Below the pieces are notes generated by a model, which ran no database searches, was not told where the DNA came from, and worked only from the letters and a program-made list of their open reading frames with translations. Shown piece after piece: positions 1-64,000 of a DNA stretch of 64,000 nt. The stretch is from a bacterium. GTDB lineage: Bacteria; Cyanobacteriota; Vampirovibrionia; Obscuribacterales; Obscuribacteraceae. A program made the position numbers and the translations under genes. Location: assembly GCA_018062085.1 (NCBI GenBank), contig JAGOSY010000011.1, forward strand, positions 38,939-102,938. Direction: 5' to 3'. How positions within the stretch are numbered: position 1 is the stretch's first letter; each line of letters begins with the position of its first letter.

Positions 1-563
1 AGAAAGAACTTGAGAATGACAGTACCGTTCTCAACTAAATGCTTTTCGTAGTTATTGATCTGCTCAAAGCGTTTCTTCCAGATGCCCTTGCCTCTCAATT
101 TCGGTGGCAACTGCTGCTTTTCCAATATCTCAGGGTGCACCCGCGAGACCAAAACTTCTTCGTAGTAAGAACGGTTAAAAATACCGATACGACCGCGCTC
201 AGGCAGAGCTTTAGTACAGCGCCAGAGATAGTCATGATCTAACTCTTCTGAGCTAGGCGCTTTAAATGCAAAGACCTGACAGCCTTGTGGATTGATACCA
301 GACATGACGTGCTTAATGGTGCTGTCCTTACCAGCGGCATCCATGGCTTGAAAAATAATGAGCAGAGCATAGTTATCTTGGGCGTACAAAATATCTTGGT
401 AGTGGGCAATTCTTTTGACATCAGCATCTAAATGCTCTTTTGCCGTTTCTTTTGTTATGGCTGCTTGGTCAAGACCAGACTTAAAGCCACGACTAAGATC
501 TACGTCCGAACCGCCTTTGACAATAAACCGTTCTCTAACTTTTTCTTTCTCTGAGTGCTTCAC
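1..563 (-). CDS. ppk2: Polyphosphate kinase 2 (PPK2), 3' end cut by window edge
   Basis: PPK2 enzymes transfer phosphate from inorganic polyphosphate to nucleotides in the cytoplasm. The visible 187 residues start at a GTG (complement of 561-563) preceded by AAAGG. They contain the Walker-A-like MDAAGKDSTIKHVMSG, then INPQGC, the lid-region FKAPSSEELDHDYLWR and the Walker-B-like GIFNRSYYEEVLV. The MDAAGKD and HVMSG.NPQG wording is closest to class III PPK2s, which phosphorylate both AMP and ADP; that subclass is inferred from motif memory. The C-terminus lies outside the window. It is 27 bp upstream of the stop of the acyl-CoA synthetase that precedes it on the same strand, so the two are probably cotranscribed. 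Family certain, subclass likely. Confidence 0.93.
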   Translation of the reverse strand, partial: MKHSEKEKVRERFIVKGGSDVDLSRGFKSGLDQAAITKETAKEHLDADVKRIAHYQDILYAQDNYALLIIFQAMDAAGKDSTIKHVMSGINPQGCQVFAFKAPSSEELDHDYLWRCTKALPERGRIGIFNRSYYEEVLVSRVHPEILEKQQLPPKLRGKGIWKKRFEQINNYEKHLVENGTVILKFF

Positions 564-589
564 TGATTACCTTTCAATCTGCATATTTT

Positions 590-2572
590 CTATTTGGAGA
601 CTATTAACTCAAGAGCTTCTGGATTTTCCACCGACGATAGGTCACCGGTATCATGACCTAAGTATTTACGCTTGATTGTCGCTCTAACAATTTTGCCAGA
701 TCGGGTTTTGGGCAAGGCTTGCACAGAGAGAATAGTGTCAGGTTTAAGCGTCGCTCCAAGGCGGCTACCAACCATGTCACGCAGCTCCTTGAGCAGATCT
801 ATCGACAACGATTGGCCAGGCATCATAACGATAAAACAGACCAGGCATTCACCCTTAAGCTCATGGGGCACGCCGATAACAGCGGCCTCAGAGACTTCTG
901 GATGCTCAACCAATACTGATTCAACTTCACCAGGGCCAACGCGCTTGCCCGAAACTTTAATAGTGTCGTCAGAGCGACCAAATAAGAACCAAGAATGATC
1001 TTGGTCTACTTTGGCCCAATCACCGTGGTACCAGACCCCAGGAAACTTAGTGAAATAAGTCTCGACATAACGATCAGGATCTTTCAAGAAGCCGCGCGTC
1101 ATAGACGGCGCTGGTTTACGACAAACTAAGTGACCAATTTCGTTATGGACACTCTCGCCCTCTTCGCTAAAGACATCAATGGCCATGCCTAAACCAGGAG
1201 CACCAAGAGAACAGGGCTTGAGCGGCATCACAGGCAGAGGCGAAAGCAGACAACCGACTATCTCGGTGCCACCAGAAATATTGATAATAGGGCAGCGTTT
1301 CTTGCCCACTTTATCGAAGAACCACATATAGCTATCTTGATCCCAAGGCTCACCAGTTGAACCAAGCAAGCGCAAGCTCGACAAGTCATGCTTATCTACC
1401 CATTCTTCGCCTTGAGCTTTTAGGTGACGAATAAGAGTTGGACTGATACCAAGAGTATCAACCTTATGCTGATCACAAATTTTCCAGATAGTGTCAGGGT
1501 TTGGATAGCTGGGATTGCCTTCGAAGATGACCATGGTGGCGCCCCAGAAGGTGGTTCCGATCATCTCCCATGGCCCCATCATCCAGCCTATATCAGAGAC
1601 CCAGAAGAACTTGTCATTAGGCTGCAAGTCAAAAGCAAAGCCTAACTCTTTGGCAATCTGCGCCAGAGCGCCAGCATGGGTGTGAACAGTGCCTTTGGGC
1701 TTACCTGTAGTACCAGAAGTATAAAGATACATTGAAGGATGTTCCGCTGAAAGATCAGCTTGGGTTTCTGCTGGCTCTTGATTGAGGACAACATCATGGA
1801 ACCAAAGGTCACGCCCATCTTTCATGGGCACGTCAGTATCACAATGCTTTAGCACAATCATGTGTTCGAGACATGGTACCGACTGAGCAGCAAGATCGGC
1901 TTCTGCTTTAATCGGAATCAATTTGCCCCGGCGTTTGCCGCTATCGGCAGTAAATAATATTTTGGCCTCAGCATCATTCAAGCGCGTAGCCAAAGACTCT
2001 GGGCCAAAGCCGCTGAAGATTGGAACTGCAACTGCACCGATTTTGAAACAGGCAAAAAGTACTGCCACTACCTCTGGTACCATCGGCATATAAATACCAA
2101 TAGCATCGCCAGCTTTGACGTTGAGCTTGAGCATGGCGCTAGCAACTTGCCCTGTGAGGTGACTGAGTTCGCCATAGGTCAATTTGCGACTGCGGCCATC
2201 TTCGCCTTCCCAAATTAAGGCCGGGTGGTCTTTGCCAACGCTCACTCTTGAACCAGCTACTTTGCCAGCTTCAAGATGCCAATCTAAAGTGTTAGAGATG
2301 ATATTGAGCTCGCCGTCGACAAACCACTTTGTCCACTCGAAGCCCTTTGAGCTGTCCATCAACTTGGTGTAAGGCTTGTTCCACTGGAAGCCCATATACT
2401 CAAGAGCAGCTTGCCAGAACCATTCGGTGTCATCGTTAGACCTGGCAATCAGGGTCTGCCAATCGGCGATATCATGCTTTCTCATGAAATCGACCACCCT
2501 ACTCTCTAGGTAGGCGCCGCTAGGTTGCCAAATAACTTCTGAACCGGTATCAGGCGAAACAATGGTGCTCAT
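590..2572 (-). CDS. AMP-forming acetyl-CoA-synthetase-type acyl-CoA ligase
   Basis: This ANL-superfamily ligase activates a carboxylic acid with ATP to an acyl-adenylate and passes it to CoA, releasing AMP and PPi. It has an ACS-type N-terminal domain (EYMGFQWNKPYTKLMD), the phosphate-binding loop YTSGTTGKPKGTVH, the hinge region LFGRSDDTIKVSGKRVGPGE and the C-terminal catalytic lysine motif LPKTRSGKIVR. The ATG at 2572 gives 660 residues, normal for ACS. The frame stays open to 2761, but the extra part is Cys/Ser-rich and overlaps the upstream gene, so I rejected it. The best family match is acetyl-/propionyl-CoA synthetase or a relative; substrate cannot be read. It is followed by ppk2 on the same strand, which could recycle the AMP it makes. 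Confidence 0.9.
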   Translation of the reverse strand: MSTIVSPDTGSEVIWQPSGAYLESRVVDFMRKHDIADWQTLIARSNDDTEWFWQAALEYMGFQWNKPYTKLMDSSKGFEWTKWFVDGELNIISNTLDWHLEAGKVAGSRVSVGKDHPALIWEGEDGRSRKLTYGELSHLTGQVASAMLKLNVKAGDAIGIYMPMVPEVVAVLFACFKIGAVAVPIFSGFGPESLATRLNDAEAKILFTADSGKRRGKLIPIKAEADLAAQSVPCLEHMIVLKHCDTDVPMKDGRDLWFHDVVLNQEPAETQADLSAEHPSMYLYTSGTTGKPKGTVHTHAGALAQIAKELGFAFDLQPNDKFFWVSDIGWMMGPWEMIGTTFWGATMVIFEGNPSYPNPDTIWKICDQHKVDTLGISPTLIRHLKAQGEEWVDKHDLSSLRLLGSTGEPWDQDSYMWFFDKVGKKRCPIINISGGTEIVGCLLSPLPVMPLKPCSLGAPGLGMAIDVFSEEGESVHNEIGHLVCRKPAPSMTRGFLKDPDRYVETYFTKFPGVWYHGDWAKVDQDHSWFLFGRSDDTIKVSGKRVGPGEVESVLVEHPEVSEAAVIGVPHELKGECLVCFIVMMPGQSLSIDLLKELRDMVGSRLGATLKPDTILSVQALPKTRSGKIVRATIKRKYLGHDTGDLSSVENPEALELIVSK

Positions 2573-2670
2573 AATTGGTATGCGCTCGCAGTGGTATGAA
2601 GGCAATATTCTAGCGCTGCAAGGCACTTTACAAGGCCACACCAAGCTAAAGAAACTGCTAAATAATGGGC

Positions 2671-3105
2671 TTACTTGGCCGAGAAAACTCCGGGGATGGC
2701 GCCAACAAGGGCCTCTACTGCAAGAAGAACGCAACCTAAAAGATTGGCAGTCAGAGCACAAGCCCAGACCAGCTTAGGGTCTTTGCTCTCCAGCAGCATC
2801 AAGACAGTGCCTTCGACCATGAACGAATAAGTGCCAAACAGCGTCAAACCCCAAGGCATAGAACCGGTGATATAGGGCCCTAGGCCCAACACCAGACCGA
2901 GAAAAGAGGCAAAGTTCATCATTAACGAAACGAAGAGAGAACGGGGCAAAGACGCCCATTTCATGCGCCAAAGGACAATCCCTTCGACAATCACAATCGG
3001 CACAAATTGAAAAATATAAAAGCCTAGCATGGCTCTATTGTAGTCGATGACTGGAGCAAGTGAACGCACGATGAGCAAAGCTGCTGGAGTGAACGACTTG
3101 CACAA
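2671..3105 (-). CDS. Small multi-pass membrane protein, unknown
   Basis: A 144-residue hydrophobic protein with about four membrane segments (roughly residues 27-45, 55-75, 82-105 and 112-135). No catalytic motif or recognisable family. An internal ATG giving MLGFYIFQF (about residue 26) is an equally plausible start and would begin directly at the first helix. It lies between the AbiE-like pair and the ACS-like gene, all on the minus strand, with 98 bp to the ACS start. That gap is long enough for a separate promoter. Confidence 0.6.
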   Translation of the reverse strand: MCKSFTPAALLIVRSLAPVIDYNRAMLGFYIFQFVPIVIVEGIVLWRMKWASLPRSLFVSLMMNFASFLGLVLGLGPYITGSMPWGLTLFGTYSFMVEGTVLMLLESKDPKLVWACALTANLLGCVLLAVEALVGAIPGVFSAK

Positions 3106-3123
3106 AAGATAGGAACTCGAATG

Positions 3124-4125
3124 TTAACTCAAGGTATTAAGACGGGCTTCTAGCTCAGCTATATCAGCCATTATCTCGTCAAAAGTCGCTGGTTTTTCAC
3201 TGAAGAACATTCTGGCTTCAAGCATTGACTCATAGTCAGCTTTTAGCACCGCTAGCGCGTCTCCAGCTGGCACGAGCCGGAATTTCCGGTTTCGACAGTC
3301 ATCATATTTTGCTTTGGCATCGCGCCAAAATACGTCCTTGTGATTCACCACTCTGAGGCAGAGATCTTGGTCTTGAATCGCACGCTCACCTGTTTCAGTT
3401 TTCATGAGTACTGACACGTCTGACCAATGACGCGACATTCGCTCTGGCGTGTTTTGAATGTCTCCGCTATGTAAACCGGCATGAATTAGAGTCACCTTTT
3501 CCCAAAAGGTGCGCTCAGCCAAAAGAGCTTCTATCGTCGCTTCTGGAAAGATAAGATCGATGGTCTTTTCTGCCAAATATGGTCGTACTTTGTATTCCTG
3601 GCTTGGCTCAGTTTCCTTGCGTCCGCTCAACTCAATTTTTACCCGGGTCTTGATGTAGTCGACGCCGCTGGCAAGAACAGACTTGTAATTGATATGAATT
3701 TCCCATTCTGTGTCACCTGGTTCGACCGTCAAACTAAGTTGCTTAGCCTGCTCTTGAAGCGCAGGGAAGAGTAGGTCTTTCTTGTAAGCTTGAAGGTTCG
3801 CTTCGATTTGTTCTCTGATATTGGTGGCTTTAGTTTTTGAGATAGACTCGCCATAGTCTTTAAGGAAATTGACGGAAATATCAATGTCTTCCGAAAAGCG
3901 CTCGATGAGGTTGAAAACTTTAGATAAGGATGTGCCACCTTTAAAGACCATTGGTCTGCGATCAGGTATTGAAAAAAGGGCGTTTAGGGCAAAGCATACC
4001 CAAACGTTCTTTTCTGCCACGGCAGGTAGAATCCCAAGCTGGGGAGCAGCAGCGTTTATGACTTCACGTTGATCTGCCGCAGGCAGTTTAAGGAATTCAT
4101 CGGCCACGACGAACCTCATAATCAT
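3124..4125 (-). CDS. abiEii: AbiEii-type nucleotidyltransferase toxin
   Basis: AbiEii/AbiGii family proteins are nucleotidyltransferase-fold toxins of type IV toxin-antitoxin and abortive-infection systems, thought to modify RNA such as tRNA acceptor ends. The signature is FKGGTSLSKVF at residues 61-71 followed by the metal-binding D80-x-D82 of ERFSEDIDIS. The length of 333 residues fits the family. Its start overlaps the stop of the upstream AbiEi-like gene by 29 bp; an ATG two codons in (4119) would leave 23 bp of overlap. Such overlap is typical of AbiE operons, where the antitoxin comes first. Conserved residues are intact, so it looks functional. The target is not deducible. Confidence 0.88.
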   Translation of the reverse strand: MIMRFVVADEFLKLPAADQREVINAAAPQLGILPAVAEKNVWVCFALNALFSIPDRRPMVFKGGTSLSKVFNLIERFSEDIDISVNFLKDYGESISKTKATNIREQIEANLQAYKKDLLFPALQEQAKQLSLTVEPGDTEWEIHINYKSVLASGVDYIKTRVKIELSGRKETEPSQEYKVRPYLAEKTIDLIFPEATIEALLAERTFWEKVTLIHAGLHSGDIQNTPERMSRHWSDVSVLMKTETGERAIQDQDLCLRVVNHKDVFWRDAKAKYDDCRNRKFRLVPAGDALAVLKADYESMLEARMFFSEKPATFDEIMADIAELEARLNTLS

Positions 4126-4705
4126 AGAACTTGTCCATCGCCCAGCCTGGTAGTGCTGTTGTTGCTTGCCTGAGTGTTTGGAAGTCTTCCCTTGTCAGCG
4201 CCTGCTCTAACGTTGCAATCACCTGTGGTGTCACCTGTCTCTTGCCGAGGTAGCGCAGTGCTGCAATTGCAGTGCCAACTAGTGTCCCCGCATACTGCAT
4301 CTTGCGAGGAGCAACATGACGAAACTGAATGGTGCTTTCGCCTACCCTAAGCTCACCAGTGCGGCCCGTAGTGGCATAGACCGACTGGGTAGGCATTTGT
4401 GTTGATAGCCCGAACCTGTGGACGGCTTCTGCTCCAGTAGGACCTATCTTTACGCCCCTGGTTCTGGCCACCAATTCTGCTACTTCAATAGGCTCTGGCA
4501 TGACCGGTGCATTTACATACTTGTTCCATTTCGGACGAGCATAAATTCCGCGGGCCACGCGCAGAATCTCTTTACCCTTAGCCATTCTATATAGCACTTG
4601 GTCGACAGCGGCCCTTGTACCCAACTGCAGCAAGTCTTTTGCAAGAAAGGCTTTTCCTTCAGGCATGGCTTCAATAGCATTCCTAACTGCATTTGCTGTG
4701 GTCAT
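4097..4705 (-). CDS. abiEi: AbiEi-like antitoxin / DUF6088 winged-helix protein
   Basis: A 202-residue protein with an N-terminal winged-helix-like segment (about residues 1-60, with VDQVLYRMAKGKEILRVARG ending in GIYA) followed by the mostly beta domain typical of AbiEi/DUF6088 antitoxins. In known AbiE systems the antitoxin binds inverted repeats in its promoter and represses the operon; its C-terminal domain neutralises the toxin in trans. It lies directly upstream of, and overlaps, the AbiEii-like toxin. I see no obvious operator pair in the short leader after 4705. The assignment rests on the wHTH pattern and the linkage. Confidence 0.82.
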   Translation of the reverse strand: MTTANAVRNAIEAMPEGKAFLAKDLLQLGTRAAVDQVLYRMAKGKEILRVARGIYARPKWNKYVNAPVMPEPIEVAELVARTRGVKIGPTGAEAVHRFGLSTQMPTQSVYATTGRTGELRVGESTIQFRHVAPRKMQYAGTLVGTAIAALRYLGKRQVTPQVIATLEQALTREDFQTLRQATTALPGWAMDKFYDYEVRRGR

Positions 4706-5026
4706 GGCGGTTTTCCCAGTTTGTTAGATAAGTATATCATTACTTCTAACAAAACGGCAAGAACCAAACAGGCGCCGAAAAGTAGAAATGTCGACTCCAA
4801 AATCATCTACAACTGCGTTGAGAATAGGCTTGCTTCCACGACAGAAGAATCTGATTTCTCACGCCCCACCTTGCCGCAACTGCGACAAAGTCCTTTGTTC
4901 GATGCTTGTCGCTTTTTCCGTCAATTGGAAAGGCAAATCGATCATCTGGAAGATATATGCGCCTATTCACGAAAGCATAAAACAGCAAATATGCCACTGC
5001 TTGTGGTGCCGGTTAGCTTCAAGTTG
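4706..5026. other. Intergenic stretch without intact gene
   Basis: About 320 bp upstream of the abiEi-like gene. Short open frames exist on both strands but none has a convincing start, ribosome site or recognisable protein. A minus-strand open stretch (4803-4997) directly follows the decayed P-loop frame and may be further debris of the same lost gene. Confidence 0.5.
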
Positions 5027-5310
5027 TCATAGAGCTGACCACGTCAGACAGGAAGACAGATTCCTCTATCAGTGACTTGGTTGCCGCTGAGCTGTGAGCG
5101 ATATGCCATTCTGGATGTAGCTTGCTAAGGATGGCAAACAGATTCTCCTAAATCAATTTCTCTGGACTAGACTCAAAGTCATCGCTGTATACATCCCGCG
5201 CAATGCGACGAAGAACCACCCGCCATGCGGCTGCCCTTATCGCAGATTTGCCCGAAGCAGCAGTGCCTATGAAAATGGTCGTTGCTACCTTTACTACTTT
5301 AAGAAGCCTC
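5027..5310 (-). pseudogene. Decayed P-loop NTPase fragment
   Basis: Reading the minus strand from about 5310, one frame encodes ATTIFIGTAASGKSAIRAAA, whose GTAASGKS is a complete Walker A motif after a hydrophobic beta strand. The same frame continues as RIARDVYSDDFESSPEKLI, meets a TAG at 5148-5150, and resumes as LHPEWHIAHSSAATKSLIEE to a TGA at 5027-5029. The frame has an in-frame TAG just upstream of 5310 and no start. The neighbouring frame there reads LLVTRGFLK, so a frameshift may separate the halves. I infer the remains of an ATPase gene, perhaps once part of the adjacent defence/toxin cluster. The family is not identifiable. Confidence 0.55.
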
Positions 5311-5383
5311 TAGTAACCAAAAGGTCATACAGCGCAAATACCTGAGTTGGCGGTGGCTGGATGGATAGCCTATAGCTAGGGCA

Positions 5384-5818
5384 CTAAACAGCCTCGATTT
5401 CATCACATTTATTTGGGTCACTCTTTATCCCGACAGTCCGCTCTCCATTGCCATCTTGAAAAACTGTTGGAGCATCACCAACTGGTTTACCCACATACTC
5501 AAATCTGCGACGACCTGTTTGTATTGGATGACTTTCTTCGATCCATACCTCACTTCCGATTGGTACTTCTTCAGGCTTGAGACCCTTGACTGCCAGGCAC
5601 AAAGGGATTTCACGAGAATTATCTAGACGCCAAAATTTCACTATACCTGCTTGACACCGTCTAGATGATTTTCCTGCGCACCTAAGCTCAATAGTTTCTC
5701 GTTGACGAGCTAGCCCAGAATCAGTCCTATCTGACACCAGAACTAAATATCCTTTTGCTTCATAAGTTTCGACAACTTTGAAAAACAGCTTAAAAGCTTG
5801 ATTTACCATGGTAACCAC
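5384..5818 (-). CDS. Hypothetical protein, candidate immunity partner
   Basis: A 144-residue soluble protein, not recognised. No signal peptide or membrane segment; mixed alpha/beta character with five cysteines (ELRCAGKSSRRCQAG, LCLAVKG, NKCDE). Its start overlaps the end of the upstream 467-residue putative toxin gene by 16 bp, so the two should be translationally linked. A small cytoplasmic protein immediately after a toxin-like gene is the usual place for an immunity protein; that role is inference from position only. The ATG at 5806 (MVNQAF) is an alternative start. Confidence 0.6.
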   Translation of the reverse strand: MVTMVNQAFKLFFKVVETYEAKGYLVLVSDRTDSGLARQRETIELRCAGKSSRRCQAGIVKFWRLDNSREIPLCLAVKGLKPEEVPIGSEVWIEESHPIQTGRRRFEYVGKPVGDAPTVFQDGNGERTVGIKSDPNKCDEIEAV

Positions 5819-7206
5819 CTAAGTCCCTCAAGGCTTGCCTTTTCTATCTCTTCTTGCTTTAGCACTTCCAAAACCTTCAGATCATTGTCACTGAGCCCCA
5901 AAAGTTGCCTATGACGGATCATAAAATCCTTCACCTCTATCTCCAAGATAACATCTAATTCGTTTGCCAAAGAAGGAATTCGCTTCTGTGTACCGTGTAA
6001 AAATTCCTCTAAAGCCGCGATTTTAGGTGCTTTAGCTTTGAGGAAAATAATATCTGTTTCTCCTTCTAGAGCAAAAACCGAAGCCTCTGCTCCTAATTTC
6101 TCCATCCGATTAGCCATAAAAGAGTCCGGCTCAAATAACTGAAATTCGCGCCCTTTTCTACTCATTGCATCAAGCAACTCAGGCCCTGCCTTTGTTAGTT
6201 CCAGATGCCTCATACTTGGAGGAATTTGCGACATGTACCTCTCTTTACGCTCTATGCCAAGCAATTTTAGCTCTGGTGCTGTCATCTGATCGAGATTCAT
6301 TTGCTTAGCGGCAGCATTGTCTAACGGCTTACCACCCTCAAAGAAGAACATCGGCAGCAGAGAGCCAGCCGCCACCGCTCTCTGTTCCGGCATCATTGGC
6401 TTGTCAATTGTTTCTAGCACCTTACTAGCGATTGCTGCGGTGTCTTTATTCAGTTGCTCAGGACTCTGAGCAAAATGCCATACAGCATTTGCGGCTCCAC
6501 TAGGAAGATTCCAGAGGTCATTATTAATAGCGTTTGGCTTGGCTAGATGCTCTTCAACCGGTCTGACTACTTTAGCTCCGGCATTCATCACGGCATTAGT
6601 GAAGTCTAGCAATTCTTCTGGCTTTACTCCTGGTGAGACTTCAGGCGCATTTGTTATCTGAACATTCAACTTCACTGACTCCTGATAGTTGCCCTGCGTA
6701 AGGGCTGGCGATATCGGATCGAGTTTTCTTGTTGCTTGCGAAGCTTCCAAAGAATAGACAGAGTATGGATTTCCGTTTTTGTTTTTGTTTTGCTCTTGCG
6801 CCGTCGCGCTTGTGGTATCGCTTGCTAGGGAGCTTTGCCTGTTGTTGTAAGCTAGAACAGTATTAGCTTCATAGCTCTTACGGCCCACGGATAGTAAGTC
6901 TTTTTCAGTCAAGCCTGATTTTCTCGACGCATCCCTTCCATCGCCATAGTCGATACTGACGCTCTCGTCCTGCTCTTCCAGTCGAGCGGCAATCTGCTCG
7001 CGAGTTAGCCCTTGGCTCCTGAAGTTCAGCTCTGTAAGCGATCCGCTGCTTTTATTCGTGCGATCTAATTCTGCTAGTTGTTTGTCCGTTGCACTTAAAT
7101 TGACTATCACAGCGGAGTCAGAAGAAGACAAAGCTTTGTTCTCTGGCGCCTTTAGAAGCCGGTCATGGTCTCTCGATTCGCCTTCCACAATCGCCCAGCC
7201 TCGCAC
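5803..7206 (-). CDS. Putative polymorphic toxin-like protein
   Basis: A 467-residue protein with an unrecognised N-terminal half, low-complexity and rich in Ser/Asn/Gln (about 1-165). A middle region contains PEQRAVAAGSLLPMFFFEGG. The compact C-terminal domain (about 310-467) includes ALEEFLHGTQKR, EIEVKDFMIRHRQLLGLS and a Glu/Lys-rich end. The layout of HGTQ helix followed by EIEV and a helical tail reminds me of toxin domains of bacterial polymorphic toxins, but I cannot name a family. It is followed by an overlapping small gene that could be its immunity protein. No signal peptide is seen; the start codon is uncertain because the frame simply opens near 7206. Confidence 0.55.
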   Translation of the reverse strand: MRGWAIVEGESRDHDRLLKAPENKALSSSDSAVIVNLSATDKQLAELDRTNKSSGSLTELNFRSQGLTREQIAARLEEQDESVSIDYGDGRDASRKSGLTEKDLLSVGRKSYEANTVLAYNNRQSSLASDTTSATAQEQNKNKNGNPYSVYSLEASQATRKLDPISPALTQGNYQESVKLNVQITNAPEVSPGVKPEELLDFTNAVMNAGAKVVRPVEEHLAKPNAINNDLWNLPSGAANAVWHFAQSPEQLNKDTAAIASKVLETIDKPMMPEQRAVAAGSLLPMFFFEGGKPLDNAAAKQMNLDQMTAPELKLLGIERKERYMSQIPPSMRHLELTKAGPELLDAMSRKGREFQLFEPDSFMANRMEKLGAEASVFALEGETDIIFLKAKAPKIAALEEFLHGTQKRIPSLANELDVILEIEVKDFMIRHRQLLGLSDNDLKVLEVLKQEEIEKASLEGLRWLPW

Positions 7207-7364
7207 AGTCTCAGTCTCTTATTATTCCCGCCTCAGTCAGATAATTATCTACAGACACGGCGTTAGGGCATTTCTGCTGTCTACTGTTGTCTTCTGCACA
7301 ACCTAAGTTCACTTGGATCATGGTATATGTTTATCTGCCACAATGGATGAGGCAAAGCAGGATC

Positions 7365-8975
7365 ATGATATTTCAGCACAAGCTAATTCATTGCACAACA
7401 GTGGCTATGCTACTCATTGCTAGTCATTTCTCTGCGTCTTCTGCACTGGCCGCCGATAACGCTCTACAAAAAGGCGAGAAACTAGCGAGTGGGCGCGATT
7501 ACCCGAAGGCACTGCTGTCTCTAAACAATTCTATTAAAATTAATCCAGGCGATTCATCGGGCTATGCAGTTCGAGGCTTTGTCTTTTTAAAACTTAAACA
7601 GTTGCAGTTAGCAATTATTGATTGCAACAAAGCACTTTCACTAAATTCCCGAAATTCTATGGCATTGAGCAATCGTGGAGAAGCTTATTTTGAACTCAAC
7701 GATTACCCGAGAGCTGTGGCCGACTGCTCTAAAGCAATCACTCTTGATCCACGAGCAGTAGCGCCTCTAATTACCAGGGCAAGAGCATACGCAAACCTTG
7801 GACTTCTGGACAAGGCCATGAATGATTTTGACCTAGCTAGAAGCCTGTTAGCCAATGAGAAACCTGTTTTGCGTTTGCAAATAGCCAAAGGTTCAGAAGA
7901 AACCGACAGGACCAAGGAAAAAGACAAGTCATCACACAGTGATAGCCTGACCAATATTGATGGCTTTGGTGGCATAGATCGCGGTTACATAATGCATGGC
8001 CCCGCCGGAATTAAGACAGTTGGTTTCGGTCACCAATTTTACGTTTTGGACGAAAGCAACGAAAAATTGTTCAGTCGGGGCCAAACGGGCACCGCCGCAG
8101 AGGCTATTGGCTGGCGAAAGTGGCGCCTCAACTTAGCAAAGGTACTGGCATACAGCTGGCCTGGAGAATTGCCTGGACAGGCTCAGGTGCTGGTGACAAT
8201 AACCAAGGAAGGCGATGTCTCATTAAAGTGGCTAGCCTATATAGCTGGAGCCGATATTCATAACAAATGCATAACAAGTGCCGTAAATCCTCAAGCTCAG
8301 CAGCTATATAAAGATTCAATAACCAAAACATTTTTGCAGTTACAGAAGTCGCCGGCAATTAAGTTTCCGCCTGGTTCTTCGGCTTCCGAGGTAGTAGCTT
8401 TAGCTCACTTTGTTGCAGATCACGATCTGATTATTGCTCTTGATGATTTAAGCTTGTTGCAAGGAATACCTGAAAACGAACGAGGTTTGCGAATCGCGCG
8501 TATTTGTTCGATCTTAGATACGGAAGAACTTTTTCAACTCTCCGATCATTTTCGCAAGAACTTGCCGCCTTCACTTCAGCATCACTTAATTCGCCCCAAC
8601 GGCCGCCGTTTTATAACTTCAATGTGGCCGGATACTTGGGGCATCCCAGGACGTGAGCCAGGCGCAATGGATATTTCATTGCCCCCAGAATCCACTGTTT
8701 TTGTCACTAGATACATCGATAATTGCCTAGAGACTAGACAATTTGTAAAAGGCGAGATTGCAGCGCGCTACTTAGCCTGGGCTGTGCATTCAGATAGAGT
8801 TTTTCAAGTAGGGATTGAAAAATCTATGGAGCGTGGTGATCTAAACGGTGCAGAGATGTGGAGAAAAAAGAAACTGACCACAGTAGAGCAATTAACTTCT
8901 AGATTTGCAAGCATTGATGAAGACATGAAAAAACCGATGGGTGGTTTTTTAGAAGCAACACCATATGAAATGTAA
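7365..8975 (+). CDS. Secreted TPR protein with unknown C-terminal domain
   Basis: With the ATG at 7365 the protein has 536 residues and a clear signal peptide ending SSALAADN; an in-frame ATG at 7347 and an open frame to 7287 are alternatives. Residues about 30-165 form three to four TPR repeats, such as DYPRAVADCSKAITLDPRAV. TPRs are helical scaffolds for protein binding, so this is a periplasmic or envelope adaptor. The middle region (GQAQVLVTITKEGDVSLKWL) looks vaguely like a TonB-C-type sandwich used for binding. The last 200 residues are not recognised. It is divergent from the toxin-like gene across about 160 bp and stands alone on its strand. Confidence 0.75.
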   Translation: MIFQHKLIHCTTVAMLLIASHFSASSALAADNALQKGEKLASGRDYPKALLSLNNSIKINPGDSSGYAVRGFVFLKLKQLQLAIIDCNKALSLNSRNSMALSNRGEAYFELNDYPRAVADCSKAITLDPRAVAPLITRARAYANLGLLDKAMNDFDLARSLLANEKPVLRLQIAKGSEETDRTKEKDKSSHSDSLTNIDGFGGIDRGYIMHGPAGIKTVGFGHQFYVLDESNEKLFSRGQTGTAAEAIGWRKWRLNLAKVLAYSWPGELPGQAQVLVTITKEGDVSLKWLAYIAGADIHNKCITSAVNPQAQQLYKDSITKTFLQLQKSPAIKFPPGSSASEVVALAHFVADHDLIIALDDLSLLQGIPENERGLRIARICSILDTEELFQLSDHFRKNLPPSLQHHLIRPNGRRFITSMWPDTWGIPGREPGAMDISLPPESTVFVTRYIDNCLETRQFVKGEIAARYLAWAVHSDRVFQVGIEKSMERGDLNGAEMWRKKKLTTVEQLTSRFASIDEDMKKPMGGFLEATPYEM

Positions 8976-9118
8976 CAAAGCATCTGTCAAGTCGCCACCG
9001 GCAAATCCAATTCAAAAAACTGAGACCGATTAACTGGTGCAAAGAGCGTGCAAGAAACCGAAGTAAACAGTGTGCGAAGCAACAACAACTTCAACAACAC
9101 CGAATCACTACTCAATCG

Positions 9119-9814
9119 TTAAAGCTGCACAGGCTGCAGCAACCGCGAATCTTTCACGTCCCGTATTGAAAGACCGTTGCAATACTCTTTCACCATGCCA
9201 AGAAAGTACTGATGCACTCTAAGATCTTCTGTAATTTCCGGATGGAAAGCAGTGACTAATAGATTGTCTTGACGGGCCATGACGATACCTTCATCTATGG
9301 CCGACAGCACTTGTACTGATGCACCACATTCAACAATGACTGGTGCACGAATGAAAACGGCCGGAAAAGCCTCAGCACCAAGAGCATCGATTACCAAGTC
9401 AGATTCAAAACTACGGCGTTGGGGGCCAAAGGCATTGCGTTTGACTTTTATATCCATAACAGCTAGACGCCCCTGACTAGAGCCTTCAATCTCTTTGGCA
9501 AGAAAAATTGAACCCATACAAGTGCCATACACAGGTAAAGAAGAAGAAGAAGAAGAAGAAGCTCCTATCTTTTCACTCGGAGCAATTTTCGCCTTGATAG
9601 CAGAAAAGATAGGAGCAGTGCCTTCATCAGTCAACTTCGCTACAGCGGTTGATTCACCACCAGGAATAATGAGGCCGTGTATGAGGTCAAGTTCTTCAGC
9701 ATAGCGCACTGCTATGGCACTGACACCACATTGCTCTAGCATTTTCATATGCTCAGCGAAGTCGCCTTGTAAGGCGAGCACACCGACAACAATATTGGAG
9801 AAATCTTGACTCAT
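9119..9814 (-). CDS. pdxT: Pyridoxal 5'-phosphate synthase glutaminase subunit
   Basis: PdxT hydrolyses glutamine and channels ammonia to PdxS, which builds PLP from ribose 5-phosphate and glyceraldehyde 3-phosphate. Landmarks are GVLALQGDFAEH at the start, PGGEST (51-56), the nucleophile C99 in YGTCMG (usually GTCAG) and the H191/E193 pair in AFHPEI. At 231 residues it is longer than the usual 185-200. The excess is largely a linker of about 20 residues just before the nucleophile with a run of seven serines, encoded by a triplet repeat. It lies 28 bp after pdxS. Confidence 0.96.
   Translation of the reverse strand: MSQDFSNIVVGVLALQGDFAEHMKMLEQCGVSAIAVRYAEELDLIHGLIIPGGESTAVAKLTDEGTAPIFSAIKAKIAPSEKIGASSSSSSSLPVYGTCMGSIFLAKEIEGSSQGRLAVMDIKVKRNAFGPQRRSFESDLVIDALGAEAFPAVFIRAPVIVECGASVQVLSAIDEGIVMARQDNLLVTAFHPEITEDLRVHQYFLGMVKEYCNGLSIRDVKDSRLLQPVQL
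9538..9561 (+). repeat. (AAG)8 microsatellite inside pdxT
   Basis: Eight perfect AAG triplets on the plus strand. On the coding (minus) strand they read TCT and give most of the serine run at residues 86-92 of PdxT, just before the active-site cysteine. Because the unit is a triplet, slippage changes linker length without shifting frame. Confidence 0.95.
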
Positions 9815-9842
9815 AGGGTCCTCTTTATTCTCTTTAGCCCTT

Positions 9843-10742
9843 CTACCAGCCGCGGCTAGCTAGATTTTCCGATGGTGCTAAATCACGGCAGTTGCGGCCA
9901 ACCATTGCTTCGCCTAGATTGCGGCTAACTTTGGCCAACACTTCAGGATCTTTATAGAAGGTTGTGGCCTTCACAATGGCTTGAGCGCGCTGCATTGGAT
10001 TACCTGATTTAAAAATACCAGAGCCAACGAAGACACCATCTACGCCTAGTTGCATCATCAAAGCAGCGTCAGCAGGTGTAGCAATGCCACCAGCAGCGAA
10101 GTTGACTACAGGCAATTTGCCTTCGGCAGCAACTTTGACTACTAGGTCATAAGGAGCGCCAATGTTTTTGGCATAGCTCATCAACTCTTCCTTAGGCATA
10201 CCATGCAGTCTTCTGATTTCGCCTAAAATTGTTCGCGCATGGCGCACAGCTTCAACTACATCACCAGTGCCAGCTTCGCCTTTAGTACGCATCATCGCTG
10301 CTCCTTCGCCGATGCGACGAAGAGCTTCACCTAAGTTTTTAGCACCGCAGACAAAAGGAATAGTGAACTGACTTTTGTCGATATGAAACTCTTCATCGGC
10401 AGGAGTAAGCACTTCACTTTCATCAACGCAGTCAACACCAAGTGATTCAAGAATTTGTGCTTCGACAAAATGACCGATGCGAGCTTTGGCCATAACTGGA
10501 ATAGATACAGACTCAAGAATTTGAATGATAAGTTCTGGGTCACTCATACGAGCAACGCCGCCATCAGCGCGAATATCAGCCGGCACTCTCTCTAAAGCCA
10601 TAACCGCTACAGCACCAGCTTCTTCTGCAATCTTAGCTTGCTCGGCATTGACCACATCCATGATCACTCCACCTTTGAGCATTTGTGCTAAGGCTTCTTT
10701 AACTAGTTTGGTGCCAGTTCTAGGCTTAATTACTGTAGACAT
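9843..10742 (-). CDS. pdxS: Pyridoxal 5'-phosphate synthase lyase subunit
   Basis: PdxS is the (beta/alpha)8 synthase subunit that assembles pyridoxal 5'-phosphate; twelve copies form the core onto which PdxT docks. The 299-residue sequence is very well conserved: D29 in [13 protein letters not shown], the first catalytic lysine K86 in [10 protein letters not shown], the second lysine K154 in [10 protein letters not shown], and the phosphate-binding [17 protein letters not shown] and [11 protein letters not shown]. Length and start are standard. It sits between a MocR-type regulator (18 bp upstream) and pdxT (28 bp downstream) on the same strand, so the three are probably one transcript. Confidence 0.98.
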
Positions 10743-10760
10743 ATTTCTCCCTATTTCTAT

Positions 10761-12371
10761 TTAAATCAGTACGTGTTCGTTGCGTCTTTGCCTCACTGAA
10801 TGGGCCAGACGTTCTTTGGCTAAATGAGCAAGATACTTGCTCAAGGCTTGCGCTAGGCGCTTGATACCTTCGGCAATTTTGGGCTCTGAGTTTTGAATAA
10901 AACAGAGCCTTAAGTAGTTGAGTGAATCGTCATCAGCGTCTAAGAAACAAATATCACCGGGTGAGAAAACAACTTTCTCAGCCACGGCAAATTCAAGTAG
11001 ATCACGATTAGAAGTACCTTTTGGTAGAGTCAGCCAGATAAACAAACCACCGGTGGGTGAGGTCCAACTGACTTCAGGCAGCGACTTAAATTCTTGGTCT
11101 AGAGCAGCCAATATGGCATCGCGGCGCTGACCGTAGATGCAATTGACCCTAGTTAGATGCTCGTGGTAAAGCCCCTTTTGTAGAAACTCAGTCAGTATTA
11201 CTTGCACCATAGAATTAGTGGCAAGGTCACTTGTTCTCTTAGCAAAGCTCAAACGGTCAATTACTTCTTGCGGGCCCACCAGCCAACCCAAGCGAATTCC
11301 CGGGCAAAGGGCCTTGGAGAAAGTGCCTTGATAAATTACGATATTTTCGCCGCCTTCAATTTCTGCAGCCAGTGTGCGCAAAGAAGGTAAAGGCTCACCG
11401 CCGTATACTAAATCACCAGAAAAATCGTCTTCAAGTATGGGGGTTTGATATTTGCGGGCCAAGGCTAAAAGACCTCGACGCCGAGCTAGCGACATGGTTA
11501 TGCCAGTTGGGTTTTGGCTGTTAGGCATAACATAAATGAATTTCGGCTGATACCTAATTAAGTGCGCTTCCACAGCGGCCAAATCGATACCTTCATCATC
11601 TAGTGGACAACCAATTAGCTGAGCTTGTCTCGCTTTAAAATTGGAAATGGCCCAAAAATATGTGGGCTCTTCTACTAATACATGATCGCCTGGGTTGATT
11701 AGCAAATTAGCAACCAGGTCAATACCCTGCTGCGAACCGCTCAGTATCAACAGCTCTTGGTCACGCACGGCAATGCCACGCAAAGCTAGATGGGCCGTGA
11801 CGGCTTGGCGCAAATCTGGCTCACCAGCAAAAGGGCTGTAGTCAAACATAGAGGCACCACGGCCGCCACCAAGAAGGTCTAAAACTATCTTTTGGAAGTC
11901 ATCACTAGGATAAGAATCTTGCGAAGGAATGCCACCAGCAAATGAGATGAAGTCGTCTCCAGAAGCCAATTGTGGCAGCTTTTCAATCGAAGAACTCAGG
12001 CCATCGGCGTAGCGCGAAAAGCGGCTGAGCCAATTGAGTTCGCCACTAGGCAACTGCGGCGCTAGAGAAGAAGCAATAGAAGAATTAGAAGAAGCAACAC
12101 TAGAGCTCGAGACAAACGTGCCGCGCCCCACCTGCGAGGCAATAAAGCCAAGTTGGGCCAGCTCTAAGTAGGCCCGAGCGACAGTTGAGCGATCAACTTT
12201 AAGGAAAGCCGCCAATTCACGATTGGTAGGCAAGCGATCGCCAACCTTCATGCGGCCATCTTCTATCGCAGTCTTGAGGGTCTCAACAATGCGAGCATAG
12301 ACATACATAGAAGCAGAGGCCTCTGAGGGCCCTTGCTCAAGCATTGCGCTGAAGACATCCTGCCAATTCAT
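10761..12371 (-). CDS. MocR-family regulator, PdxR-like
   Basis: MocR regulators join an N-terminal GntR winged helix to an aminotransferase-like domain that binds PLP as effector. Here residues about 20-95 hold the wHTH (KVGDRLPTNRELAAFLKVDR then STVARAYLELAQLGFI). A serine-rich linker follows, then a fold-type-I aminotransferase domain with SGSQQGIDL, the PNSQNPTG motif and the PLP-lysine region YQGTFSKALCPGIRLGW. I chose the ATG at 12371 (MNWQDVF), giving 536 residues, usual for the family. Lying directly upstream of pdxS on the same strand, it is a strong candidate for PdxR, the PLP-sensing regulator of pdxST. PdxR genes are more often divergent from their target. Confidence 0.9.
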   Translation of the reverse strand: MNWQDVFSAMLEQGPSEASASMYVYARIVETLKTAIEDGRMKVGDRLPTNRELAAFLKVDRSTVARAYLELAQLGFIASQVGRGTFVSSSSVASSNSSIASSLAPQLPSGELNWLSRFSRYADGLSSSIEKLPQLASGDDFISFAGGIPSQDSYPSDDFQKIVLDLLGGGRGASMFDYSPFAGEPDLRQAVTAHLALRGIAVRDQELLILSGSQQGIDLVANLLINPGDHVLVEEPTYFWAISNFKARQAQLIGCPLDDEGIDLAAVEAHLIRYQPKFIYVMPNSQNPTGITMSLARRRGLLALARKYQTPILEDDFSGDLVYGGEPLPSLRTLAAEIEGGENIVIYQGTFSKALCPGIRLGWLVGPQEVIDRLSFAKRTSDLATNSMVQVILTEFLQKGLYHEHLTRVNCIYGQRRDAILAALDQEFKSLPEVSWTSPTGGLFIWLTLPKGTSNRDLLEFAVAEKVVFSPGDICFLDADDDSLNYLRLCFIQNSEPKIAEGIKRLAQALSKYLAHLAKERLAHSVRQRRNEHVLI

Positions 12372-12491
12372 ATATAACGCATAGACCTTTATTAACCCCA
12401 ACCCAGCCATTCCAGCCAAAGCATACACACCAGACCCTACCAATGCATGAAAAAATACCAGCCAATTTACAAAAAGTACTTTAAAAGAGCT

Positions 12492-13331
12492 TTAAATGGC
12501 GCTCTGATCTGCTGAATCTGCGGAGTCTGCGGGATCAGCTGATTCTGCAGAGCCTGCAGCCTCGGAGACCGCGCCTCCGGTAGCCTTGTGCTCTTTCTTT
12601 TGCTCCAAGACAGAATCTATCGAGACCCCAGAGAAGGCAGCAAGAAACGAGAGGCCGAGGTTACCAGCAAACATTAACGACATAGCCACAGGCAAATAAC
12701 CGGCAAATGTCGCTATGGCGGTAGAGAGCATGCAAAGCCAGACGGGCAAATGGGCCCAAGCCAAAGAGCGGGGCAAAACTCTAGTTCTACTGAGGCAATA
12801 GCAAATGCCCATACCAGCGGTTCCATATAAGAATGAAGAGACCATAAATGTCTCAGTGATTGACTGGTTGATTAAGGTCCAGCCAATTTGCACTAGTTCA
12901 TTGCCTGTATAAGTACAAATGGCACTACCCTGCAAGGCAATATCGCTAAAAAGAACCATCATTCGGCTCACTGCTGTTAAATCTTGTGAGCAAGCAAGCA
13001 CAGCTAAACAAACAGCCACACCAATGATAAAGCGAAATTTCTCTTCTAATACTTCGCGCATGGCGAGAATAAAAACTAGACTAGAAATGCTCGAAAGTAT
13101 TGCCGAGAGACAGCAAAAGCGCCACAGCACGAGATGGCGAGGAACAAACTCCATCAGCCTAGCGGGAGTAAAGTCAGTGAAATTGCCTTCGCGAAAAGCA
13201 TAGACACAAATTAGTGTAGCCACTGTGTGAGCAATGGTGGCAAACAAACAAGTGATTTGCACAAAGCGGTGGCGCCGCATCGGTGAAGGAGCAGAAACTA
13301 GAGCCGTAGTGTCTGGAATAAACTCGGCCAT
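12492..13331 (-). CDS. Polytopic membrane protein, unknown, with Ser/Ala/Asp tail
   Basis: A 279-residue protein with about six membrane helices (roughly 25-47, 68-92, 100-120, 145-175, 185-205 and 210-245) and a hydrophilic C-terminal tail of about 35 residues made of SAD/PAD-type repeats. No motif identifies a function. Its start is 7 bp after the serS stop, so it is very probably cotranscribed with seryl-tRNA synthetase. A gap of 120 bp separates it from the MocR gene. The short repeated tail is matched by imperfect gctgattctgc-like DNA repeats at about 12505-12560. Confidence 0.72.
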   Translation of the reverse strand: MAEFIPDTTALVSAPSPMRRHRFVQITCLFATIAHTVATLICVYAFREGNFTDFTPARLMEFVPRHLVLWRFCCLSAILSSISSLVFILAMREVLEEKFRFIIGVAVCLAVLACSQDLTAVSRMMVLFSDIALQGSAICTYTGNELVQIGWTLINQSITETFMVSSFLYGTAGMGICYCLSRTRVLPRSLAWAHLPVWLCMLSTAIATFAGYLPVAMSLMFAGNLGLSFLAAFSGVSIDSVLEQKKEHKATGGAVSEAAGSAESADPADSADSADQSAI

Positions 13332-13338
13332 GCCAACA

Positions 13339-14625
13339 CTAAGTGACGGCAGCGAGTTTAGGAGAAATTACAGTGACACCAGACATATATGGCTGCAACA
13401 CCGTTGGCACTTTAACTGAACCATCAGGCTGTTGATAATTTTCAAGAATAGCGGCCATAGCTCTTCCTATCGCCAAGCCAGAACCATTGATGGTATGCAA
13501 GAAACGAGCTTTGCCGCCATCTTTTGGCTTATAGCGAAGATTGGCACGCCTGGCCTGAAAATCACCAAAGACAGAGCAGGAACTAATTTCGCGATACTTA
13601 TCTTGTGCTGGAAACCACACCTCTAGGTCGTAGCACTTATTAGCACAGAAGCCCATATCACCGCTACAGAGCAAGACCCTACGGTAAGGCAATTCTAGTG
13701 CTTCTAAAATCAGCTCTGCATCACGAGTAAGCTTCTCATGCTCTTCTATGCTGGTTTCAGGGGTGCAGAACTTCACTAGTTCGACTTTGTTGAATTGATG
13801 CTGACGAATGTAGCCACGAGTATCTTTGCCAGCACTACCAGCTTCACGTCTAAAATTCGGCGTATAAGCACAGTGATAGATAGGCAGAGCTTCTTCATCG
13901 ATTACTTCTTCTCTATACAAATTGGTAATCGGTACTTCTGCTGTCGGCACCAAATAAAGTTCGTCATCAGCACACTTATAGAAATCGTTCTCAAATTTTG
14001 GCAATTGCCCTGTGCCCACTAAACAATCGCGGTTAACCAAAATAGGCGGAAAGACTTCGCCATAGCCTCTAGCAGAGTGGCTATCGAGCATGAAATTCAT
14101 CAAGGCGCGCTCTAGCTTGGCGCCCCAATTCATCAACACAGTAAAGCGTGATTCGGCAATTTTTACGCCGCGCTCAAAATCGAAAACGCCAAGTTCGGCC
14201 CCTAACTCATAGTGGTGCTTTGGATTCTTGATACTAGGTATGGTGCCCCAAGTACTTTCAATTTTGTTGTCGTGCTCATCTTTGCCGTCAGGAACTTCAC
14301 TGGCTGGCATATTAGGAATTGAGAGCGAAAGTATGTGGCGTTGTGCCTCGAACTCGCGCTTTTCTTCTTCAACTTCGCCCTGACGCTGTTTAATTTGCTT
14401 GGTTTCGCCTTTAAACGCTTCTTTTTGCTCGGCAGTTAATTTGCCAGACTTAAATAGTTCTGAAATTTCATTGCTACGACAGTTGAGTGCTTCCCACTCA
14501 CCTTGAACTTTGCGTAATTTCAGGTCAATTTCGACTAGTTCCTTGATTGAGTAATCACCGTGGCGTCTAGCCAGGGCAGCTTCAACAAGGTCGGGATTTT
14601 CTCTGACAAGTTTTAGATCTAGCAT
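13339..14625 (-). CDS. serS: Seryl-tRNA synthetase
   Basis: This class II synthetase charges tRNA-Ser (and tRNA-Sec where present) with serine. The 428 residues start MLDLKLVRENPDLVEAAL and have the long N-terminal coiled-coil arm (about 30-100, Lys/Glu-rich) that grips the tRNA long variable arm. The catalytic domain shows PTAEVPITNLY, motif 2 with FRREAGSAGKDTRGYIRQHQ, and motif 3 near NGSGLAIGRAMAAILENYQ. Length is standard. It is followed by a membrane-protein gene after 7 bp and is divergent from the YraN gene across 73 bp. A single well-matched start; no sign of damage. Confidence 0.98.
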   Translation of the reverse strand: MLDLKLVRENPDLVEAALARRHGDYSIKELVEIDLKLRKVQGEWEALNCRSNEISELFKSGKLTAEQKEAFKGETKQIKQRQGEVEEEKREFEAQRHILSLSIPNMPASEVPDGKDEHDNKIESTWGTIPSIKNPKHHYELGAELGVFDFERGVKIAESRFTVLMNWGAKLERALMNFMLDSHSARGYGEVFPPILVNRDCLVGTGQLPKFENDFYKCADDELYLVPTAEVPITNLYREEVIDEEALPIYHCAYTPNFRREAGSAGKDTRGYIRQHQFNKVELVKFCTPETSIEEHEKLTRDAELILEALELPYRRVLLCSGDMGFCANKCYDLEVWFPAQDKYREISSCSVFGDFQARRANLRYKPKDGGKARFLHTINGSGLAIGRAMAAILENYQQPDGSVKVPTVLQPYMSGVTVISPKLAAVT

Positions 14626-14698
14626 TTTTGAACTTCTTTGTGAGCTTGAGCGTTTATAGATTAAGAACCAAATTATAGCTTTTGAAGGGGGTATTGCG

Positions 14699-15166
14699 AT
14701 GGACCTGACAGCTAATACTAAGAAGTGGAGACAAACTCTAGGTAACCTCGGTGAGCAAATTGCCGGCGATTATCTTGAAGCAATGGGTTTTGTCGTCTGG
14801 GCCCGCAACTATCGGGCGGCCCGCTTGGGCGAAGTCGACCTAATAGCTAGCAAAGACGACAAATCGATTGTTTTCGCCGAAGTGAAGACCCGCATGGCCG
14901 GGCCGACCCTTGAAGACCACAGCGGTCAGTGGGCTATTGACCCACGCAAACAGCGCAAAATCATCAATTCAGCTTTTCATTTTGTCGACCTCAACCGCGG
15001 CAAAATTGGGCCACATCGACGGATCTTACAGTTCGATGTTGTGCTCATTGACTACCACCTTAGTCGCAGTCAATTACTCACCCTGCTTGTGGCCGGAGAT
15101 TTAGCCATGCTGCGCCAGCACGCCAAAGTACTGCACATTCCTGAGGCTTTTGGCCGCTTTCAATGA
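14699..15166 (+). CDS. YraN / UPF0102 family nuclease-like protein
   Basis: A 155-residue protein with the UPF0102 pattern: GEQIAGDYLEAMGFVV, then NYRAARLGEVDLIA and VFAEVKTRM. The Glu/Asp-Glu-x-Lys arrangement in these two blocks resembles the metal-binding core of PD-(D/E)XK and Holliday-junction-resolvase folds. Biochemical function of the family is poorly known; a role in DNA repair or processing is often suspected. It starts 73 bp from the divergent serS. About 20 residues longer than a typical YraN, the excess lying at the C-terminus. Confidence 0.88.
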   Translation: MDLTANTKKWRQTLGNLGEQIAGDYLEAMGFVVWARNYRAARLGEVDLIASKDDKSIVFAEVKTRMAGPTLEDHSGQWAIDPRKQRKIINSAFHFVDLNRGKIGPHRRILQFDVVLIDYHLSRSQLLTLLVAGDLAMLRQHAKVLHIPEAFGRFQ

Positions 15167-15323
15167 AAAAGGTCTCACCTCAAAATCTAGCTAACTCCTC
15201 GGCCTAATTGAGACCAAGTCTTAGTTATAACCATATGGTCATGCCAATATGGGCTAGACTAATACTGTCTGAAATTCGGCATTTAGCACCGAGAGATTAA
15301 TTGCAGAAGTTGAGGGAAAGAAA

Positions 15324-16283
15324 ATGTCTTTTTGGAAAGAAAAACGGTCTCATCTCGAACAAGCACAAATGCTGCAAAACACAGCGAGCAATCAAAAAGG
15401 GCTAAACAAAAGAGCAGTTGGCCTTTTCCCCCAGCCGAAAGATGACAAGCCAAGCCTGATAGATCTGTCATGCCAGGTGAAATTTCACAACTTGTTAGTA
15501 GCCATTGAAGGCCGTGAAGAAACCTGCGTCATTCGCATGATTTCCCAAAGTCAAAAATCCAGAGCAGCTGCCCTGGTATTCCGCGGCAGGGTCTTGGCCT
15601 GCGTCTACGGTTGCGATGATGACGAAACGCAATTGCTTGGCCAAGAAGCCTTCAACAAGGCGAAACTGCAAATGTTGTCAAGCGACGCCATAGTCGATAC
15701 CTACAAAATTGACGACAAAACAGCAATTGCTGCTTCTTCAATTTTTCACGGCGAGCTCTATGAACCACAGTGCATGATGACGCCCAATGACGTCTTGCAA
15801 TATTCGCTCGAGCACCTGCTCGAGAGCAATGCACCCGGCACCATTATCATCAACGAAGGAGACGGCGCCAAAGCTATTATTTATATTTTCAAGGGCAAAG
15901 TACACGGCATTTACTCTTACAAAGAAGGCTGGCTAGAACCTTCAATCGAAGCAGCCAAGGCCCTCTTAATTGACGTTTATGGTGCCACCATATCGGCTTC
16001 AAAACTTAGACTGTGCAATATCTGGGAATTGAAACCACTGACATTCTCACTGACGGGCTTAGAAGAACAACTTACAAGCGGCAAGCAATATGCATCGCTC
16101 AGCCTTGATTATTCTGAGTTGAGTAAAATAGAACAGAAACACAAAGACAGCCTGAGCAATTCTTTTTCGCACATAGAACGTGAAGAAGAATGGGCAGCAA
16201 AACAAAATCAAGCTCAAACACACAGTCCTAGCAAAGGCGGCAATCCATGGAAAAGCGGCAAAGGCAACCAAGGCGGAAGCTAA
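15324..16283 (+). CDS. Hypothetical soluble protein, two-domain
   Basis: A 319-residue cytoplasmic-looking protein with no signal or membrane segment. Residues about 45-130 and 145-235 look like two related alpha/beta units: ALVFRGRVLACVYG in the first corresponds to AIIYIFKGKVHGIYSY in the second. The pattern recalls the DUF4388 or roadblock-type sensory modules that read 'F.G.l..v..', but the match is too weak to assign. The C-terminal 60 residues are charged and end in a Gly/Lys/Ser-rich tail. It lies 9 bp before lysA, so it is probably cotranscribed with lysA and cdaA. Confidence 0.7.
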   Translation: MSFWKEKRSHLEQAQMLQNTASNQKGLNKRAVGLFPQPKDDKPSLIDLSCQVKFHNLLVAIEGREETCVIRMISQSQKSRAAALVFRGRVLACVYGCDDDETQLLGQEAFNKAKLQMLSSDAIVDTYKIDDKTAIAASSIFHGELYEPQCMMTPNDVLQYSLEHLLESNAPGTIIINEGDGAKAIIYIFKGKVHGIYSYKEGWLEPSIEAAKALLIDVYGATISASKLRLCNIWELKPLTFSLTGLEEQLTSGKQYASLSLDYSELSKIEQKHKDSLSNSFSHIEREEEWAAKQNQAQTHSPSKGGNPWKSGKGNQGGS

Positions 16284-16292
16284 GCAATTAAA

Positions 16293-17627
16293 ATGATCTC
16301 CAACCAAATTGAAAGCCCTAATCAATCGATTATGCCGTCCTCGGCTACGATCAACGACCAAAATCACCTTTGTCTTGGCGGAATTGATACCAGCAAACTA
16401 GTAGAAGAATTTGGCAGCCCTCTCTGGGTGATGTGCGAAGACTCAATCATGCAATCAGCGGCTGCAGTGAAAGAAGGTTTGCAGGCCTACCCCCAAGCGC
16501 TACCTTGTTATGCTGGTAAAGCCTTTCTCTGCCTGGCCATGGTAAGACTGATTGACAAGGCTGGCTTTGGCCTTGATGTAGTCTCAGATGGCGAATTATT
16601 TACGGCGCTCCAAGCTAATTTTCCTCCTGAGCGCATTTTCTTTCATGGCAACAATAAGAGTGCAAAAGAACTGGCCATGGCTCTTCAGTCAGGGGTCAAA
16701 ATTGTAGTAGACAGCATGAGCGAGCTAGTGGCTTTGATTGCCTTGGCCCAAGTCGAACAAAAGAACGTTGATATACTGCTGCGAATTATTCCGGGCATCG
16801 AACTAGATACTCACGATCACATAAAAACCGGCCACGACACAAGTAAATTTGGCATACCATTAGATCAACTTGACGCAGCTATTAGCAAAATATTGAGCAA
16901 TGCAAAAGTTCGTTTAATAGGTCTACATGCTCATATCGGTAGTCAGGCTATGGACCTCGGCCCTTACCTAGAAAGCGTCGATCTGTTTGCCGACCTTTAC
17001 CTCGACATCCAGAAAAAATTCAATCTTACCTTGCCCCATTTAGACGTTGGTGGCGGCCTCGGTATCGCCTATACAGCGGCAGACAAGCCACTTTCGATGC
17101 AGCACTGGGCGCGGGTTGTTAGCGATAGAGTGAAGGCAGCATTCACAAGCCGCAACCTACCCGTTCCGGAGCTATCAGTAGAACCGGGAAGGGCAATCGT
17201 CGGCAGCGCTGGCGTGACTTTGTATAGCACTGGCCATCTCAAGCAACTGCCAGGCGGCACCAACTATTTGGCCGTAGATGGTGGCATGGCCGATAATCCG
17301 AGGCCGATTACCTATCAAGCTCAATATACTGCCGCTGTGGCCAACCGCATGAAGCCAGAAGCTGAAGCCAAAAGCTGGTCAATCGTCGGACGCTATTGTG
17401 AGTCAGGGGATATAATCGTAGAGGAAGCTAAATTAGACGCACGAGATGGCGATCTAATCGCGATTTTCGCCACTGGCGCCTATAACTACAGCATGTCCTC
17501 TAACTACAACCGCACTGGTCGTCCAGCCTGCATACTTGTTAAGGACGGCCAGGCTGAAGTCATTATCGAACGGGAAACCTGCACAGATTTAGTCAGTCAT
17601 GACCGCTTACCCACCTGGTTGAGATAG
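16293..17627 (+). CDS. lysA: Diaminopimelate decarboxylase
   Basis: LysA decarboxylates meso-diaminopimelate to L-lysine, the last step of lysine synthesis. It is a fold-type III PLP enzyme. The PLP lysine is K76 in CYAGKAF. GFGLDVVSDGE, the HAHIGSQ motif, the DVGGGLGI glycine loop, EPGRAIVG and the C-terminal ESGD and GAYNYSMSSNYN blocks are all present. The 444-residue length is slightly long because of a weakly conserved N-terminus of about 30 residues; the ATG at 16332 (MPSSAT) is an alternative start. The C-terminal C-E-S-G-D motif supports DAP rather than ornithine decarboxylase. It is followed by cdaA after 71 bp. Confidence 0.95.
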   Translation: MISNQIESPNQSIMPSSATINDQNHLCLGGIDTSKLVEEFGSPLWVMCEDSIMQSAAAVKEGLQAYPQALPCYAGKAFLCLAMVRLIDKAGFGLDVVSDGELFTALQANFPPERIFFHGNNKSAKELAMALQSGVKIVVDSMSELVALIALAQVEQKNVDILLRIIPGIELDTHDHIKTGHDTSKFGIPLDQLDAAISKILSNAKVRLIGLHAHIGSQAMDLGPYLESVDLFADLYLDIQKKFNLTLPHLDVGGGLGIAYTAADKPLSMQHWARVVSDRVKAAFTSRNLPVPELSVEPGRAIVGSAGVTLYSTGHLKQLPGGTNYLAVDGGMADNPRPITYQAQYTAAVANRMKPEAEAKSWSIVGRYCESGDIIVEEAKLDARDGDLIAIFATGAYNYSMSSNYNRTGRPACILVKDGQAEVIIERETCTDLVSHDRLPTWLR

Positions 17628-17698
17628 TTGGCTAAAATAGCTCGCTAAAACAATTGGTTAGACTAGACTAAAATTTCGAGGAAAGGGGAAAGAGCTAG

Positions 17699-18628
17699 AT
17701 GCCTGACTTCAGCAACTTCTTCGATCAAATAGATCTGCTAGTCTGGGGCAAAACCTTGGTGCAGGTTTTTATCATTTGCTATGCAGTGCTCTGGCTCTGG
17801 CGCAGGATTGCTGGCACTCACGCTGAACGCTTAGTCAAAGGCATGCTTGTTCTGACAGCCATCAGCTTTGCCTCATGGTGGCTGCAACTAACTATAATCA
17901 CCTCAATATTGCATCACATGATTCCGGCTGCGGCCTTGGCTCTAGTCATGGTCTTCCAACCAGAAATTAGACGGGGCCTCGGTTATCTCGGCCGCGTTCA
18001 GACTTTTAAATTTGATCTTTCTTTAGCGCACACTGACGCTACCCGCACTGCCAGCGACATAAAACAGATTATTCAAGCTGTCAAAGAACTTTCGCGCAGC
18101 AAAACTGGGGCACTTATTGTGATTGAGCCTCCTCACGGAGAACGTGACTATCTCAGCCCCGGCACACCGGTCAATGCCGACATTTCAGCCACACTCCTGC
18201 TCACTCTCTTCTTTCCTAAATCTCCCCTACACGACGGTGCTGTGGTCATTCGCAAAGAAAAAATTGTGGCTGCTGGGGTGATTTTGCCGATGACTGACAA
18301 TCCAAAACTCTCATATAAGTACGGCACCAGACACAGAGCGGCAATTGGATTGTCTGAAACCTATGACGGTCTTTGCATAGTTGTTTCAGAAGAAACTGGG
18401 GCAATCTCGGCGGCCAGCAGAGGCATGCTGGCGCGCTACAGCAATGCTGAAGACTTAACAGAGCCGATTGCCTACCTCTACCATCAAGGCACTGATAGTG
18501 ATAACGGCCCACTGAGCTCATTCTTATCACTCTTTGGTCGAGGCAAAACTGAAGTAAAATCGACTCAAGCTGTGACCCTGAGTGATAATGACCGCTTGAA
18601 AGGCGAAGCAGAGCAGAGCTTGACTTAG
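17699..18628 (+). CDS. cdaA: Diadenylate cyclase CdaA
   Basis: CdaA makes the second messenger cyclic di-AMP from two ATP. The protein has about three N-terminal membrane helices (roughly residues 13-30, 38-58 and 64-84), a short linker and a DAC domain with the catalytic DGAVVIR (about residue 180) and RHRAAIG (about residue 212) motifs. A C-terminal extension of about 40 residues is unrelated to the DAC core. A good GGGG-type ribosome site precedes the ATG. No CdaR/YbbR or GlmM gene follows, in contrast to the common cdaA-cdaR-glmM order. The gene ends 3 bp before the converging pyrF. Confidence 0.95.
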   Translation: MPDFSNFFDQIDLLVWGKTLVQVFIICYAVLWLWRRIAGTHAERLVKGMLVLTAISFASWWLQLTIITSILHHMIPAAALALVMVFQPEIRRGLGYLGRVQTFKFDLSLAHTDATRTASDIKQIIQAVKELSRSKTGALIVIEPPHGERDYLSPGTPVNADISATLLLTLFFPKSPLHDGAVVIRKEKIVAAGVILPMTDNPKLSYKYGTRHRAAIGLSETYDGLCIVVSEETGAISAASRGMLARYSNAEDLTEPIAYLYHQGTDSDNGPLSSFLSLFGRGKTEVKSTQAVTLSDNDRLKGEAEQSLT

Positions 18629-18630
18629 TG

Positions 18631-19389
18631 CTAGCTAGAAAGCTCCTCGACAATTTTGCGAGCAGCAGCTACGCGATCTGGCGCTTTGACAATGGGACGA
18701 CCAACAACAATATAGTCGGCACCACGGGCAATGGCATCACGGGGTGTGACTATACGGGCTTGATCGTTAGCCTCAGCCCAGCTCGGTCTAATTCCGGGGG
18801 TGATAATGAGAAAATCATCGCCACAGATCTCGCGTATGGCCGTGGCCTCTTGGGCCGAGGCCACAACTCCATCAAGCTTACTCTGTTGGGCGAGCTTGGC
18901 CAAATAAGGCACCATTTTCTCTAGAGGCAGATTGACGTGCAATTCTTCGCTCAAAGTTTGAGCAGTCATGCTCGTCAAAATTGTCACAGCAATAAGCGCT
19001 GGTTTGGCCGCACTAGGTTCTACCTTGAGCAACTCTTGGTAGGCAACAGCGGTGGCCTGAGCGGCAGCTTCCATCATGACGCTACCGCCAGTCGCATGTA
19101 GATTGAAAATATCAACAGCCTGAGCAACAGCAGCCCGACAAGCCTGGGCTACAGTGTTTGGTATGTCATGAAACTTAGCATCAAAGAAAAGCTTGACCTG
19201 ATACTCGCGGGCGATAGCAAAGATGCCCGTACCGCACGAGGTAAAAAGCTCTAACCCGCACTTGAAGACACCCACTTCATCACGCAGCTCCTCTATCAAA
19301 GCTCGAGCATCAGCCTCTGTTGAGACATCAAGAGCAACAATTAGCCGGTCCTTAGGGGTCAGAATTCGTTTCATGCATTCTTTGCTCAT
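18631..19389 (-). CDS. pyrF: Orotidine 5'-phosphate decarboxylase
   Basis: PyrF converts orotidine 5'-monophosphate to UMP, the last step of de novo pyrimidine synthesis. The (beta/alpha)8 enzyme shows LIVALDVST at the first strand, FKCGLELF and the catalytic FFDAKFHDIPNTV block with its Asp-Lys-x-x-Asp array, then ITPGIRP and the C-terminal ADYIVVGRPI phosphate-binding motif. The length of 252 residues is normal; a start five codons in (MKRILTPKD) is possible. It converges on cdaA with 2 bp between stops, leaving no room for a separate terminator for either gene. Confidence 0.96.
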   Translation of the reverse strand: MSKECMKRILTPKDRLIVALDVSTEADARALIEELRDEVGVFKCGLELFTSCGTGIFAIAREYQVKLFFDAKFHDIPNTVAQACRAAVAQAVDIFNLHATGGSVMMEAAAQATAVAYQELLKVEPSAAKPALIAVTILTSMTAQTLSEELHVNLPLEKMVPYLAKLAQQSKLDGVVASAQEATAIREICGDDFLIITPGIRPSWAEANDQARIVTPRDAIARGADYIVVGRPIVKAPDRVAAARKIVEELSS

Positions 19390-19555
19390 GCCTTCTTTCT
19401 CATACTTTCCGCCTTCTCTCTGGTTCTGCCTTCTCTATTGCTCTGCGACGGCTTAATAGAAATTTACATGCAAAACGACCTGGCAATCAAAAACTGCCAA
19501 GCCGTCTAACAAATTTGCTCTGCACCCACCTAGGTCTCAGACTAAGCCTAAAGGC

Positions 19556-19780
19556 CTAAGGAGCGATGGCAGCCTTGTCTTTGTCGAGCTTGTAACGCTT
19601 GACAAAGCGATCTACCCGACCTTCTGTGTCAACGATTTTTTGTTGACCGGTATAGAAGGGATGGCAGGCGCTACAGATTTCAACGCGGATTGCGTTCTTT
19701 GTGGAACCCAATTTGACAGCAGCACCGCAGACACAAGTCGCGATCACTTCTGAATAATTGGGATGAATTCCTTCCTTCAT
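19556..19780 (-). CDS. rpmE: Ribosomal protein L31
   Basis: L31 is a small zinc-binding protein of the large ribosomal subunit at the intersubunit bridge region. The 74 residues begin [12 protein letters not shown] and carry the four-cysteine zinc-containing pattern, C17 and C19 in ATCVCGAAV and the pair in [14 protein letters not shown], followed by [10 protein letters not shown]. This is the cysteine-bearing (C+) form rather than the zinc-free YkgM type. Gene stands alone on the minus strand between pyrF and the GerMN gene. Length normal. Confidence 0.97.
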
Positions 19781-19903
19781 GATGACACCCTGAATTTTTA
19801 GAATAAGGCAAAAGATACCACACCATTGAGAGGCCTTGCCGCTCCTCTCAATATAATCGTAAGGTCCCTTAACAGGAAATAGTTAAAGCCTTCTCTATTT
19901 GTA

Positions 19904-20524
19904 CTACTGATTTATTGGTTGAGCCACATCAATGCCGTCGCCAGTGGCCTGAGAGAGCCGCTCCCCCTCCACATTAAGGAAAACTGCCTTTGGCGGGCTG
20001 TCATGGCCGACAATCTCATTGACCGTACGCTTAAGCTGCTCCAATCTAAGCCCAAAAGACTGAGCTCCACTACCTGAAAGAAATCGTTTTGATAGATTCA
20101 AAACTATTCCGGAACGGTCTTTAGTTGGAGCAACCGAGATTAGAACTGTGCCTCTCGGCACTTCGCTGCCAAAGCCAGATGCTTGTTCATCAGAAGTGGG
20201 ACCCTTTACCAGTTCATTCACAGCCGCTTCTACGGCCTTCAAACTAGGCGTCTGCTCCTCACTGCCAGAGCCTGGTTGATACAAGCGAGCCACTGGTTCA
20301 TAGGTTATTTTATCGCCGTCATTTTTGACGAACCAAATTAGGAGAGCATTGCGCACTGCTGGCGCAATTTGCTTCTTATCAGCAAATCTTGCTACTGAAC
20401 TAACAGTCTTGCGATGTTCTTTATCTTCGCTCAAAATTGTGCGATTGCCAGCACAACTAGACAGCAATGGCGCAATGAAAAGCCCTAGAACTATATAATT
20501 GAGTCTATTTTTTAGTGGAATCAA
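19904..20524 (-). CDS. GerMN-domain lipoprotein
   Basis: GerMN domains occur in extracytoplasmic proteins of cyanobacteria and Firmicutes and may bind peptidoglycan or other ligands. A TTG start at 20524 gives a lipoprotein signal with lipobox LLSSC and a 206-residue protein; the frame stays open upstream, but that region is the other frame of the preceding gene. The domain runs from about residue 55 to 190, with ALLIWFVKNDGDKI, AAVNELVKGPTSDEQ, and FLNVEGERL near the end. The start lies inside the last codons of the upstream DUF2993 gene, so the two are cotranscribed and probably coupled. Confidence 0.8.
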   Translation of the reverse strand: MIPLKNRLNYIVLGLFIAPLLSSCAGNRTILSEDKEHRKTVSSVARFADKKQIAPAVRNALLIWFVKNDGDKITYEPVARLYQPGSGSEEQTPSLKAVEAAVNELVKGPTSDEQASGFGSEVPRGTVLISVAPTKDRSGIVLNLSKRFLSGSGAQSFGLRLEQLKRTVNEIVGHDSPPKAVFLNVEGERLSQATGDGIDVAQPINQ

Positions 20525-21506
20525 CCTTGGAGTCTCCGGCCACGTCTTTTGGTACCAGAAGCAGTTTACCATCACCAGAGACGCCACCATCGCCAACTTG
20601 CAAATCAGCCAAACGAAAGGCATGATCGCGTCTATCCATGCGGGCAAAGTCAATCAGAGGGTTGAGTAGGTCTTGAGCAAACTGAGCAAATTTTTCAGGT
20701 TCAACAATATCAGGGCCTTCCACTTGCAAATCTTCCAGCATTATTTTGCTATCGCCAACAAGCTTTGGGCGAGCTGAAATTTTAATCGGTACACCAGTAT
20801 CAATACTGGCCCCTTTAGTCACAAGTGTTGCCTCTAGCTTAAGCATGTCACCAACGATATGCACAGCGGGCTTCATCACTTCTAGCTGCTGTTCCCCAAG
20901 GCCAGGCAAATCAAGCTTCAAACCACTCATAGAAGCCACCAGACGCGGAGTTTTCAGGGCCTCGGCAATTTGCTCTTGGCTCAGTTCAGCTCGCATAAAT
21001 AGCATAGTTGGCGCTTTCAAGCCAATGGCACCATTCTTCTTTCGATAGTTAAACCAAATTGGATTCTGTGATGCCACTGACAAATCACCCAAGCCAACAC
21101 CTTTGAGCTTCGGTTGATCGACATCAACAGATACAGCTTTAACTTTTCCGGCAATCAAATCAGTAAGGCTATAGGTTTTTATGCGCACTCTAACTTTGCC
21201 ACCAAGTTTGCGCTGCAAAATGATTTTGCTCGCTTGGTTGGCTACTACTTCGGTAAGAAAGTTGATACCAGTAACCGTTTGCACCGTGCGCGAAAACTTA
21301 GAGCCGATAGTAAAAGTAGGTGGTGGAGTTGCTACTTTTAGCTTTTCGGTGCTGTGATTAATGCTTGTACTTGTAGTTTTATTTTCGCTGGCATTGGCAG
21401 CAGCTAGGCTAAAAGGGGCAGAGAGAGCCAGCAAGAGCAAACTAAGCAAGGCAAAAAATGCCACTTCGCTGCAACGTGGAAGTAGCGTAGCCAACTTCAG
21501 CATCAA
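20505..21506 (-). CDS. DUF2993 / LmeA-like lipid-binding secreted protein
   Basis: A 333-residue protein with an N-terminal signal/anchor (FFALLSLLLLALSAPFSLAAAN) and a DUF2993 domain across most of the rest, recognisable from VRIKTYSLTDLIAGKVKAV, GVGLGDLSVAS and the closing block on DRRDHAFRLADLQVGDGG. In actinobacteria the family member LmeA binds phospholipids and supports lipoglycan synthesis; in cyanobacteria the function is unknown. It lies between the response regulator gene (7 bp) and the GerMN lipoprotein gene (overlap), forming a three-gene envelope operon. Confidence 0.85.
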   Translation of the reverse strand: MMLKLATLLPRCSEVAFFALLSLLLLALSAPFSLAAANASENKTTSTSINHSTEKLKVATPPPTFTIGSKFSRTVQTVTGINFLTEVVANQASKIILQRKLGGKVRVRIKTYSLTDLIAGKVKAVSVDVDQPKLKGVGLGDLSVASQNPIWFNYRKKNGAIGLKAPTMLFMRAELSQEQIAEALKTPRLVASMSGLKLDLPGLGEQQLEVMKPAVHIVGDMLKLEATLVTKGASIDTGVPIKISARPKLVGDSKIMLEDLQVEGPDIVEPEKFAQFAQDLLNPLIDFARMDRRDHAFRLADLQVGDGGVSGDGKLLLVPKDVAGDSKVDSTKK

Positions 21507-21513
21507 ACTTCTA

Positions 21514-22341
21514 CTAGAACGACTGCTGCGGCGGGTGCGGGTTCTTCATCTTGTCTTGGAGAGCCTCTTTGAGCATTTCGTTCTGCCGCAATAGTGCTTT
21601 CAAATGCTCGTTGGCAATGGCTAGTTCAGCTTGTAGCTCAGCTACGGTCTGCTCATGTGAGACGCCAGTAACGGGGTCACGACCAGGCATTTTAGGAAGT
21701 AGAACATAGCCCAACTGTACAGCCTTCAAGGCCGCAGCTGTGCGCGTAGGAACTTTCAGCTTAGCGAGAATACATTCGATGTGTTTTTCAACAGTACGAA
21801 GCTTCATGTCTAGTTCTTCAGCAATTTCTTTGTTGCGCAGGTCAAGGCGAATCAGAACCTCAATCTCTCTATCAGTGAGATTGGAGTTCGGCATATTCGT
21901 CGCCGGCGCCTGTTTAACAAGCTGCGTAATTTTGGGATCGCAATAGGGCAGACCCCGTGTAACCTGTTCAATAGCTTCGAATAGCGTTCTTGGACCGGAA
22001 CTCTTCAAACAAAATCCGCGAGCGCCAGCACGCATCAACTGGTTGTGATACTTAGTAGCATGGTAAGAATCAGTCAAAACCAAAACATTTGAGTTCGGCA
22101 GCTCAGTGCTAACGCGCCGGCATACTTCAACACCATTGAGCACATCGAGATCGACATCTAAAATTACAAAATCGGGTCTAAGACGACGAACCATTTCAGT
22201 AGCAGCCATACCGTCAGCCGCTTCACCCACGATTTCTACCACTTCAGAGACAACACGCTTGAGACCAAAGCGAATCAGTTCGTGCCTCTCACAGAGAACT
22301 GTTCGAGGTCGAAAAATTGATGGTCTTTGAGTTGAATCCAA
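21514..22341 (-). CDS. NarL/FixJ-type response regulator with C-terminal coiled coil
   Basis: Residues about 12-135 form a receiver domain: acidic E18, the phospho-acceptor D62 in PDFVILDVDLDVLNG, T in VLVLTDSYH and K in GFCLKSSG. Residues about 150-208 are a LuxR-type HTH (LTDREIEVLIRLDLRNKEIA, then TVEKHIECILAKLKVPTRTA). A further 65 residues form a predicted coiled coil (ELQAELAIANEHLKALLRQN), which is unusual for the family and may drive dimerisation. No histidine kinase lies nearby, so it is an orphan. It heads an operon with the DUF2993 and GerMN genes, which it may control. Confidence 0.92.
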   Translation of the reverse strand: MDSTQRPSIFRPRTVLCERHELIRFGLKRVVSEVVEIVGEAADGMAATEMVRRLRPDFVILDVDLDVLNGVEVCRRVSTELPNSNVLVLTDSYHATKYHNQLMRAGARGFCLKSSGPRTLFEAIEQVTRGLPYCDPKITQLVKQAPATNMPNSNLTDREIEVLIRLDLRNKEIAEELDMKLRTVEKHIECILAKLKVPTRTAAALKAVQLGYVLLPKMPGRDPVTGVSHEQTVAELQAELAIANEHLKALLRQNEMLKEALQDKMKNPHPPQQSF

Positions 22342-22926
22342 GAGTGTCTCCCGTCTATCCGTCTGCGATTAGAAACTCAGTGGCTGTCAATATTTGAGTT
22401 TAGAACCGAATTTATTGTAACAGTGTGGGCAGTTCTGTCACCATCGAGCCAGTAACTTCTTTATATACCCTATATTCTCTAAGACCTAATCGTTTACTCA
22501 TCTCCCGAAACGCCTATCTATTGTGCTTTCGCAGCCCCAGCGCTGTTCACTCCACAACCACAGAGGGCTATTCTGAACGATGAGAAGCAGCATTATCAGA
22601 CGAAAAAGGATCGCTACGCTACGCCAACAGATAGCACCAACATATACCCGCTATCTCAAACATCTTCAACTAGCAAACAAATAGCCAACAAATTTCTCCC
22701 AAGAAATCCACTCTTGTCATAGCCAGGCAATCAAATTGGGAGATAAACTAACAATAGAGTAAAAATATTGCTTAGCGCTAGCTAAAACAGCTGTATTTAG
22801 GGGAATCTTACGAGAAGCATGGGAAAAATCCCAGTAGCAGCCTCCTCTTGAAATGGTTAAGCTGACCTCATAATCAATATAACGAAAGGCCACAGAGCCG
22901 CATTTTCTAAGTTTTCAAAAGAAGTA
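22342..22926. other. Intergenic/leader region before the rpoB-containing operon
   Basis: A 585-bp divergent region between the response regulator gene and the plus-strand operon. It is AT-rich towards the operon side (about 22720-22800). I found no convincing sigma-70 pair with good spacing, no riboswitch-like structure and no tRNA. A 34-codon Arg/Lys-rich frame at 22580-22684 has no ribosome site. Promoters for both directions should lie here. Confidence 0.5.
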
Positions 22927-25017
22927 ATGACAAGCACAGGAATTAAAATCGAGAAGAAATACTTTCGTATTGCTATTGCAACTAGCCTTGTATTGTCGCT
23001 TGTCTTCTCAACCGAAAGACCGGCCCAAGCCACAAAGATGAATGCTTCTCCCCTGCCACACCGGGGCCAAGCAAATCCTGACAATCAAAATAACTGGAAT
23101 AGACCAAGTAAAAGAGATTTTTCGCAACCAGCTGACCGCGAAGCCTTACCACCCTCACAGTGGGAAGGTCGCAGGCCAGATTATCGCGACGAAGAAAAGC
23201 GCAAAAAAGCCGAAGAGGCAGCCAATGCCCTCAAGGCTGTAGAAGAGCAAAAGAAACAAGCGGAAGCAGCTAGGCGAGCAGAACAAGCGCAGGTCAACGC
23301 CTCTAAACAAGTTCTACAAAATGCCATCGATGCAAACAATCGAGGTTATGCCCTTGGTCGAGCCGGCCGCTGGAACGAAGCCATTGCTCAGCACGAATCG
23401 GCCTGCAAACTTGACCCTAGCAACAAGCAATTTCGCACCAATTTATCATCAGCTCGAGTTTGCTACGGGCAACAGCGCCTAGCGCAAAAAGACTTCAGCG
23501 GCGCAGCTCACCTCTTCCGCAAGGCATTGACAGCTGCTCACGACAATTCGCTGGCCGCAAAACTACTGAACGAAGCGATTCAAAGAGGCGGTCTCGACCC
23601 CACTCTGGCCGAAAATCGTCTGGGTATAGGCGACCAGCTGGCCGCTTCAGGCGACCTTGACGGCGCCATGATCGAGTATCAACAGGCCATGCAACTTGAC
23701 CCAGGGGCGCGCACTTACGTCAAAATGGGCGACATGTCGATGCGCTACGGCCAAGCCGCCAATGCTCTCAATTGGTACCGCCAAGCCGTTGTCAAAGACA
23801 CTAATTACGGGCCTGCCCATAGACAACTTGGCCTCATTTATATGATGCAAAAAGATTACACCTCGGCTGCGGCATCGCTGCGCAAAGCAGTCATTATCGA
23901 CGCCAAAGATAATGCTGCAGGGCTCGCGCTAATAGATATTTGGCGCAAACAAGTGTCAATGAATCCTGAACTGGCTGAAAACCACCTCGGCCTGGCTGGA
24001 GCTTTTCAGCTTACTGGTGATTATCAGTCAGCGGCCGGCGAATATTTGCAGGTAGAGCAACTCGACCCCGGTAATGCTAGGTTAGCCCCAGGCCGAGAGA
24101 GTCTGGCTCGCGCAATGAGACACACAACCGCTGAAAAACATCGCGTGGCCGCCGAAGTATTTATCAGCCAAGGACTAGCCAAAGATGCTCTTTCAGAAAT
24201 TAGCCAAGCAGTAAACGTTGAACCCCGAAATGCTCGCTATCAATTTTTGATGGGAGAAGCGCTAGAGAGTGGTGGCGACATTCAAGGGGCACTGAGGGCA
24301 TACCATACCTCAGTCTTAATTGATCCACAGAACAACCAAGAAGCAGCGGCCCGCATGCGTGACCTGCAAAATCGCTCTAATAATAGTGGTAACAATAATC
24401 CCAATATCAATCCCAATAACAATGCTCCTAGTCACGCCGAGACAAAGCGCCCCAAGACTCTCTATGAAGGAAGCCCTGCGGGGACAACTGCAGGTACCGG
24501 CCCAGGGACCAGTTCAGGGACAGGGACAAGCACAGGTACTGGCACGACGCCATTCACCGGGAGCTTCCGCACCCATGATGACTCTCAATCATCTACTATG
24601 GGCGGCAATTTGATGCAGAATACTAATTCTAGTGTTCAGCGCCTCGAAAACTCGGCAGCTAGACAGGCGGAACCACGGCCTGAGCCTAAGCCCCAGAGCA
24701 GAGACAGTCAGACACAAGCTACTCTCAAAGCATGCGATGAAATGGAGATGCGTCGCGATTTTCAAGGCGCTACTAATTTACTGAGAGAAGCACTGAATAA
24801 TAATCTGCAAAACGCCGATATTCATCATCGCCTTGGCCTGACTTTGCTTAACTCTGGACAACTTTCAGAATCGGTTTCAGAGCTACGCATTGCCAGCGCC
24901 CTAAGTCCAGCTAACAAAGTATTTTCAGCCGATCTTGCTCGCGCGCTCAATATCCACAAACGCTCACTAACAGCAGATCCTGGCCTTGGTTCTCCAAGCG
25001 GAGGAGCGGGCCAATGA
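22927..25017 (+). CDS. Secreted TPR-repeat protein
   Basis: A 696-residue exported protein: signal peptide of about 38 residues ending RPAQA, a charged coiled-coil stretch rich in Glu/Lys/Ala (about 80-130), then at least eight TPR units (NEAIAQHESACKLDPSNKQF, DLDGAMIEYQQAMQLDPGAR, DYTSAAASLRKAVIIDAKDN and others), an Asn- and Gly/Thr-rich linker (about 475-560), and two further TPRs at the end. TPRs scaffold protein assemblies, so I infer a periplasmic organiser. Its stop overlaps the start of the rpoB-like gene (ATGA), so the two are translationally coupled. That is a strange pairing of an exported protein with an RNA polymerase subunit. Confidence 0.85.
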   Translation: MTSTGIKIEKKYFRIAIATSLVLSLVFSTERPAQATKMNASPLPHRGQANPDNQNNWNRPSKRDFSQPADREALPPSQWEGRRPDYRDEEKRKKAEEAANALKAVEEQKKQAEAARRAEQAQVNASKQVLQNAIDANNRGYALGRAGRWNEAIAQHESACKLDPSNKQFRTNLSSARVCYGQQRLAQKDFSGAAHLFRKALTAAHDNSLAAKLLNEAIQRGGLDPTLAENRLGIGDQLAASGDLDGAMIEYQQAMQLDPGARTYVKMGDMSMRYGQAANALNWYRQAVVKDTNYGPAHRQLGLIYMMQKDYTSAAASLRKAVIIDAKDNAAGLALIDIWRKQVSMNPELAENHLGLAGAFQLTGDYQSAAGEYLQVEQLDPGNARLAPGRESLARAMRHTTAEKHRVAAEVFISQGLAKDALSEISQAVNVEPRNARYQFLMGEALESGGDIQGALRAYHTSVLIDPQNNQEAAARMRDLQNRSNNSGNNNPNINPNNNAPSHAETKRPKTLYEGSPAGTTAGTGPGTSSGTGTSTGTGTTPFTGSFRTHDDSQSSTMGGNLMQNTNSSVQRLENSAARQAEPRPEPKPQSRDSQTQATLKACDEMEMRRDFQGATNLLREALNNNLQNADIHHRLGLTLLNSGQLSESVSELRIASALSPANKVFSADLARALNIHKRSLTADPGLGSPSGGAGQ

Positions 25018-28000
25018 GTTTCTATTTTCAAGCACCCGACTTAGCCGAATTTCCTAGACGCTCTTACCGCCGTTTTTTAGAAGAGACCATTGGCAATCTT
25101 TTTGCTGAAATATCACCAGTCGCCAGCGAATACTCCGCACGCTTTGAACTGACATTTTTAGGACCGGACGGTAAAGTACATTGGCGCTTTGAAGACTACG
25201 CGCCAGACTCGGGCTATCCCACCTCACCGGAACAAGCACGCAAATCTAATATGACGCACTCAAAGCGCATGATGATGGAAGTCTGGCTGCGCGATACACT
25301 GACTGGTGAACTGCGCAAATCAACAGCCTACGTCACTGACGTACCCGTGATAACTGACCGCGGCACATTTGTCATAAACGGCTCAGAGCGCGTGGTCTTG
25401 GGCCAACTAGTACGGGCCCCTGGTATATATTTTAGCCAAGGCGGCCAGACCAGTTACAAGGCTCTAATGCTCGCTGAAATGGGAGCACCAATTGCCTTTG
25501 AGCTAGAACTAGATGCCAGTGGTGGCAAAACGAGTAGGGCAAAGTGCCGCATCAAGTTACCTAAACGCAGCTGGGTGGCAGCGACAACCGTACTAGCTGC
25601 TTTGGGTGTTGACGCTCAAGATTTGCAAAAACGAATTGGTAGTTTGCTTGAGCGCAACCGCATTGATTTCAAGCCACTCACCCAAACCGAAGCTTTAGCA
25701 GTAGTCGGCCGCTCTTGGAAGCCAGACGGTGGTGGTGGCTCATCTGGTGGCGCCACAGCCCTCAAAGAATTAACAGATAGACGCCGCTATTCTCTAGGAA
25801 AGCTCGGACGCAAGCGTGTCAACGCCAAACTTGGCATAGAAGAGCAGTCACATCAGTTGAGTGGTGATGACATTCTCGCCGCTGTCGAATATTTGCTTGG
25901 TCTGCCACTAGATATGGGGCGCACCGATCAAATTGACAGTTTAGAAAATCGCCACCTAAGAGGTGTGGGCGAGACCCTGACAAAGGCTGTCAGACCAGCG
26001 CTCGGACAGATGACCAGATCAATTCGCACTCGCTTAGAGATGAATGAAGATGAAGAAATTGGTTCACCCAATGAACTTCTAGACATCAGACCATTTTCTA
26101 ATGCCCTAAATAAATATTTTGTCGGCAATCCGCTTGTGCAATATCTTGACCAACAAAACCCCCTTTCAGAATTATCACACCGCCGCAGAATCACTTCATT
26201 TGGCCCCGGTGGTATCGACCCTAATGCCGCCCCTGTTGAAATGCGCGACATTCACCCATCGCAAATCGGCCGGGTTTGCTTAGTTGAATCACCAGAAGGC
26301 AAGAACTGCGGCATGGTCTCTTATATGGCCACCTATTGTCGCATTGACGATGACGGCTTTATGACTGTGCCCTATCGAAAAGTATTTAACGGTTTGGTAT
26401 CAGATGAGGTGCAGTTTCTCACCCCGGCTGACGACAAACGCTATACTCTGGCACCACCTGATACAAAAGTAGTGGACGGCAAAATTTCAGGAACCATGGT
26501 CGCGGCTAGACGAGGCGAAAACTTCATTGAAGTCAGTCCTGAAGATGTCGATATGATCGGTATCGCGCCGCAAGGATTTATCTCTGTTGGTTCGGGACTA
26601 ATTCCTTTCTTAGAACACGACGACGCCAACCGTGCTCTCATGGGTGGTGGCATGATGCGCCAAACTTTGCCGTTGATCAGGCCGGAGAGGCCGCGGGTGG
26701 GCACCGGTATGGAGCGCATTGTTGCGCGCTCAAGTGGACACTCTGTCATAGCTAGACGGGCTGGCACAGTCACCAAAGTTACCGGTAAAGAAATCACAGT
26801 TGCCCAAGGCTCTGGCGAATCGAGAACCTATACCCTAACTCGCTTTGATAGAACTAATCAGAACACAATTTTAGACCAACGACCTTCTGTACAAGTAGGG
26901 CAGAAAGTTGAAACTGGCCAAATAATCGCCGACGGGCCAGCCATTGACGCCGGTGAGTTGGCTCTGGGTCGCAACCTACTGATTGCCTTCATGCCCTGGA
27001 ATGGCTACAACTTTGAAGACGCCATTGTTGTGCGAGAAGGTTTGGTAAAAGACCAAAAACTGACCCATATCGAAATTGAGAAACATTCATGCGGCGTACA
27101 CCAAACTCTACGTGGCCCCGAAATTCTCACACCCGAGCTACCAAACGTCACAGCTAAAGACCTAGAGCATCTCGACGACAGAGGCATTGCCAAAATTGGC
27201 TGTTACGTCAACCCAGGAGACATTCTGGTCTCTAAGTTGTCGCCCAAAGAAGCAAAGGCCCTATCAGCAGAAGAAGAACTATTGCAAGCTATCTTTGGCA
27301 AAGTTGCCGAAGAGATGGGTGATACCAGCTTGAGGGTGCCCCACGGCTCTGGTGGTAGGGTCATAGATGTGCGCATCTTCACGCCCGAGACCACCCCCGA
27401 ACTCAAAGCTGGCATTATCTGCGAAATTGAAGTCTTGATTGCCAGATTGTGCCCAGTAGAAGTAGGAGACAAGTTGGCCGGTCGACACGGCAACAAAGGC
27501 ATTGTCTCAATCATCGTTCCCGATTGCGATATGCCCTACATGCCTGACGGCACCCCCGTAGACATCTGCCTCAATGCCCTTGGTGTTCCTAGCCGTATGA
27601 ATGTCGGACAAGTATTCGATACCCAGCTGGGCTATTACGCCAGTATTCTCAACCGCTACTATCGCATTCACCAATTTGACGAATCTATCGCCCCCGATGC
27701 CTCTTTCAGGCTGGTCACAGATGCCCTAAAAGAAGTGCGCCAATTACCCGGTTATGAATGGATGGGTGCAGACGGCAAAGTAAAACTAACCGACGGCCGC
27801 ACAGGCGAGCCGTTTGACCGGCCAATTTTAGTAGGCCGTCAATATATGCTCAAACTGAATCAACTAGTACTGCACAAAATAAACGCCAGGTCAGGCTTAG
27901 GCGGCCCCTACGCCGCAGTAACTCAACAACCTGTGGGTGGTAAAGCCAACCATGGCGGTCAGCGCATGGGTGAAATGGAAGTCTGGGCCATTCAAGCCTA

Positions 28001-28886
28001 TGGTGCAGCCAGTATTTTGCACGAAATGATGACCATTAAGGCCGACGACATTCAAGGCCGCCACCAGTCTTATGCCGACATGGTACAAGGCAACCCTATA
28101 ACTCCAGGCGGGCGAACAGCAGCCTTTGATGGCCTCTGCTGCGAAATTCGCGGTTTGGGCATGGAAGTCACCCTCGGCAAGGTGGTTGATTCTTTCGAAC
28201 CGATAGAAGACCGCTCTTGTTTGCAACCAAATGGGCATCCTACGAAGACTCTAGAAGAAAAATATCAAGTCTCTGCAGTGCACCAAATGGAAGAAAATGA
28301 CGGGCAAAAAGTGCTCGAAATCCCCGCTGGTGACTTCGTTCCGGTTTCTCGACCACCAGCCTTGCCACTGATTACATCGCTCACTAGCGGAAAACACGGT
28401 GGGAAACCACGTATTGAAATGTCCCAGGAACCGTTGTTTGATGACATAGAAGAGGGCGCCCCCGAATCTGTATCTGATTCTGTACCTGATGCTTTGATGG
28501 ATGCCTTCATTGCCCAAGCCCTAAAGGAAGTGGATGAAGTTAGTCCACTAGACCTCCCCAAAGAACCCGCCAAAGAAACTAAAAACAGCAATAGCAATGG
28601 CACGGCAGCAAATTATCTATCTGAAGTACTGGCCAGAGAACTCGGAGCACAATCAACCCTAAATGGCTTCCCTTCGCTAAGCGAACTATCAACACTAGCT
28701 CAACAACTAGTCACCATTAATCAAGAAGCCAAAGAACAAGAAAGAATAGAACCAGCAACTAGCGTTCAGAACGAAAGTGAAAAGCTTACCGAGCTAGCTG
28801 GCTACTTCAAAAAATCAAGCAAAATTTCAGACATAGAAAAAACAAGCGATAATTCGCCAACAAATAATCAAGAAGATTCAAGCTAA
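25014..28886 (+). CDS. rpoB: Divergent RNA polymerase beta subunit (probable RpoB paralogue)
   Basis: The beta subunit forms half of the RNA polymerase active centre. The 1,290 residues are collinear with RpoB: PDLAEFPRRSYRRFLEE, GTFVINGSERVV, the rifampicin region around D379, GYNFEDAIVV (E668, D669), GDKLAGRHGNKG (K820, K828) and GGQRMGEMEVWA. The catalytic equivalents of E. coli E813, D814, K1065 and K1073 are kept. Odd changes include VESPEGKNCGM for the usual IETPEGPNIGL, a shortened lobe region lacking the normal RG(S/A)W block, and an acidic tail of about 235 residues after the core. A GGAGG site lies inside the upstream gene. No rpoC, rplJ or rplL is near. I infer a second, specialised beta subunit, but it could be the only one in a genome with scattered RNAP genes. 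Confidence 0.93.
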   Translation: MSFYFQAPDLAEFPRRSYRRFLEETIGNLFAEISPVASEYSARFELTFLGPDGKVHWRFEDYAPDSGYPTSPEQARKSNMTHSKRMMMEVWLRDTLTGELRKSTAYVTDVPVITDRGTFVINGSERVVLGQLVRAPGIYFSQGGQTSYKALMLAEMGAPIAFELELDASGGKTSRAKCRIKLPKRSWVAATTVLAALGVDAQDLQKRIGSLLERNRIDFKPLTQTEALAVVGRSWKPDGGGGSSGGATALKELTDRRRYSLGKLGRKRVNAKLGIEEQSHQLSGDDILAAVEYLLGLPLDMGRTDQIDSLENRHLRGVGETLTKAVRPALGQMTRSIRTRLEMNEDEEIGSPNELLDIRPFSNALNKYFVGNPLVQYLDQQNPLSELSHRRRITSFGPGGIDPNAAPVEMRDIHPSQIGRVCLVESPEGKNCGMVSYMATYCRIDDDGFMTVPYRKVFNGLVSDEVQFLTPADDKRYTLAPPDTKVVDGKISGTMVAARRGENFIEVSPEDVDMIGIAPQGFISVGSGLIPFLEHDDANRALMGGGMMRQTLPLIRPERPRVGTGMERIVARSSGHSVIARRAGTVTKVTGKEITVAQGSGESRTYTLTRFDRTNQNTILDQRPSVQVGQKVETGQIIADGPAIDAGELALGRNLLIAFMPWNGYNFEDAIVVREGLVKDQKLTHIEIEKHSCGVHQTLRGPEILTPELPNVTAKDLEHLDDRGIAKIGCYVNPGDILVSKLSPKEAKALSAEEELLQAIFGKVAEEMGDTSLRVPHGSGGRVIDVRIFTPETTPELKAGIICEIEVLIARLCPVEVGDKLAGRHGNKGIVSIIVPDCDMPYMPDGTPVDICLNALGVPSRMNVGQVFDTQLGYYASILNRYYRIHQFDESIAPDASFRLVTDALKEVRQLPGYEWMGADGKVKLTDGRTGEPFDRPILVGRQYMLKLNQLVLHKINARSGLGGPYAAVTQQPVGGKANHGGQRMGEMEVWAIQAYGAASILHEMMTIKADDIQGRHQSYADMVQGNPITPGGRTAAFDGLCCEIRGLGMEVTLGKVVDSFEPIEDRSCLQPNGHPTKTLEEKYQVSAVHQMEENDGQKVLEIPAGDFVPVSRPPALPLITSLTSGKHGGKPRIEMSQEPLFDDIEEGAPESVSDSVPDALMDAFIAQALKEVDEVSPLDLPKEPAKETKNSNSNGTAANYLSEVLARELGAQSTLNGFPSLSELSTLAQQLVTINQEAKEQERIEPATSVQNESEKLTELAGYFKKSSKISDIEKTSDNSPTNNQEDSS

Positions 28887-28905
28887 GGCATAGGAAACAA
28901 CAGAA

Positions 28906-29865
28906 ATGACAGGCAGGTCAATAGCAGGTGAACACAAAAGCAATGGCAAATGCCTGGCTAGCCTGGCTCTATTGATTTGTTCGCTGCTCTTAGCCATTGT
29001 CTTCACCACCTTGAACGCTGAAGTAGCCTCGGCTCAATTCGGTGGTGCTGTGCCTCCACCAGTCGGAGATGGCCCTACACCTCAACCAGTCAATCCTGGT
29101 GATACCACCGGCCCGAGCGCTGTACCCACTGGCGCAGCAGACCCAACCCCAGGCACAAACAACGCTACCGCTCCAGGTAGAGATAGAACAGTTATTCGCC
29201 TATATGACAATGGCGCCACAGGCCGTGGCCGACGCATGGTGCAGACCCTAAGACCAGATACACTTTCAGCCGAAGCCCAAAGCAGAATTGGTGGCATTCT
29301 TGGTATCAATATGAATTCTGGTGAGCAGTCTATCGATGTCACCGTCACTAGAGACCAAATTGCTCAGATACAAGATGTCATAGCTGCTTATCCGCAGACT
29401 ACACAAGTTGATGGTCGCAACATGATCACTGGCGACGACCCTGCCGCTGGCTATCCCAGACCAGGCAACGGCAGCCTCTATCGCTTCGATGGTCAATTAC
29501 CGACAGTCGCTACTTTCTCTCGCTACCTCGTCATTCTTGGCGTAGTGGTCTCAACAGTTTTCATGGCGATTGCCGCCTACTCAGTAGTGATGGGCAGCAG
29601 AGACGGTGGCAACCGAGTAATTGGTGCAGCTTCTGGCCTGCTCTTCTTAATGGCCGCCTACACCATCTGGAAAATTGTGACCATGAATACTTTCCATGGC
29701 AACAGCCCAGACACTGCTCGCGCTCAAAATCGCCCAACCCAAGGCCTTGTGCAAGATGCCTTCATGACCAGACCGAACTTGCCGGCCACTCCTGGTGGCG
29801 GTGTCAACAGTGGCGCCCCTAGGGGTGGAGTTCCTGTTCAACCTCTCGGCACTGCCGGAAATTAG
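28906..29865 (+). CDS. Exported two-helix protein resembling T4SS pilins (VirB2/TrbC-like)
   Basis: A 319-residue protein with a signal peptide of about 43 residues (ending EVASAQ), a Pro/Gly/Thr-rich stretch (48-92), a small alpha/beta segment (95-165) and two close membrane helices, about 207-229 and 238-258, joined by the short loop SRDGGNRVIG, then a Pro/Gly-rich tail. Paired hydrophobic helices linked by a short polar loop with Gly-Gly, after a cleaved signal, are the pattern of VirB2/TrbC and Gram-positive T4SS pilins. The resemblance covers only this part, so the assignment is tentative. It starts 19 bp after the rpoB-like gene. Confidence 0.6.
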   Translation: MTGRSIAGEHKSNGKCLASLALLICSLLLAIVFTTLNAEVASAQFGGAVPPPVGDGPTPQPVNPGDTTGPSAVPTGAADPTPGTNNATAPGRDRTVIRLYDNGATGRGRRMVQTLRPDTLSAEAQSRIGGILGINMNSGEQSIDVTVTRDQIAQIQDVIAAYPQTTQVDGRNMITGDDPAAGYPRPGNGSLYRFDGQLPTVATFSRYLVILGVVVSTVFMAIAAYSVVMGSRDGGNRVIGAASGLLFLMAAYTIWKIVTMNTFHGNSPDTARAQNRPTQGLVQDAFMTRPNLPATPGGGVNSGAPRGGVPVQPLGTAGN

Positions 29866-29875
29866 GTAATAGAAA

Positions 29876-30574
29876 ATGACAATGCTAAACCTAACTCTAA
29901 ATAAATTGATGGCTCTTCCACTGGCGGCAGCTCTTGTCACTTGTACGGCATTGGCCGGCGATGCTCAGCCCAAGAACGAGTATTTCGGCAGTAACTCCAA
30001 TGGCACGCCGCCTAAAGGTTACAGCAACTATCAAGGACCGCCGCCCAAAGCCATCAACGGCGTAATAAATAAAGGCGCTGGAGCCATGGATTCAGACGCC
30101 AGCCCAGAGCTAACCTGGTTTGAAAAATTTGACGAAGTAAGCTTTCGCGGCAGACCAAACGACTCAGAACGCATCATTTTAAATATGCCATTTAACCAAG
30201 AGCAAGAAAGAGTTCAACGGTGGACCCAGGTGGCAGCAACAGTTGCGAAGCGCTATCGCCAAACAGCAAAAGCCTTAGGCGCAGTGCAAGCTCCAGCGGG
30301 CAGAGCCGACTTAGATGAGTACCGCACTTTGAGAATGGCCTGGTTTAACGATGCCGCTGCAGTATACGAAGAGATGATCAAACCAAGGCAACCAGCCCAG
30401 ACTATCGAAGAGTTAAATGACCAGCTCAGACAAGTAAAAGACCAAGCCAATAGTCTAGGCAAAATGAATATTAGCCTACTTAATTCAGACCACAACTTAA
30501 GACGCAAATACCGAGTACACAACGCTAAGCAAACAGATTCGCTGACCAAGTATGTGACCGGTACATATAAATAA
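29876..30574 (+). CDS. Secreted protein of unknown function
   Basis: A 232-residue protein with a signal peptide (LPLAAALVTCTALAGDA), a low-complexity Gly/Asn/Pro segment to about residue 65, and a helical remainder (about 95-225) with basic and Gln-rich helices such as RVQRWTQVAATVAKRYRQTA. A Cys in the signal region (VTCTALA) does not make a good lipobox. No family recognised. It starts 10 bp after the pilin-like gene and should share its transcript; a periplasmic role alongside it is inferred from position. Confidence 0.7.
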   Translation: MTMLNLTLNKLMALPLAAALVTCTALAGDAQPKNEYFGSNSNGTPPKGYSNYQGPPPKAINGVINKGAGAMDSDASPELTWFEKFDEVSFRGRPNDSERIILNMPFNQEQERVQRWTQVAATVAKRYRQTAKALGAVQAPAGRADLDEYRTLRMAWFNDAAAVYEEMIKPRQPAQTIEELNDQLRQVKDQANSLGKMNISLLNSDHNLRRKYRVHNAKQTDSLTKYVTGTYK

Positions 30575-30643
30575 TTCAAAGACACGAGACAAATTTTTCA
30601 GACAAAACCCCCAGCACCCCAAAAACCCGAGGACCTAGGCAAA

Positions 30644-31420
30644 ATGGCAATACAGTTAAATGACAGAGATCATCTGATTTTCAAGCTCGTTGATGAGCAT
30701 GAAGTATTGCTGGAAAAGCATATTTCTTGGTTTATTGCTGGCGAAGAAAAACCAGTTTTAATTAGAGACCGCTTGCGCAAGCTCTTCTATCTCGACTACT
30801 TGCTCTGCCACCGTCACGGTAGCAAACTACCATGGTGGACCACACCCACCAAACCGCTGGTGTACATGCTCTCGTCTATGGCCAGAACAATTGCAGGAGC
30901 ACCTGAAGCCACTGATGCCATGCTCGACAATGAGTTTCAACGGCACCATTTAGAAGTAGCCAATTTGCGCATGCTTTATTTGGTTGCTCAAAAAGACACA
31001 CAAATCAGCCAGTTTCAGTGGACAACTTGCAAGCAACCGAAGAAGAGCGAGTGTGGCCTTGATGCCATGGTTACCTTTAAATTGAATGGTGCTGCCAACG
31101 GTTCAACTAAACTGGGCTTGGTCAACAATCTCTCACTCAACCTCGAGGCTGTAAGCAAACTGACAAGTGCTATCGAAAGTGAAAAGCTTGACTCGATTCT
31201 ACTTATTTCACGCGATGACCTCTCGCAAAAAGTTCTGCAGCAATTAATTGTGCAAGCTGGTGGTGAACTAGCCAAGCGCACTTTGTTCGCCACCCACCAA
31301 GAGCTGTATAAAGATGGCATTGTTGCCACTCGTTGGCAGGGCGCCTTGGGCCAATCAGCTATTCGTGAAAGCGAGGCTGTGGCTTATATTGGGCCAATCA
31401 CGCAACCAATTGCGGTATAG
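30644..31420 (+). CDS. Replication-relaxation-like winged-helix protein
   Basis: A 258-residue cytoplasmic protein that begins LNDRDHLIFKLVDEHEVLLE and continues RDRLRKLFYLDYLLCHRHGS. This is the typical winged-helix opening of the Replic_Relax (PF13814) family, found mainly on conjugative plasmids and integrative elements of actinobacteria and Firmicutes. The rest alternates helices and strands, with a possible nuclease-like region near KLDSILLISRDDL, but no catalytic set is clear. No relaxase or coupling ATPase accompanies it. It is the last gene of the operon, 69 bp after the secreted protein and 22 bp before a terminator hairpin. Confidence 0.6.
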   Translation: MAIQLNDRDHLIFKLVDEHEVLLEKHISWFIAGEEKPVLIRDRLRKLFYLDYLLCHRHGSKLPWWTTPTKPLVYMLSSMARTIAGAPEATDAMLDNEFQRHHLEVANLRMLYLVAQKDTQISQFQWTTCKQPKKSECGLDAMVTFKLNGAANGSTKLGLVNNLSLNLEAVSKLTSAIESEKLDSILLISRDDLSQKVLQQLIVQAGGELAKRTLFATHQELYKDGIVATRWQGALGQSAIRESEAVAYIGPITQPIAV

Positions 31421-31442
31421 AACTAACTTAAAAGCTGTGGGA

Positions 31443-31478
31443 GAAGGCTGGCATGGGGATGCCAGCCTTCATCTTTTT
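31443..31478 (+). terminator. Strong intrinsic terminator ending the rpoB-like operon
   Basis: A perfect 12-bp stem (GAAGGCTGGCAT at 31443-31454 with ATGCCAGCCTTC at 31459-31470) and GGGG loop, followed by ATCTTTTTG. It lies 22 bp after the last gene of the operon. Confidence 0.92.
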
Positions 31479-31522
31479 GCTCAAGGCCTTATGCCTCAAA
31501 CGTGATTTTGCTTTCGCGTTTA

Positions 31523-31551
31523 TTGACAGGCTGCGACGGGAAGATTAGCAT
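31523..31551 (+). promoter_or_regulatory. Sigma-70-type promoter of first TadG-like gene
   Basis: TTGACA at 31523-31528, a 17-bp spacer and TAGCAT at 31546-31551, 54 bp upstream of the ATG. The -35 box is perfect, the -10 box matches four of six. Just downstream of the preceding terminator, which supports a new transcript here. Confidence 0.6.
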
Positions 31552-31605
31552 TAATGTATTAGTGCAATCTAAGCAAATTAATCTTGAGCCTGGGGGGCTT
31601 CACAT

Positions 31606-33684
31606 ATGCCTAAGCACATTAGGCCGCTAAAACGGCCAGAATCAGGCAGCATGTTAGTTTTCGGCACAGCTATCACGATCGCCATAGTGGCAGTTTTAGC
31701 GTTCTTCAGCCTCAGTTATGTCAGGCTATTGGGCAGTAGCAGCGAACAACGCACTGCCATTGAAGCTGCGGCATTAGCCGCGGCCCGCGACCTTAGTATG
31801 ATCGCTGTCAATACTGACGAGTATGGCTGGATATCGCTCTCTGACTCTGCGCCAATTGGCAGTCTTACTGTGGCACCTGACCAGTTTTACGTACCAGTCA
31901 GAGGTATTAACACCATACTGGGCACCCTCAGGCTAGATTTAATCATTGCCACCGAGCTAAATGACAATGCCCTCAAAGAAATGATCAAAGCCGATATTGT
32001 AAATGCCAAGTCTGCACAAGCTAAATTAGGCACCGAGCTGAACAAAGCCATGGCAGCTGGCTATAAAGCCAAAGGCATAAATGGTCAAGATATTGATGTT
32101 TACGGTGACGCTCAAAATGCCTACACATCAAACCAAATTAGAATGACTGGCGCCTCAAACTATGTTGCTAACTCGCTCAAGCTATCCCTTGGTGGTATTA
32201 ATAACGGTGGCGTGACCAATACGCCGATACCAAGCCCTGCAGCCAAAGCCAACGTGCCATCTAGTCAACAGCAAAACAACTGTTACCTTTCATACATGGA
32301 TATTCCTACAGATGGCGAAAGTTTTGTCTTTGCTGGCATTGGCAGCTCAATAAAGCTAATGGACCCTAAACAATGGACAGTGACAGTAGCTGGATTACCC
32401 TATCAAGTTGCCACTATAGTTAAGGCCGAAGCTGACCAGCATGTCACAGATACTCAGAACCCTGCTGGCTACAACATCCACGCCATTGCCTGCGCTCAAC
32501 CGGCTAACGTGGTTGACCCCAAGCCGACTCCAGGAGCATTGACCTTCAGCTTCCCCGATGGTATGCCCCCAGAAATTCTGGGACCAGGCACTTTGCTCAC
32601 AAACGCCCAGATCAACTCAAACAACAACTGCACTTATCAAACATCGGTTAATGGTGACTATCCACTAGGCAAACCAGCAACCAGACTTGACGATACCAGC
32701 TGGCCTTATGCTTGTGACTCTCACTCAGGCAATGTATTCAGAAAGTCACTGACTGACTGGTGGCGCCGTGCTGGTACTAAACTCAATATAGCCTCAGCCA
32801 CAGCCATGCTCAATGACCCAGCCAACAATTTCTGGCGTCCAACTGGCGCCGACAACGTCGATTGGATTACAGAAGCAGTGCTCGGCGATACCCAGTTGTA
32901 CAACCTTGGGCCCATTCCCCGCGGCTACATTCACATTTATCGCGTTGATCCGTCTACAGGCTTGGTGAGCTATGCCCATGAAGGCTTGACACCAACTAAT
33001 TACTCGGTAGCCGGTGAAAATCAGATGTATTCAGAAAACATTGATGCCATAACCAAGAGTGCTGTAGGCAAGCAGACAGTTGGACCATTCACCTTCCCTG
33101 GCACCCTGAAGCCGGGTGGCTTGACCAACGATAACAAAGTCACTTTGTTAGACAATTTCGACCTCTACATCCGCGACCAAGTCTGTCAACCAGGCATGAA
33201 CCAAGGAGGAATGCACGCAGGCGAACCCATGGACTTTGACAAAGTAGTGATGCTGCAGAAGAACAACAACCATAATTATAGCCATGACCTAGGCGGCAGC
33301 GGCCTCGGGGCAGCGAAGCCACCAGCAGTCAAGCCAGCCGGTCTACCACCGGCCATCACCGACCAGTCTGACTTTGCTGAAAAATCGGGCTTCCCTGATG
33401 CTGAGTACAATACCTATGAAGCTGGCCCTGGCACCGATTCTGTTCGACCTACCTACAAAGACAATGGCATGGCAGTAGACGTTCGCTTCAGAAGACAAGT
33501 CGAAACCGGTAGTCTTAGCGCTTTACTTGGTTTCAAAATTGGTTATGTTGGCCACAAGTATGGTGCCACCTTCGGACCAAGTGCATTACCCGCTGTCGCT
33601 GCGCCGTCTATGCACTACGGCCACGACGACGACGATAACGACACACATAAACATAAGAAGAAGAAGAAGAAGCATCATTCGTGA
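31606..33684 (+). CDS. TadG-like membrane-anchored protein, copy 1
   Basis: The first 60 residues, with GSMLVFGTAITIAIVAVLAF followed by EQRTAIEAAALAAARDL, match the N-terminus of TadG/TadE-like Flp-pilus proteins (Tad family): one helix anchors the protein and the rest is outside. The remaining 630 residues are a large exported domain with many Asn, Pro and Gly and no recognised enzyme motif, ending in a His/Lys-rich tail (HKHKKKKKKHHS). A GGGGGG ribosome site precedes the ATG. The protein is clearly paralogous over its length to the next gene, with shared blocks such as DQHVTDTQNPAGYNIHA. It has its own promoter and terminator. TadG proteins are minor pilins or assembly factors; the specific role here is unknown. 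Confidence 0.82.
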   Translation: MPKHIRPLKRPESGSMLVFGTAITIAIVAVLAFFSLSYVRLLGSSSEQRTAIEAAALAAARDLSMIAVNTDEYGWISLSDSAPIGSLTVAPDQFYVPVRGINTILGTLRLDLIIATELNDNALKEMIKADIVNAKSAQAKLGTELNKAMAAGYKAKGINGQDIDVYGDAQNAYTSNQIRMTGASNYVANSLKLSLGGINNGGVTNTPIPSPAAKANVPSSQQQNNCYLSYMDIPTDGESFVFAGIGSSIKLMDPKQWTVTVAGLPYQVATIVKAEADQHVTDTQNPAGYNIHAIACAQPANVVDPKPTPGALTFSFPDGMPPEILGPGTLLTNAQINSNNNCTYQTSVNGDYPLGKPATRLDDTSWPYACDSHSGNVFRKSLTDWWRRAGTKLNIASATAMLNDPANNFWRPTGADNVDWITEAVLGDTQLYNLGPIPRGYIHIYRVDPSTGLVSYAHEGLTPTNYSVAGENQMYSENIDAITKSAVGKQTVGPFTFPGTLKPGGLTNDNKVTLLDNFDLYIRDQVCQPGMNQGGMHAGEPMDFDKVVMLQKNNNHNYSHDLGGSGLGAAKPPAVKPAGLPPAITDQSDFAEKSGFPDAEYNTYEAGPGTDSVRPTYKDNGMAVDVRFRRQVETGSLSALLGFKIGYVGHKYGATFGPSALPAVAAPSMHYGHDDDDNDTHKHKKKKKKHHS

Positions 33685-33766
33685 CCAGCACAGACGAGAT
33701 GAAAAATTGCTAATAAATTAATCGCACATTAACCCCGTCTAACCCTACAGGGAATAAAAAAGAGCC

Positions 33767-33808
33767 AAGAAGAGAGCCTGCAGCACAATGCAGGCTCTCT
33801 TCTTTTTT
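33767..33808 (+). terminator. Intrinsic terminator after TadG-like copy 1
   Basis: A perfect 16-bp stem: AAGAAGAGAGCCTGCA (33767-33782) pairs with TGCAGGCTCTCTTCTT (33789-33804) across a six-base loop, followed by more T residues. The A-rich 5' side also gives a usable T tract on the other strand. Confidence 0.93.
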
Positions 33809-33851
33809 AGCAAGACGCTGAATAGCACCTAAATAGAGCCGAGCAGGCCAA

Positions 33852-33880
33852 TTGACAGGATGGGTAGCAGCTTATAGGAT
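33852..33880 (+). promoter_or_regulatory. Sigma-70-type promoter of second TadG-like gene
   Basis: TTGACA at 33852-33857, 17-bp spacer, TAGGAT at 33875-33880, 58 bp before the chosen ATG. It begins TTGACAGG as does the promoter of copy 1. The upstream part of the open frame (TTG at 33852) coincides with this -35 box, so I do not treat it as coding. Confidence 0.58.
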
Positions 33881-33938
33881 AGAATTATTAGAGCCGCTTA
33901 AGCAAAGCCTTTTATGGCCTGGCGCTGGGGGATATTTT

Positions 33939-36056
33939 ATGGTCAGTCGAAGAATTTTACTAATGCGATCGAAATCCGGCAATATGCTGGTGTTCAGTAC
34001 CGCAGTTACCATTGCTATAGTCGCAGTTCTGGCTTTTTTCAGCCTTAGCTATGTGCGGCTCTTAGGCAGCAACAGCGAACAACGCACCGCCATTGAAGCG
34101 GCAGCTCTAGCGGCTGCTCGCGACTTAAGCATGATTGCTATAAACACAGCTGATTATGGCTGGATTTCACTGTCTGATGCCGCCCCCACAGGTAGCAGCA
34201 CCACGGCAGGAGATGCCTACAACATACCAGTACGCGGTATCAATACTATTCTCGGCACCTTGCGTCTAGATTTAATAATTGCTGACCAACTTGCTGATGC
34301 CAATTTAAAAACAATCATCAAAGCTGACATTGTCAAAGCAAAAGCCGCTCAAGCACTTCTAGGCACTGAATTGTCTAAGTCTTTGGCAGCTGGCTACGGC
34401 GCTAAAGATATAAACGGCAATACAGTCAATGTCTATGCCGATGCCGAAAACGCCTACAAGTCAAATCAAATAAGAATGACGGGCTCTTCTAACTATATAA
34501 ACAATTCACTCAAACTCTCGCTTGGCGGCATCACAAATGGTGCCATGACCAACACACCACTACCTAACCCCAGAGCCATGGCAGACGTACCCACTGCTAA
34601 GCAACAGAATGACTTCTACCTATCTTATATAAACATTCCAACTGATGGAGAAGACTTTGTATTTGCTGGTATCGGCGACTCTATGAAATTGGTTGACCCT
34701 AGACAATGGGCCTCAGTTGTACCCGGCCTGCCCTATCAGGTAGCAACTATTGTTAAAGCCGAAGCAGACCAACATGTCACTGACACCCAGAACCCAGCAG
34801 GGTACAACATACATGCAGTAGCCTGTGCCCAACCAGCTAACGTAGCAGACCCCAAACCAGCTCCTGGCGCCCTTACATTTAGCTTCCCTGATGGCATTCC
34901 ACCAGAGATAATTAGCCCCATGAGCATGTTGACAAACGCCCAGTTAAACAAAGGAGACAATTGCTCTTATCAAACTTCAATCAATGGTGACTATCCCATT
35001 GGAGTACCGACTACCCAAATGGACGACTTAGACTGGCCCCACACTTCTCTTGCTCAAAGCACCGGCAACGTCTTTAGAGTAGCCGTACTCGACTGGTGGA
35101 AGCGTGCGGGCACCAAGCTCAATGTTTCTTCGGCTGTAAACATGTTCCAAGACAGTAAATTCAACTTCGTCGCCCCTGGTGCTGACGTTCTATGGAAAAC
35201 CCACTCATCCCCAACTAGCACCACTGTCTACGAATTAGGTCCAATCCCGGCTGGCAACATCCACATCTACAGAGTTGACCCAGCCACTGGCCAAGTCAGC
35301 TATCAAAACAAACCGCTGACCCCTCTGAACCTAGCCGTAGCTGGCGAAGATCAAATGTACTCTGAAAACGTTGATGCACTGACCAGCTCTATCGCTAAAG
35401 ATACGGTCGTAGGCCCCTTCGAATTTCCGGATACTGGCTATATCTTAGACACCGTGACACTGAAGAAAAAATTCGATGTCTACATTAGAGATCAGGTCTA
35501 TCAACCAGGTTCAACAAAAGGCGGCAAGCACGCTGGCGAACCAATGGACTACCTACCGGCCGCAGTGACCCAATTGCCTGCCCACCTCAGACCCAGCCAA
35601 GACCTTGGTGGCCCCGGATTCGGCGCCTATAGCTACAAACCACCACCCCCTCCAAACAAGAAGAACCCTGGACTCCCCCCTGCGATCACCAGTCAATCTG
35701 ACTTTGCTGAAAATTCAGGCTTCACGCCATCCAAATATTATCAATACAGCCAAGGGCCGGGAACAGGAAAAAATCCCAAGATGCGCCCTACTTATCAAAA
35801 GAATGGTATGGCAGTTGATATTCGCTTCCGCAGACAAGTCAACACCGGTACTCTAGCTAAATCATTAGGTTTCGACACCGGCTATGTCGGCGAGAAGCTA
35901 GATGCAGCGACCGTTTCGACCCCAGCCAGACCGCCAGTACCAGTACCAACCGTGCCAGACCCTACTGAGACAGGAACCGATACTGGAACTGATACAGGAA
36001 CAAGTACTGGAACAGGGACGGGAACAGATACCGGAGCTGGCACAGGTACTCTCTAG
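33939..36056 (+). CDS. TadG-like membrane-anchored protein, copy 2
   Basis: With the ATG at 33939 the protein has 705 residues and begins exactly like copy 1: a short basic segment, then GNMLVFSTAVTIAIVAVLAF and EQRTAIEAAALAAARDL. GGGGGA lies at the ribosome-site position. The exported domain is homologous to copy 1 along almost the whole length (both have ITSQSDFAE or ITDQSDFAE, then MAVDVRFRRQV or MAVDIRFRRQV near the end). The tails differ: here about 25 residues of Gly-Thr repeats follow a Pro/Val-rich linker. Tandem duplication followed by tail replacement is inferred. Independent promoter and terminator suggest separate control of the copies. Confidence 0.82.
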   Translation: MVSRRILLMRSKSGNMLVFSTAVTIAIVAVLAFFSLSYVRLLGSNSEQRTAIEAAALAAARDLSMIAINTADYGWISLSDAAPTGSSTTAGDAYNIPVRGINTILGTLRLDLIIADQLADANLKTIIKADIVKAKAAQALLGTELSKSLAAGYGAKDINGNTVNVYADAENAYKSNQIRMTGSSNYINNSLKLSLGGITNGAMTNTPLPNPRAMADVPTAKQQNDFYLSYINIPTDGEDFVFAGIGDSMKLVDPRQWASVVPGLPYQVATIVKAEADQHVTDTQNPAGYNIHAVACAQPANVADPKPAPGALTFSFPDGIPPEIISPMSMLTNAQLNKGDNCSYQTSINGDYPIGVPTTQMDDLDWPHTSLAQSTGNVFRVAVLDWWKRAGTKLNVSSAVNMFQDSKFNFVAPGADVLWKTHSSPTSTTVYELGPIPAGNIHIYRVDPATGQVSYQNKPLTPLNLAVAGEDQMYSENVDALTSSIAKDTVVGPFEFPDTGYILDTVTLKKKFDVYIRDQVYQPGSTKGGKHAGEPMDYLPAAVTQLPAHLRPSQDLGGPGFGAYSYKPPPPPNKKNPGLPPAITSQSDFAENSGFTPSKYYQYSQGPGTGKNPKMRPTYQKNGMAVDIRFRRQVNTGTLAKSLGFDTGYVGEKLDAATVSTPARPPVPVPTVPDPTETGTDTGTDTGTSTGTGTGTDTGAGTGTL

Positions 36057-36071
36057 CAACTAAACAAAATG

Positions 36072-36109
36072 AAAAGAGAGCATTGCCAGTAGTGGCAGTG
36101 CTCTCTTTT
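36072..36109. terminator. Bidirectional intrinsic terminator
   Basis: Stem of 16 pairs with one G-T wobble: AAAAGAGAGCATTGCC (36072-36087) with GGCAGTGCTCTCTTTT (36094-36109). The A tract on one side and T tract on the other serve both the TadG-like copy 2 gene and the converging minus-strand gene. Confidence 0.88.
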
Positions 36110-36113
36110 ATTA

Positions 36114-36578
36114 CTAATCTAAATCTGGCTTAGTCAGGGCTTCAACGGTTTTTATTTTGAGCATACGGCAGCCCCCCAAATCACCCACCCAGCCAGAAGC
36201 TCTCACTTTCTCGCCCATGTAGGGTATAAGCAAATCTTTGCAGCCCTGAAAACCTTTGTATTTGGCAGCGATATATAGATTTTTTGTACCGTCCTCAAGA
36301 ATGCCGATGCTGACACCTCCATGAGCACAAGCTAGTGCACAGGCCTTATGAGCCGGCCCTCTTCCTGGCCCCATGGTTTGCGAAGCATAGCACCAAGCGT
36401 CAACAACTTCGCCCACAACCACAACTTCTCTAGTGGTCGACTTAATCTCCGTTGAGCGGTAGTGCGGTTGCTTTGACTGATAGAAGTAATAGGCCGCAAA
36501 GCCTGCGCAAACCAGCAGCAGAGAAGATAAGGCTATGATGATTTTCTTGTTCTGGATTGTATCCGACGTTGTAGCCAT
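36114..36578 (-). CDS. Membrane-anchored protein with conserved Cys/His motif
   Basis: A 154-residue protein with one N-terminal helix (about 12-33) and a periplasmic domain. The core VVDAWCYASQTMGPGRG, then AHKACALACAHGGVSIGILE, has C62, a His and two Cys three residues apart, and two more cysteines (FQGCKDL, LGGCRML) follow. I recall similar unnamed domains with a W-C-Y start and H-x-x-C-A-x-x-C block in periplasmic proteins linked to metal or redox functions; no firm family name. It could bind a metal or form disulphides. It lies 7 bp after a TPR gene on the same strand. Confidence 0.72.
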   Translation of the reverse strand: MATTSDTIQNKKIIIALSSLLLVCAGFAAYYFYQSKQPHYRSTEIKSTTREVVVVGEVVDAWCYASQTMGPGRGPAHKACALACAHGGVSIGILEDGTKNLYIAAKYKGFQGCKDLLIPYMGEKVRASGWVGDLGGCRMLKIKTVEALTKPDLD

Positions 36579-36585
36579 AAGTATC

Positions 36586-37737
36586 CTAATCAGTAGTCAA
36601 TGATTTCCATTTCTCTTCAATCTGCCGATCTTTGCCACCATTTAGCTCGTGGGCTTTCCTAAAACTAGCATTGGCGGATCTCGCATCTTTGCCATGACTT
36701 TCTAGATCAAGCCCCAAGCGGTAGTGACCCCGAGCGAATTGAGGGTCTAGCTTAAGGCCTGCCTGATATTGCTTAATGGCTAAATCAAATTGACTCTTGC
36801 GATCGTAGACGTCACCTAAGGCAAAATGCATGCGTGCTTTCACCCGAACATCTTTAACTCGCTCCTCTGCCTTTGCTATCACCTCTGGTGGCACCCCATC
36901 CGCCATTGGCCCGAGCAAATTTGTCACTCGCTGCTTACTCAGCTCCATTTCTTTGCCATTGGCATGGGCCAGTAAACAAAGGGCTACTTCTAGGGCCTTT
37001 AACCTATTTGTTTGATTGGAATTACAATGATTGGCTAACGTTGAAGCATAAAGCTTGTTATTAGCAAAATTAGCCGGGTCTTGACTAAAGTTCTTATCAA
37101 GCTCAGCCAAAGCTTGGTCATAGCGCTTAAGAGCCAATAAAATCTTGGCTTTCTCGTAAATGCTAAGGGTCGTAGGTGGGCTCAATTTGTCAAAGCGACT
37201 AATCTCGATCAAAGCCTGCTCTGGTTTATTTAGAGCAGCTAATACATCGGCAATTGCTAAACAAATTTGAGCGTCACTTGGTCGAGCAGCGCGAGCACGC
37301 TGATACATATTCATAGCCGCGGGCAGCTTACCCTGGTTCTGTAACACATAACCGGCAGTAAGTAGCATACCGTAGTCTTTAGGAAACAAATGCAGGCCAT
37401 CGACAGCAACCTTTTCTGCTGCTGCATAGTCGCTAGTTTTCAAAGCAAGTTGAGCCAAGCGCTTGTAAGCATCAGGCTTAACAGGGGGGAAGTCTAGAGC
37501 TTGACGATACTGTTCTATGGCTTGCCCATAGAAACCTTGAGACTCATAGAGCTGCCCAGCCGCATAATGGGCGACATAAGTCTTTGGTTGATTCTTGAGC
37601 AATAGCTCAACTTGTTTGGCACTGGGCACCACCTGACCCAGCGTCGACTGAGGTGCTTGACCCTTAATAAGAGACGAACTAAATAAAGCAGCAGCAAAAC
37701 AAACCATAGTTTGCATTCGTCGAGTCAGTCTATTCAC
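36586..37737 (-). CDS. Secreted TPR-repeat protein
   Basis: A 383-residue protein with a signal peptide (MVCFAAALFSSSLIKGQAP) and about eight TPR units, for example YGQAIEQYRQALDFPPVKPD, DYAAAEKVAVDGLHLFPKDY and FDLAIKQYQAGLKLDPQFAR. It probably serves as a periplasmic protein-interaction scaffold. It begins 9 bp after a small secreted protein gene and ends 7 bp before the Cys/His-motif gene, forming a minus-strand operon opposite the TadG pair. Confidence 0.85.
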   Translation of the reverse strand: MNRLTRRMQTMVCFAAALFSSSLIKGQAPQSTLGQVVPSAKQVELLLKNQPKTYVAHYAAGQLYESQGFYGQAIEQYRQALDFPPVKPDAYKRLAQLALKTSDYAAAEKVAVDGLHLFPKDYGMLLTAGYVLQNQGKLPAAMNMYQRARAARPSDAQICLAIADVLAALNKPEQALIEISRFDKLSPPTTLSIYEKAKILLALKRYDQALAELDKNFSQDPANFANNKLYASTLANHCNSNQTNRLKALEVALCLLAHANGKEMELSKQRVTNLLGPMADGVPPEVIAKAEERVKDVRVKARMHFALGDVYDRKSQFDLAIKQYQAGLKLDPQFARGHYRLGLDLESHGKDARSANASFRKAHELNGGKDRQIEEKWKSLTTD

Positions 37738-37746
37738 AGTTCAACC

Positions 37747-38265
37747 CTAGCGATCAGTGTAGGAAATCTGGACGGCTGTGCGATCTTTGCTTGTCAGCGG
37801 AGCCAAGACATTAATTGAACAGCTGACACCATTTTTGGTGGCAGAAATGCTTGATACAGATCGGCCACCCGTACTGGCATTTTCACGCATAACCCAACCA
37901 GCACTTTGCAAACTACGCTTATACCAGTCAAGTACGCTGGCTGCTGGGTTCACAGTAGTGAAGCGGAAGAATGTCATACTTTTAGTGTTTAAATACTGAC
38001 TCTGATAGCCAGCCACAAACTTAGCATCAGGCGGCAAAGGCACCGGAACCGTGCTGGGCCAACGTTGCAAATTACGATGCACACTTTCCACCGGAGCCGG
38101 TCGCCGCGGTTGCTGGATAGACTGACTTTGAACCTGTTGTGACTGTTGTTGCTGAGACATTACCGGCGCTGCCAGAAACAAACTCAGGCCTAGAGGTTGT
38201 AACAAAAAGGAAAGCGACGAAAGTGACAAGACTGTCCTTTTAGCAGAAGAATAGATAACGGTCAT
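37747..38265 (-). CDS. Secreted protein, unknown
   Basis: A 172-residue exported protein. A signal peptide (about 1-37, ending AAPVMS) is followed by a Gln/Ser-rich stretch and a C-terminal domain of about 110 residues (FRFTTVNPAASVLDWYKRSL, SSISATKNGVSCSINVLAPL). The latter resembles small alpha/beta domains of unknown function in which a 'vldwYk..L...GW' motif is common in secreted proteins. It is the first gene of the operon with the TPR protein; 68 bp separate it from the stop of the upstream TadG-like gene. Confidence 0.7.
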   Translation of the reverse strand: MTVIYSSAKRTVLSLSSLSFLLQPLGLSLFLAAPVMSQQQQSQQVQSQSIQQPRRPAPVESVHRNLQRWPSTVPVPLPPDAKFVAGYQSQYLNTKSMTFFRFTTVNPAASVLDWYKRSLQSAGWVMRENASTGGRSVSSISATKNGVSCSINVLAPLTSKDRTAVQISYTDR

Positions 38266-38333
38266 TAATTGAGCCTTTTGAATAGTTTAACCAGCGCCCC
38301 ACAATCACTTGTTGCGACTTTACGCTCTACTGA

Positions 38334-40607
38334 CTAACAGGGGCCGGTTGAATCGCAGGTAGTGGTAGCTGGGCAAGCACAGCCGTTAGGGATAGTAATA
38401 GTATCCCCGCTTCCTGAATAAGTAATGCCAAAGGCACCAGAACCAGTTGAACCTTCAGGGCAACAGGTAGTACTGACTGCACCCATGTTGAGCTGACCGA
38501 GCAAATTATTCCATCCACTGGCAGGGGTGAAGGAGAACCAATTCATCAAACAGATTTTGCCAGGGTAATCATAAGGCTGTGGATAGTTCCAGTCACCGGC
38601 TACGTTTATCTGAGTGAAGGGCATCAATTCAAACTGGCGAGTTTCAGTAGGTGATGTGGGGCTCTTGGCGTCTGGCAATTGACCGATGAAATCTTTGAGC
38701 CATGGCGCATCGGCAATGGCCGCACTTTCTTCTTTCAAGACCAAGCCACCCTGGCCAGCGTTAGCAGTCTGACTAAAGTAAATATAGCCGCGGCCCCCCA
38801 TTGGCACGATGTTTTGAGTGAGAATGTAATCTAGCGGCCGACTCTCAGAGGCATAAACACCCTTGTTGGCATAACTTAGCCACTCAGGATCGATTTGATA
38901 CATGCGCTGAGTCAAATACTTCCACATAGGGCCGTTCAAACTAATACCTTCTGCACTCTTGCTGTCTAAGCGCACACCTTGATCGGTGGTTATGCGATAG
39001 TCAGGACTGCTCAACGGAGAGCGACTAGCAGGCACATGGGCAATTCCAGACTGATAAGTACCAGGATGGAAGTCGTTGCCTTCAGCACGGTCACTAAGAA
39101 GCTTTAAATTGACTATGTCGGCGACGTTCACACTAGCAGTGCCACTACTGACGGGCGAGGGCGGCAGGATGTTGTAAGCGGCTTCAATCACTGGCCTTGC
39201 CCATAAGCTACGGCTATCAGGTTTGTTGTAAATAGCCATGTCTTTATTAACTTTTGACGAAGCATTATCAAGGGCAATATTGTCTACGCCCGCACCACCG
39301 ATGCCACCAATTGAATTGCAATTAGCCTGGTTAACGCCACTGAGTCCGAGCGTATCACCCGATAGAGCAACACCGACACTTAAGCCACTGCAATCAGGAG
39401 TCTTTCCATCTTTTATATCTTGTGCAATTTTGGCAATATAGTCAGCACCATTGCTGCAACCACCAGGCAGAGGCGAATCATTCATGCCAACGAAATACGG
39501 CATTGGTTTACCATTGACGTCAACTGGATAAACCTGGGGATTATTCATAACATAGACGAAGACGTCTTGTTTGTTGCCGTTAGCCACTCCAGAAGCGGGC
39601 GAAGCTGCACCATTTTGAATGCGGATGAATCCATGAGGAAGAGCCGCGGCATAGCCTTTGGGATCAATTGGTTCGACTATGGCACAGGCGTTGAAATTTC
39701 CGTTGTAGCCTTGAGCCGACTGAGCCTGAGCCTTCAATGACAAGGCATTGGGAACGGGTTTAGTCCAACCAAAGGCATTGGCTCCAACTGATGCTTTGCT
39801 GTTACTGTCGAAATCACCTTGAGTTACCAAGTGAGGCTTAGCGCCAGGCTTAAGAGGGACAAAATATGTATTGGCAAAACTAGCGTCTGGTGACATTCCC
39901 TCAAGATATCCCTTGAGATAATTATGGTTGCCACTAGGGTCTATGTCTGAGCTTACCGCAGTTACCCATCCGCTAACCTTATCGTTATAAGTTTTCGAAG
40001 TCTTGGTGCTGAAATCATAGTCAGGCATAGCAGAGGAGGCTATATAAACGTTAGAAGCACCAGTCCTATCAAGGTATGAAAAAGTCGGTGCACCAAGCGG
40101 AGTAATGTCTTGTGGGCCGAATTGCTTTGTTGGATTGAGCCTAGCGATAGAGCTAAAGAAATCTTCAACAGATGATGGCTTGGCTAGCTGATCACTCAAC
40201 TGTTTACCAAGAGCTTGAGCAGCTATAGTAATCTGGGAAGCATGTGATGTAGCACCCTGGTCGAGCCCGTCTTGAGCTATTTTATGAGCATTGAAGTTAA
40301 CTATCATCGACTGCGCCATCAGCCTATTGATGTTGCGCAAATTAACGACACCGTTGGCACCGGAAGTGTGATCCGTGACACCGTTGAACTGCACGGCATC
40401 ACCACTGTTTGGAATCGGCACAGCCACCTTCACCAAAACAGAACGAGCTAGAGACAGGTTTCCGGCGTCAGTTGCTCGCTGCATCTGCTGGCCACCGCCA
40501 AGCAAATTGATAAGCGCGATTGCCGCCACAATTATCACCGCTAGAGCCAAGATAAATGCAACTACCAAAACCATTGATGCTGCGCGCTTCCGTCTAAACC
40601 GTTCCAT
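38334..40607 (-). CDS. TadG-like membrane-anchored protein, third copy, divergent
   Basis: A 757-residue protein with a basic start, then SMVLVVAFILALAVIIVAAI and MQRATDAGNLSLARSV, the N-terminal pattern of TadG/TadE-like Flp-pilus proteins. The remaining 700 residues are a large exported domain, poor in charge and rich in Asn/Gly/Pro, with a cysteine-rich end (TTCCPEGSTG, CACPATTTCDSTG). It is only distantly like the tandem pair at 31.6-36.1 kb, but the size and domain plan are the same. Transcribed opposite to the TadE-like genes that start 430 bp away. Confidence 0.78.
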   Translation of the reverse strand: MERFRRKRAASMVLVVAFILALAVIIVAAIALINLLGGGQQMQRATDAGNLSLARSVLVKVAVPIPNSGDAVQFNGVTDHTSGANGVVNLRNINRLMAQSMIVNFNAHKIAQDGLDQGATSHASQITIAAQALGKQLSDQLAKPSSVEDFFSSIARLNPTKQFGPQDITPLGAPTFSYLDRTGASNVYIASSAMPDYDFSTKTSKTYNDKVSGWVTAVSSDIDPSGNHNYLKGYLEGMSPDASFANTYFVPLKPGAKPHLVTQGDFDSNSKASVGANAFGWTKPVPNALSLKAQAQSAQGYNGNFNACAIVEPIDPKGYAAALPHGFIRIQNGAASPASGVANGNKQDVFVYVMNNPQVYPVDVNGKPMPYFVGMNDSPLPGGCSNGADYIAKIAQDIKDGKTPDCSGLSVGVALSGDTLGLSGVNQANCNSIGGIGGAGVDNIALDNASSKVNKDMAIYNKPDSRSLWARPVIEAAYNILPPSPVSSGTASVNVADIVNLKLLSDRAEGNDFHPGTYQSGIAHVPASRSPLSSPDYRITTDQGVRLDSKSAEGISLNGPMWKYLTQRMYQIDPEWLSYANKGVYASESRPLDYILTQNIVPMGGRGYIYFSQTANAGQGGLVLKEESAAIADAPWLKDFIGQLPDAKSPTSPTETRQFELMPFTQINVAGDWNYPQPYDYPGKICLMNWFSFTPASGWNNLLGQLNMGAVSTTCCPEGSTGSGAFGITYSGSGDTITIPNGCACPATTTCDSTGPC

Positions 40608-41035
40608 CGAAAAGAACCTCGCCGAATGATAATGAATCTGCAGTGAGTACCAATGTACTTTTTCAACACCAATGCTTTCATGAGACTAAGACTTACTGGC
40701 TGGTAACTCTACGATTAGTCTACTCTTACCAGGCGGCCGCAAAGGCACTAGTGAGCATTTCATGAAGGCTCAAACCTGGCTGAGATGAGGGTAACAACTT
40801 AGGCTTGGCTCGAACATTATAGCAGTTTAATATGACATAACAAGCGAAACTTATGCATTTTCGCCGCTCCCATGGTAATCGCCCCACTGATCTCAGAGAA
40901 AAGCATCAACGCTGCAATACATCACGTTGAAAGCTCTCCAGATAGGGGCATATATCATGTGCAGATTAGTGCAGTCAGGTGCAGTAAAAGATGCAACAAT
41001 GATTTTTAAGAATTTGCCGGACAGCGGATACATAG
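40608..41035. promoter_or_regulatory. Divergent intergenic region with GTGCAG repeats
   Basis: This 428-bp region separates the third TadG-like gene (minus) from the TadE-like genes (plus). It holds a 7-bp inverted repeat (CTGGTAA at 40700-40706, TTACCAG at 40726-40732) and three GTGCAG words at 40959, 40969 and 40979, exactly 10 bp apart on one face of the helix, about 55 bp before the TadE-like start. I found no ORF or RNA gene. Confidence 0.5.
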
Positions 41036-41593
41036 ATGAAATATATATGCAGCGAGCTTCTTAACACAAGACATGCTCCAGCTCTAGGCCTAAGACACAG
41101 ACGCTCAAACAGAGGAAGCGCAATTACCGAATTCGCCCCAGCTCTCTTCATCTTTATCATGGTGTTTTTCTTTCCTTTTCTCAATCTCATAGGTATGGCG
41201 ATTTCTTACGCCGATTGCCTCTATCTCGACACCTTGCTCTTGCGTCAAGCGGCCATAGAGAACGTACTGACGCTAGACAATAGCACCACGCCACCCGCCC
41301 TAAAACCAGACCTATCCTGTAGTACATCGCCTACAGGCTCGCTCAATATGATTATCAATAATTGGCTACAACTTGGACTGGGTCGCTTTGCTAGCACCGC
41401 GACCGTGCCTCTACAGACCTGCTACATAGACCTAACAGAAGGCTCAAACAAAGTTCGCTTTATCCACCTCAACTTACAAACAGAATGCCGGCCGTTTCTG
41501 CAGATTCCGTTCCCTCTGCCGATACCCGGTTTGAACAAACCGGTAACCTTTAGATTTAGCGGACGAGCTGTAATTGAAAACATCCCCAGCTAG
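41036..41593 (+). CDS. TadE-like pilus-type protein 1
   Basis: A 185-residue protein. After a basic leader of about 35 residues (HRRSNRGSAITEFAPALFIF) comes one hydrophobic helix with the TadE-type G-S-A-I-T-E-F opening, where a Glu five residues after the cleavage-type glycine is typical of pseudopilins. The rest is exported and contains three cysteines. TadE proteins are minor pseudopilins of Flp pilus systems. It is followed after 20 bp by a second TadE-like gene. The peptidase and assembly ATPase are not in the window. Confidence 0.8.
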   Translation: MKYICSELLNTRHAPALGLRHRRSNRGSAITEFAPALFIFIMVFFFPFLNLIGMAISYADCLYLDTLLLRQAAIENVLTLDNSTTPPALKPDLSCSTSPTGSLNMIINNWLQLGLGRFASTATVPLQTCYIDLTEGSNKVRFIHLNLQTECRPFLQIPFPLPIPGLNKPVTFRFSGRAVIENIPS

Positions 41594-41613
41594 AATAATC
41601 AGGTGACCAATTT

Positions 41614-42030
41614 ATGGATCGTCGCAGTAAGCATGGGCAGAGCATTATCGAAGTGCTGGTTGGCTCAATTGTACTTGTACCAATTGTTCTCGCCATTATC
41701 GACCTAGCCGTTGTCTACATCGGCGGCGATATCTGCAATGGATTAGCAAAACAAGCAGCAAGAGCCGCAGCCAACGCCTCTGACATTACAGAAGCAACCG
41801 CAGCTGTGGCTGATGTCCAAACCAATTTTCAAAAATCACCAACATACAAAAATCTTGTGCTCAAGCTAGACAAGTACGACGGCACCGCTGATGGCTTAGC
41901 CAACGTAAAATGTACTGTGACGATTGTCTTACCAGTGCCAATACCATTTCTAAGCTTAGGGCCAGAAATGACTATAAATACTCAAGCATCAGAAGCGATT
42001 GTTGGCATCGCTGCACCAAGACCAACTTGA
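41614..42030 (+). CDS. TadE-like pilus-type protein 2
   Basis: A 138-residue protein starting MDRRSKHGQSIIEVLVGSIV, with the G-x-S-x-x-E-x pattern of class-III signal/TadE-like N-termini, a helix of about 22 residues, then an exported domain with QAARAAANASD typical of TadE helices. Cotranscribed with the first TadE-like gene. It ends 35 bp before the converging stop of the HMA gene. Confidence 0.82.
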   Translation: MDRRSKHGQSIIEVLVGSIVLVPIVLAIIDLAVVYIGGDICNGLAKQAARAAANASDITEATAAVADVQTNFQKSPTYKNLVLKLDKYDGTADGLANVKCTVTIVLPVPIPFLSLGPEMTINTQASEAIVGIAAPRPT

Positions 42031-42064
42031 TTACTGCCTATATGAAATTACTAGGCAATCGATG

Positions 42065-42445
42065 CTACTTACTATTAGGCATTAATAGAGCCGGAACTTC
42101 CTTCAACTTAACGTCAAGAGTCTTCTCAGCGCTTGCTTTTTCTGATTCAAGCACCTTTCTTAGTGCAGCTATCGAAGTCTTCTTGCAATCATAAATAACA
42201 ACCGCTGGGTATGGTCGATAAACAGAAACCATCGCCTTGAGCACACCCGGAGTAGCTTTCAGTTTCTTCTCAATGCGAATCAGACAAGATGCACAACTGC
42301 TCCCGCCTATCAGCATATCGACACGCCGGAGGTCCTTAGCACTAGCCGCGCGACAAACTAGCAGCGGCAACAAGACGGCAACCAATAAGCTCGCTAGAAA
42401 TCGCTTAAAAACCAGGTTAAAAAATGGCTCTATCACGCTCATCAA
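42065..42445 (-). CDS. Exported heavy-metal-associated (HMA) domain protein
   Basis: A 126-residue protein with a signal peptide (ending SAKDL) and one HMA ferredoxin-like domain: VDMLIGGSSCASCLIRIEKK with the metal-binding C51-x-x-C54, then the usual LKATPGVLKAMVSV strand. HMA domains bind Cu(I) or other soft metals. Most are cytoplasmic; an exported single-domain form suggests periplasmic metal or mercury-type binding. No transporter is adjacent. Confidence 0.83.
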   Translation of the reverse strand: MMSVIEPFFNLVFKRFLASLLVAVLLPLLVCRAASAKDLRRVDMLIGGSSCASCLIRIEKKLKATPGVLKAMVSVYRPYPAVVIYDCKKTSIAALRKVLESEKASAEKTLDVKLKEVPALLMPNSK

Positions 42446-42588
42446 TATAGACTACTGCAAAGAAACTGTAATTTCCGCCATCGTTTTCAAGATGGTGAAT
42501 TAAACACACTGGCCAGATTGGCAGAAATACTACAAGGGCTGCTAAAATGTAAAAATTAATTGTGTAGTCTACAGAGTGAGGAAGTATA

Positions 42589-43899
42589 GTGTCGCGCAAA
42601 GTTCCAAGCCGCAGAATCAATTCACTGGCCCTGGCTACCCTACTGTCAATCGGTCTGAGCAGTTATTCTAACTATTCAGCTCAAGCCGCAATCACAGTCA
42701 ATCAAATCGTGAAAGCTATAGATCAAGCAAAAATATTGGCAAACGGCACGGGAGTAAATGCAGCTATAAATGGCAGTGAAGTCTACATATCGGCCTACCG
42801 CCACACGCGCGCCAATGACAATGACTGCAAAATTGAAGCCCTGTTGTTAGCGAAAACCACTATAGACCTCGCACCTAATGATATTGGCCGCGTCACTGTC
42901 TATTTCCACAACAAGCTAAACCCAAAGAAACGTAAGGCCGTTTCGGTCACGGCAGGAGACGTCAAAGCCTTTGGCTCGGGACAACTTGGCAAAGAACAAT
43001 TGCTAGCATCGCTGACAATAAAAGACGATGAAGTTATCGACCCAGCCAGCCGCCTTTCAGCCTACCTGCAACAACAAGAGTCAGGCCGCAGCCGCAAACG
43101 CATAGACACTAACATGGTCGGCGAAACCCTAGAAGTTATCGCCGATGCAGATAGCGACATGAGCGAGCGCGATATGAGATACGAGGCTCTACGAATTGCC
43201 GAGAAAGCCGTTGAAACAGTAGGGCCGTCAGCCAAGAGAGTCAAAATTAGCTTTGCCGACCCAGCCATGAAAGGTAGTTTTAAACAAATTGACTTTGATG
43301 CTAACCAACTAAAAAGCCTAAACAGCAGCTTGCAATCAGTGCTAACACCGGTGCAAATAGTCACCATCAGTACAAAGGTTGACGTGCAATCGCTTGCCAC
43401 TGAAGATGGTGCCGACAAAGATTTGCGTGACAAGGCTCTAGCCAAGCTCAAGAGCCTAGACAGTGCAGGTGTAGGAGTCGGACCTTTTCTGCGGGCTTTC
43501 TTTGAGGTCGAGCGACTGATTTCAGCAGGTGATGACGAACAAGCTCACGCTTCAGTCGTCAAACTAATCTCTGCCCTCGACGAACAAGAAGAGCGCGCAA
43601 AAAACGCCAAAGAAATCAAACCTACGAAGTCTGCAGCGACAACAGCGGCTGCTCCTCTAGTGAAAAAAGGCCGTCCTAGTGGCCGCCAGAGTGGCGCATC
43701 GACCCTGCCAGAAAGCGAAATATTGACCGATCCAGAAAGGGCCTTAAAGCGCCAAGAAGATGAGCTAGGAGATCCGCTTAGTGCAAGAATTGAAGGCGTT
43801 TACAACAACATCATCAACACATTGAATAGAAACAACCGCGCGGCAGAAGCTCAAAAATTCACGCAAAAACTCAACGATATTAAGAGCCGACTGCACTAG
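42589..43899 (+). CDS. Secreted protein with internal duplication, unknown
   Basis: A 436-residue exported protein starting at GTG 42589 with a GAGG site. The signal peptide ends YSAQAAI. Two similar units follow, about 40-140 (NDNDCKIEALLLAKTTIDLA, IGRVTVYFHN) and 165-265 (RDMRYEALRIAEKAVETVGP, AKRVKISFAD), each with a helix then a strand, so an ancient duplication is likely. Later helices and a basic linker precede the C-terminus. No enzyme motif seen. Unlinked to its neighbours by strand. Confidence 0.75.
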   Translation: MSRKVPSRRINSLALATLLSIGLSSYSNYSAQAAITVNQIVKAIDQAKILANGTGVNAAINGSEVYISAYRHTRANDNDCKIEALLLAKTTIDLAPNDIGRVTVYFHNKLNPKKRKAVSVTAGDVKAFGSGQLGKEQLLASLTIKDDEVIDPASRLSAYLQQQESGRSRKRIDTNMVGETLEVIADADSDMSERDMRYEALRIAEKAVETVGPSAKRVKISFADPAMKGSFKQIDFDANQLKSLNSSLQSVLTPVQIVTISTKVDVQSLATEDGADKDLRDKALAKLKSLDSAGVGVGPFLRAFFEVERLISAGDDEQAHASVVKLISALDEQEERAKNAKEIKPTKSAATTAAAPLVKKGRPSGRQSGASTLPESEILTDPERALKRQEDELGDPLSARIEGVYNNIINTLNRNNRAAEAQKFTQKLNDIKSRLH

Positions 43900-43914
43900 G
43901 CATCGTCACAGCAG

Positions 43915-44679
43915 CTAAAGAAACTTTACCGCTCTACCGAGCACTTGCTGACAGGCTTGGTCAGCAAGTGCTTGTTGCGGTCGCTTAGATTCGAGCGTTG
44001 CCGTCGCCTTAGGCGAATCTTGAGAAATTTCTTCGCTACAAAATTTGTCATACAATGTGGATATTTCATCAGCTAAGTCGACAATTTTTTCGCGAAAAGT
44101 CAAGGCTATATCACCTTCAGCTTGGTTAATGGCCATTCGCCGAGCCTCAGCTATTGTGCTGCCCATACCGTCATAACTCTTGCCCACAACCGCACTAGCC
44201 GCTTGCCGAGCAACAGCTGGAGCCCGGTCATAGATCTTTCGACAAATATAGACATGACCCTTCTCATGCTCACGTACCAAGGCGGTAGAGTCTTGAGCCA
44301 ACCAGACTGTAACTGGGCAACTCAATCTAACTTGCACACCCTTTATCTTTAGCCGTACGGATGAGGCACCAACTGTATCATCAATATGCTCATCCTCTGT
44401 TTGAAAACCGGCGAAGCAATGATAGAACCAAATCGTAAAAGCATCATAGTTAGGGTCTTTAGTGACACTCTCATCAAGAGAACGAAAGTCTCTTGAATTA
44501 CTGTCTTTGAAGTAACTAGTATGCACCGCTAGGGGAGCACTAGTGACACTAACAGGTTGACTGACACCGGCATTACTACAAGCCGTTAGACCAAGAGTAC
44601 TCAGCGCTCCTGAACAGACGAACAAGGTCGCCTTTAGGAAAGGAGTCGAAGTTTTTTTACTTAGCCAACAGATCTTCAT
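43915..44679 (-). CDS. Lipoprotein with HExxH metalloprotease motif
   Basis: A 254-residue protein with lipobox LTAC (C34) after a signal sequence. H138-E139-K140-G141-H142 in VREHEKGHVYICRKIYDRA is the zincin signature in a helix; a later Glu of the C-terminal helix bundle could be the third ligand. The preceding strand VRLSCPVTVWLA is as expected for such folds. I infer an outer- or inner-membrane-bound zinc protease of the DUF922-like type. It directly abuts (no gap) the stop of the upstream repeat-domain protein, so the two form an operon. Confidence 0.75.
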   Translation of the reverse strand: MKICWLSKKTSTPFLKATLFVCSGALSTLGLTACSNAGVSQPVSVTSAPLAVHTSYFKDSNSRDFRSLDESVTKDPNYDAFTIWFYHCFAGFQTEDEHIDDTVGASSVRLKIKGVQVRLSCPVTVWLAQDSTALVREHEKGHVYICRKIYDRAPAVARQAASAVVGKSYDGMGSTIAEARRMAINQAEGDIALTFREKIVDLADEISTLYDKFCSEEISQDSPKATATLESKRPQQALADQACQQVLGRAVKFL

Positions 44680-46470
44680 TCATTTACTCAAAGGTTGAGA
44701 ACTCTTTAGCTCTAGCGTCACTCGACGGCTAAGGTCGGCACTAATAGAAAGCTGCCGAATTGTCTTCTCTTGAAATGAGCCAGCCTCAGGGGGAGTAAAT
44801 CTAAATGTATAAACACCAGAGGGCAAAGTCAACAAGCAACTTCCTTGCTCTCCGGTGAGGACATAACCATGGGGAAGTGGCAGGGCACCTTTATTAGCTA
44901 GCGATTCCTCTAAAGCAAAATCAAAGTCAGACCCATAAGGCTGGTAGAAGACCTGACACCGCGGTATCACCTGATTATCTTCGCCAATAACCTCAAACCT
45001 AATTTGCGACCAGCCGTGCCAAATTATGTCTTCGGTTACCGGTTCGGTGGCAATTTCTATCAATTTTGCATTGGCAAAATCTTGGTGCACAACAAGCCAG
45101 AATTGACCGGGGGCCAAGAACAAACAATAACAGCCCTCACCATCAGTAATACCATAAGCAAGAGAACTTCTCCCTTCTGGAAGAAATTGGGTTTGACCGG
45201 TATGTGCGGCGAAAACAGAGACTTTAACGCTGGTTCGAGCTTGACCTGAATCGTCGCAAATACGGCCTCTCAATGCCGTCCCCAAAGCCAAGCGAATGGC
45301 CACATGCGTATCGCCGCCGACGACAATGTTGCGCGTCCACGGAGCCAAAGCAGTATATTCGGCACCATCAATTGTTACAGGTGGTGAATCTTTGGGGTGA
45401 GCCTGCACAATCAATTTATAGCTTCCGTCTGGCACGGTAATAGCAAACTGTCCATCGCTATCTGTGCGCGCTATGTACTCGCGCTTCTGCCCATCGAGGC
45501 TTTGCACACGCACAAGACTCTGTGAAAGTAAGTGATCATCAAAAACTACTTGCCCTTTTAGGCGGTGACCTTGAGCCAAAACGAAGCGATGATGGCAGCC
45601 CTCAATGACCTGCAAATCTCTCTCAATACAGCCAAACAACAAAGAATCAGGTGGCTCTACAACAATATCGTAAGCACCTGATTCAAGCGATAGCTGAAAT
45701 CGTCCAGAGGCATCGCTAATGGTTTTAGCGTCAAAACTTAGTTCACTCAAAAGCAAACTACGCCTTGAAGCTGCCGGCCCAACAGTGACCAAAGCACAAG
45801 CCACAGGCTGTCCTAAATGATCTACAACTTCACCTTCAAACAGAAATAGTTCGGGCCATTCAAGAGTTAAATCAACATCGTTTGAAATAGTTATGACATC
45901 ACTGTGGGTCGAAACGAGCTTGAACTTTGATGAAGGCAAAGCCTCCCGCTCGTCTAGCTCGCGTTGGGCACACCGCAAAGCGATATGATATTTTCCCCGA
46001 GGCACAACCAAGCTGAAGCTGCCATCCTCCGCTACTTGACTGACGGCCTTATACGAAGACGGTTCAATACCCAAAACAACAACTTCAGTGCCAGTAAGCA
46101 TTTCTATGGTCAAAATAGAATTGTGGTTAGATTTCGAGCTAGATAAAGTATTTATTCGACCAGAAACAATCGAGCCTGTAGCCAAAGAAATATTGAGATT
46201 AGTATTTGTAGTTACTTTTATCTCGGAAAGAGAGTGACCAAGAATACGAGTAGCTGAGGCTGGCACCACCTCAAGGCGATAGACACCGGTCTTAACTGAA
46301 AAAGAGAAGTCACCCTTAACGCCGGTCTTAAGTTCGCGTAGCGGCTCCGCTCCAACCAAACTATCGCCCTCATGAGCAAATTGATCAAATAGCAAAACCC
46401 TCACTCCAGCCAAAGACAGGCCTTGATGCCTAATGTGCCCTGCCAGATTAAACGTATGGTCAAAATTCAA
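44680..46470 (-). CDS. Multi-domain carboxypeptidase-regulatory/CnaB-like repeat protein
   Basis: A 596-residue protein without an obvious signal peptide, built of about six beta-sandwich repeats of roughly 90 residues. Each has the pattern G.v.d..G.p...V.v......f...sd..G.f.l.vp.G.Y.l (examples: DHLGQPVACALVTVGPAASR with DASGRFQLSLESGAYDIVVE; DDSGQARTSVKVSVF). CarboxypepD_reg and CnaB-like folds are found in adhesion and transport proteins; none shows a catalytic pair. It is cotranscribed with the zinc-motif lipoprotein after it. Confidence 0.78.
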   Translation of the reverse strand: MNFDHTFNLAGHIRHQGLSLAGVRVLLFDQFAHEGDSLVGAEPLRELKTGVKGDFSFSVKTGVYRLEVVPASATRILGHSLSEIKVTTNTNLNISLATGSIVSGRINTLSSSKSNHNSILTIEMLTGTEVVVLGIEPSSYKAVSQVAEDGSFSLVVPRGKYHIALRCAQRELDEREALPSSKFKLVSTHSDVITISNDVDLTLEWPELFLFEGEVVDHLGQPVACALVTVGPAASRRSLLLSELSFDAKTISDASGRFQLSLESGAYDIVVEPPDSLLFGCIERDLQVIEGCHHRFVLAQGHRLKGQVVFDDHLLSQSLVRVQSLDGQKREYIARTDSDGQFAITVPDGSYKLIVQAHPKDSPPVTIDGAEYTALAPWTRNIVVGGDTHVAIRLALGTALRGRICDDSGQARTSVKVSVFAAHTGQTQFLPEGRSSLAYGITDGEGCYCLFLAPGQFWLVVHQDFANAKLIEIATEPVTEDIIWHGWSQIRFEVIGEDNQVIPRCQVFYQPYGSDFDFALEESLANKGALPLPHGYVLTGEQGSCLLTLPSGVYTFRFTPPEAGSFQEKTIRQLSISADLSRRVTLELKSSQPLSK

Positions 46471-46533
46471 ATTATCACCCCTGCTCTGATTCGATTTTAC
46501 ATAGTCTTAGAGAAAAAGACTGAAGATTTTGCT

Positions 46534-47937
46534 CTAAGTATCCTTGACAAAGCAGGTACCTTCGCGCACCGTGGCAAAAGAACCAGTAGCAATTAGATAT
46601 GGAGCGCAAGAATTAGTAGTGCTTGCCAATATTTCTTGACCTTGTTCTACAGCTCTAGCATAGCTGTCGACAACATAGCCTTGAGCACCATAACCTTGGG
46701 CGATATGCACTAATGCTTCTGGCCGATGCATCTTTCTTTCACTTAACGGGGCAAAGGCAATAATCGTGTCACCAGGAGCAAGCAGAGAATGCAGCAATTC
46801 ATCGGCATCTTTATTCTCAAAACAGGTGAGAATAAAAACGAATTTTACTGATCCAAATTTTTCTAGCAATGCCGCCCGTAGAGCTTTGGCACCATGGGGA
46901 TTGTGAGCACCGTCCAAAATCATTCTTGGCTCTTCAAATATTTCAAACCGACCCGGCCAGCTAGCATTTGAGAGACCAGCCTTAAGCGCTTGAATGGTTG
47001 CTTGACGCCGATCGACACAGGAACTCAAGGGTTCATTTAAGATACCGCTAGCGCCTAAAGCAACCAGCGCTGTAAGCATATTAACCCTTTGATACGAACC
47101 ACTTAAGCCCGAAACAAAGGCGGCCCGCGCATTAGATTCTATGAAAAACTCATTCTTTAGCAGCTCTACAAAATCACGAACTGAAGACTTTTCATACTCT
47201 AGTCCAAAGTACTGTATGTCAAATTTCTGAAACAAGTCTCCCAGATCAGGGCTAACACTTGGCTGAGAAAGCGCATACACCGGGCACTGCAGGTCTTTAG
47301 CGCGGGCATTTATTACGGCCAAGGCAGCGCCATCGCAGGTAGTGACAACGGGAACATTTGCTTTGATAATTCCAGATTTCTCAAACGCAATTTTCTCTCT
47401 GGTATCACCGAGAAATTGCATATGATCGAGATCTACATTTGTCAGAACTGTAGCCCTTACATTAGTCAAGATATTGGTGGCATCAAAGCGCCCTCCCATA
47501 CCGACTTCGAAAACGCCGTAGCGAACTTGCTCTAGCTCAAAATAAGCAACAGCCATAGCCATAAGAAACTCAAACCAAGTGAGAGCGCCAAAATCTGGAT
47601 GATCAAGGGCAAACTGATCTGACAAGGTTCTGGTTACACTAGATACCTGCGCAAATTTTTCAGGTGTAATGGCTTGACCGCTGACAACAAAGCGCTCATT
47701 AAAAGAAAGCAGATGGGGGCCGGTAAATTTGCCACAACGATTACCAAGGGCCTCAAGCATCGAAGCTATTAGAGTAACTACCGAACCTTTACCGTTAGTA
47801 CCGCCAACATGAAAACATTCAAGCCTCGACTGCGGCCGACCTTGCGTATTGAAGAATTCTTCTATGCGCTCAAGGCTTGGTCGCTCTAACGTCGGCACGA
47901 GCGACTTTACGTAGTCAAGACTTTGCTGGTAATTCAA
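46534..47937 (-). CDS. folC: Folylpolyglutamate / dihydrofolate synthase
   Basis: FolC adds glutamate to dihydropteroate and then to folates, keeping folate in the cell. The Mur-ligase-type enzyme shows the P-loop HVGGTNGKGSV, then EVGMGGRFDATNI, the linker TNVDLDHMQFLGDTREKIAF with catalytic residues and the C-terminal domain DGAHNPHGAKALR. At 467 residues it is slightly longer than typical. It is transcribed opposite the Nudix gene; 108 bp separate the two starts. Confidence 0.95.
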   Translation of the reverse strand: MNYQQSLDYVKSLVPTLERPSLERIEEFFNTQGRPQSRLECFHVGGTNGKGSVVTLIASMLEALGNRCGKFTGPHLLSFNERFVVSGQAITPEKFAQVSSVTRTLSDQFALDHPDFGALTWFEFLMAMAVAYFELEQVRYGVFEVGMGGRFDATNILTNVRATVLTNVDLDHMQFLGDTREKIAFEKSGIIKANVPVVTTCDGAALAVINARAKDLQCPVYALSQPSVSPDLGDLFQKFDIQYFGLEYEKSSVRDFVELLKNEFFIESNARAAFVSGLSGSYQRVNMLTALVALGASGILNEPLSSCVDRRQATIQALKAGLSNASWPGRFEIFEEPRMILDGAHNPHGAKALRAALLEKFGSVKFVFILTCFENKDADELLHSLLAPGDTIIAFAPLSERKMHRPEALVHIAQGYGAQGYVVDSYARAVEQGQEILASTTNSCAPYLIATGSFATVREGTCFVKDT

Positions 47938-48045
47938 ATTTTACTTAAAGCTCGAAAGTGGCAATCTCCACTAAATTCTAGATGATTGCCTCTGCCAATG
48001 CTTTGCTTTAGGATAAGCCGTTACTTTGACGCTAACGAGGAAATA

Positions 48046-48582
48046 ATGCTTTTTACCAAGGATCACTGCGTATCGACCGAACGTATCTGGGAAGGCACAA
48101 TCATCAATTTGCGAGTGGACACCCTCAATATTGACAACACTGTGGCCACAAGAGAAGTAGTCGAACACAATGGCGGTGTTGTCATTGCCGGCATGACGAG
48201 CGAAGACAAAGTAGTACTGGTCAAGCAATATCGCTATTCGGTAGATCGCGAACTAATTGAACTTCCAGCAGGACGCATAGAAGCTGGGGAAGATCCTTAT
48301 CCAGCGGCCCAGAGGGAGCTGACAGAGGAAACCGGCTACCATGCCGAGAAATGGCAAGAACTATCGCGAATGTACAGTGCACCTGGATTCTGCAACGAGA
48401 TTATCTATATCTACCTGGCTGAGAACCTTAGCTACAAGGGTAAGAATCTTGACTTCGACGAAGAAACAGACGTGATTGAGCTGACCTTAAGCGAAGCCTG
48501 GGCGATGGTGCAGAATGGCCAGATACAAGACGCCAAAACTATCGCTGGACTTGGTCTATTGAGTCAGAGAGCGAATAAGTAA
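48046..48582 (+). CDS. Nudix hydrolase, ADP-ribose pyrophosphatase type
   Basis: The Nudix box is GRIEAGEDPYPAAQRELTEE followed by TGY, that is GX5EX7REUXEEXGU with all acidic ligands. The preceding VVIAGMTSEDKVVLVKQYRY and SVDRELIELPAGRIE match ADP-ribose/sugar-nucleotide pyrophosphatases of the NudF type. ATG at 48046 with a GAGG site gives 178 residues; the open frame upstream is not needed. It clears ADP-ribose or related nucleotides. Divergent from folC. Confidence 0.92.
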   Translation: MLFTKDHCVSTERIWEGTIINLRVDTLNIDNTVATREVVEHNGGVVIAGMTSEDKVVLVKQYRYSVDRELIELPAGRIEAGEDPYPAAQRELTEETGYHAEKWQELSRMYSAPGFCNEIIYIYLAENLSYKGKNLDFDEETDVIELTLSEAWAMVQNGQIQDAKTIAGLGLLSQRANK

Positions 48583-48697
48583 ATTTATTTGGACATTCTT
48601 CAGAAAAACCAGGATTAGTATGAGATTTTTTGAAGTTTGAAGAATCTATTTACTCTGTAAAGCCCAAGAGAAACCTGGACTGCTACACCCTTGGCGA

Positions 48698-48706
48698 TGC
48701 TACAAT
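48698..48706 (+). promoter_or_regulatory. Extended -10 promoter element
   Basis: TGCTACAAT, an extended -10 (TGN before TACAAT), lies 41 bp upstream of the small membrane protein start. No good -35 box at 17 bp, as expected of extended -10 promoters. Confidence 0.45.
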
Positions 48707-48747
48707 TTGAGCTGTATTTCAGTTAAGAGTGCATTAGGACGTAATAA

Positions 48748-48996
48748 ATGGGTACCAAGAAAGCCACCAGTTCGCCACTTCCCATCGCTGCGATGTTTGT
48801 AATCAGCATCATTTCGGCCCTAGTCGTAGCTGGTTCGTTTGAAGTGATTAAAGTCTGGCCTCTCCCTGTCAGTGTGGTTCCAATGTTTGGCTGGAAAGGC
48901 GGACTAGTATGGGGCTTAGTCGTAGGCGCTGTGAGTGGTTTGGTAATCGGCTTCCTCACCGATGACACAAACTTCGACGACCAACAAGCTATCTAG
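48748..48996 (+). CDS. Small two-helix membrane protein
   Basis: An 82-residue protein with two membrane helices (about 10-33 and 42-68) and a Gly-rich second helix (GGLVWGLVVGAVSGLVIGFL). ATG with no strong Shine-Dalgarno. No known family. A terminator follows 22 bp after the stop, and an extended -10 promoter precedes the start, so it is probably a monocistronic gene. Confidence 0.7.
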   Translation: MGTKKATSSPLPIAAMFVISIISALVVAGSFEVIKVWPLPVSVVPMFGWKGGLVWGLVVGAVSGLVIGFLTDDTNFDDQQAI

Positions 48997-49018
48997 TAAA
49001 AGTCTATAAGAATTAAGG

Positions 49019-49050
49019 AAAGAGAGTCTAGCAATCTAGGCTCTCTTTTG
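49019..49050. terminator. Intrinsic terminator, possibly bidirectional
   Basis: AAAGAGAG-T-CTAG (49019-49031) pairs with CTAG-G-CTCTCTTT (49036-49048) with a central T-G wobble and a four-base loop. It lies between the small membrane protein gene and the converging ArsC-like gene. Confidence 0.85.
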
Positions 49051-49063
49051 CTGACAAGGGGCA

Positions 49064-49438
49064 TTAATCCAGCAGTATTTTGCTGTAGTTTACTTCGTCA
49101 AAACCGACCAAAAGAATCCTACCCTTCTTTAGAATTGGCGCTCTTAGATTGCCAGTTGGACCGAGCATAGCTGCGAGTAACTGGTCTTGGTTCGGCTTTT
49201 CTTGTCTTAGATCAAAATAGAACCGATTGCTACCCTTGGTTGCATAAATTTCGTCTACCGACTTCGCCAAGTTCAGGGCGTCTTCGGCCCGAAGTGCCTT
49301 CTTCTTGGCCTCGACCATCTCTACGGCCTCTAGACTGTGCCTATCCAGGAAATCTTGGGTCTTCTGACAAGTAGAACATCCAGAACGATTGTATCTCCAG
49401 TCAATATTTTGCTTGATAGCTGCATTTACGATAGCCAC
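49064..49438 (-). CDS. ArsC/Spx-family thioredoxin-fold protein
   Basis: A 124-residue protein with the ArsC-type redox site C21-S-T-C24 in YNRSGCSTCQKTQDFL and the closing RAPILKKGRILLVGF, which fits the ArsC/YffB family. In true arsenate reductases the first Cys attacks arsenate and three Arg residues help. Which of those is present cannot be settled by eye, so the enzyme may be an arsenate reductase or an Spx-like redox protein of unknown target. No ars regulator or pump is adjacent. Confidence 0.78.
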   Translation of the reverse strand: MAIVNAAIKQNIDWRYNRSGCSTCQKTQDFLDRHSLEAVEMVEAKKKALRAEDALNLAKSVDEIYATKGSNRFYFDLRQEKPNQDQLLAAMLGPTGNLRAPILKKGRILLVGFDEVNYSKILLD

Positions 49439-49461
49439 TATTTACTCCTAATATCGCGCTT

Positions 49462-49494
49462 GCATGTTGGATGTGCATGTTGGATGTGCATGTT
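49462..49494 (+). repeat. 13-bp tandem repeat
   Basis: GCATGTTGGATGT is repeated at 49462-49474 and 49475-49487, with a partial third copy GCATGTT (49488-49494). It lies in the 161-bp divergent region between the ArsC-like gene and the long TPR gene and may be a slippage repeat or a protein-binding site. Confidence 0.85.
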
Positions 49495-49599
49495 GCTAGT
49501 GAATGATAGAAGAGATTAGCATTCTGGGTATGAACCCAATGTGAATAATACTGTGATCATATTGAACTCCAAGACAAATATCCCAGGTCAGTAACGGAC

Positions 49600-52014
49600 A
49601 TGCAAAGCGAAAACTTTCGAATGCCCGCACAGGCTGCCAGCAATAATTTAGAACAAGCCAATTTGCTTGCTAGAGCAGGCCGCTTTGAAGAGGCCGTTCC
49701 CTTGTTCGAAAGCTCTCTAACTGGGCTTGAGCGCCAGAATGGACCAGATGCACCAGAACTAGCAGAATGTTTGCAAAATCTCGCCGATGCTTATCAGTCA
49801 GTGGGGCGTTATGACGACTCACTTAGAACCAACTGGCGACTAGTTAGAATCGGCGAAAAGATCCTCGGTCGCGTGCATCCTGATATGGTGAGCATGCTGC
49901 TCAAGATTGCTGAAACTAACGAAATGATGGGCAAAACAGAAGACGCTTTGCACATTGTCGAATCAGCAATCGCAACGGCCAAGCAATGCATGCAGGCAGA
50001 CAATCCGCTGGCTGTTCGCCTGATTGAGAGACACACTTATCTAGTCAACCTAATGCGAAACCAAGGCGCCATGCGCTCTCAGTACGACGACCCGTCTATA
50101 TATCAAGGTCAAAATCAAGTTCAAGTTCAAAGCCAAGCTCAGCTGCAAGACCCAAGAACGCAGTCTCACAGTCATCCGGCTAGTATCAGTGCAGCACAAA
50201 TAAGTGCAGCACAAACAACTGCGTCAGAAATCGGACCGCCGCCAGAGCCGCAGGTGCACAAGCAGGTTCTAAAACACGTACAACAACAGATACAAAATCA
50301 GCTCCAGCAGCAGGCCGCCGCCACCAACAGTCAACTAACCGCTGTCGACCCCAGTATTGCGCTCAATCCTCCACTCAGCCCCCAAGCCAACGCCCAGTTC
50401 AACCAAATGGAAATCTCGCAAGGATCATTAGGCGAGTCTGGCGAAACAGCCATGCAAGCCTTTGCTCGAGAAATGCTCAAAGACATGCCAGTAGCCCCTG
50501 CCAGCAAAACTGGTTTTAGTCAATCAGCCAAATTCAACGAAACTAGTGGAGTACACTTCCCTATAATTGACGCACAAGAGGCTTTAGCACTCAATCCCTC
50601 CCTCGTGCCCATGCCATCTCCCCCACAACGAAGCAATGGTGTTGAAGCAAAAGCTAGCTATGGCAACGCTCTAGCTCGACCAGAATCGCAGGAATTTGAG
50701 CAGTTCGACGATCTAGGAGAAGAACCTTACACCGCCGAAGCTATTGCTAGCCTGACCAATCGAAGCAAAATCAACACACGCTCAAACGCTAAAGGCCGGC
50801 GACCATCAGTTAGCGAGCAAAGCCGCATTCGCACCGGTCGTTTATTGAAAGACTTTGGCATTCCGCTGATAGCCGCTTCTGTGCTCATTGGGCTAGTGAT
50901 CTACTTATTCTCAAGTAAAGTAGCGGTGAAGCCAGGAGCGGCCGCATCTAAGGGCACAACAACCGTCTATGAGTCACCTGACCAAAAAAAGCAGTTAAGA
51001 CTTCTGGGAACAGAAGTCATAATCGCCAACCAAGACGCAGCCACTAGAATTCGCCTTAAGCGGATAAAGAACAACTGGGGTGATCTATTCAGCGCCCTGG
51101 CTCAATCAGCTACCGAGAAACAAATATGGATGGCAGACAGTTCGTCTGCAATAAAGAGTGAGGATGGCATCACTTATTATTTGACTAACGGTCCTGATAA
51201 TCGTGTCATAGAAAAAATGCGTCAGCTCGCCAATTATGCTCAACTTTTTTGGCTCAACACCGGTGAGTACCCAAGAACAGTCCCACCTGGTGCAGAAATT
51301 CAATTTTCTTATAGCAGCCCTTACAACGGCAAAGCCTTGAGCATTCCGATCCTGTCTGACCGCACCAATGACAAAGACGGCACAACCATGAAGCTCAACC
51401 TAGAAGGCGGCGTGCATCTAGGCAATGAAGAAACGTCGCTTCCAGGCTATATTGGCTGCTATGGGGCACTCTACAATGAAAACAATATTCTCAAATGCAC
51501 AAAATTTTTCGTACGTGGCAGCAATAGAGATGGTCATTTCCTCACTACCGACAACGATCAAATTTTTGTCCTATCGGCTAGCAATCAGAATTCCAATGCC
51601 GCTCCAAGCGAAGTCGAAAACAAACCAAAGGTAGTGGCCAAGAATGGAAAAAGATCTAAGAAGATAGCCAAACAAAAAGACAGCCTGCCAATTAAAAAGC
51701 CAATTGACAGCCAAGCTGCTCCAGTGGCGCAAGCAAAAGAACTAAGCTCAATCGCCAACGCCAAACCGCCAGAAAAGCCAACTACTGTCTATCTCACCGC
51801 CGATGCAGTGCTTCCTCTGTTTCTAATGCACCACCTGCTACCAATCTTTTTGGCTGCGCTTGCTGCCCTATCTTTTGTCCGAGCACGAATGGTTGGCTTC
51901 GATATCAAAGGCGAAGAAGTTGCCTCTGGTTCTAAGGCTGCCCTTGTAGCTGGCATAATTTTCTCATTGCTAACAGTACTGTGTCTGGTTATGCAATTCG
52001 CTGTCTTTGGATGA
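49600..52014 (+). CDS. Long TPR protein with membrane helices
   Basis: An 804-residue protein. Residues about 8-150 are kinesin-light-chain-type TPRs (RFEEAVPLFESSLTGLERQN, RYDDSLRTNWRLVRIGEKIL). A Gln-rich low-complexity region follows (about 170-260), then a helix at about 424-446 and a 300-residue extracytoplasmic domain with FWLNTGEYPRTVPPGAEIQF, typical of the pilin-like globular domain in which a helix plus 'n.gYP' motif occurs. The C-terminus has two more helices (about 745-765 and 785-803). The TPR part is therefore cytoplasmic and may couple a soluble partner to the membrane. Confidence 0.72.
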   Translation: MQSENFRMPAQAASNNLEQANLLARAGRFEEAVPLFESSLTGLERQNGPDAPELAECLQNLADAYQSVGRYDDSLRTNWRLVRIGEKILGRVHPDMVSMLLKIAETNEMMGKTEDALHIVESAIATAKQCMQADNPLAVRLIERHTYLVNLMRNQGAMRSQYDDPSIYQGQNQVQVQSQAQLQDPRTQSHSHPASISAAQISAAQTTASEIGPPPEPQVHKQVLKHVQQQIQNQLQQQAAATNSQLTAVDPSIALNPPLSPQANAQFNQMEISQGSLGESGETAMQAFAREMLKDMPVAPASKTGFSQSAKFNETSGVHFPIIDAQEALALNPSLVPMPSPPQRSNGVEAKASYGNALARPESQEFEQFDDLGEEPYTAEAIASLTNRSKINTRSNAKGRRPSVSEQSRIRTGRLLKDFGIPLIAASVLIGLVIYLFSSKVAVKPGAAASKGTTTVYESPDQKKQLRLLGTEVIIANQDAATRIRLKRIKNNWGDLFSALAQSATEKQIWMADSSSAIKSEDGITYYLTNGPDNRVIEKMRQLANYAQLFWLNTGEYPRTVPPGAEIQFSYSSPYNGKALSIPILSDRTNDKDGTTMKLNLEGGVHLGNEETSLPGYIGCYGALYNENNILKCTKFFVRGSNRDGHFLTTDNDQIFVLSASNQNSNAAPSEVENKPKVVAKNGKRSKKIAKQKDSLPIKKPIDSQAAPVAQAKELSSIANAKPPEKPTTVYLTADAVLPLFLMHHLLPIFLAALAALSFVRARMVGFDIKGEEVASGSKAALVAGIIFSLLTVLCLVMQFAVFG

Positions 52015-52028
52015 ACTAAACAATTTTT

Positions 52029-52709
52029 CTAGAGTAAAGTCTCAGCCAAAAAATAAGCGGCCACACCAAAAGCGACAGAAGCATTTAGTGATTCCTTTTT
52101 GCCACGCATATTAAGGTGGCAAATATCGTCACAGAGTGCCAGAGCCTCAACTGATACGCCTTGAACTTCATTGCCCACGAGCAAACAGAGCGGCAATTTT
52201 AAGGCACCACCAGTCAGGGCCTGATAAAGGGAGCAGGAGTTTTGCACTCTTTCTAGAGCAACTATGCTATAGCCAGCAGCCTTGAGAGGCAGCAGTATTT
52301 CAGGAAGAAACAAGTGGTAAGAATACGGCAGCCAATCTTCGGCACCAAGGCTGACTTTAGCAATTTCCTTTCGTGGTGGCACTCCAGTGATACCACTGAG
52401 ATAGACATGCGAAAAACCAGCTGCATCAGCAGTACGAAAAACAGCACCAACATTGTGCAGGCTGCGAATATCATCGAGCACCACTACCAATTTAGCAACA
52501 TCCGGATCAGGGGCTATGATTGTTCGATCGAGACCTAAGTCTAGACCTCTTTTGCTAGCCAAGGCGCTAATCAGCTCAGAGGGACGGGCAACACAATCCC
52601 GCTGGCAATCGGGACATTGCCCGCGGCCAAAACGATCACTTTGCTGATATTGGTCACCCACCACTTCAAAAGTTGAACGGCAGTCCGGATATGGGCAAAT
52701 AGTTTTCAA
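52029..52709 (-). CDS. SpoU/TrmH-family RNA methyltransferase with zinc ribbon
   Basis: The C-terminal 155 residues are a SPOUT 2'-O-methyltransferase: motif 1 VLDDIRSLHNVGAVFRTADA, motif 2 LLVGNEVQGV and motif 3 MRGKKESLNASVAFGVAAY, all intact. They use S-adenosylmethionine to methylate rRNA or tRNA ribose. The first 45 residues are a zinc ribbon (CPYPDC and CPDCQRDC), unusual for the family and likely used for RNA binding. Length 226. It lies 38 bp from the stop-side of the TPR gene at 52748 on the same strand. Confidence 0.9.
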   Translation of the reverse strand: MKTICPYPDCRSTFEVVGDQYQQSDRFGRGQCPDCQRDCVARPSELISALASKRGLDLGLDRTIIAPDPDVAKLVVVLDDIRSLHNVGAVFRTADAAGFSHVYLSGITGVPPRKEIAKVSLGAEDWLPYSYHLFLPEILLPLKAAGYSIVALERVQNSCSLYQALTGGALKLPLCLLVGNEVQGVSVEALALCDDICHLNMRGKKESLNASVAFGVAAYFLAETLL

Positions 52710-52747
52710 TTGCTCTCAGTTTTCAATTGGTCTCAGTTCTTAATGCT

Positions 52748-53371
52748 TTAGGCCTTCTGCTTAGACTCAATACCACTGGCGAATTGTTCCATTTGCGAAG
52801 CAATGGAATCGCGTGAAGTCTTGCGCAATAGATGGGCGTAATTTCGCAGCAAATTGATCAAGTCTGGATGATTGTTTCCGAGAGACTTATTCTTGATATC
52901 AAGAGTCTTGCGATAGTGCCCATCTGCCTCGTCATAGCGCTGCTCAGCGTGACAGACCAGAGCGAGATGATAGAGCGACTTGCCCACTTCTAAATGCTCT
53001 GCTGGAAAACACTTGCGGCGCAAGGCCAAAGAGCGCTCGAAATGACTCATGGCATCTTTGTAGAAGCCCCGTTTAAAATAAACTGCACCTAGGTTATTGA
53101 GCACTGTGGCAATGTCTTGGTGGTCATTGCCTTGGGCACTTTCTCTCAAGGCCAAGGCTCGCTTGTAAAGTGATTCTGCCTCAGAATGGTTGCCTTTGAG
53201 AAACTGCATCTGCGCCAGGCCTTCAATTGATGCAACCAGGCGGCCATCACCTTTGGCAAACTTCTCGGCTTCTTCTAGAGCGCCTTGCCATTCTTTGATA
53301 GCAACTTCCCAATCTTTGGCATCGAGAGCCTTATTGGCGGCGTCTTTGTGATCGGTCCAGACTTGAGACAT
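52748..53371 (-). CDS. Cytoplasmic TPR protein
   Basis: A 207-residue protein consisting of about four kinesin-light-chain-like TPRs, for example NHSEAESLYKRALALRESAQ, GFYKDAMSHFERSLALRRKC and RYDEADGHYRKTLDIKNKSL. No signal peptide. It is the first gene on the strand, followed by the SpoU-type gene, and could scaffold or regulate protein complexes; the partner is unknown. Confidence 0.85.
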   Translation of the reverse strand: MSQVWTDHKDAANKALDAKDWEVAIKEWQGALEEAEKFAKGDGRLVASIEGLAQMQFLKGNHSEAESLYKRALALRESAQGNDHQDIATVLNNLGAVYFKRGFYKDAMSHFERSLALRRKCFPAEHLEVGKSLYHLALVCHAEQRYDEADGHYRKTLDIKNKSLGNNHPDLINLLRNYAHLLRKTSRDSIASQMEQFASGIESKQKA

Positions 53372-53530
53372 TTACGCTTACCTTAGATTTGACTGACTAT
53401 GAGCTATGTACCCAATAAAAAGACTCTGTTTAAATTTTAATATTATCAACTCAGCTTTCATAATTTTAAGACCAGGCAGGCCTTAAAGCTGAGCAATGAA
53501 CCTTAACAAGCGTTACACTAGCTGTCCGAT

Positions 53531-53554
53531 ATTCTAGAGTCTATTTTCTAGAAT
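53531..53554. promoter_or_regulatory. Perfect inverted repeat upstream of acsA
   Basis: ATTCTAGA (53531-53538) and its exact inverse TCTAGAAT (53547-53554), 8 bp apart, end 28 bp before the acsA start codon. The size and symmetry suit a dimeric repressor operator; a leader hairpin is possible but would lack a T tract. Confidence 0.6.
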
Positions 53555-53582
53555 CAAGCAATCCGCCCTTTTGGAGGAATTT

Positions 53583-55442
53583 ATGAAGGTTGTCGAAAAG
53601 GATCCTAAGGGTAAGAACAGCCCTAGTACTAAGTCTACGGGCCACAAAGCCAATAATGCTGCTAAAACAGCGGATGAAAAGTCTATGGATCCGCACAAAA
53701 CCCCAAAGGGCGTCAGACAAGAAATCATCAAAAAGTTTCCAGTGCGCTGCAACCTAGAAGACTACGAGACAACCTACAACACCTTCTCTTGGGAAGATGC
53801 TAAGCGCGAAATCTCTTACTTTGCCGGTGGCAAAGTCAACGCCGCTTACAATGCCGTGGACCGCCATCTCGTTAATGGCCGCAAAAACAAGGTCGCTCTC
53901 TACTCAGTAGATCCCAGCGGCGAGCTGAGCAAATTCACCTTCCTCGAAATATACGAAGCGGCCAATCGACTCGGCAACGCGCTGAAATCAATCGGCATAA
54001 AAAAAGGCGATCGAGTCTTTGTCTTCCTTCCCCGCGTGGCAGAGCTTTATATTGCCACCATCGCCATTGCAAAAATCGGTGCCATCGCTGGGCCTCTGTT
54101 CTCGGCTTTTGGCCCAGATGCTTTGCGCGATCGCTTACAAGATTCGGAAGCCAAAGTAGTGATCACCAATCCTGCTCTTAAAGACAAAATCGACGGCATA
54201 AAAAAAGAACTACCCGACCTTGAGCACTTGATCATTGTCGATGCCAAAGAGAAAGACTTGAAGAACGGCGAACTTTGCTACAACACACTAGTTGCTAATC
54301 AATCAACAGAACTCAAGTGTGAGCCAATGGATCCTGAAGATCCGCTCTACCTGCTCTACACCTCTGGCACCACCGGCAAACCTAAGGGTGTGGTGCACGT
54401 TCACAACGACATTCTTGGTCAGCATATGACCACCAAGTGGGTACTAGATCTTAAAGATGATGATATCTACTGGTGCACCGCCGATCCTGGTTGGGTAACC
54501 GGCACTGTATACGGCATCTTTGGACCTTGGTCAAATGGTGCTTCTTGTGTCAGCTACGAGGGTCGTTTTGACGCTGCCAGCTGGTATCAAGTAATCGATA
54601 AGCTCAAAGTCACTGTCTGGTACACAGCTCCAACAGCTCTGCGCATGCTAATGAAAGCTGGCGACGATGTTGTCTTCCAACATTCACTAGCCAGCCTGCG
54701 TCATATCCTCTCAGTGGGAGAGCCGCTCAACCCAGAGGTTGTGCGCTGGGGCATGAAGGTCTATGGTCTACCTATCCACGACAACTGGTGGCAAACAGAA
54801 ACCGGTATGCAACTAATTGCCAACCTGCCATGCAACCCGATTAAGCCAGGCTCTATGGGCAAACCACTACCGGGCGTCTATGGTGCCATCGTAGACGACG
54901 ATGGAGAAGAACTAGAAGCCGGTGAACTCGGTCGCCTTGTGGTCAGACCAGGCTGGCCTGCCATGCTCAGAACAGTTTGGCGCAACGAGCCGAAATTCCA
55001 TGAATATTTCAAGATTCCAGGGTGGTACTTCTCAGGCGATAATGCTTGGAAAGACGAAGATGGTTATTTCTGGTTCGTTGGCCGGGCCGATGACGTCATC
55101 AATACATCTGGCCACAGAGTTGGCCCCTTTGAAGTGGAATCAGCTCTAGTTGAGCACTATGCTGTGGCCGAAGCCGGTGTAATCGGCAAGCCAGACCATG
55201 AACGCGGTGAGATCATCAAAGCCTTCATCGTCATGTCTAATGACGTCACAGTCACCAACGAGCTACTTGAGGAAATCAAAGAGCATTGCAAGAAGACACT
55301 GGCAGCCCATGCTTATCCTCGCGAAATCGAAGTTAAGGAGACCTTGCCTAAGACCCGCTCTGGCAAGATTATGCGGCGCTTGCTTAAAGCCTGGGAACTA
55401 GGCTTGCCAACTGGCGACATGTCCTCTCTCGACGACGACTGA
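53583..55442 (+). CDS. acsA: Acetyl-CoA synthetase (AMP-forming)
   Basis: A 619-residue ANL-superfamily ligase of the AcsA type: YTSGTTGKPKGVVHVH (ATP-phosphate loop), WCTADPGWVTGTVYGIFGPW (acetate/CoA pocket), DNWWQTETGMQ, the hinge VGRADDVINTSGHRVGPFEV and the terminal LPKTRSGKIMRRLLKAW with the regulatory/catalytic lysine. The WWQTETG pocket residues favour acetate. GGAGGAATTT gives a strong ribosome site at ATG 53583; the first 45 residues are Lys-rich and poorly conserved. Alone on its strand, preceded by an inverted repeat and followed by a terminator. Confidence 0.94.
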   Translation: MKVVEKDPKGKNSPSTKSTGHKANNAAKTADEKSMDPHKTPKGVRQEIIKKFPVRCNLEDYETTYNTFSWEDAKREISYFAGGKVNAAYNAVDRHLVNGRKNKVALYSVDPSGELSKFTFLEIYEAANRLGNALKSIGIKKGDRVFVFLPRVAELYIATIAIAKIGAIAGPLFSAFGPDALRDRLQDSEAKVVITNPALKDKIDGIKKELPDLEHLIIVDAKEKDLKNGELCYNTLVANQSTELKCEPMDPEDPLYLLYTSGTTGKPKGVVHVHNDILGQHMTTKWVLDLKDDDIYWCTADPGWVTGTVYGIFGPWSNGASCVSYEGRFDAASWYQVIDKLKVTVWYTAPTALRMLMKAGDDVVFQHSLASLRHILSVGEPLNPEVVRWGMKVYGLPIHDNWWQTETGMQLIANLPCNPIKPGSMGKPLPGVYGAIVDDDGEELEAGELGRLVVRPGWPAMLRTVWRNEPKFHEYFKIPGWYFSGDNAWKDEDGYFWFVGRADDVINTSGHRVGPFEVESALVEHYAVAEAGVIGKPDHERGEIIKAFIVMSNDVTVTNELLEEIKEHCKKTLAAHAYPREIEVKETLPKTRSGKIMRRLLKAWELGLPTGDMSSLDDD

Positions 55443-55478
55443 TATAGCCACGACAGTCCATCGCATATATTAAAGATA

Positions 55479-55512
55479 TTAGGGGCCTATAAAAAGGCCC
55501 CTAACTTTTATT
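55479..55512 (+). terminator. Intrinsic terminator of acsA
   Basis: TTAGGGGCC (55479-55487) pairs with GGCCCCTAA (55496-55504) around an eight-base A/T-rich loop, followed by CTTTTATTTTG. Confidence 0.9.
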
Positions 55513-55601
55513 TTGTTTAGGCGCCAAGATCAAATTTTGCTTTAAACTGAAGCAATCAACTTATATTGAACTATTTTCGGTAAGCGAGCGTTTAAGTATT
55601 C

Positions 55602-56981
55602 ATGAGCGCAGAACTATCACCTATGACTGATTCCACCATGGAGAGATTGCCACCGCAGTCTCTTGATGCTGAGCAGGCCGTTCTGGGGGCCCTACTCGTC
55701 AGCGGTGATGGCGTTTCGCGTGTAGTAGATGTGCTTGAGCCTGAGTATTTTTATAGAAAGGCCCACCAAGTCATTTATGCCGCCGTTCTAGACCTCTACG
55801 AAAAGAACGAGCCCATCGATATCGTCACTATCTCAGCCTTTCTCCAAGACCAGGGCAAGCTTGAGCTGGTGGGTGGTCGCCTTTACATTACCGACCTTTC
55901 TAGATCTGTGGCGACAACGGCCAACCTTGAATATTATGCCAAGTTAGTGCAAGAAAAGGCACTACTGCGCAGTTTGATTAAAGCTGGCACTGAAATTGTT
56001 GGTAGCTGTTATGAAGAGACCGATGCTGACACGGCTTTAGACAAAGCCGAGCACATGATCTTCAACCTCGCCCAGCGCCGCAACATGCAGCAAATGGTGC
56101 ACATCAAACACATCGTTGAAGCTTCTTTTCAAAAAATCGAAGAACGCTACGAAAATAAAGACACACTTTCTGGCACTCCATCTGGGTTCTACGACCTTGA
56201 CGCCATGACCTCGGGCTTCCAGCCGTCAGACTTAATAATCATTGCCGCTCGTCCTTCTATGGGCAAAACCGCTTTCGTGCTCAACATCGCCCAGGCCTGT
56301 GCCGTTGAACACGGCGTACCCTGTGCCATTTTCTCGCTAGAAATGTCTAAAGAATCGCTTGTACAGAGAATGCTCTGTGCTGAAGCAAAAATCGACTCTA
56401 ACCGTCTGCGCACTGGCCACCTTCACACCAACGATTGGCAGGCACTAGCAATGGCCATGGGCCGCCTGGGCGAAGCACCAATCTTTATTGATGACTCAGC
56501 CATGGTCAATGTCCTTGAAATTCGCGCCAAGTGCCGCCGACTTAAAGCTGAAAATAAAGCTCTCGGCATGATCATCATCGACTACATTCAGTTGTTGCAA
56601 GGCCGCAAAGCTACAGATAACCGCGTGCAAGAAGTATCTGAAATTTCGCGTTCGCTGAAAACTTTAGCCCGCGAATTATCAGTTCCGGTGGTGGCCTTAT
56701 CCCAGCTCTCCCGGGCAGTTGAAGCTCGGCAAAACAAGCGACCAATGCTCTCAGACTTGAGAGAATCGGGCTCAATCGAGCAAGACGCCGACTTAGTTAT
56801 GTTCATTTATCGCGATGAATACTACAACCCCGAAACTGAACAGCGGGGAGAGGCCGAAATCATTATCGCCAAACAAAGAAACGGCCCCACTGGTACAGTC
56901 GATTTGCTCTATCAAGGCTCGATCACACGCTTCCTCAACAAAGTGCACACCGACGGCGCTCCCAATCCTAATCGCGATTAA
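55602..56981 (+). CDS. dnaB: Replicative DNA helicase DnaB
   Basis: DnaB is the hexameric 5'-3' helicase of the replication fork. The N-terminal domain begins PPQSLDAEQAVLGALL; the RecA-like C-terminal domain has Walker A AARPSMGKTAF (about residues 215-225), FSLEMSKESLVQRML, the Walker B-like IIIDYIQLLQG, and LSQLSRAVEARQNKRPMLSDLRESG with the sensor and arginine-finger residues. 459 residues, normal length, with no intein. A 57-residue membrane protein gene follows 12 bp downstream. Confidence 0.98.
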   Translation: MSAELSPMTDSTMERLPPQSLDAEQAVLGALLVSGDGVSRVVDVLEPEYFYRKAHQVIYAAVLDLYEKNEPIDIVTISAFLQDQGKLELVGGRLYITDLSRSVATTANLEYYAKLVQEKALLRSLIKAGTEIVGSCYEETDADTALDKAEHMIFNLAQRRNMQQMVHIKHIVEASFQKIEERYENKDTLSGTPSGFYDLDAMTSGFQPSDLIIIAARPSMGKTAFVLNIAQACAVEHGVPCAIFSLEMSKESLVQRMLCAEAKIDSNRLRTGHLHTNDWQALAMAMGRLGEAPIFIDDSAMVNVLEIRAKCRRLKAENKALGMIIIDYIQLLQGRKATDNRVQEVSEISRSLKTLARELSVPVVALSQLSRAVEARQNKRPMLSDLRESGSIEQDADLVMFIYRDEYYNPETEQRGEAEIIIAKQRNGPTGTVDLLYQGSITRFLNKVHTDGAPNPNRD

Positions 56982-56993
56982 TCAGGTGAGGCT

Positions 56994-57167
56994 ATGTGGG
57001 TGAACGGCAAGCGACCGCCGCTTATGATTCCACCGCTAGTCATGCTCATAGTTATTATTGGTATTGCTGTTCTCATAACCATGGTCGTAACCAGCAATCA
57101 AACTGCTCACGATGAGGCTCTGAGAGCAAAAGAATCAGATCTGATGCAGCAGCTAAAAAGCAAATAG
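56994..57167 (+). CDS. Small single-helix membrane protein (57 aa)
   Basis: A 57-codon gene starting with a good AGGTGAGG ribosome site 12 bp after dnaB. The protein has one hydrophobic helix (about residues 11-33, PPLVMLIVIIGIAVLITMVV) flanked by basic residues at the N-terminus and a polar, charged C-terminal stretch. Unknown function. Position and ribosome site suggest it is translated from the dnaB transcript. Confidence 0.68.
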   Translation: MWVNGKRPPLMIPPLVMLIVIIGIAVLITMVVTSNQTAHDEALRAKESDLMQQLKSK

Positions 57168-57321
57168 CTAAAACATAAATGGTTCACAGAGTGAACTATC
57201 TGTTTTTCTGATTTTGAATTGGTTTCCATGGAAACTATCTTTTTTGCAGAAAAAGACAAGACCAGCTCTAAGTGCTTCTGTGTCTACTAATTTATTGATC
57301 TGGTTATCCGTTTATCTACTA

Positions 57322-58884
57322 TTAAATTGGCGCACAGATTATTTCATCTGAGCTGTGGCCGATTACAGGCTGGCACTCGAATTCGCCAGTCTCAATATTA
57401 AGTACACCAAAAGCTGTGGTGGTGGCACTAGATACAATAAGCTTTTTGCCATCAGGTAAGAGAAAAATATTGCCTGGAAAATCAATATCAAGGGGCAGCT
57501 TAATTTGCTTAACTGAAGCTTTGGTGGCAGTGTCAAAAACGGCAATCATATTGTCTTTAGCAATGGCATTGTAGAGAGTGCCGCCATCAGCCGAAATTGC
57601 CAATCCAGTTGGGCCGTTCCCCGTTTTTATATTGGCGAGAATGCCCCGTTTGGCAATATCAATTACGGCAATATGATTGAGCTCACCACGACAAGATACG
57701 TAAGCTGTTTTACCGTCTGGCGAAATCACAACTGCAGTTGGATTAGCACCGACAACAATACTTCCCAATACTCTTTGATTCAACGTAGAAATAAAAGTTA
57801 CCTGTCCAGTGATAGTGTTCAATACCAAAATAGTATTGCCGTTTGGCGTAATTGCCATACGACCGGGCCCTGGGGGTACTTTTGTGCGCAGTAAAACCTT
57901 GCTGGAATCGACCTCAACAACAGCAATATCAGCACTTCCACTTTCTGATACGTACAACAATTTTCCGCTGCCCATGGCCACGATAGATTTTGGTGCAGAC
58001 TTAGGCAACAAATTTATTTGGCCCACAAACTGTTTAGCAATAGTGTCAAGAATTAGTATGCGATTTTTACTTATGTCGGCAATATAGAGTCGACCGGCTA
58101 CACAAGCCATACCAGCCGGTGTTCCTTCTGTGGGGAAATCACTGATTTTCTTCCAGCTTGCTTGATCAACAAGAGTGATATTGCCTGAATTTCGCGATGT
58201 GAGAAAAAGCCCTAGCTGTTGAGACTTTGCCTGACTATTGCTTGGCTTTACTTGACCTGTAGAATTAACAGGGTTAGCAGCAGACTCTTTAGCCGGTTCA
58301 CCTAATACAACGGCAGTTTGTCCGACCACCGACTTAAATATCGGTGGCAAAATAAAACCTTCAGGCACAATCAAATCTTCGGCTAGATGACCAGCTAGAA
58401 CTATCTTGCGTCCTTTTTCACTGAGAGAAGCTAGCGGTAAAAATGTTCTGTTCTTGCCGCTGACAAGCACCCGAATAAATGTCACACCATTATCAAAGAA
58501 AAGCACCTGCGGCTTAGCTTTTACCGGCTGTTGCAGGGGATATACTTCAACCAACTTCACCTGGATTTTTTTGAGCACCTGTGGTGGCATCACAGGCAAG
58601 TATAAATCGCCCTCCTTGGTCTCGAAGGCACCATCAAGACGCATGCGACAATCAGGGAAAGCTGCCTTTATAGAAGCAACAAGTTCAGGGCTTTGTCGGG
58701 TAGCCTGAGCAGGTAGCGCAAGAGCGAAACAAACAAGTAAAACAATGATTGAAGCTAGAGCGAGCTTCAAGACAAACAACGATTTTACGAAGCGAGAACT
58801 AGGTTCGAAAAAACCTGCGGTACGGCTACTGCTAGGGGTGGAAGCTTGCAAGCCTTTAGTCTTTGTGCCTAAATACATCGACAA
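57322..58884 (-). CDS. Exported beta-propeller protein (YVTN-type repeats)
   Basis: A 520-residue protein with a signal peptide (LVCFALALPAQATRQ) followed by an N-terminal domain of about 140 residues and a seven-bladed propeller (about 220-500) built of strands such as GRMAITPNGNTILVLNTITG and PTAVVISPDGKTAYVSCRGE. YVTN/NHL-type propellers bind proteins or ligands outside the cytoplasm. It overlaps the end of dnaJ by 29 bp. Nothing shows that it shares the chaperones' function; the overlap points to readthrough from the chaperone transcript. Confidence 0.85.
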   Translation of the reverse strand: MSMYLGTKTKGLQASTPSSSRTAGFFEPSSRFVKSLFVLKLALASIIVLLVCFALALPAQATRQSPELVASIKAAFPDCRMRLDGAFETKEGDLYLPVMPPQVLKKIQVKLVEVYPLQQPVKAKPQVLFFDNGVTFIRVLVSGKNRTFLPLASLSEKGRKIVLAGHLAEDLIVPEGFILPPIFKSVVGQTAVVLGEPAKESAANPVNSTGQVKPSNSQAKSQQLGLFLTSRNSGNITLVDQASWKKISDFPTEGTPAGMACVAGRLYIADISKNRILILDTIAKQFVGQINLLPKSAPKSIVAMGSGKLLYVSESGSADIAVVEVDSSKVLLRTKVPPGPGRMAITPNGNTILVLNTITGQVTFISTLNQRVLGSIVVGANPTAVVISPDGKTAYVSCRGELNHIAVIDIAKRGILANIKTGNGPTGLAISADGGTLYNAIAKDNMIAVFDTATKASVKQIKLPLDIDFPGNIFLLPDGKKLIVSSATTTAFGVLNIETGEFECQPVIGHSSDEIICAPI

Positions 58885-60181
58885 TTTTATCTAAGATTCC
58901 TTTATCTTCAGCCTCAGCAGGCTCAGAATCCTTCTCTTGCGACTTTTTCTTCTTATTACTATTAGCATTATTACTGCTAGTGCTCGAATCCTTTTTGTGC
59001 TCCTCTTTATGCTCAGAGTGAGAAGAAGCATCTTTTGCGCTCGCAGCCTCAGACTTGTCTGGCACCGGAGCACTAACTTTTAATTTTTCATGGCGAATTT
59101 CAGCCAACTGCTCAAGCAATTTACGCTCATCACCGCTGAGCTTAGTCGGAGTTTCAACAACTACATGCACCACGTGGTCGCCACGTCGAGAAGGATTATT
59201 GAGATGTGGCACACCCAAATCTCGCATCACCAACTGGCTAGAAGATTGAGTACCGGCAGGCACTTTGAGAACCTTAGCACCTTCCACAGTGGGCACCAAA
59301 ATTTCTGCTCCAAGAGCAGCCATAGAGAAACTGATTGGTTGCTTGACGTGAATCGTGAAGCCATCTCGGACAAACTCAGGATGATCTTTGACATTCAAGA
59401 CAACAAACAGGTCACCGAAAACACCACCGCGAGGTCCCTTATCACCAGCGCCCTGAAGCTTGAGGCGATCGCCGTCTTTAACACCAGCTGGCACCTTAAC
59501 ATCAAACTCACGTGACTTCCTGGTTTGACCTACACCCTTGCAATCTTTGCAAGGTTTCTCAATCTTCTTACCAGAGCCAGCACAATCAGGGCAAGCAATA
59601 ATTTGATAACTCTGCATAAACAGCATGTTGACTAACTGTTTCACCTGACCTTGGCCCTGGCATGTATTGCAAGTAGAAAGATTACTACCTGGAGTAGCCC
59701 CACTACCTTCACAGGTAGTGCAGTCTTCAAGACGTTTAACGGTAATTTTCTTTTCTAAACCAAAGACAGAATCAAGAAATTCCAAATCGAGGTCATAGCG
59801 CAAATGGGCACCCTGGCGTGGCCCAGAGCGACCACCGCCGCCGCTAGAGAAACCGCCACGCATGCCACCACCGAAGAGCGCATCGATAATATCTTCCATG
59901 CCGAAGCCTTGGAACGAACTGAAATCGACGTTATCAAAATCGCGCGTTGATCCCTTCACGCCTTCATGACCGTAGCGGTCATATGACGCTTTCTTTTGCT
60001 CGTCAGAGAGTACTTCGTATGCTTCGGCTAGCTCTTTAAAAGCAGCTTCATCGCCGCTCTCTTTGTTATCGGGGTGAAGTTGTCTGGCGCGATTGCGAAA
60101 AGACTTCTTAATCTCGTCTGATGAAGCCCCGCGGGCTAGACCTAGAACTTCGTAATAATCACGTTTTGCCATAGTTTCCAA
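58856..60181 (-). CDS. dnaJ: Chaperone DnaJ (Hsp40)
   Basis: DnaJ delivers substrates to DnaK and stimulates its ATPase. The J domain (residues about 7-70) has the HPD tripeptide in RQLHPDNKESG; a Gly/Phe-rich region follows; the zinc domain has four CxxCxGxG motifs (CTTCEGSG, CNTCQGQG, CPDCAGSG, CKDCKGVG), intact. The C-terminal domains follow. The last 75 residues are a Ser/Glu/Lys-rich disordered tail ending in a short amphipathic helix (DKGILDKIVDVFRHKD), longer than in a standard 375-residue DnaJ. ATG at 60172 (MAKRDYY) is the more usual start. Third gene of grpE-dnaK-dnaJ. Confidence 0.97.
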   Translation of the reverse strand: METMAKRDYYEVLGLARGASSDEIKKSFRNRARQLHPDNKESGDEAAFKELAEAYEVLSDEQKKASYDRYGHEGVKGSTRDFDNVDFSSFQGFGMEDIIDALFGGGMRGGFSSGGGGRSGPRQGAHLRYDLDLEFLDSVFGLEKKITVKRLEDCTTCEGSGATPGSNLSTCNTCQGQGQVKQLVNMLFMQSYQIIACPDCAGSGKKIEKPCKDCKGVGQTRKSREFDVKVPAGVKDGDRLKLQGAGDKGPRGGVFGDLFVVLNVKDHPEFVRDGFTIHVKQPISFSMAALGAEILVPTVEGAKVLKVPAGTQSSSQLVMRDLGVPHLNNPSRRGDHVVHVVVETPTKLSGDERKLLEQLAEIRHEKLKVSAPVPDKSEAASAKDASSHSEHKEEHKKDSSTSSNNANSNKKKKSQEKDSEPAEAEDKGILDKIVDVFRHKD

Positions 60182-60277
60182 GCGAGCACCTTTGGTTCAA
60201 TCCAATCATTCATCATTTTTACAGCTCCTCTTATTAAAGGTCAAAAAAGAAGAACTGTCGCAAAATTTTTCTTTGCC

Positions 60278-62239
60278 TTAATCCAATCCTTCACTATTTT
60301 TATCAAGCACTAAATCGACATCGAGCGCTAAATCATGTTCTAACAGTGAGTCTTTATCTATCAGAGAGCTTAGCACTTGTTGGCTCGGACGGCCAACCTC
60401 ACCCAGTTCAATGGGACGATCATCACCATAACTAGGCTTCTTTTTACCGCTATTTGGCACTGTCGACTGACGCTCTTCCTTGCGCGGCTGTGACTGGCGA
60501 TTGCCCGAGTGAATAACCCGACCCAAATCAAGCAGCGACACATCAAGACCCGCTACTAACTGCTTCAACTCAGCAGAATTGTCTTGAGCAAGGGCTTCCT
60601 TAACAAGTTCTACAGCCTTCATTACTTTATCGACATGCACTTTATCAACACGATCACCGTATTTTGTTACGGTGCGCTCAGCTTCTGCGCACATTGATTC
60701 AGCATGAACACGAGTAGAGATGCGCTCGCGCACCAACTTATCTTGGTCGGCAAATTCTTCAGCTTCACGCTGTAGATGCTCAACTTCTCCAGGGCTCAGG
60801 CCAGTAGTACGTTGAATGGTGACAGAATGCTTAATACCCGAACCATGGTCACGCGCAGAGCAGTGCACAATGCCGTCAGCATCGATATCGAAAGTTACTT
60901 CAATTTTCGGCACACCACGAGGGGCTCCAGGGATGCCAGTAAGATGAAATTTGGCCAATGATTTGTTATCGGAGGCCAACTCGCGCTCACCCTGCAAAGC
61001 ATGTACTTCGACAGAAGTCTGAGCATCCTCAGTGGTTGTAAAAGTCATGGTGCGACTGGTAGGAATAGTTGTATTGCGCTCGATTATGCGGGTGAACAAA
61101 CCACCGGCTGTCTCAATTCCCAGCGACAGTGGAATGACATCAAGCAATAGTACATCTTGCAAATCACCAGCCAATATAGAAGCTTGAATAGCAGCACCAA
61201 GTGCTACTGCTTCATCAGGATTGACCGATTTGGAAGGTTCTTTCTGAAAGAAACGACGAATCATGTCTTGCACTGCTGGTATGCGCGTCGATCCACCGAC
61301 CAAAATTATGTGTTCAATATCTTGAGGGTTCAAACCAGAGTCTTCGAGGGCCTGCTGCAATGGACCAATAGTGGCTTCAACCAAGCCTGCCGTAATTTCG
61401 TTAAACTTCGCTCTAGTTATTGTTGTTTCTAAATGCTTAGGCCCGCTTTGATCGGCTGTCAAAAATGGTAAGTGTACTTCTGAAACAAGAGCCGAAGATA
61501 GCTCTATTTTGGTCTTTTCGGCAGTTTCTTTTAGCCTTTGCACAGCCATTAAATCGCCAGCAATATCAAGCCCAGTCTGTCTCTTAAACTCCTCTACTAA
61601 ATAATCGATGATCGCTTGGTCGAAGTCATCACCACCAAGGCGGTTATTACCGCTAGTTGCCTGCACCTCAAAGACGCCTTCAGTAATCTCTAGAATACTG
61701 ACATCAAAGGTGCCACCTCCAAGATCGAAGACCAATACTACAGCGTGCTCATTGAGCTTATTAAGACCGTAAGCCAAAGCACTAGCTGTCGGTTCATTAA
61801 TAATGCGCATAACTTCAAGACCGGCTATTTGTCCAGCATCTCTCGTAGCTTGCCTTTGAGCATCATTAAAATAAGCAGGAACAGTAATTACTGCTCTAGT
61901 AACTTTCTCACCCAGATAAGCTTCGGCATCAGCTTTGATTTTCTGCAACACCATAGCTGATATCTGCTCTGGGCTATGAGAAACACCGTCTACTTGCACG
62001 CGATAGTTAGTGCCCATCTCGCGCTTAATAGACTGCACTGTGCGGGTAGGATTGGTGACAGCCTGCCGTTTTGCCAATTGGCCGACAAGGCGATCGCCGG
62101 CTTTAGTAAATGCCACTACCGACGGTGTAGTGCGAGCGCCCTCTGAATTTTCAATGATGACTGGCTTTCCGACCTCCATGACAGCCACACACGAATATGT
62201 GGTGCCTAGGTCAATGCCAATAATTTTGTCATCACTCAT
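60278..62239 (-). CDS. dnaK: Chaperone DnaK (Hsp70)
   Basis: Hsp70 ATP-dependent chaperone of 653 residues. The nucleotide-binding domain begins [17 protein letters not shown], with the phosphate loops [15 protein letters not shown] and [13 protein letters not shown]; the substrate-binding domain follows from about residue 390 ([14 protein letters not shown]), then a helical lid. The end is unusual: instead of the common EEV(K/D)-type end it is acidic ([20 protein letters not shown]). The gene lies between grpE (35 bp upstream) and dnaJ (96 bp downstream). Confidence 0.98.
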
Positions 62240-62274
62240 CAGAGTCTAGAATCCAAATTCATACACAAGAGCAG

Positions 62275-63288
62275 TTACTCTTCAACATCAGTAAGATCGT
62301 AGACCTTACTTTCGTTACTAGCCTTACCGGCCTCATCCTCAGCTTGACCGGCAGAAGCAGAATCAGAATCAGAATCGCTAGCTGAAAGCGAAGCTTCGTA
62401 TGCCGCCTTGATTTCTTCAAAGGGAATATCTTGTGTACTTCTCTCATTGCCAATAGATTCAAGGCTCTCAGAAGTCTCCGTACCAGAAGAAGGAACCATA
62501 GTTTCTTCTTCTGCCACCGCGGTGACAACAGGAGTGATATCGATAACTTCTGAAGTCTCTAAAACAGGGGCTGCACTGGCTTTTTCCGCCTGGGCTCGCT
62601 CGTATGCCTCAGCCGCTTCACCGGTAAGAGCAACCGCCACGTTAACAAGAGCTGGTCTTAAAACTTTCTCGCGGAACATATAACCATTGCGCAACTGATG
62701 TGCCACAGCACCGTCAGGCACTTCATTAGTAGGTACTTCTTGCACCGGCTCGTGATACATCGGATCAAATGGCTCGCCAATTGGCTGCATTTGCTTAATG
62801 CCAACCTGCTCTAGGCAACGGCCAAAGCGGGTACATACCATCTTCAAACTGTCGAGCATGACTTTAGGCTCAGTCTTCTCAGTCAATTTTGACTGGGCCA
62901 TGTCTAAGTCGTCAAGGGCTGGCAAAATTGCTTCAAGAGCCTTCTGCATTCCCACCGCTTGAAATTCTTCACGCTCGCGATCAATGCGTTTGCGATAGTT
63001 CTCAAAGTCGGCAGCCAAGCGCTTGTATGAATTTTCCCATTCGCTCGCCTTGCCTTCTGAGTCTCGCAAGGCATTTTCAAGATTATTGATTGCCAGTTGA
63101 GCACCCTTATCATTTTGCCCAGCTGGCGCCTTAGCGCCCAAATCAAGGCCAAAAGTCTCAGGATCAGGAGTGTCGCCACCCGCATACATAGCCCTATAAA
63201 AAGCCTTCGCCTTAGACTGGCGATCTTCTTTTTCTTTTGACGACTCCTCAGTTGGAGGGGTCAAGGCGTCGTTATCGTCAATAGCCAT
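62275..63288 (-). CDS. grpE: Nucleotide exchange factor GrpE, with long C-terminal tail
   Basis: GrpE makes DnaK release ADP. The conserved core (about residues 70-205) contains the coiled coil, RLAADFENYRKRIDREREEF, and the head motif PFDPMYHEPVQEVPTNEVPD with the closing GYMFREKVLRPALVNVA. At 337 residues it is far longer than the usual 180-220: about 65 extra residues precede the core and about 130 follow it. The latter are acidic and rich in Ser, Thr, Ala and Glu (LSASDSDSDSASAGQAEDEA). First gene of grpE-dnaK-dnaJ; no hrcA or CIRCE sequence was found upstream. Confidence 0.96.
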   Translation of the reverse strand: MAIDDNDALTPPTEESSKEKEDRQSKAKAFYRAMYAGGDTPDPETFGLDLGAKAPAGQNDKGAQLAINNLENALRDSEGKASEWENSYKRLAADFENYRKRIDREREEFQAVGMQKALEAILPALDDLDMAQSKLTEKTEPKVMLDSLKMVCTRFGRCLEQVGIKQMQPIGEPFDPMYHEPVQEVPTNEVPDGAVAHQLRNGYMFREKVLRPALVNVAVALTGEAAEAYERAQAEKASAAPVLETSEVIDITPVVTAVAEEETMVPSSGTETSESLESIGNERSTQDIPFEEIKAAYEASLSASDSDSDSASAGQAEDEAGKASNESKVYDLTDVEE

Positions 63289-63454
63289 CCCAGAAAAGGT
63301 CTCCCAACTATCTTGACAAATGCCAAGCGGTATAAATCACTAACTCTAATTTTAAACGCGAGCCTTATAATTCTAATGCCTTTGGCAGGCAATAATGCGA
63401 ATTACTCGCCGATCTTAAAAACCGCAAACTTAAAAACACAAAACTAAAAAACTT

Positions 63455-64000
63455 ATGTATATCGAAGAAACCGCACGCTTGGCACTATATGCCCCTGGAG
63501 AATTCGGCAAAGGTAGCTCTAAAACCGCTGAAGGAGTGCTACGTTACGGCCAAAATCCGATAACTTGTGTAGTTGACCAAAGCCAAGTTGGCAAGTCAAT
63601 TAAGTCTGTTACAGGAATCGACGTAGAAGCACCAATTGTTGGCAGCATAGAAGAAGCCTTGGCACTAGGTGCAGACGCTCTACTCTTGGGCACAGCCTGG
63701 AATGGCGGCGCTATGCCCGAGCACTGGCGGCAAGACATCGTCAAGGCAATAGCCGGAGGCCTTGATGTCATCAACGGTCTTCATGACTTCCTTGAAGACG
63801 ATGCCAATATTGTTGCCGCAGCCAAAGAGCACGGTAAGCGTCTCTTTGACGTGCGCAAACCGCCTGAAAACCTCCCGGTGGCTGCAGGTCGAGTACTCGA
63901 TAACGGCAAATACAAAGGTGAAGACAGCCTTGTGGTGCTAACTATTGGCAGCGATTGCTCTGTGGGCAAGATGACAGTAGCCCTTGAAACTCAAAGATCG
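63455..64000 (+). CDS. DUF1611/DgcN-type P-loop protein, 3' end cut by window edge
   Basis: 182 codons visible from ATG 63455. The N-terminal Rossmann-like domain contains EFGKGSSKTAEGVLRYG and SIEEALALGADALLLGTAWN; a second region reads LVVLTIGSDCSVGKMTVALE, a P-loop-like GSDCSVGKMT typical of DUF1611. Characterised relatives include DgcN, used in D-glutamate metabolism with DgcA, the racemase/epimerase-like partner. The partner gene should lie beyond the window edge. Divergent from grpE across 166 bp. Confidence 0.88.
   Translation, partial: MYIEETARLALYAPGEFGKGSSKTAEGVLRYGQNPITCVVDQSQVGKSIKSVTGIDVEAPIVGSIEEALALGADALLLGTAWNGGAMPEHWRQDIVKAIAGGLDVINGLHDFLEDDANIVAAAKEHGKRLFDVRKPPENLPVAAGRVLDNGKYKGEDSLVVLTIGSDCSVGKMTVALETQRS

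Follow-up and report, generated by a model that had tools for sequence, protein, structure and literature searches.

Exchangeable tips are believed to adapt Tad pili to their tasks and, to our knowledge, how a cell picks its tips is hardly known. A search of open-licence PMC papers returned none on the genes described below or on their control in Obscuribacterales; relative to that literature, the gene family and its shared control site in this order appear to be new.

Among the closest described systems, large pilins form exchangeable tips in Myxococcus, and the KilLMN tip clusters can lie apart from the main locus, as stated in PMC12075869. As for Caulobacter crescentus, CpaL is a minor pilin fused to a vWA domain, and its description also provides the definition of the G/A-X4-F/E prepilin-peptidase-type site (PMC12607857). 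The window analysed here is a 64-kb stretch of contig C70 from G000, a draft genome of 5.83 Mb belonging to the family Obscuribacteraceae, in which two large adjacent genes, hereafter A and B, were compared with these systems.

Paired proteins compared with known pilus tips

Copy A (31606-33684, + strand) encodes a protein of 692 aa and copy B (33939-36056, + strand) one of 705 aa. They share 64% identity over 712 alignment columns, i.e. nearly their full length, tails excepted, which bears out the description of two head-to-tail paralogues of about 700 residues, homologous along most of their length, given in the initial annotation. Both have a short, basic N-terminus with a G-X4-F motif (G14-X4-F19) ahead of one hydrophobic segment (windows at 12-45 in A and 13-44 in B, with no other in either protein). 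The motif fits the G/A-X4-F/E site, cleavage being a prediction from the sequence, and neither A nor B has an E at +5. The following 600-650 residues or so belong to no named family. The tails differ in kind: that of A is His/Lys/Asp-rich and those of its orthologues Asp-rich, while B and its orthologue in the congeneric genome G005 end in Thr/Gly repeats. In B, this tail is encoded by imperfect 12-nt repeats (35964-36035).

At the domain level, B has a weak match to PF13400 (Putative Flp pilus-assembly TadE/G-like; E 0.054, 14.3 bits vs. a cut-off of 22.3), and none is listed for A at E ≤ 0.1. At E ≤ 1, 19 of the 20 family members scanned match, and among ten relatives listed singly, one exceeds the cut-off (24.4 vs. 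22.3 bits), a distant paralogue from the same genome. Compared with the PF13400 Tad domain, the family has an N-terminal match (the first 47 positions in B and most relatives) that is mostly under the curated cut-off, and a remainder assigned to no named family; the label "TadG-like" reflects only these weak Pfam matches. NCBIfam gave nothing for A or B, and a profile search of the PDB a single match at E 0.87. AlphaFold models of full-length A, computed with 10 sequences, and of its N-terminal 325 residues (mean pLDDT of 31.7 and 43.8, respectively) were too poor to reveal a pilin fold; the one feature common to both was a long helix spanning residues 14 to about 63.

A and B are like CpaL in their large size, G/A-X4-F/E site and N-terminal pilin-like helix; they differ from it in their two tandem copies, the lack of synteny and the absence of a vWA family from the Pfam listing of either protein. 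With the TadG/KilN tips of the Myxococcus Kil system (PMC12075869), they have in common a short charged N-terminus, a pilin-like hydrophobic helix, a long C-terminal part, the presence of several paralogues per genome apart from the assembly genes and, possibly, small TadE/F-like partners. Apart from the weak Tad domain, no sequence similarity of A and B to these tips was detected, and their place in a pilus is a prediction; many copies of their type stand alone without TadE/F partners, and a lineage-specific promoter-dyad element links the genes.

Some 31 kb away, just outside the window, contig C70 carries a Tad operon on its minus strand (L076:5020-12807; about 105.5-113.3 kb of C70). Its products are an 81-aa Flp-like pilin, TadE, RcpC, a TadG-like protein of 505 aa for which Pfam gave no match, a TadZ-like ATPase, TadA, TadB and TadC. 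A second Tad-like set was observed on contig C68 (L077). As none of the 20 homologue loci retrieved (L045-L064) contains a TadA, TadB, TadC or RcpC match, the family is tied to a pilus solely through its fold family and the content of the genome. A TadG/KilN gene would be expected in or beside a tad/kil locus; given the distance of the Tad operon, and since domain and fold are not decisive, A and B were not filed as TadG.

Two small TadE-like pseudopilins with E at +5 are encoded 5.0-6.0 kb downstream of B, one of 185 aa (41036-41593, + strand; motif G-SAITE) and one of 138 aa (41614-42030, + strand; motif G-QSIIE, weak PF07811 match at E 0.0096). Both are kept in G003, G004 and G005, but the other genera do not have them at this place. 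Divergent from them is the gene of a 757-aa protein of another TadG-like family (38334-40607, - strand), which has an N-terminal hydrophobic segment; the whole stretch of 38334-42030 is kept in the same three genomes and is likewise missing from this place in the other genera. The three proteins possibly form a tip trio.

Two probable transcription units with a common promoter-dyad element

An intrinsic terminator precedes A (31443-31470, + strand; 12-bp stem and T run, -25.4 kcal/mol for 31436-31482) and is predicted to insulate it from the RpoB2/g258 genes. The promoter of A (31523-31551, + strand) consists of TTGACA (31523-31528), 17 nt and TAGCAT (31546-31551) and is conserved in G001 and G005; that of B (33852-33880, + strand) consists of TTGACA (33852-33857), 17 nt and TAGGAT (33875-33880) and is conserved in G005. 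Each promoter-like site has 10 of 12 matches, and the -10 end is 54 bp (A) or 58 bp (B) from the ATG, as the initial annotation had it. Probable ribosome-binding sites are G-runs on the + strand at 31592-31597 for A, conserved in relatives, and at 33927-33931 for B, conserved in G005. A start of B at TTG 33852 was rejected, this TTG belonging to the -35 box; the ATG at 33939 follows the GGGGG run and is kept as a start in G005.

The very strong hairpins announced after each copy were also recovered. The terminator of A (33767-33804, + strand) has a 16-bp stem, the folded stretch reaching -29.7 kcal/mol, and it is likewise found upstream of B in G005, where its stem is altered and still pairs. 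The terminator after B (36072-36109, no strand assigned), with a 17-bp stem and -28.3 kcal/mol for the fold of 36060-36115, is common to B and to the convergent gene of a 154-aa protein (36114-36578, - strand). This last gene was found in G003, G004 and G005 and was not found in G001 or G002. The upstream regions are conserved within the genus, and recognisably so in G009 and G030, despite near-saturated synonymous sites.

At the predicted transcription start of A lies the dyad TTAGTGCAATCTAA (31559-31572, + strand) and at that of B the dyad TTAGAGCCGCTTAA (33888-33901, + strand). Both are of the form TTAR-N6-YTAA, recognised by the pattern and a spacing control, and are proposed operators. 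The octamer TTGACAGG was rejected as evidence by itself: two occurrences were seen in the window vs. 2.13 expected, both of them at A and B. It is the longer composite, not the octamer, that exceeds chance, since a first composite of the promoter and TATTAG gave two matches in 5.83 Mb, both at A and B, and none with the reversed control. The promoter-dyad composite (TTGACR-N16-18-TANNAT-N3-7-TTAR-N6-YTAA, with the reversed pattern as control) likewise occurs at two places in the genome, before A and before B, and at no others. Very probably, A and B form two independent units that have a control element in common.

The composite was searched in 60 draft genomes, the present one included, of which 36 belong to the same family, 3 to a sister family and 21 to other families of the class. 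It gave 28 matches in 22 genomes, vs. two for the reversed pattern; within the family, 23 matches were found in 17 of the 36 genomes, vs. one. When the dyad spacing was set to 7 instead of 6, no match was left in the 36 family genomes and two in all 60. Sixteen of the 23 family sites precede A/B-type genes, and three (in G026, G027 and G035) precede genes homologous to that of the 757-aa TadG-like protein, with 27-28% protein identity and E values from 3e-26 to 3e-29. Three others precede a histidine kinase gene and one, in G028, an unrelated gene. Outside the family, the site in G037 (sister family) stands before a gene whose product is homologous to the 185-aa TadE-like protein (E 1e-17); the four remaining sites, without a clear link, were left out of the site statistics. 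Of the resulting 24 sites, 16 have a promoter spacer of 17 and 15 have G at the fourth position of the -10.

When the upstream regions of 36 homologues were searched with spacings of 5 to 7 allowed, a promoter was present in 12, of which 11 have the dyad, always at spacing 6. Within the A/B orthologue clade, 4 of 15 members lack the element; in the present genome, it is also lacking before the genes of Flp and of the 757-aa and 185-aa proteins. A looser TTGA pattern added no sites in this genome, and its matches were about as frequent as those of the control in the sister family, which is AT-rich, and in the other families of the class. No Rfam match was found over 31400-36200.

Concerning the histidine kinase, the element lies 130-210 bp before the gene in three species of the genus (loci L087 of G002, L103 of G004 and L105 of G003), and the L103 kinase carries HisKA and HATPase_c. 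Homologues with 46-57% identity in G000, G001 and G005 have no dyad in the stretches examined. The kinase is a candidate feedback regulator.

Copy number, age and exchange between copies

Homologues of A and B were found in 38 of the 60 genomes, i.e. 35 of the 36 of the family, all three of the sister family and none of the 21 of other families; over 100 places of homology were listed. The named relatives retrieved with the proteins bear the labels Cyanobacteriota or Cyanobacteria, Candidatus Melainabacteria or Candidatus Obscuribacterales, except for one contig assigned to Proteobacteria and another given as "uncultured bacterium"; the genome was accordingly taken to belong to the Obscuribacterales.

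The gene order TPR, RpoB2, 319 aa, 232 aa, 258 aa and TadG-like gene is kept within the genus in G001, G003 and G005 (the G004 contig starts inside this stretch), and also outside it, in G009, G014, G015, G030 and G032. The three ORFs of 319, 232 and 258 aa (28906-31420), between RpoB2 and the TadG-like gene, have no Pfam matches. Relatives were checked for one copy or two, as proposed in the initial annotation. A single copy occupies this place in seven genomes (G003, G004, G009, G014, G015, G030 and G032). In G005 both are present but not adjacent: an unrelated gene comes after A, in the final 2.2 kb of that contig, whereas B lies at the start of a different contig, 172 bp from the contig end. 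In G001, A stands alone at this place, with other genes after it. A search of that genome found no B orthologue and no counterpart of the gene located after B in the window, an absence that can be a gap, the relatives being draft genomes. With single copies, or other genes after A, in the relatives, the exact tandem is therefore a feature of this genome. Among the matches listed, neighbouring same-strand copies occur in at least eight genomes, the present one included.

The copies are old. Their fourfold-site difference is 0.67, against values of 0.52-0.60 for pairs of orthologues from separate species, and synonymous sites are saturated. In a tree of 33 homologues (quick search, SH-aLRT support only), all eight copies of the genus form one clade (support 98), in which A clusters with the copies of G001 and G005 (100) and B with one copy of G005 (100); the single copies of G003 and G004 are placed with B, with weak support (80). 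Recent identical duplicates, which the initial annotation had named as the refuting case, are ruled out by the saturated sites and the separate A and B clades. Together with the promoters and terminators kept in relatives, this age speaks for its proposal of a duplication apparently kept as two independently transcribed units.

As to recombination, another check it proposed, no sign of exchange was found: in three quartets, the sites favoured no mixing of copies by 73:4:2, 99:2:2 and 72:3:1, although alignment columns 100-150 are uninformative in the two quartets that include the A copy of G005. Gene conversion between A and B was rejected on these counts and on the saturated synonymous sites. 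A B-like stretch in the A copy of G005, in the same columns, was also rejected as a conversion, since the G001 copy on contig C43 and the G003 copy share several of its residues, and ancestral residues explain it equally well. The best direct repeats between A and B reach 71-80%, with no near-identical repeat. Neither exchange nor an invertible promoter, the marks of a phase-variable or recombining tandem, was seen in the quartets, the saturated sites or the separate promoters of the two copies.

Competing explanations, the putative regulon and the second beta subunit

The explanation we put forward, at a confidence midway between doubt and acceptance, is that A and B are anciently diverged members of a lineage-specific large TadG-like family and act as co-regulated Tad-pilus tip or adhesin proteins, made from their own units under one dimeric DNA-binding regulator. 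The Tad prepilin peptidase would process the pilin-like N-terminal helix, which would take its place at the end of a Tad (Flp) pilus assembled by the machinery encoded about 31 kb off; the long C-terminal portion would serve as an exposed, exchangeable tip or adhesin. Each copy would form its own transcription unit, with a sigma-70-type promoter having a poor -10 (TAGnAT). The poor -10 and the position of the dyad over the start site hint at a dimeric repressor, which would bind the dyad and most likely block initiation; upon its release, A and B would be made together. It is plausible that they are parts of one filament or tip.

The initial annotation considered alternately used surface proteins, and two divergent surface-protein copies that adjoin, with tails of different kinds, as well as the neighbouring same-strand copies in at least eight genomes among the matches listed, would fit antigenic or phase variation. 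Both copies nevertheless carry the same promoter and dyad, the quartets reveal no mixing and near-identical repeats are lacking, which makes alternate use very unlikely. The shared control site corrects this idea: the same element stands before A and B and has no other match in the genome, which predicts joint control, so that the two would probably be switched on together and not in turn. That the dyad is an RNA element (a hairpin at the 5' end) or a promoter sequence inherited without a bound regulator is an unlikely reading in its turn. Most sites precede homologous genes and could be inherited, and a 4-bp stem could form in some copies; such a stem is however short, and weaker in the TTAG/TTAA copies, the spacing of 6 is fixed, Rfam gave no match in 31400-36200, and the element also precedes non-homologous genes, i.e. 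those of the histidine kinase in three species and of two other pseudopilin families.

A tentative place, well above that of the two former readings and short of an even chance, must be given to A and B being single-pass, cell-anchored surface or periplasmic proteins that have a TadE/G-like membrane segment only and never enter a pilus. The weak Tad matches, the lack of E at +5, the fact that the gene is an orphan in every one of the 20 loci retrieved and the low-complexity tails typical of envelope proteins point that way; the G-X4-F site ahead of the hydrophobic segment, the Tad operon on the same contig and the promoter element common to two other pseudopilin families argue for pilus proteins instead.

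Beyond the locus, the sites may equally be taken or not be taken as evidence of an Obscuribacteraceae regulon in which one promoter-operator serves dispersed orphan tip-like genes of at least two large TadG-like families and, in some species, the histidine kinase. With the same evenly divided judgement, its mark would be TTGACA-N17-TA[GC]GAT followed by TTAR-N6-YTAA, and A and B its two members in this genome. Such a short promoter-operator, common to tip-like genes of several types in a whole family of uncultured non-photosynthetic cyanobacterial relatives, provides a directly testable handle.

A second, divergent RNA polymerase beta subunit of 1290 aa (RpoB2) is encoded at 25014-28886 (+ strand), its gene overlapping that of a TPR protein (22927-25017) by 4 nt. 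It is about 44% identical to the normal RpoB of the genome and keeps GYNFED and GDKxAGRHGNKG, which we take to be catalytic motifs; only one RpoC match was found in this genome. That an RNA polymerase containing this subunit, encoded just upstream, acts at the regulon promoters is highly improbable. Duplication of rpoB is reportedly known in some actinomycetes. RpoB2-type sequences (≥70%, fragments counted) occur in 34 of the 36 genomes of the family, one of the three of the sister family and none of the 21 others, and this family-wide presence is more surprising than the paired TadG-like finding itself.
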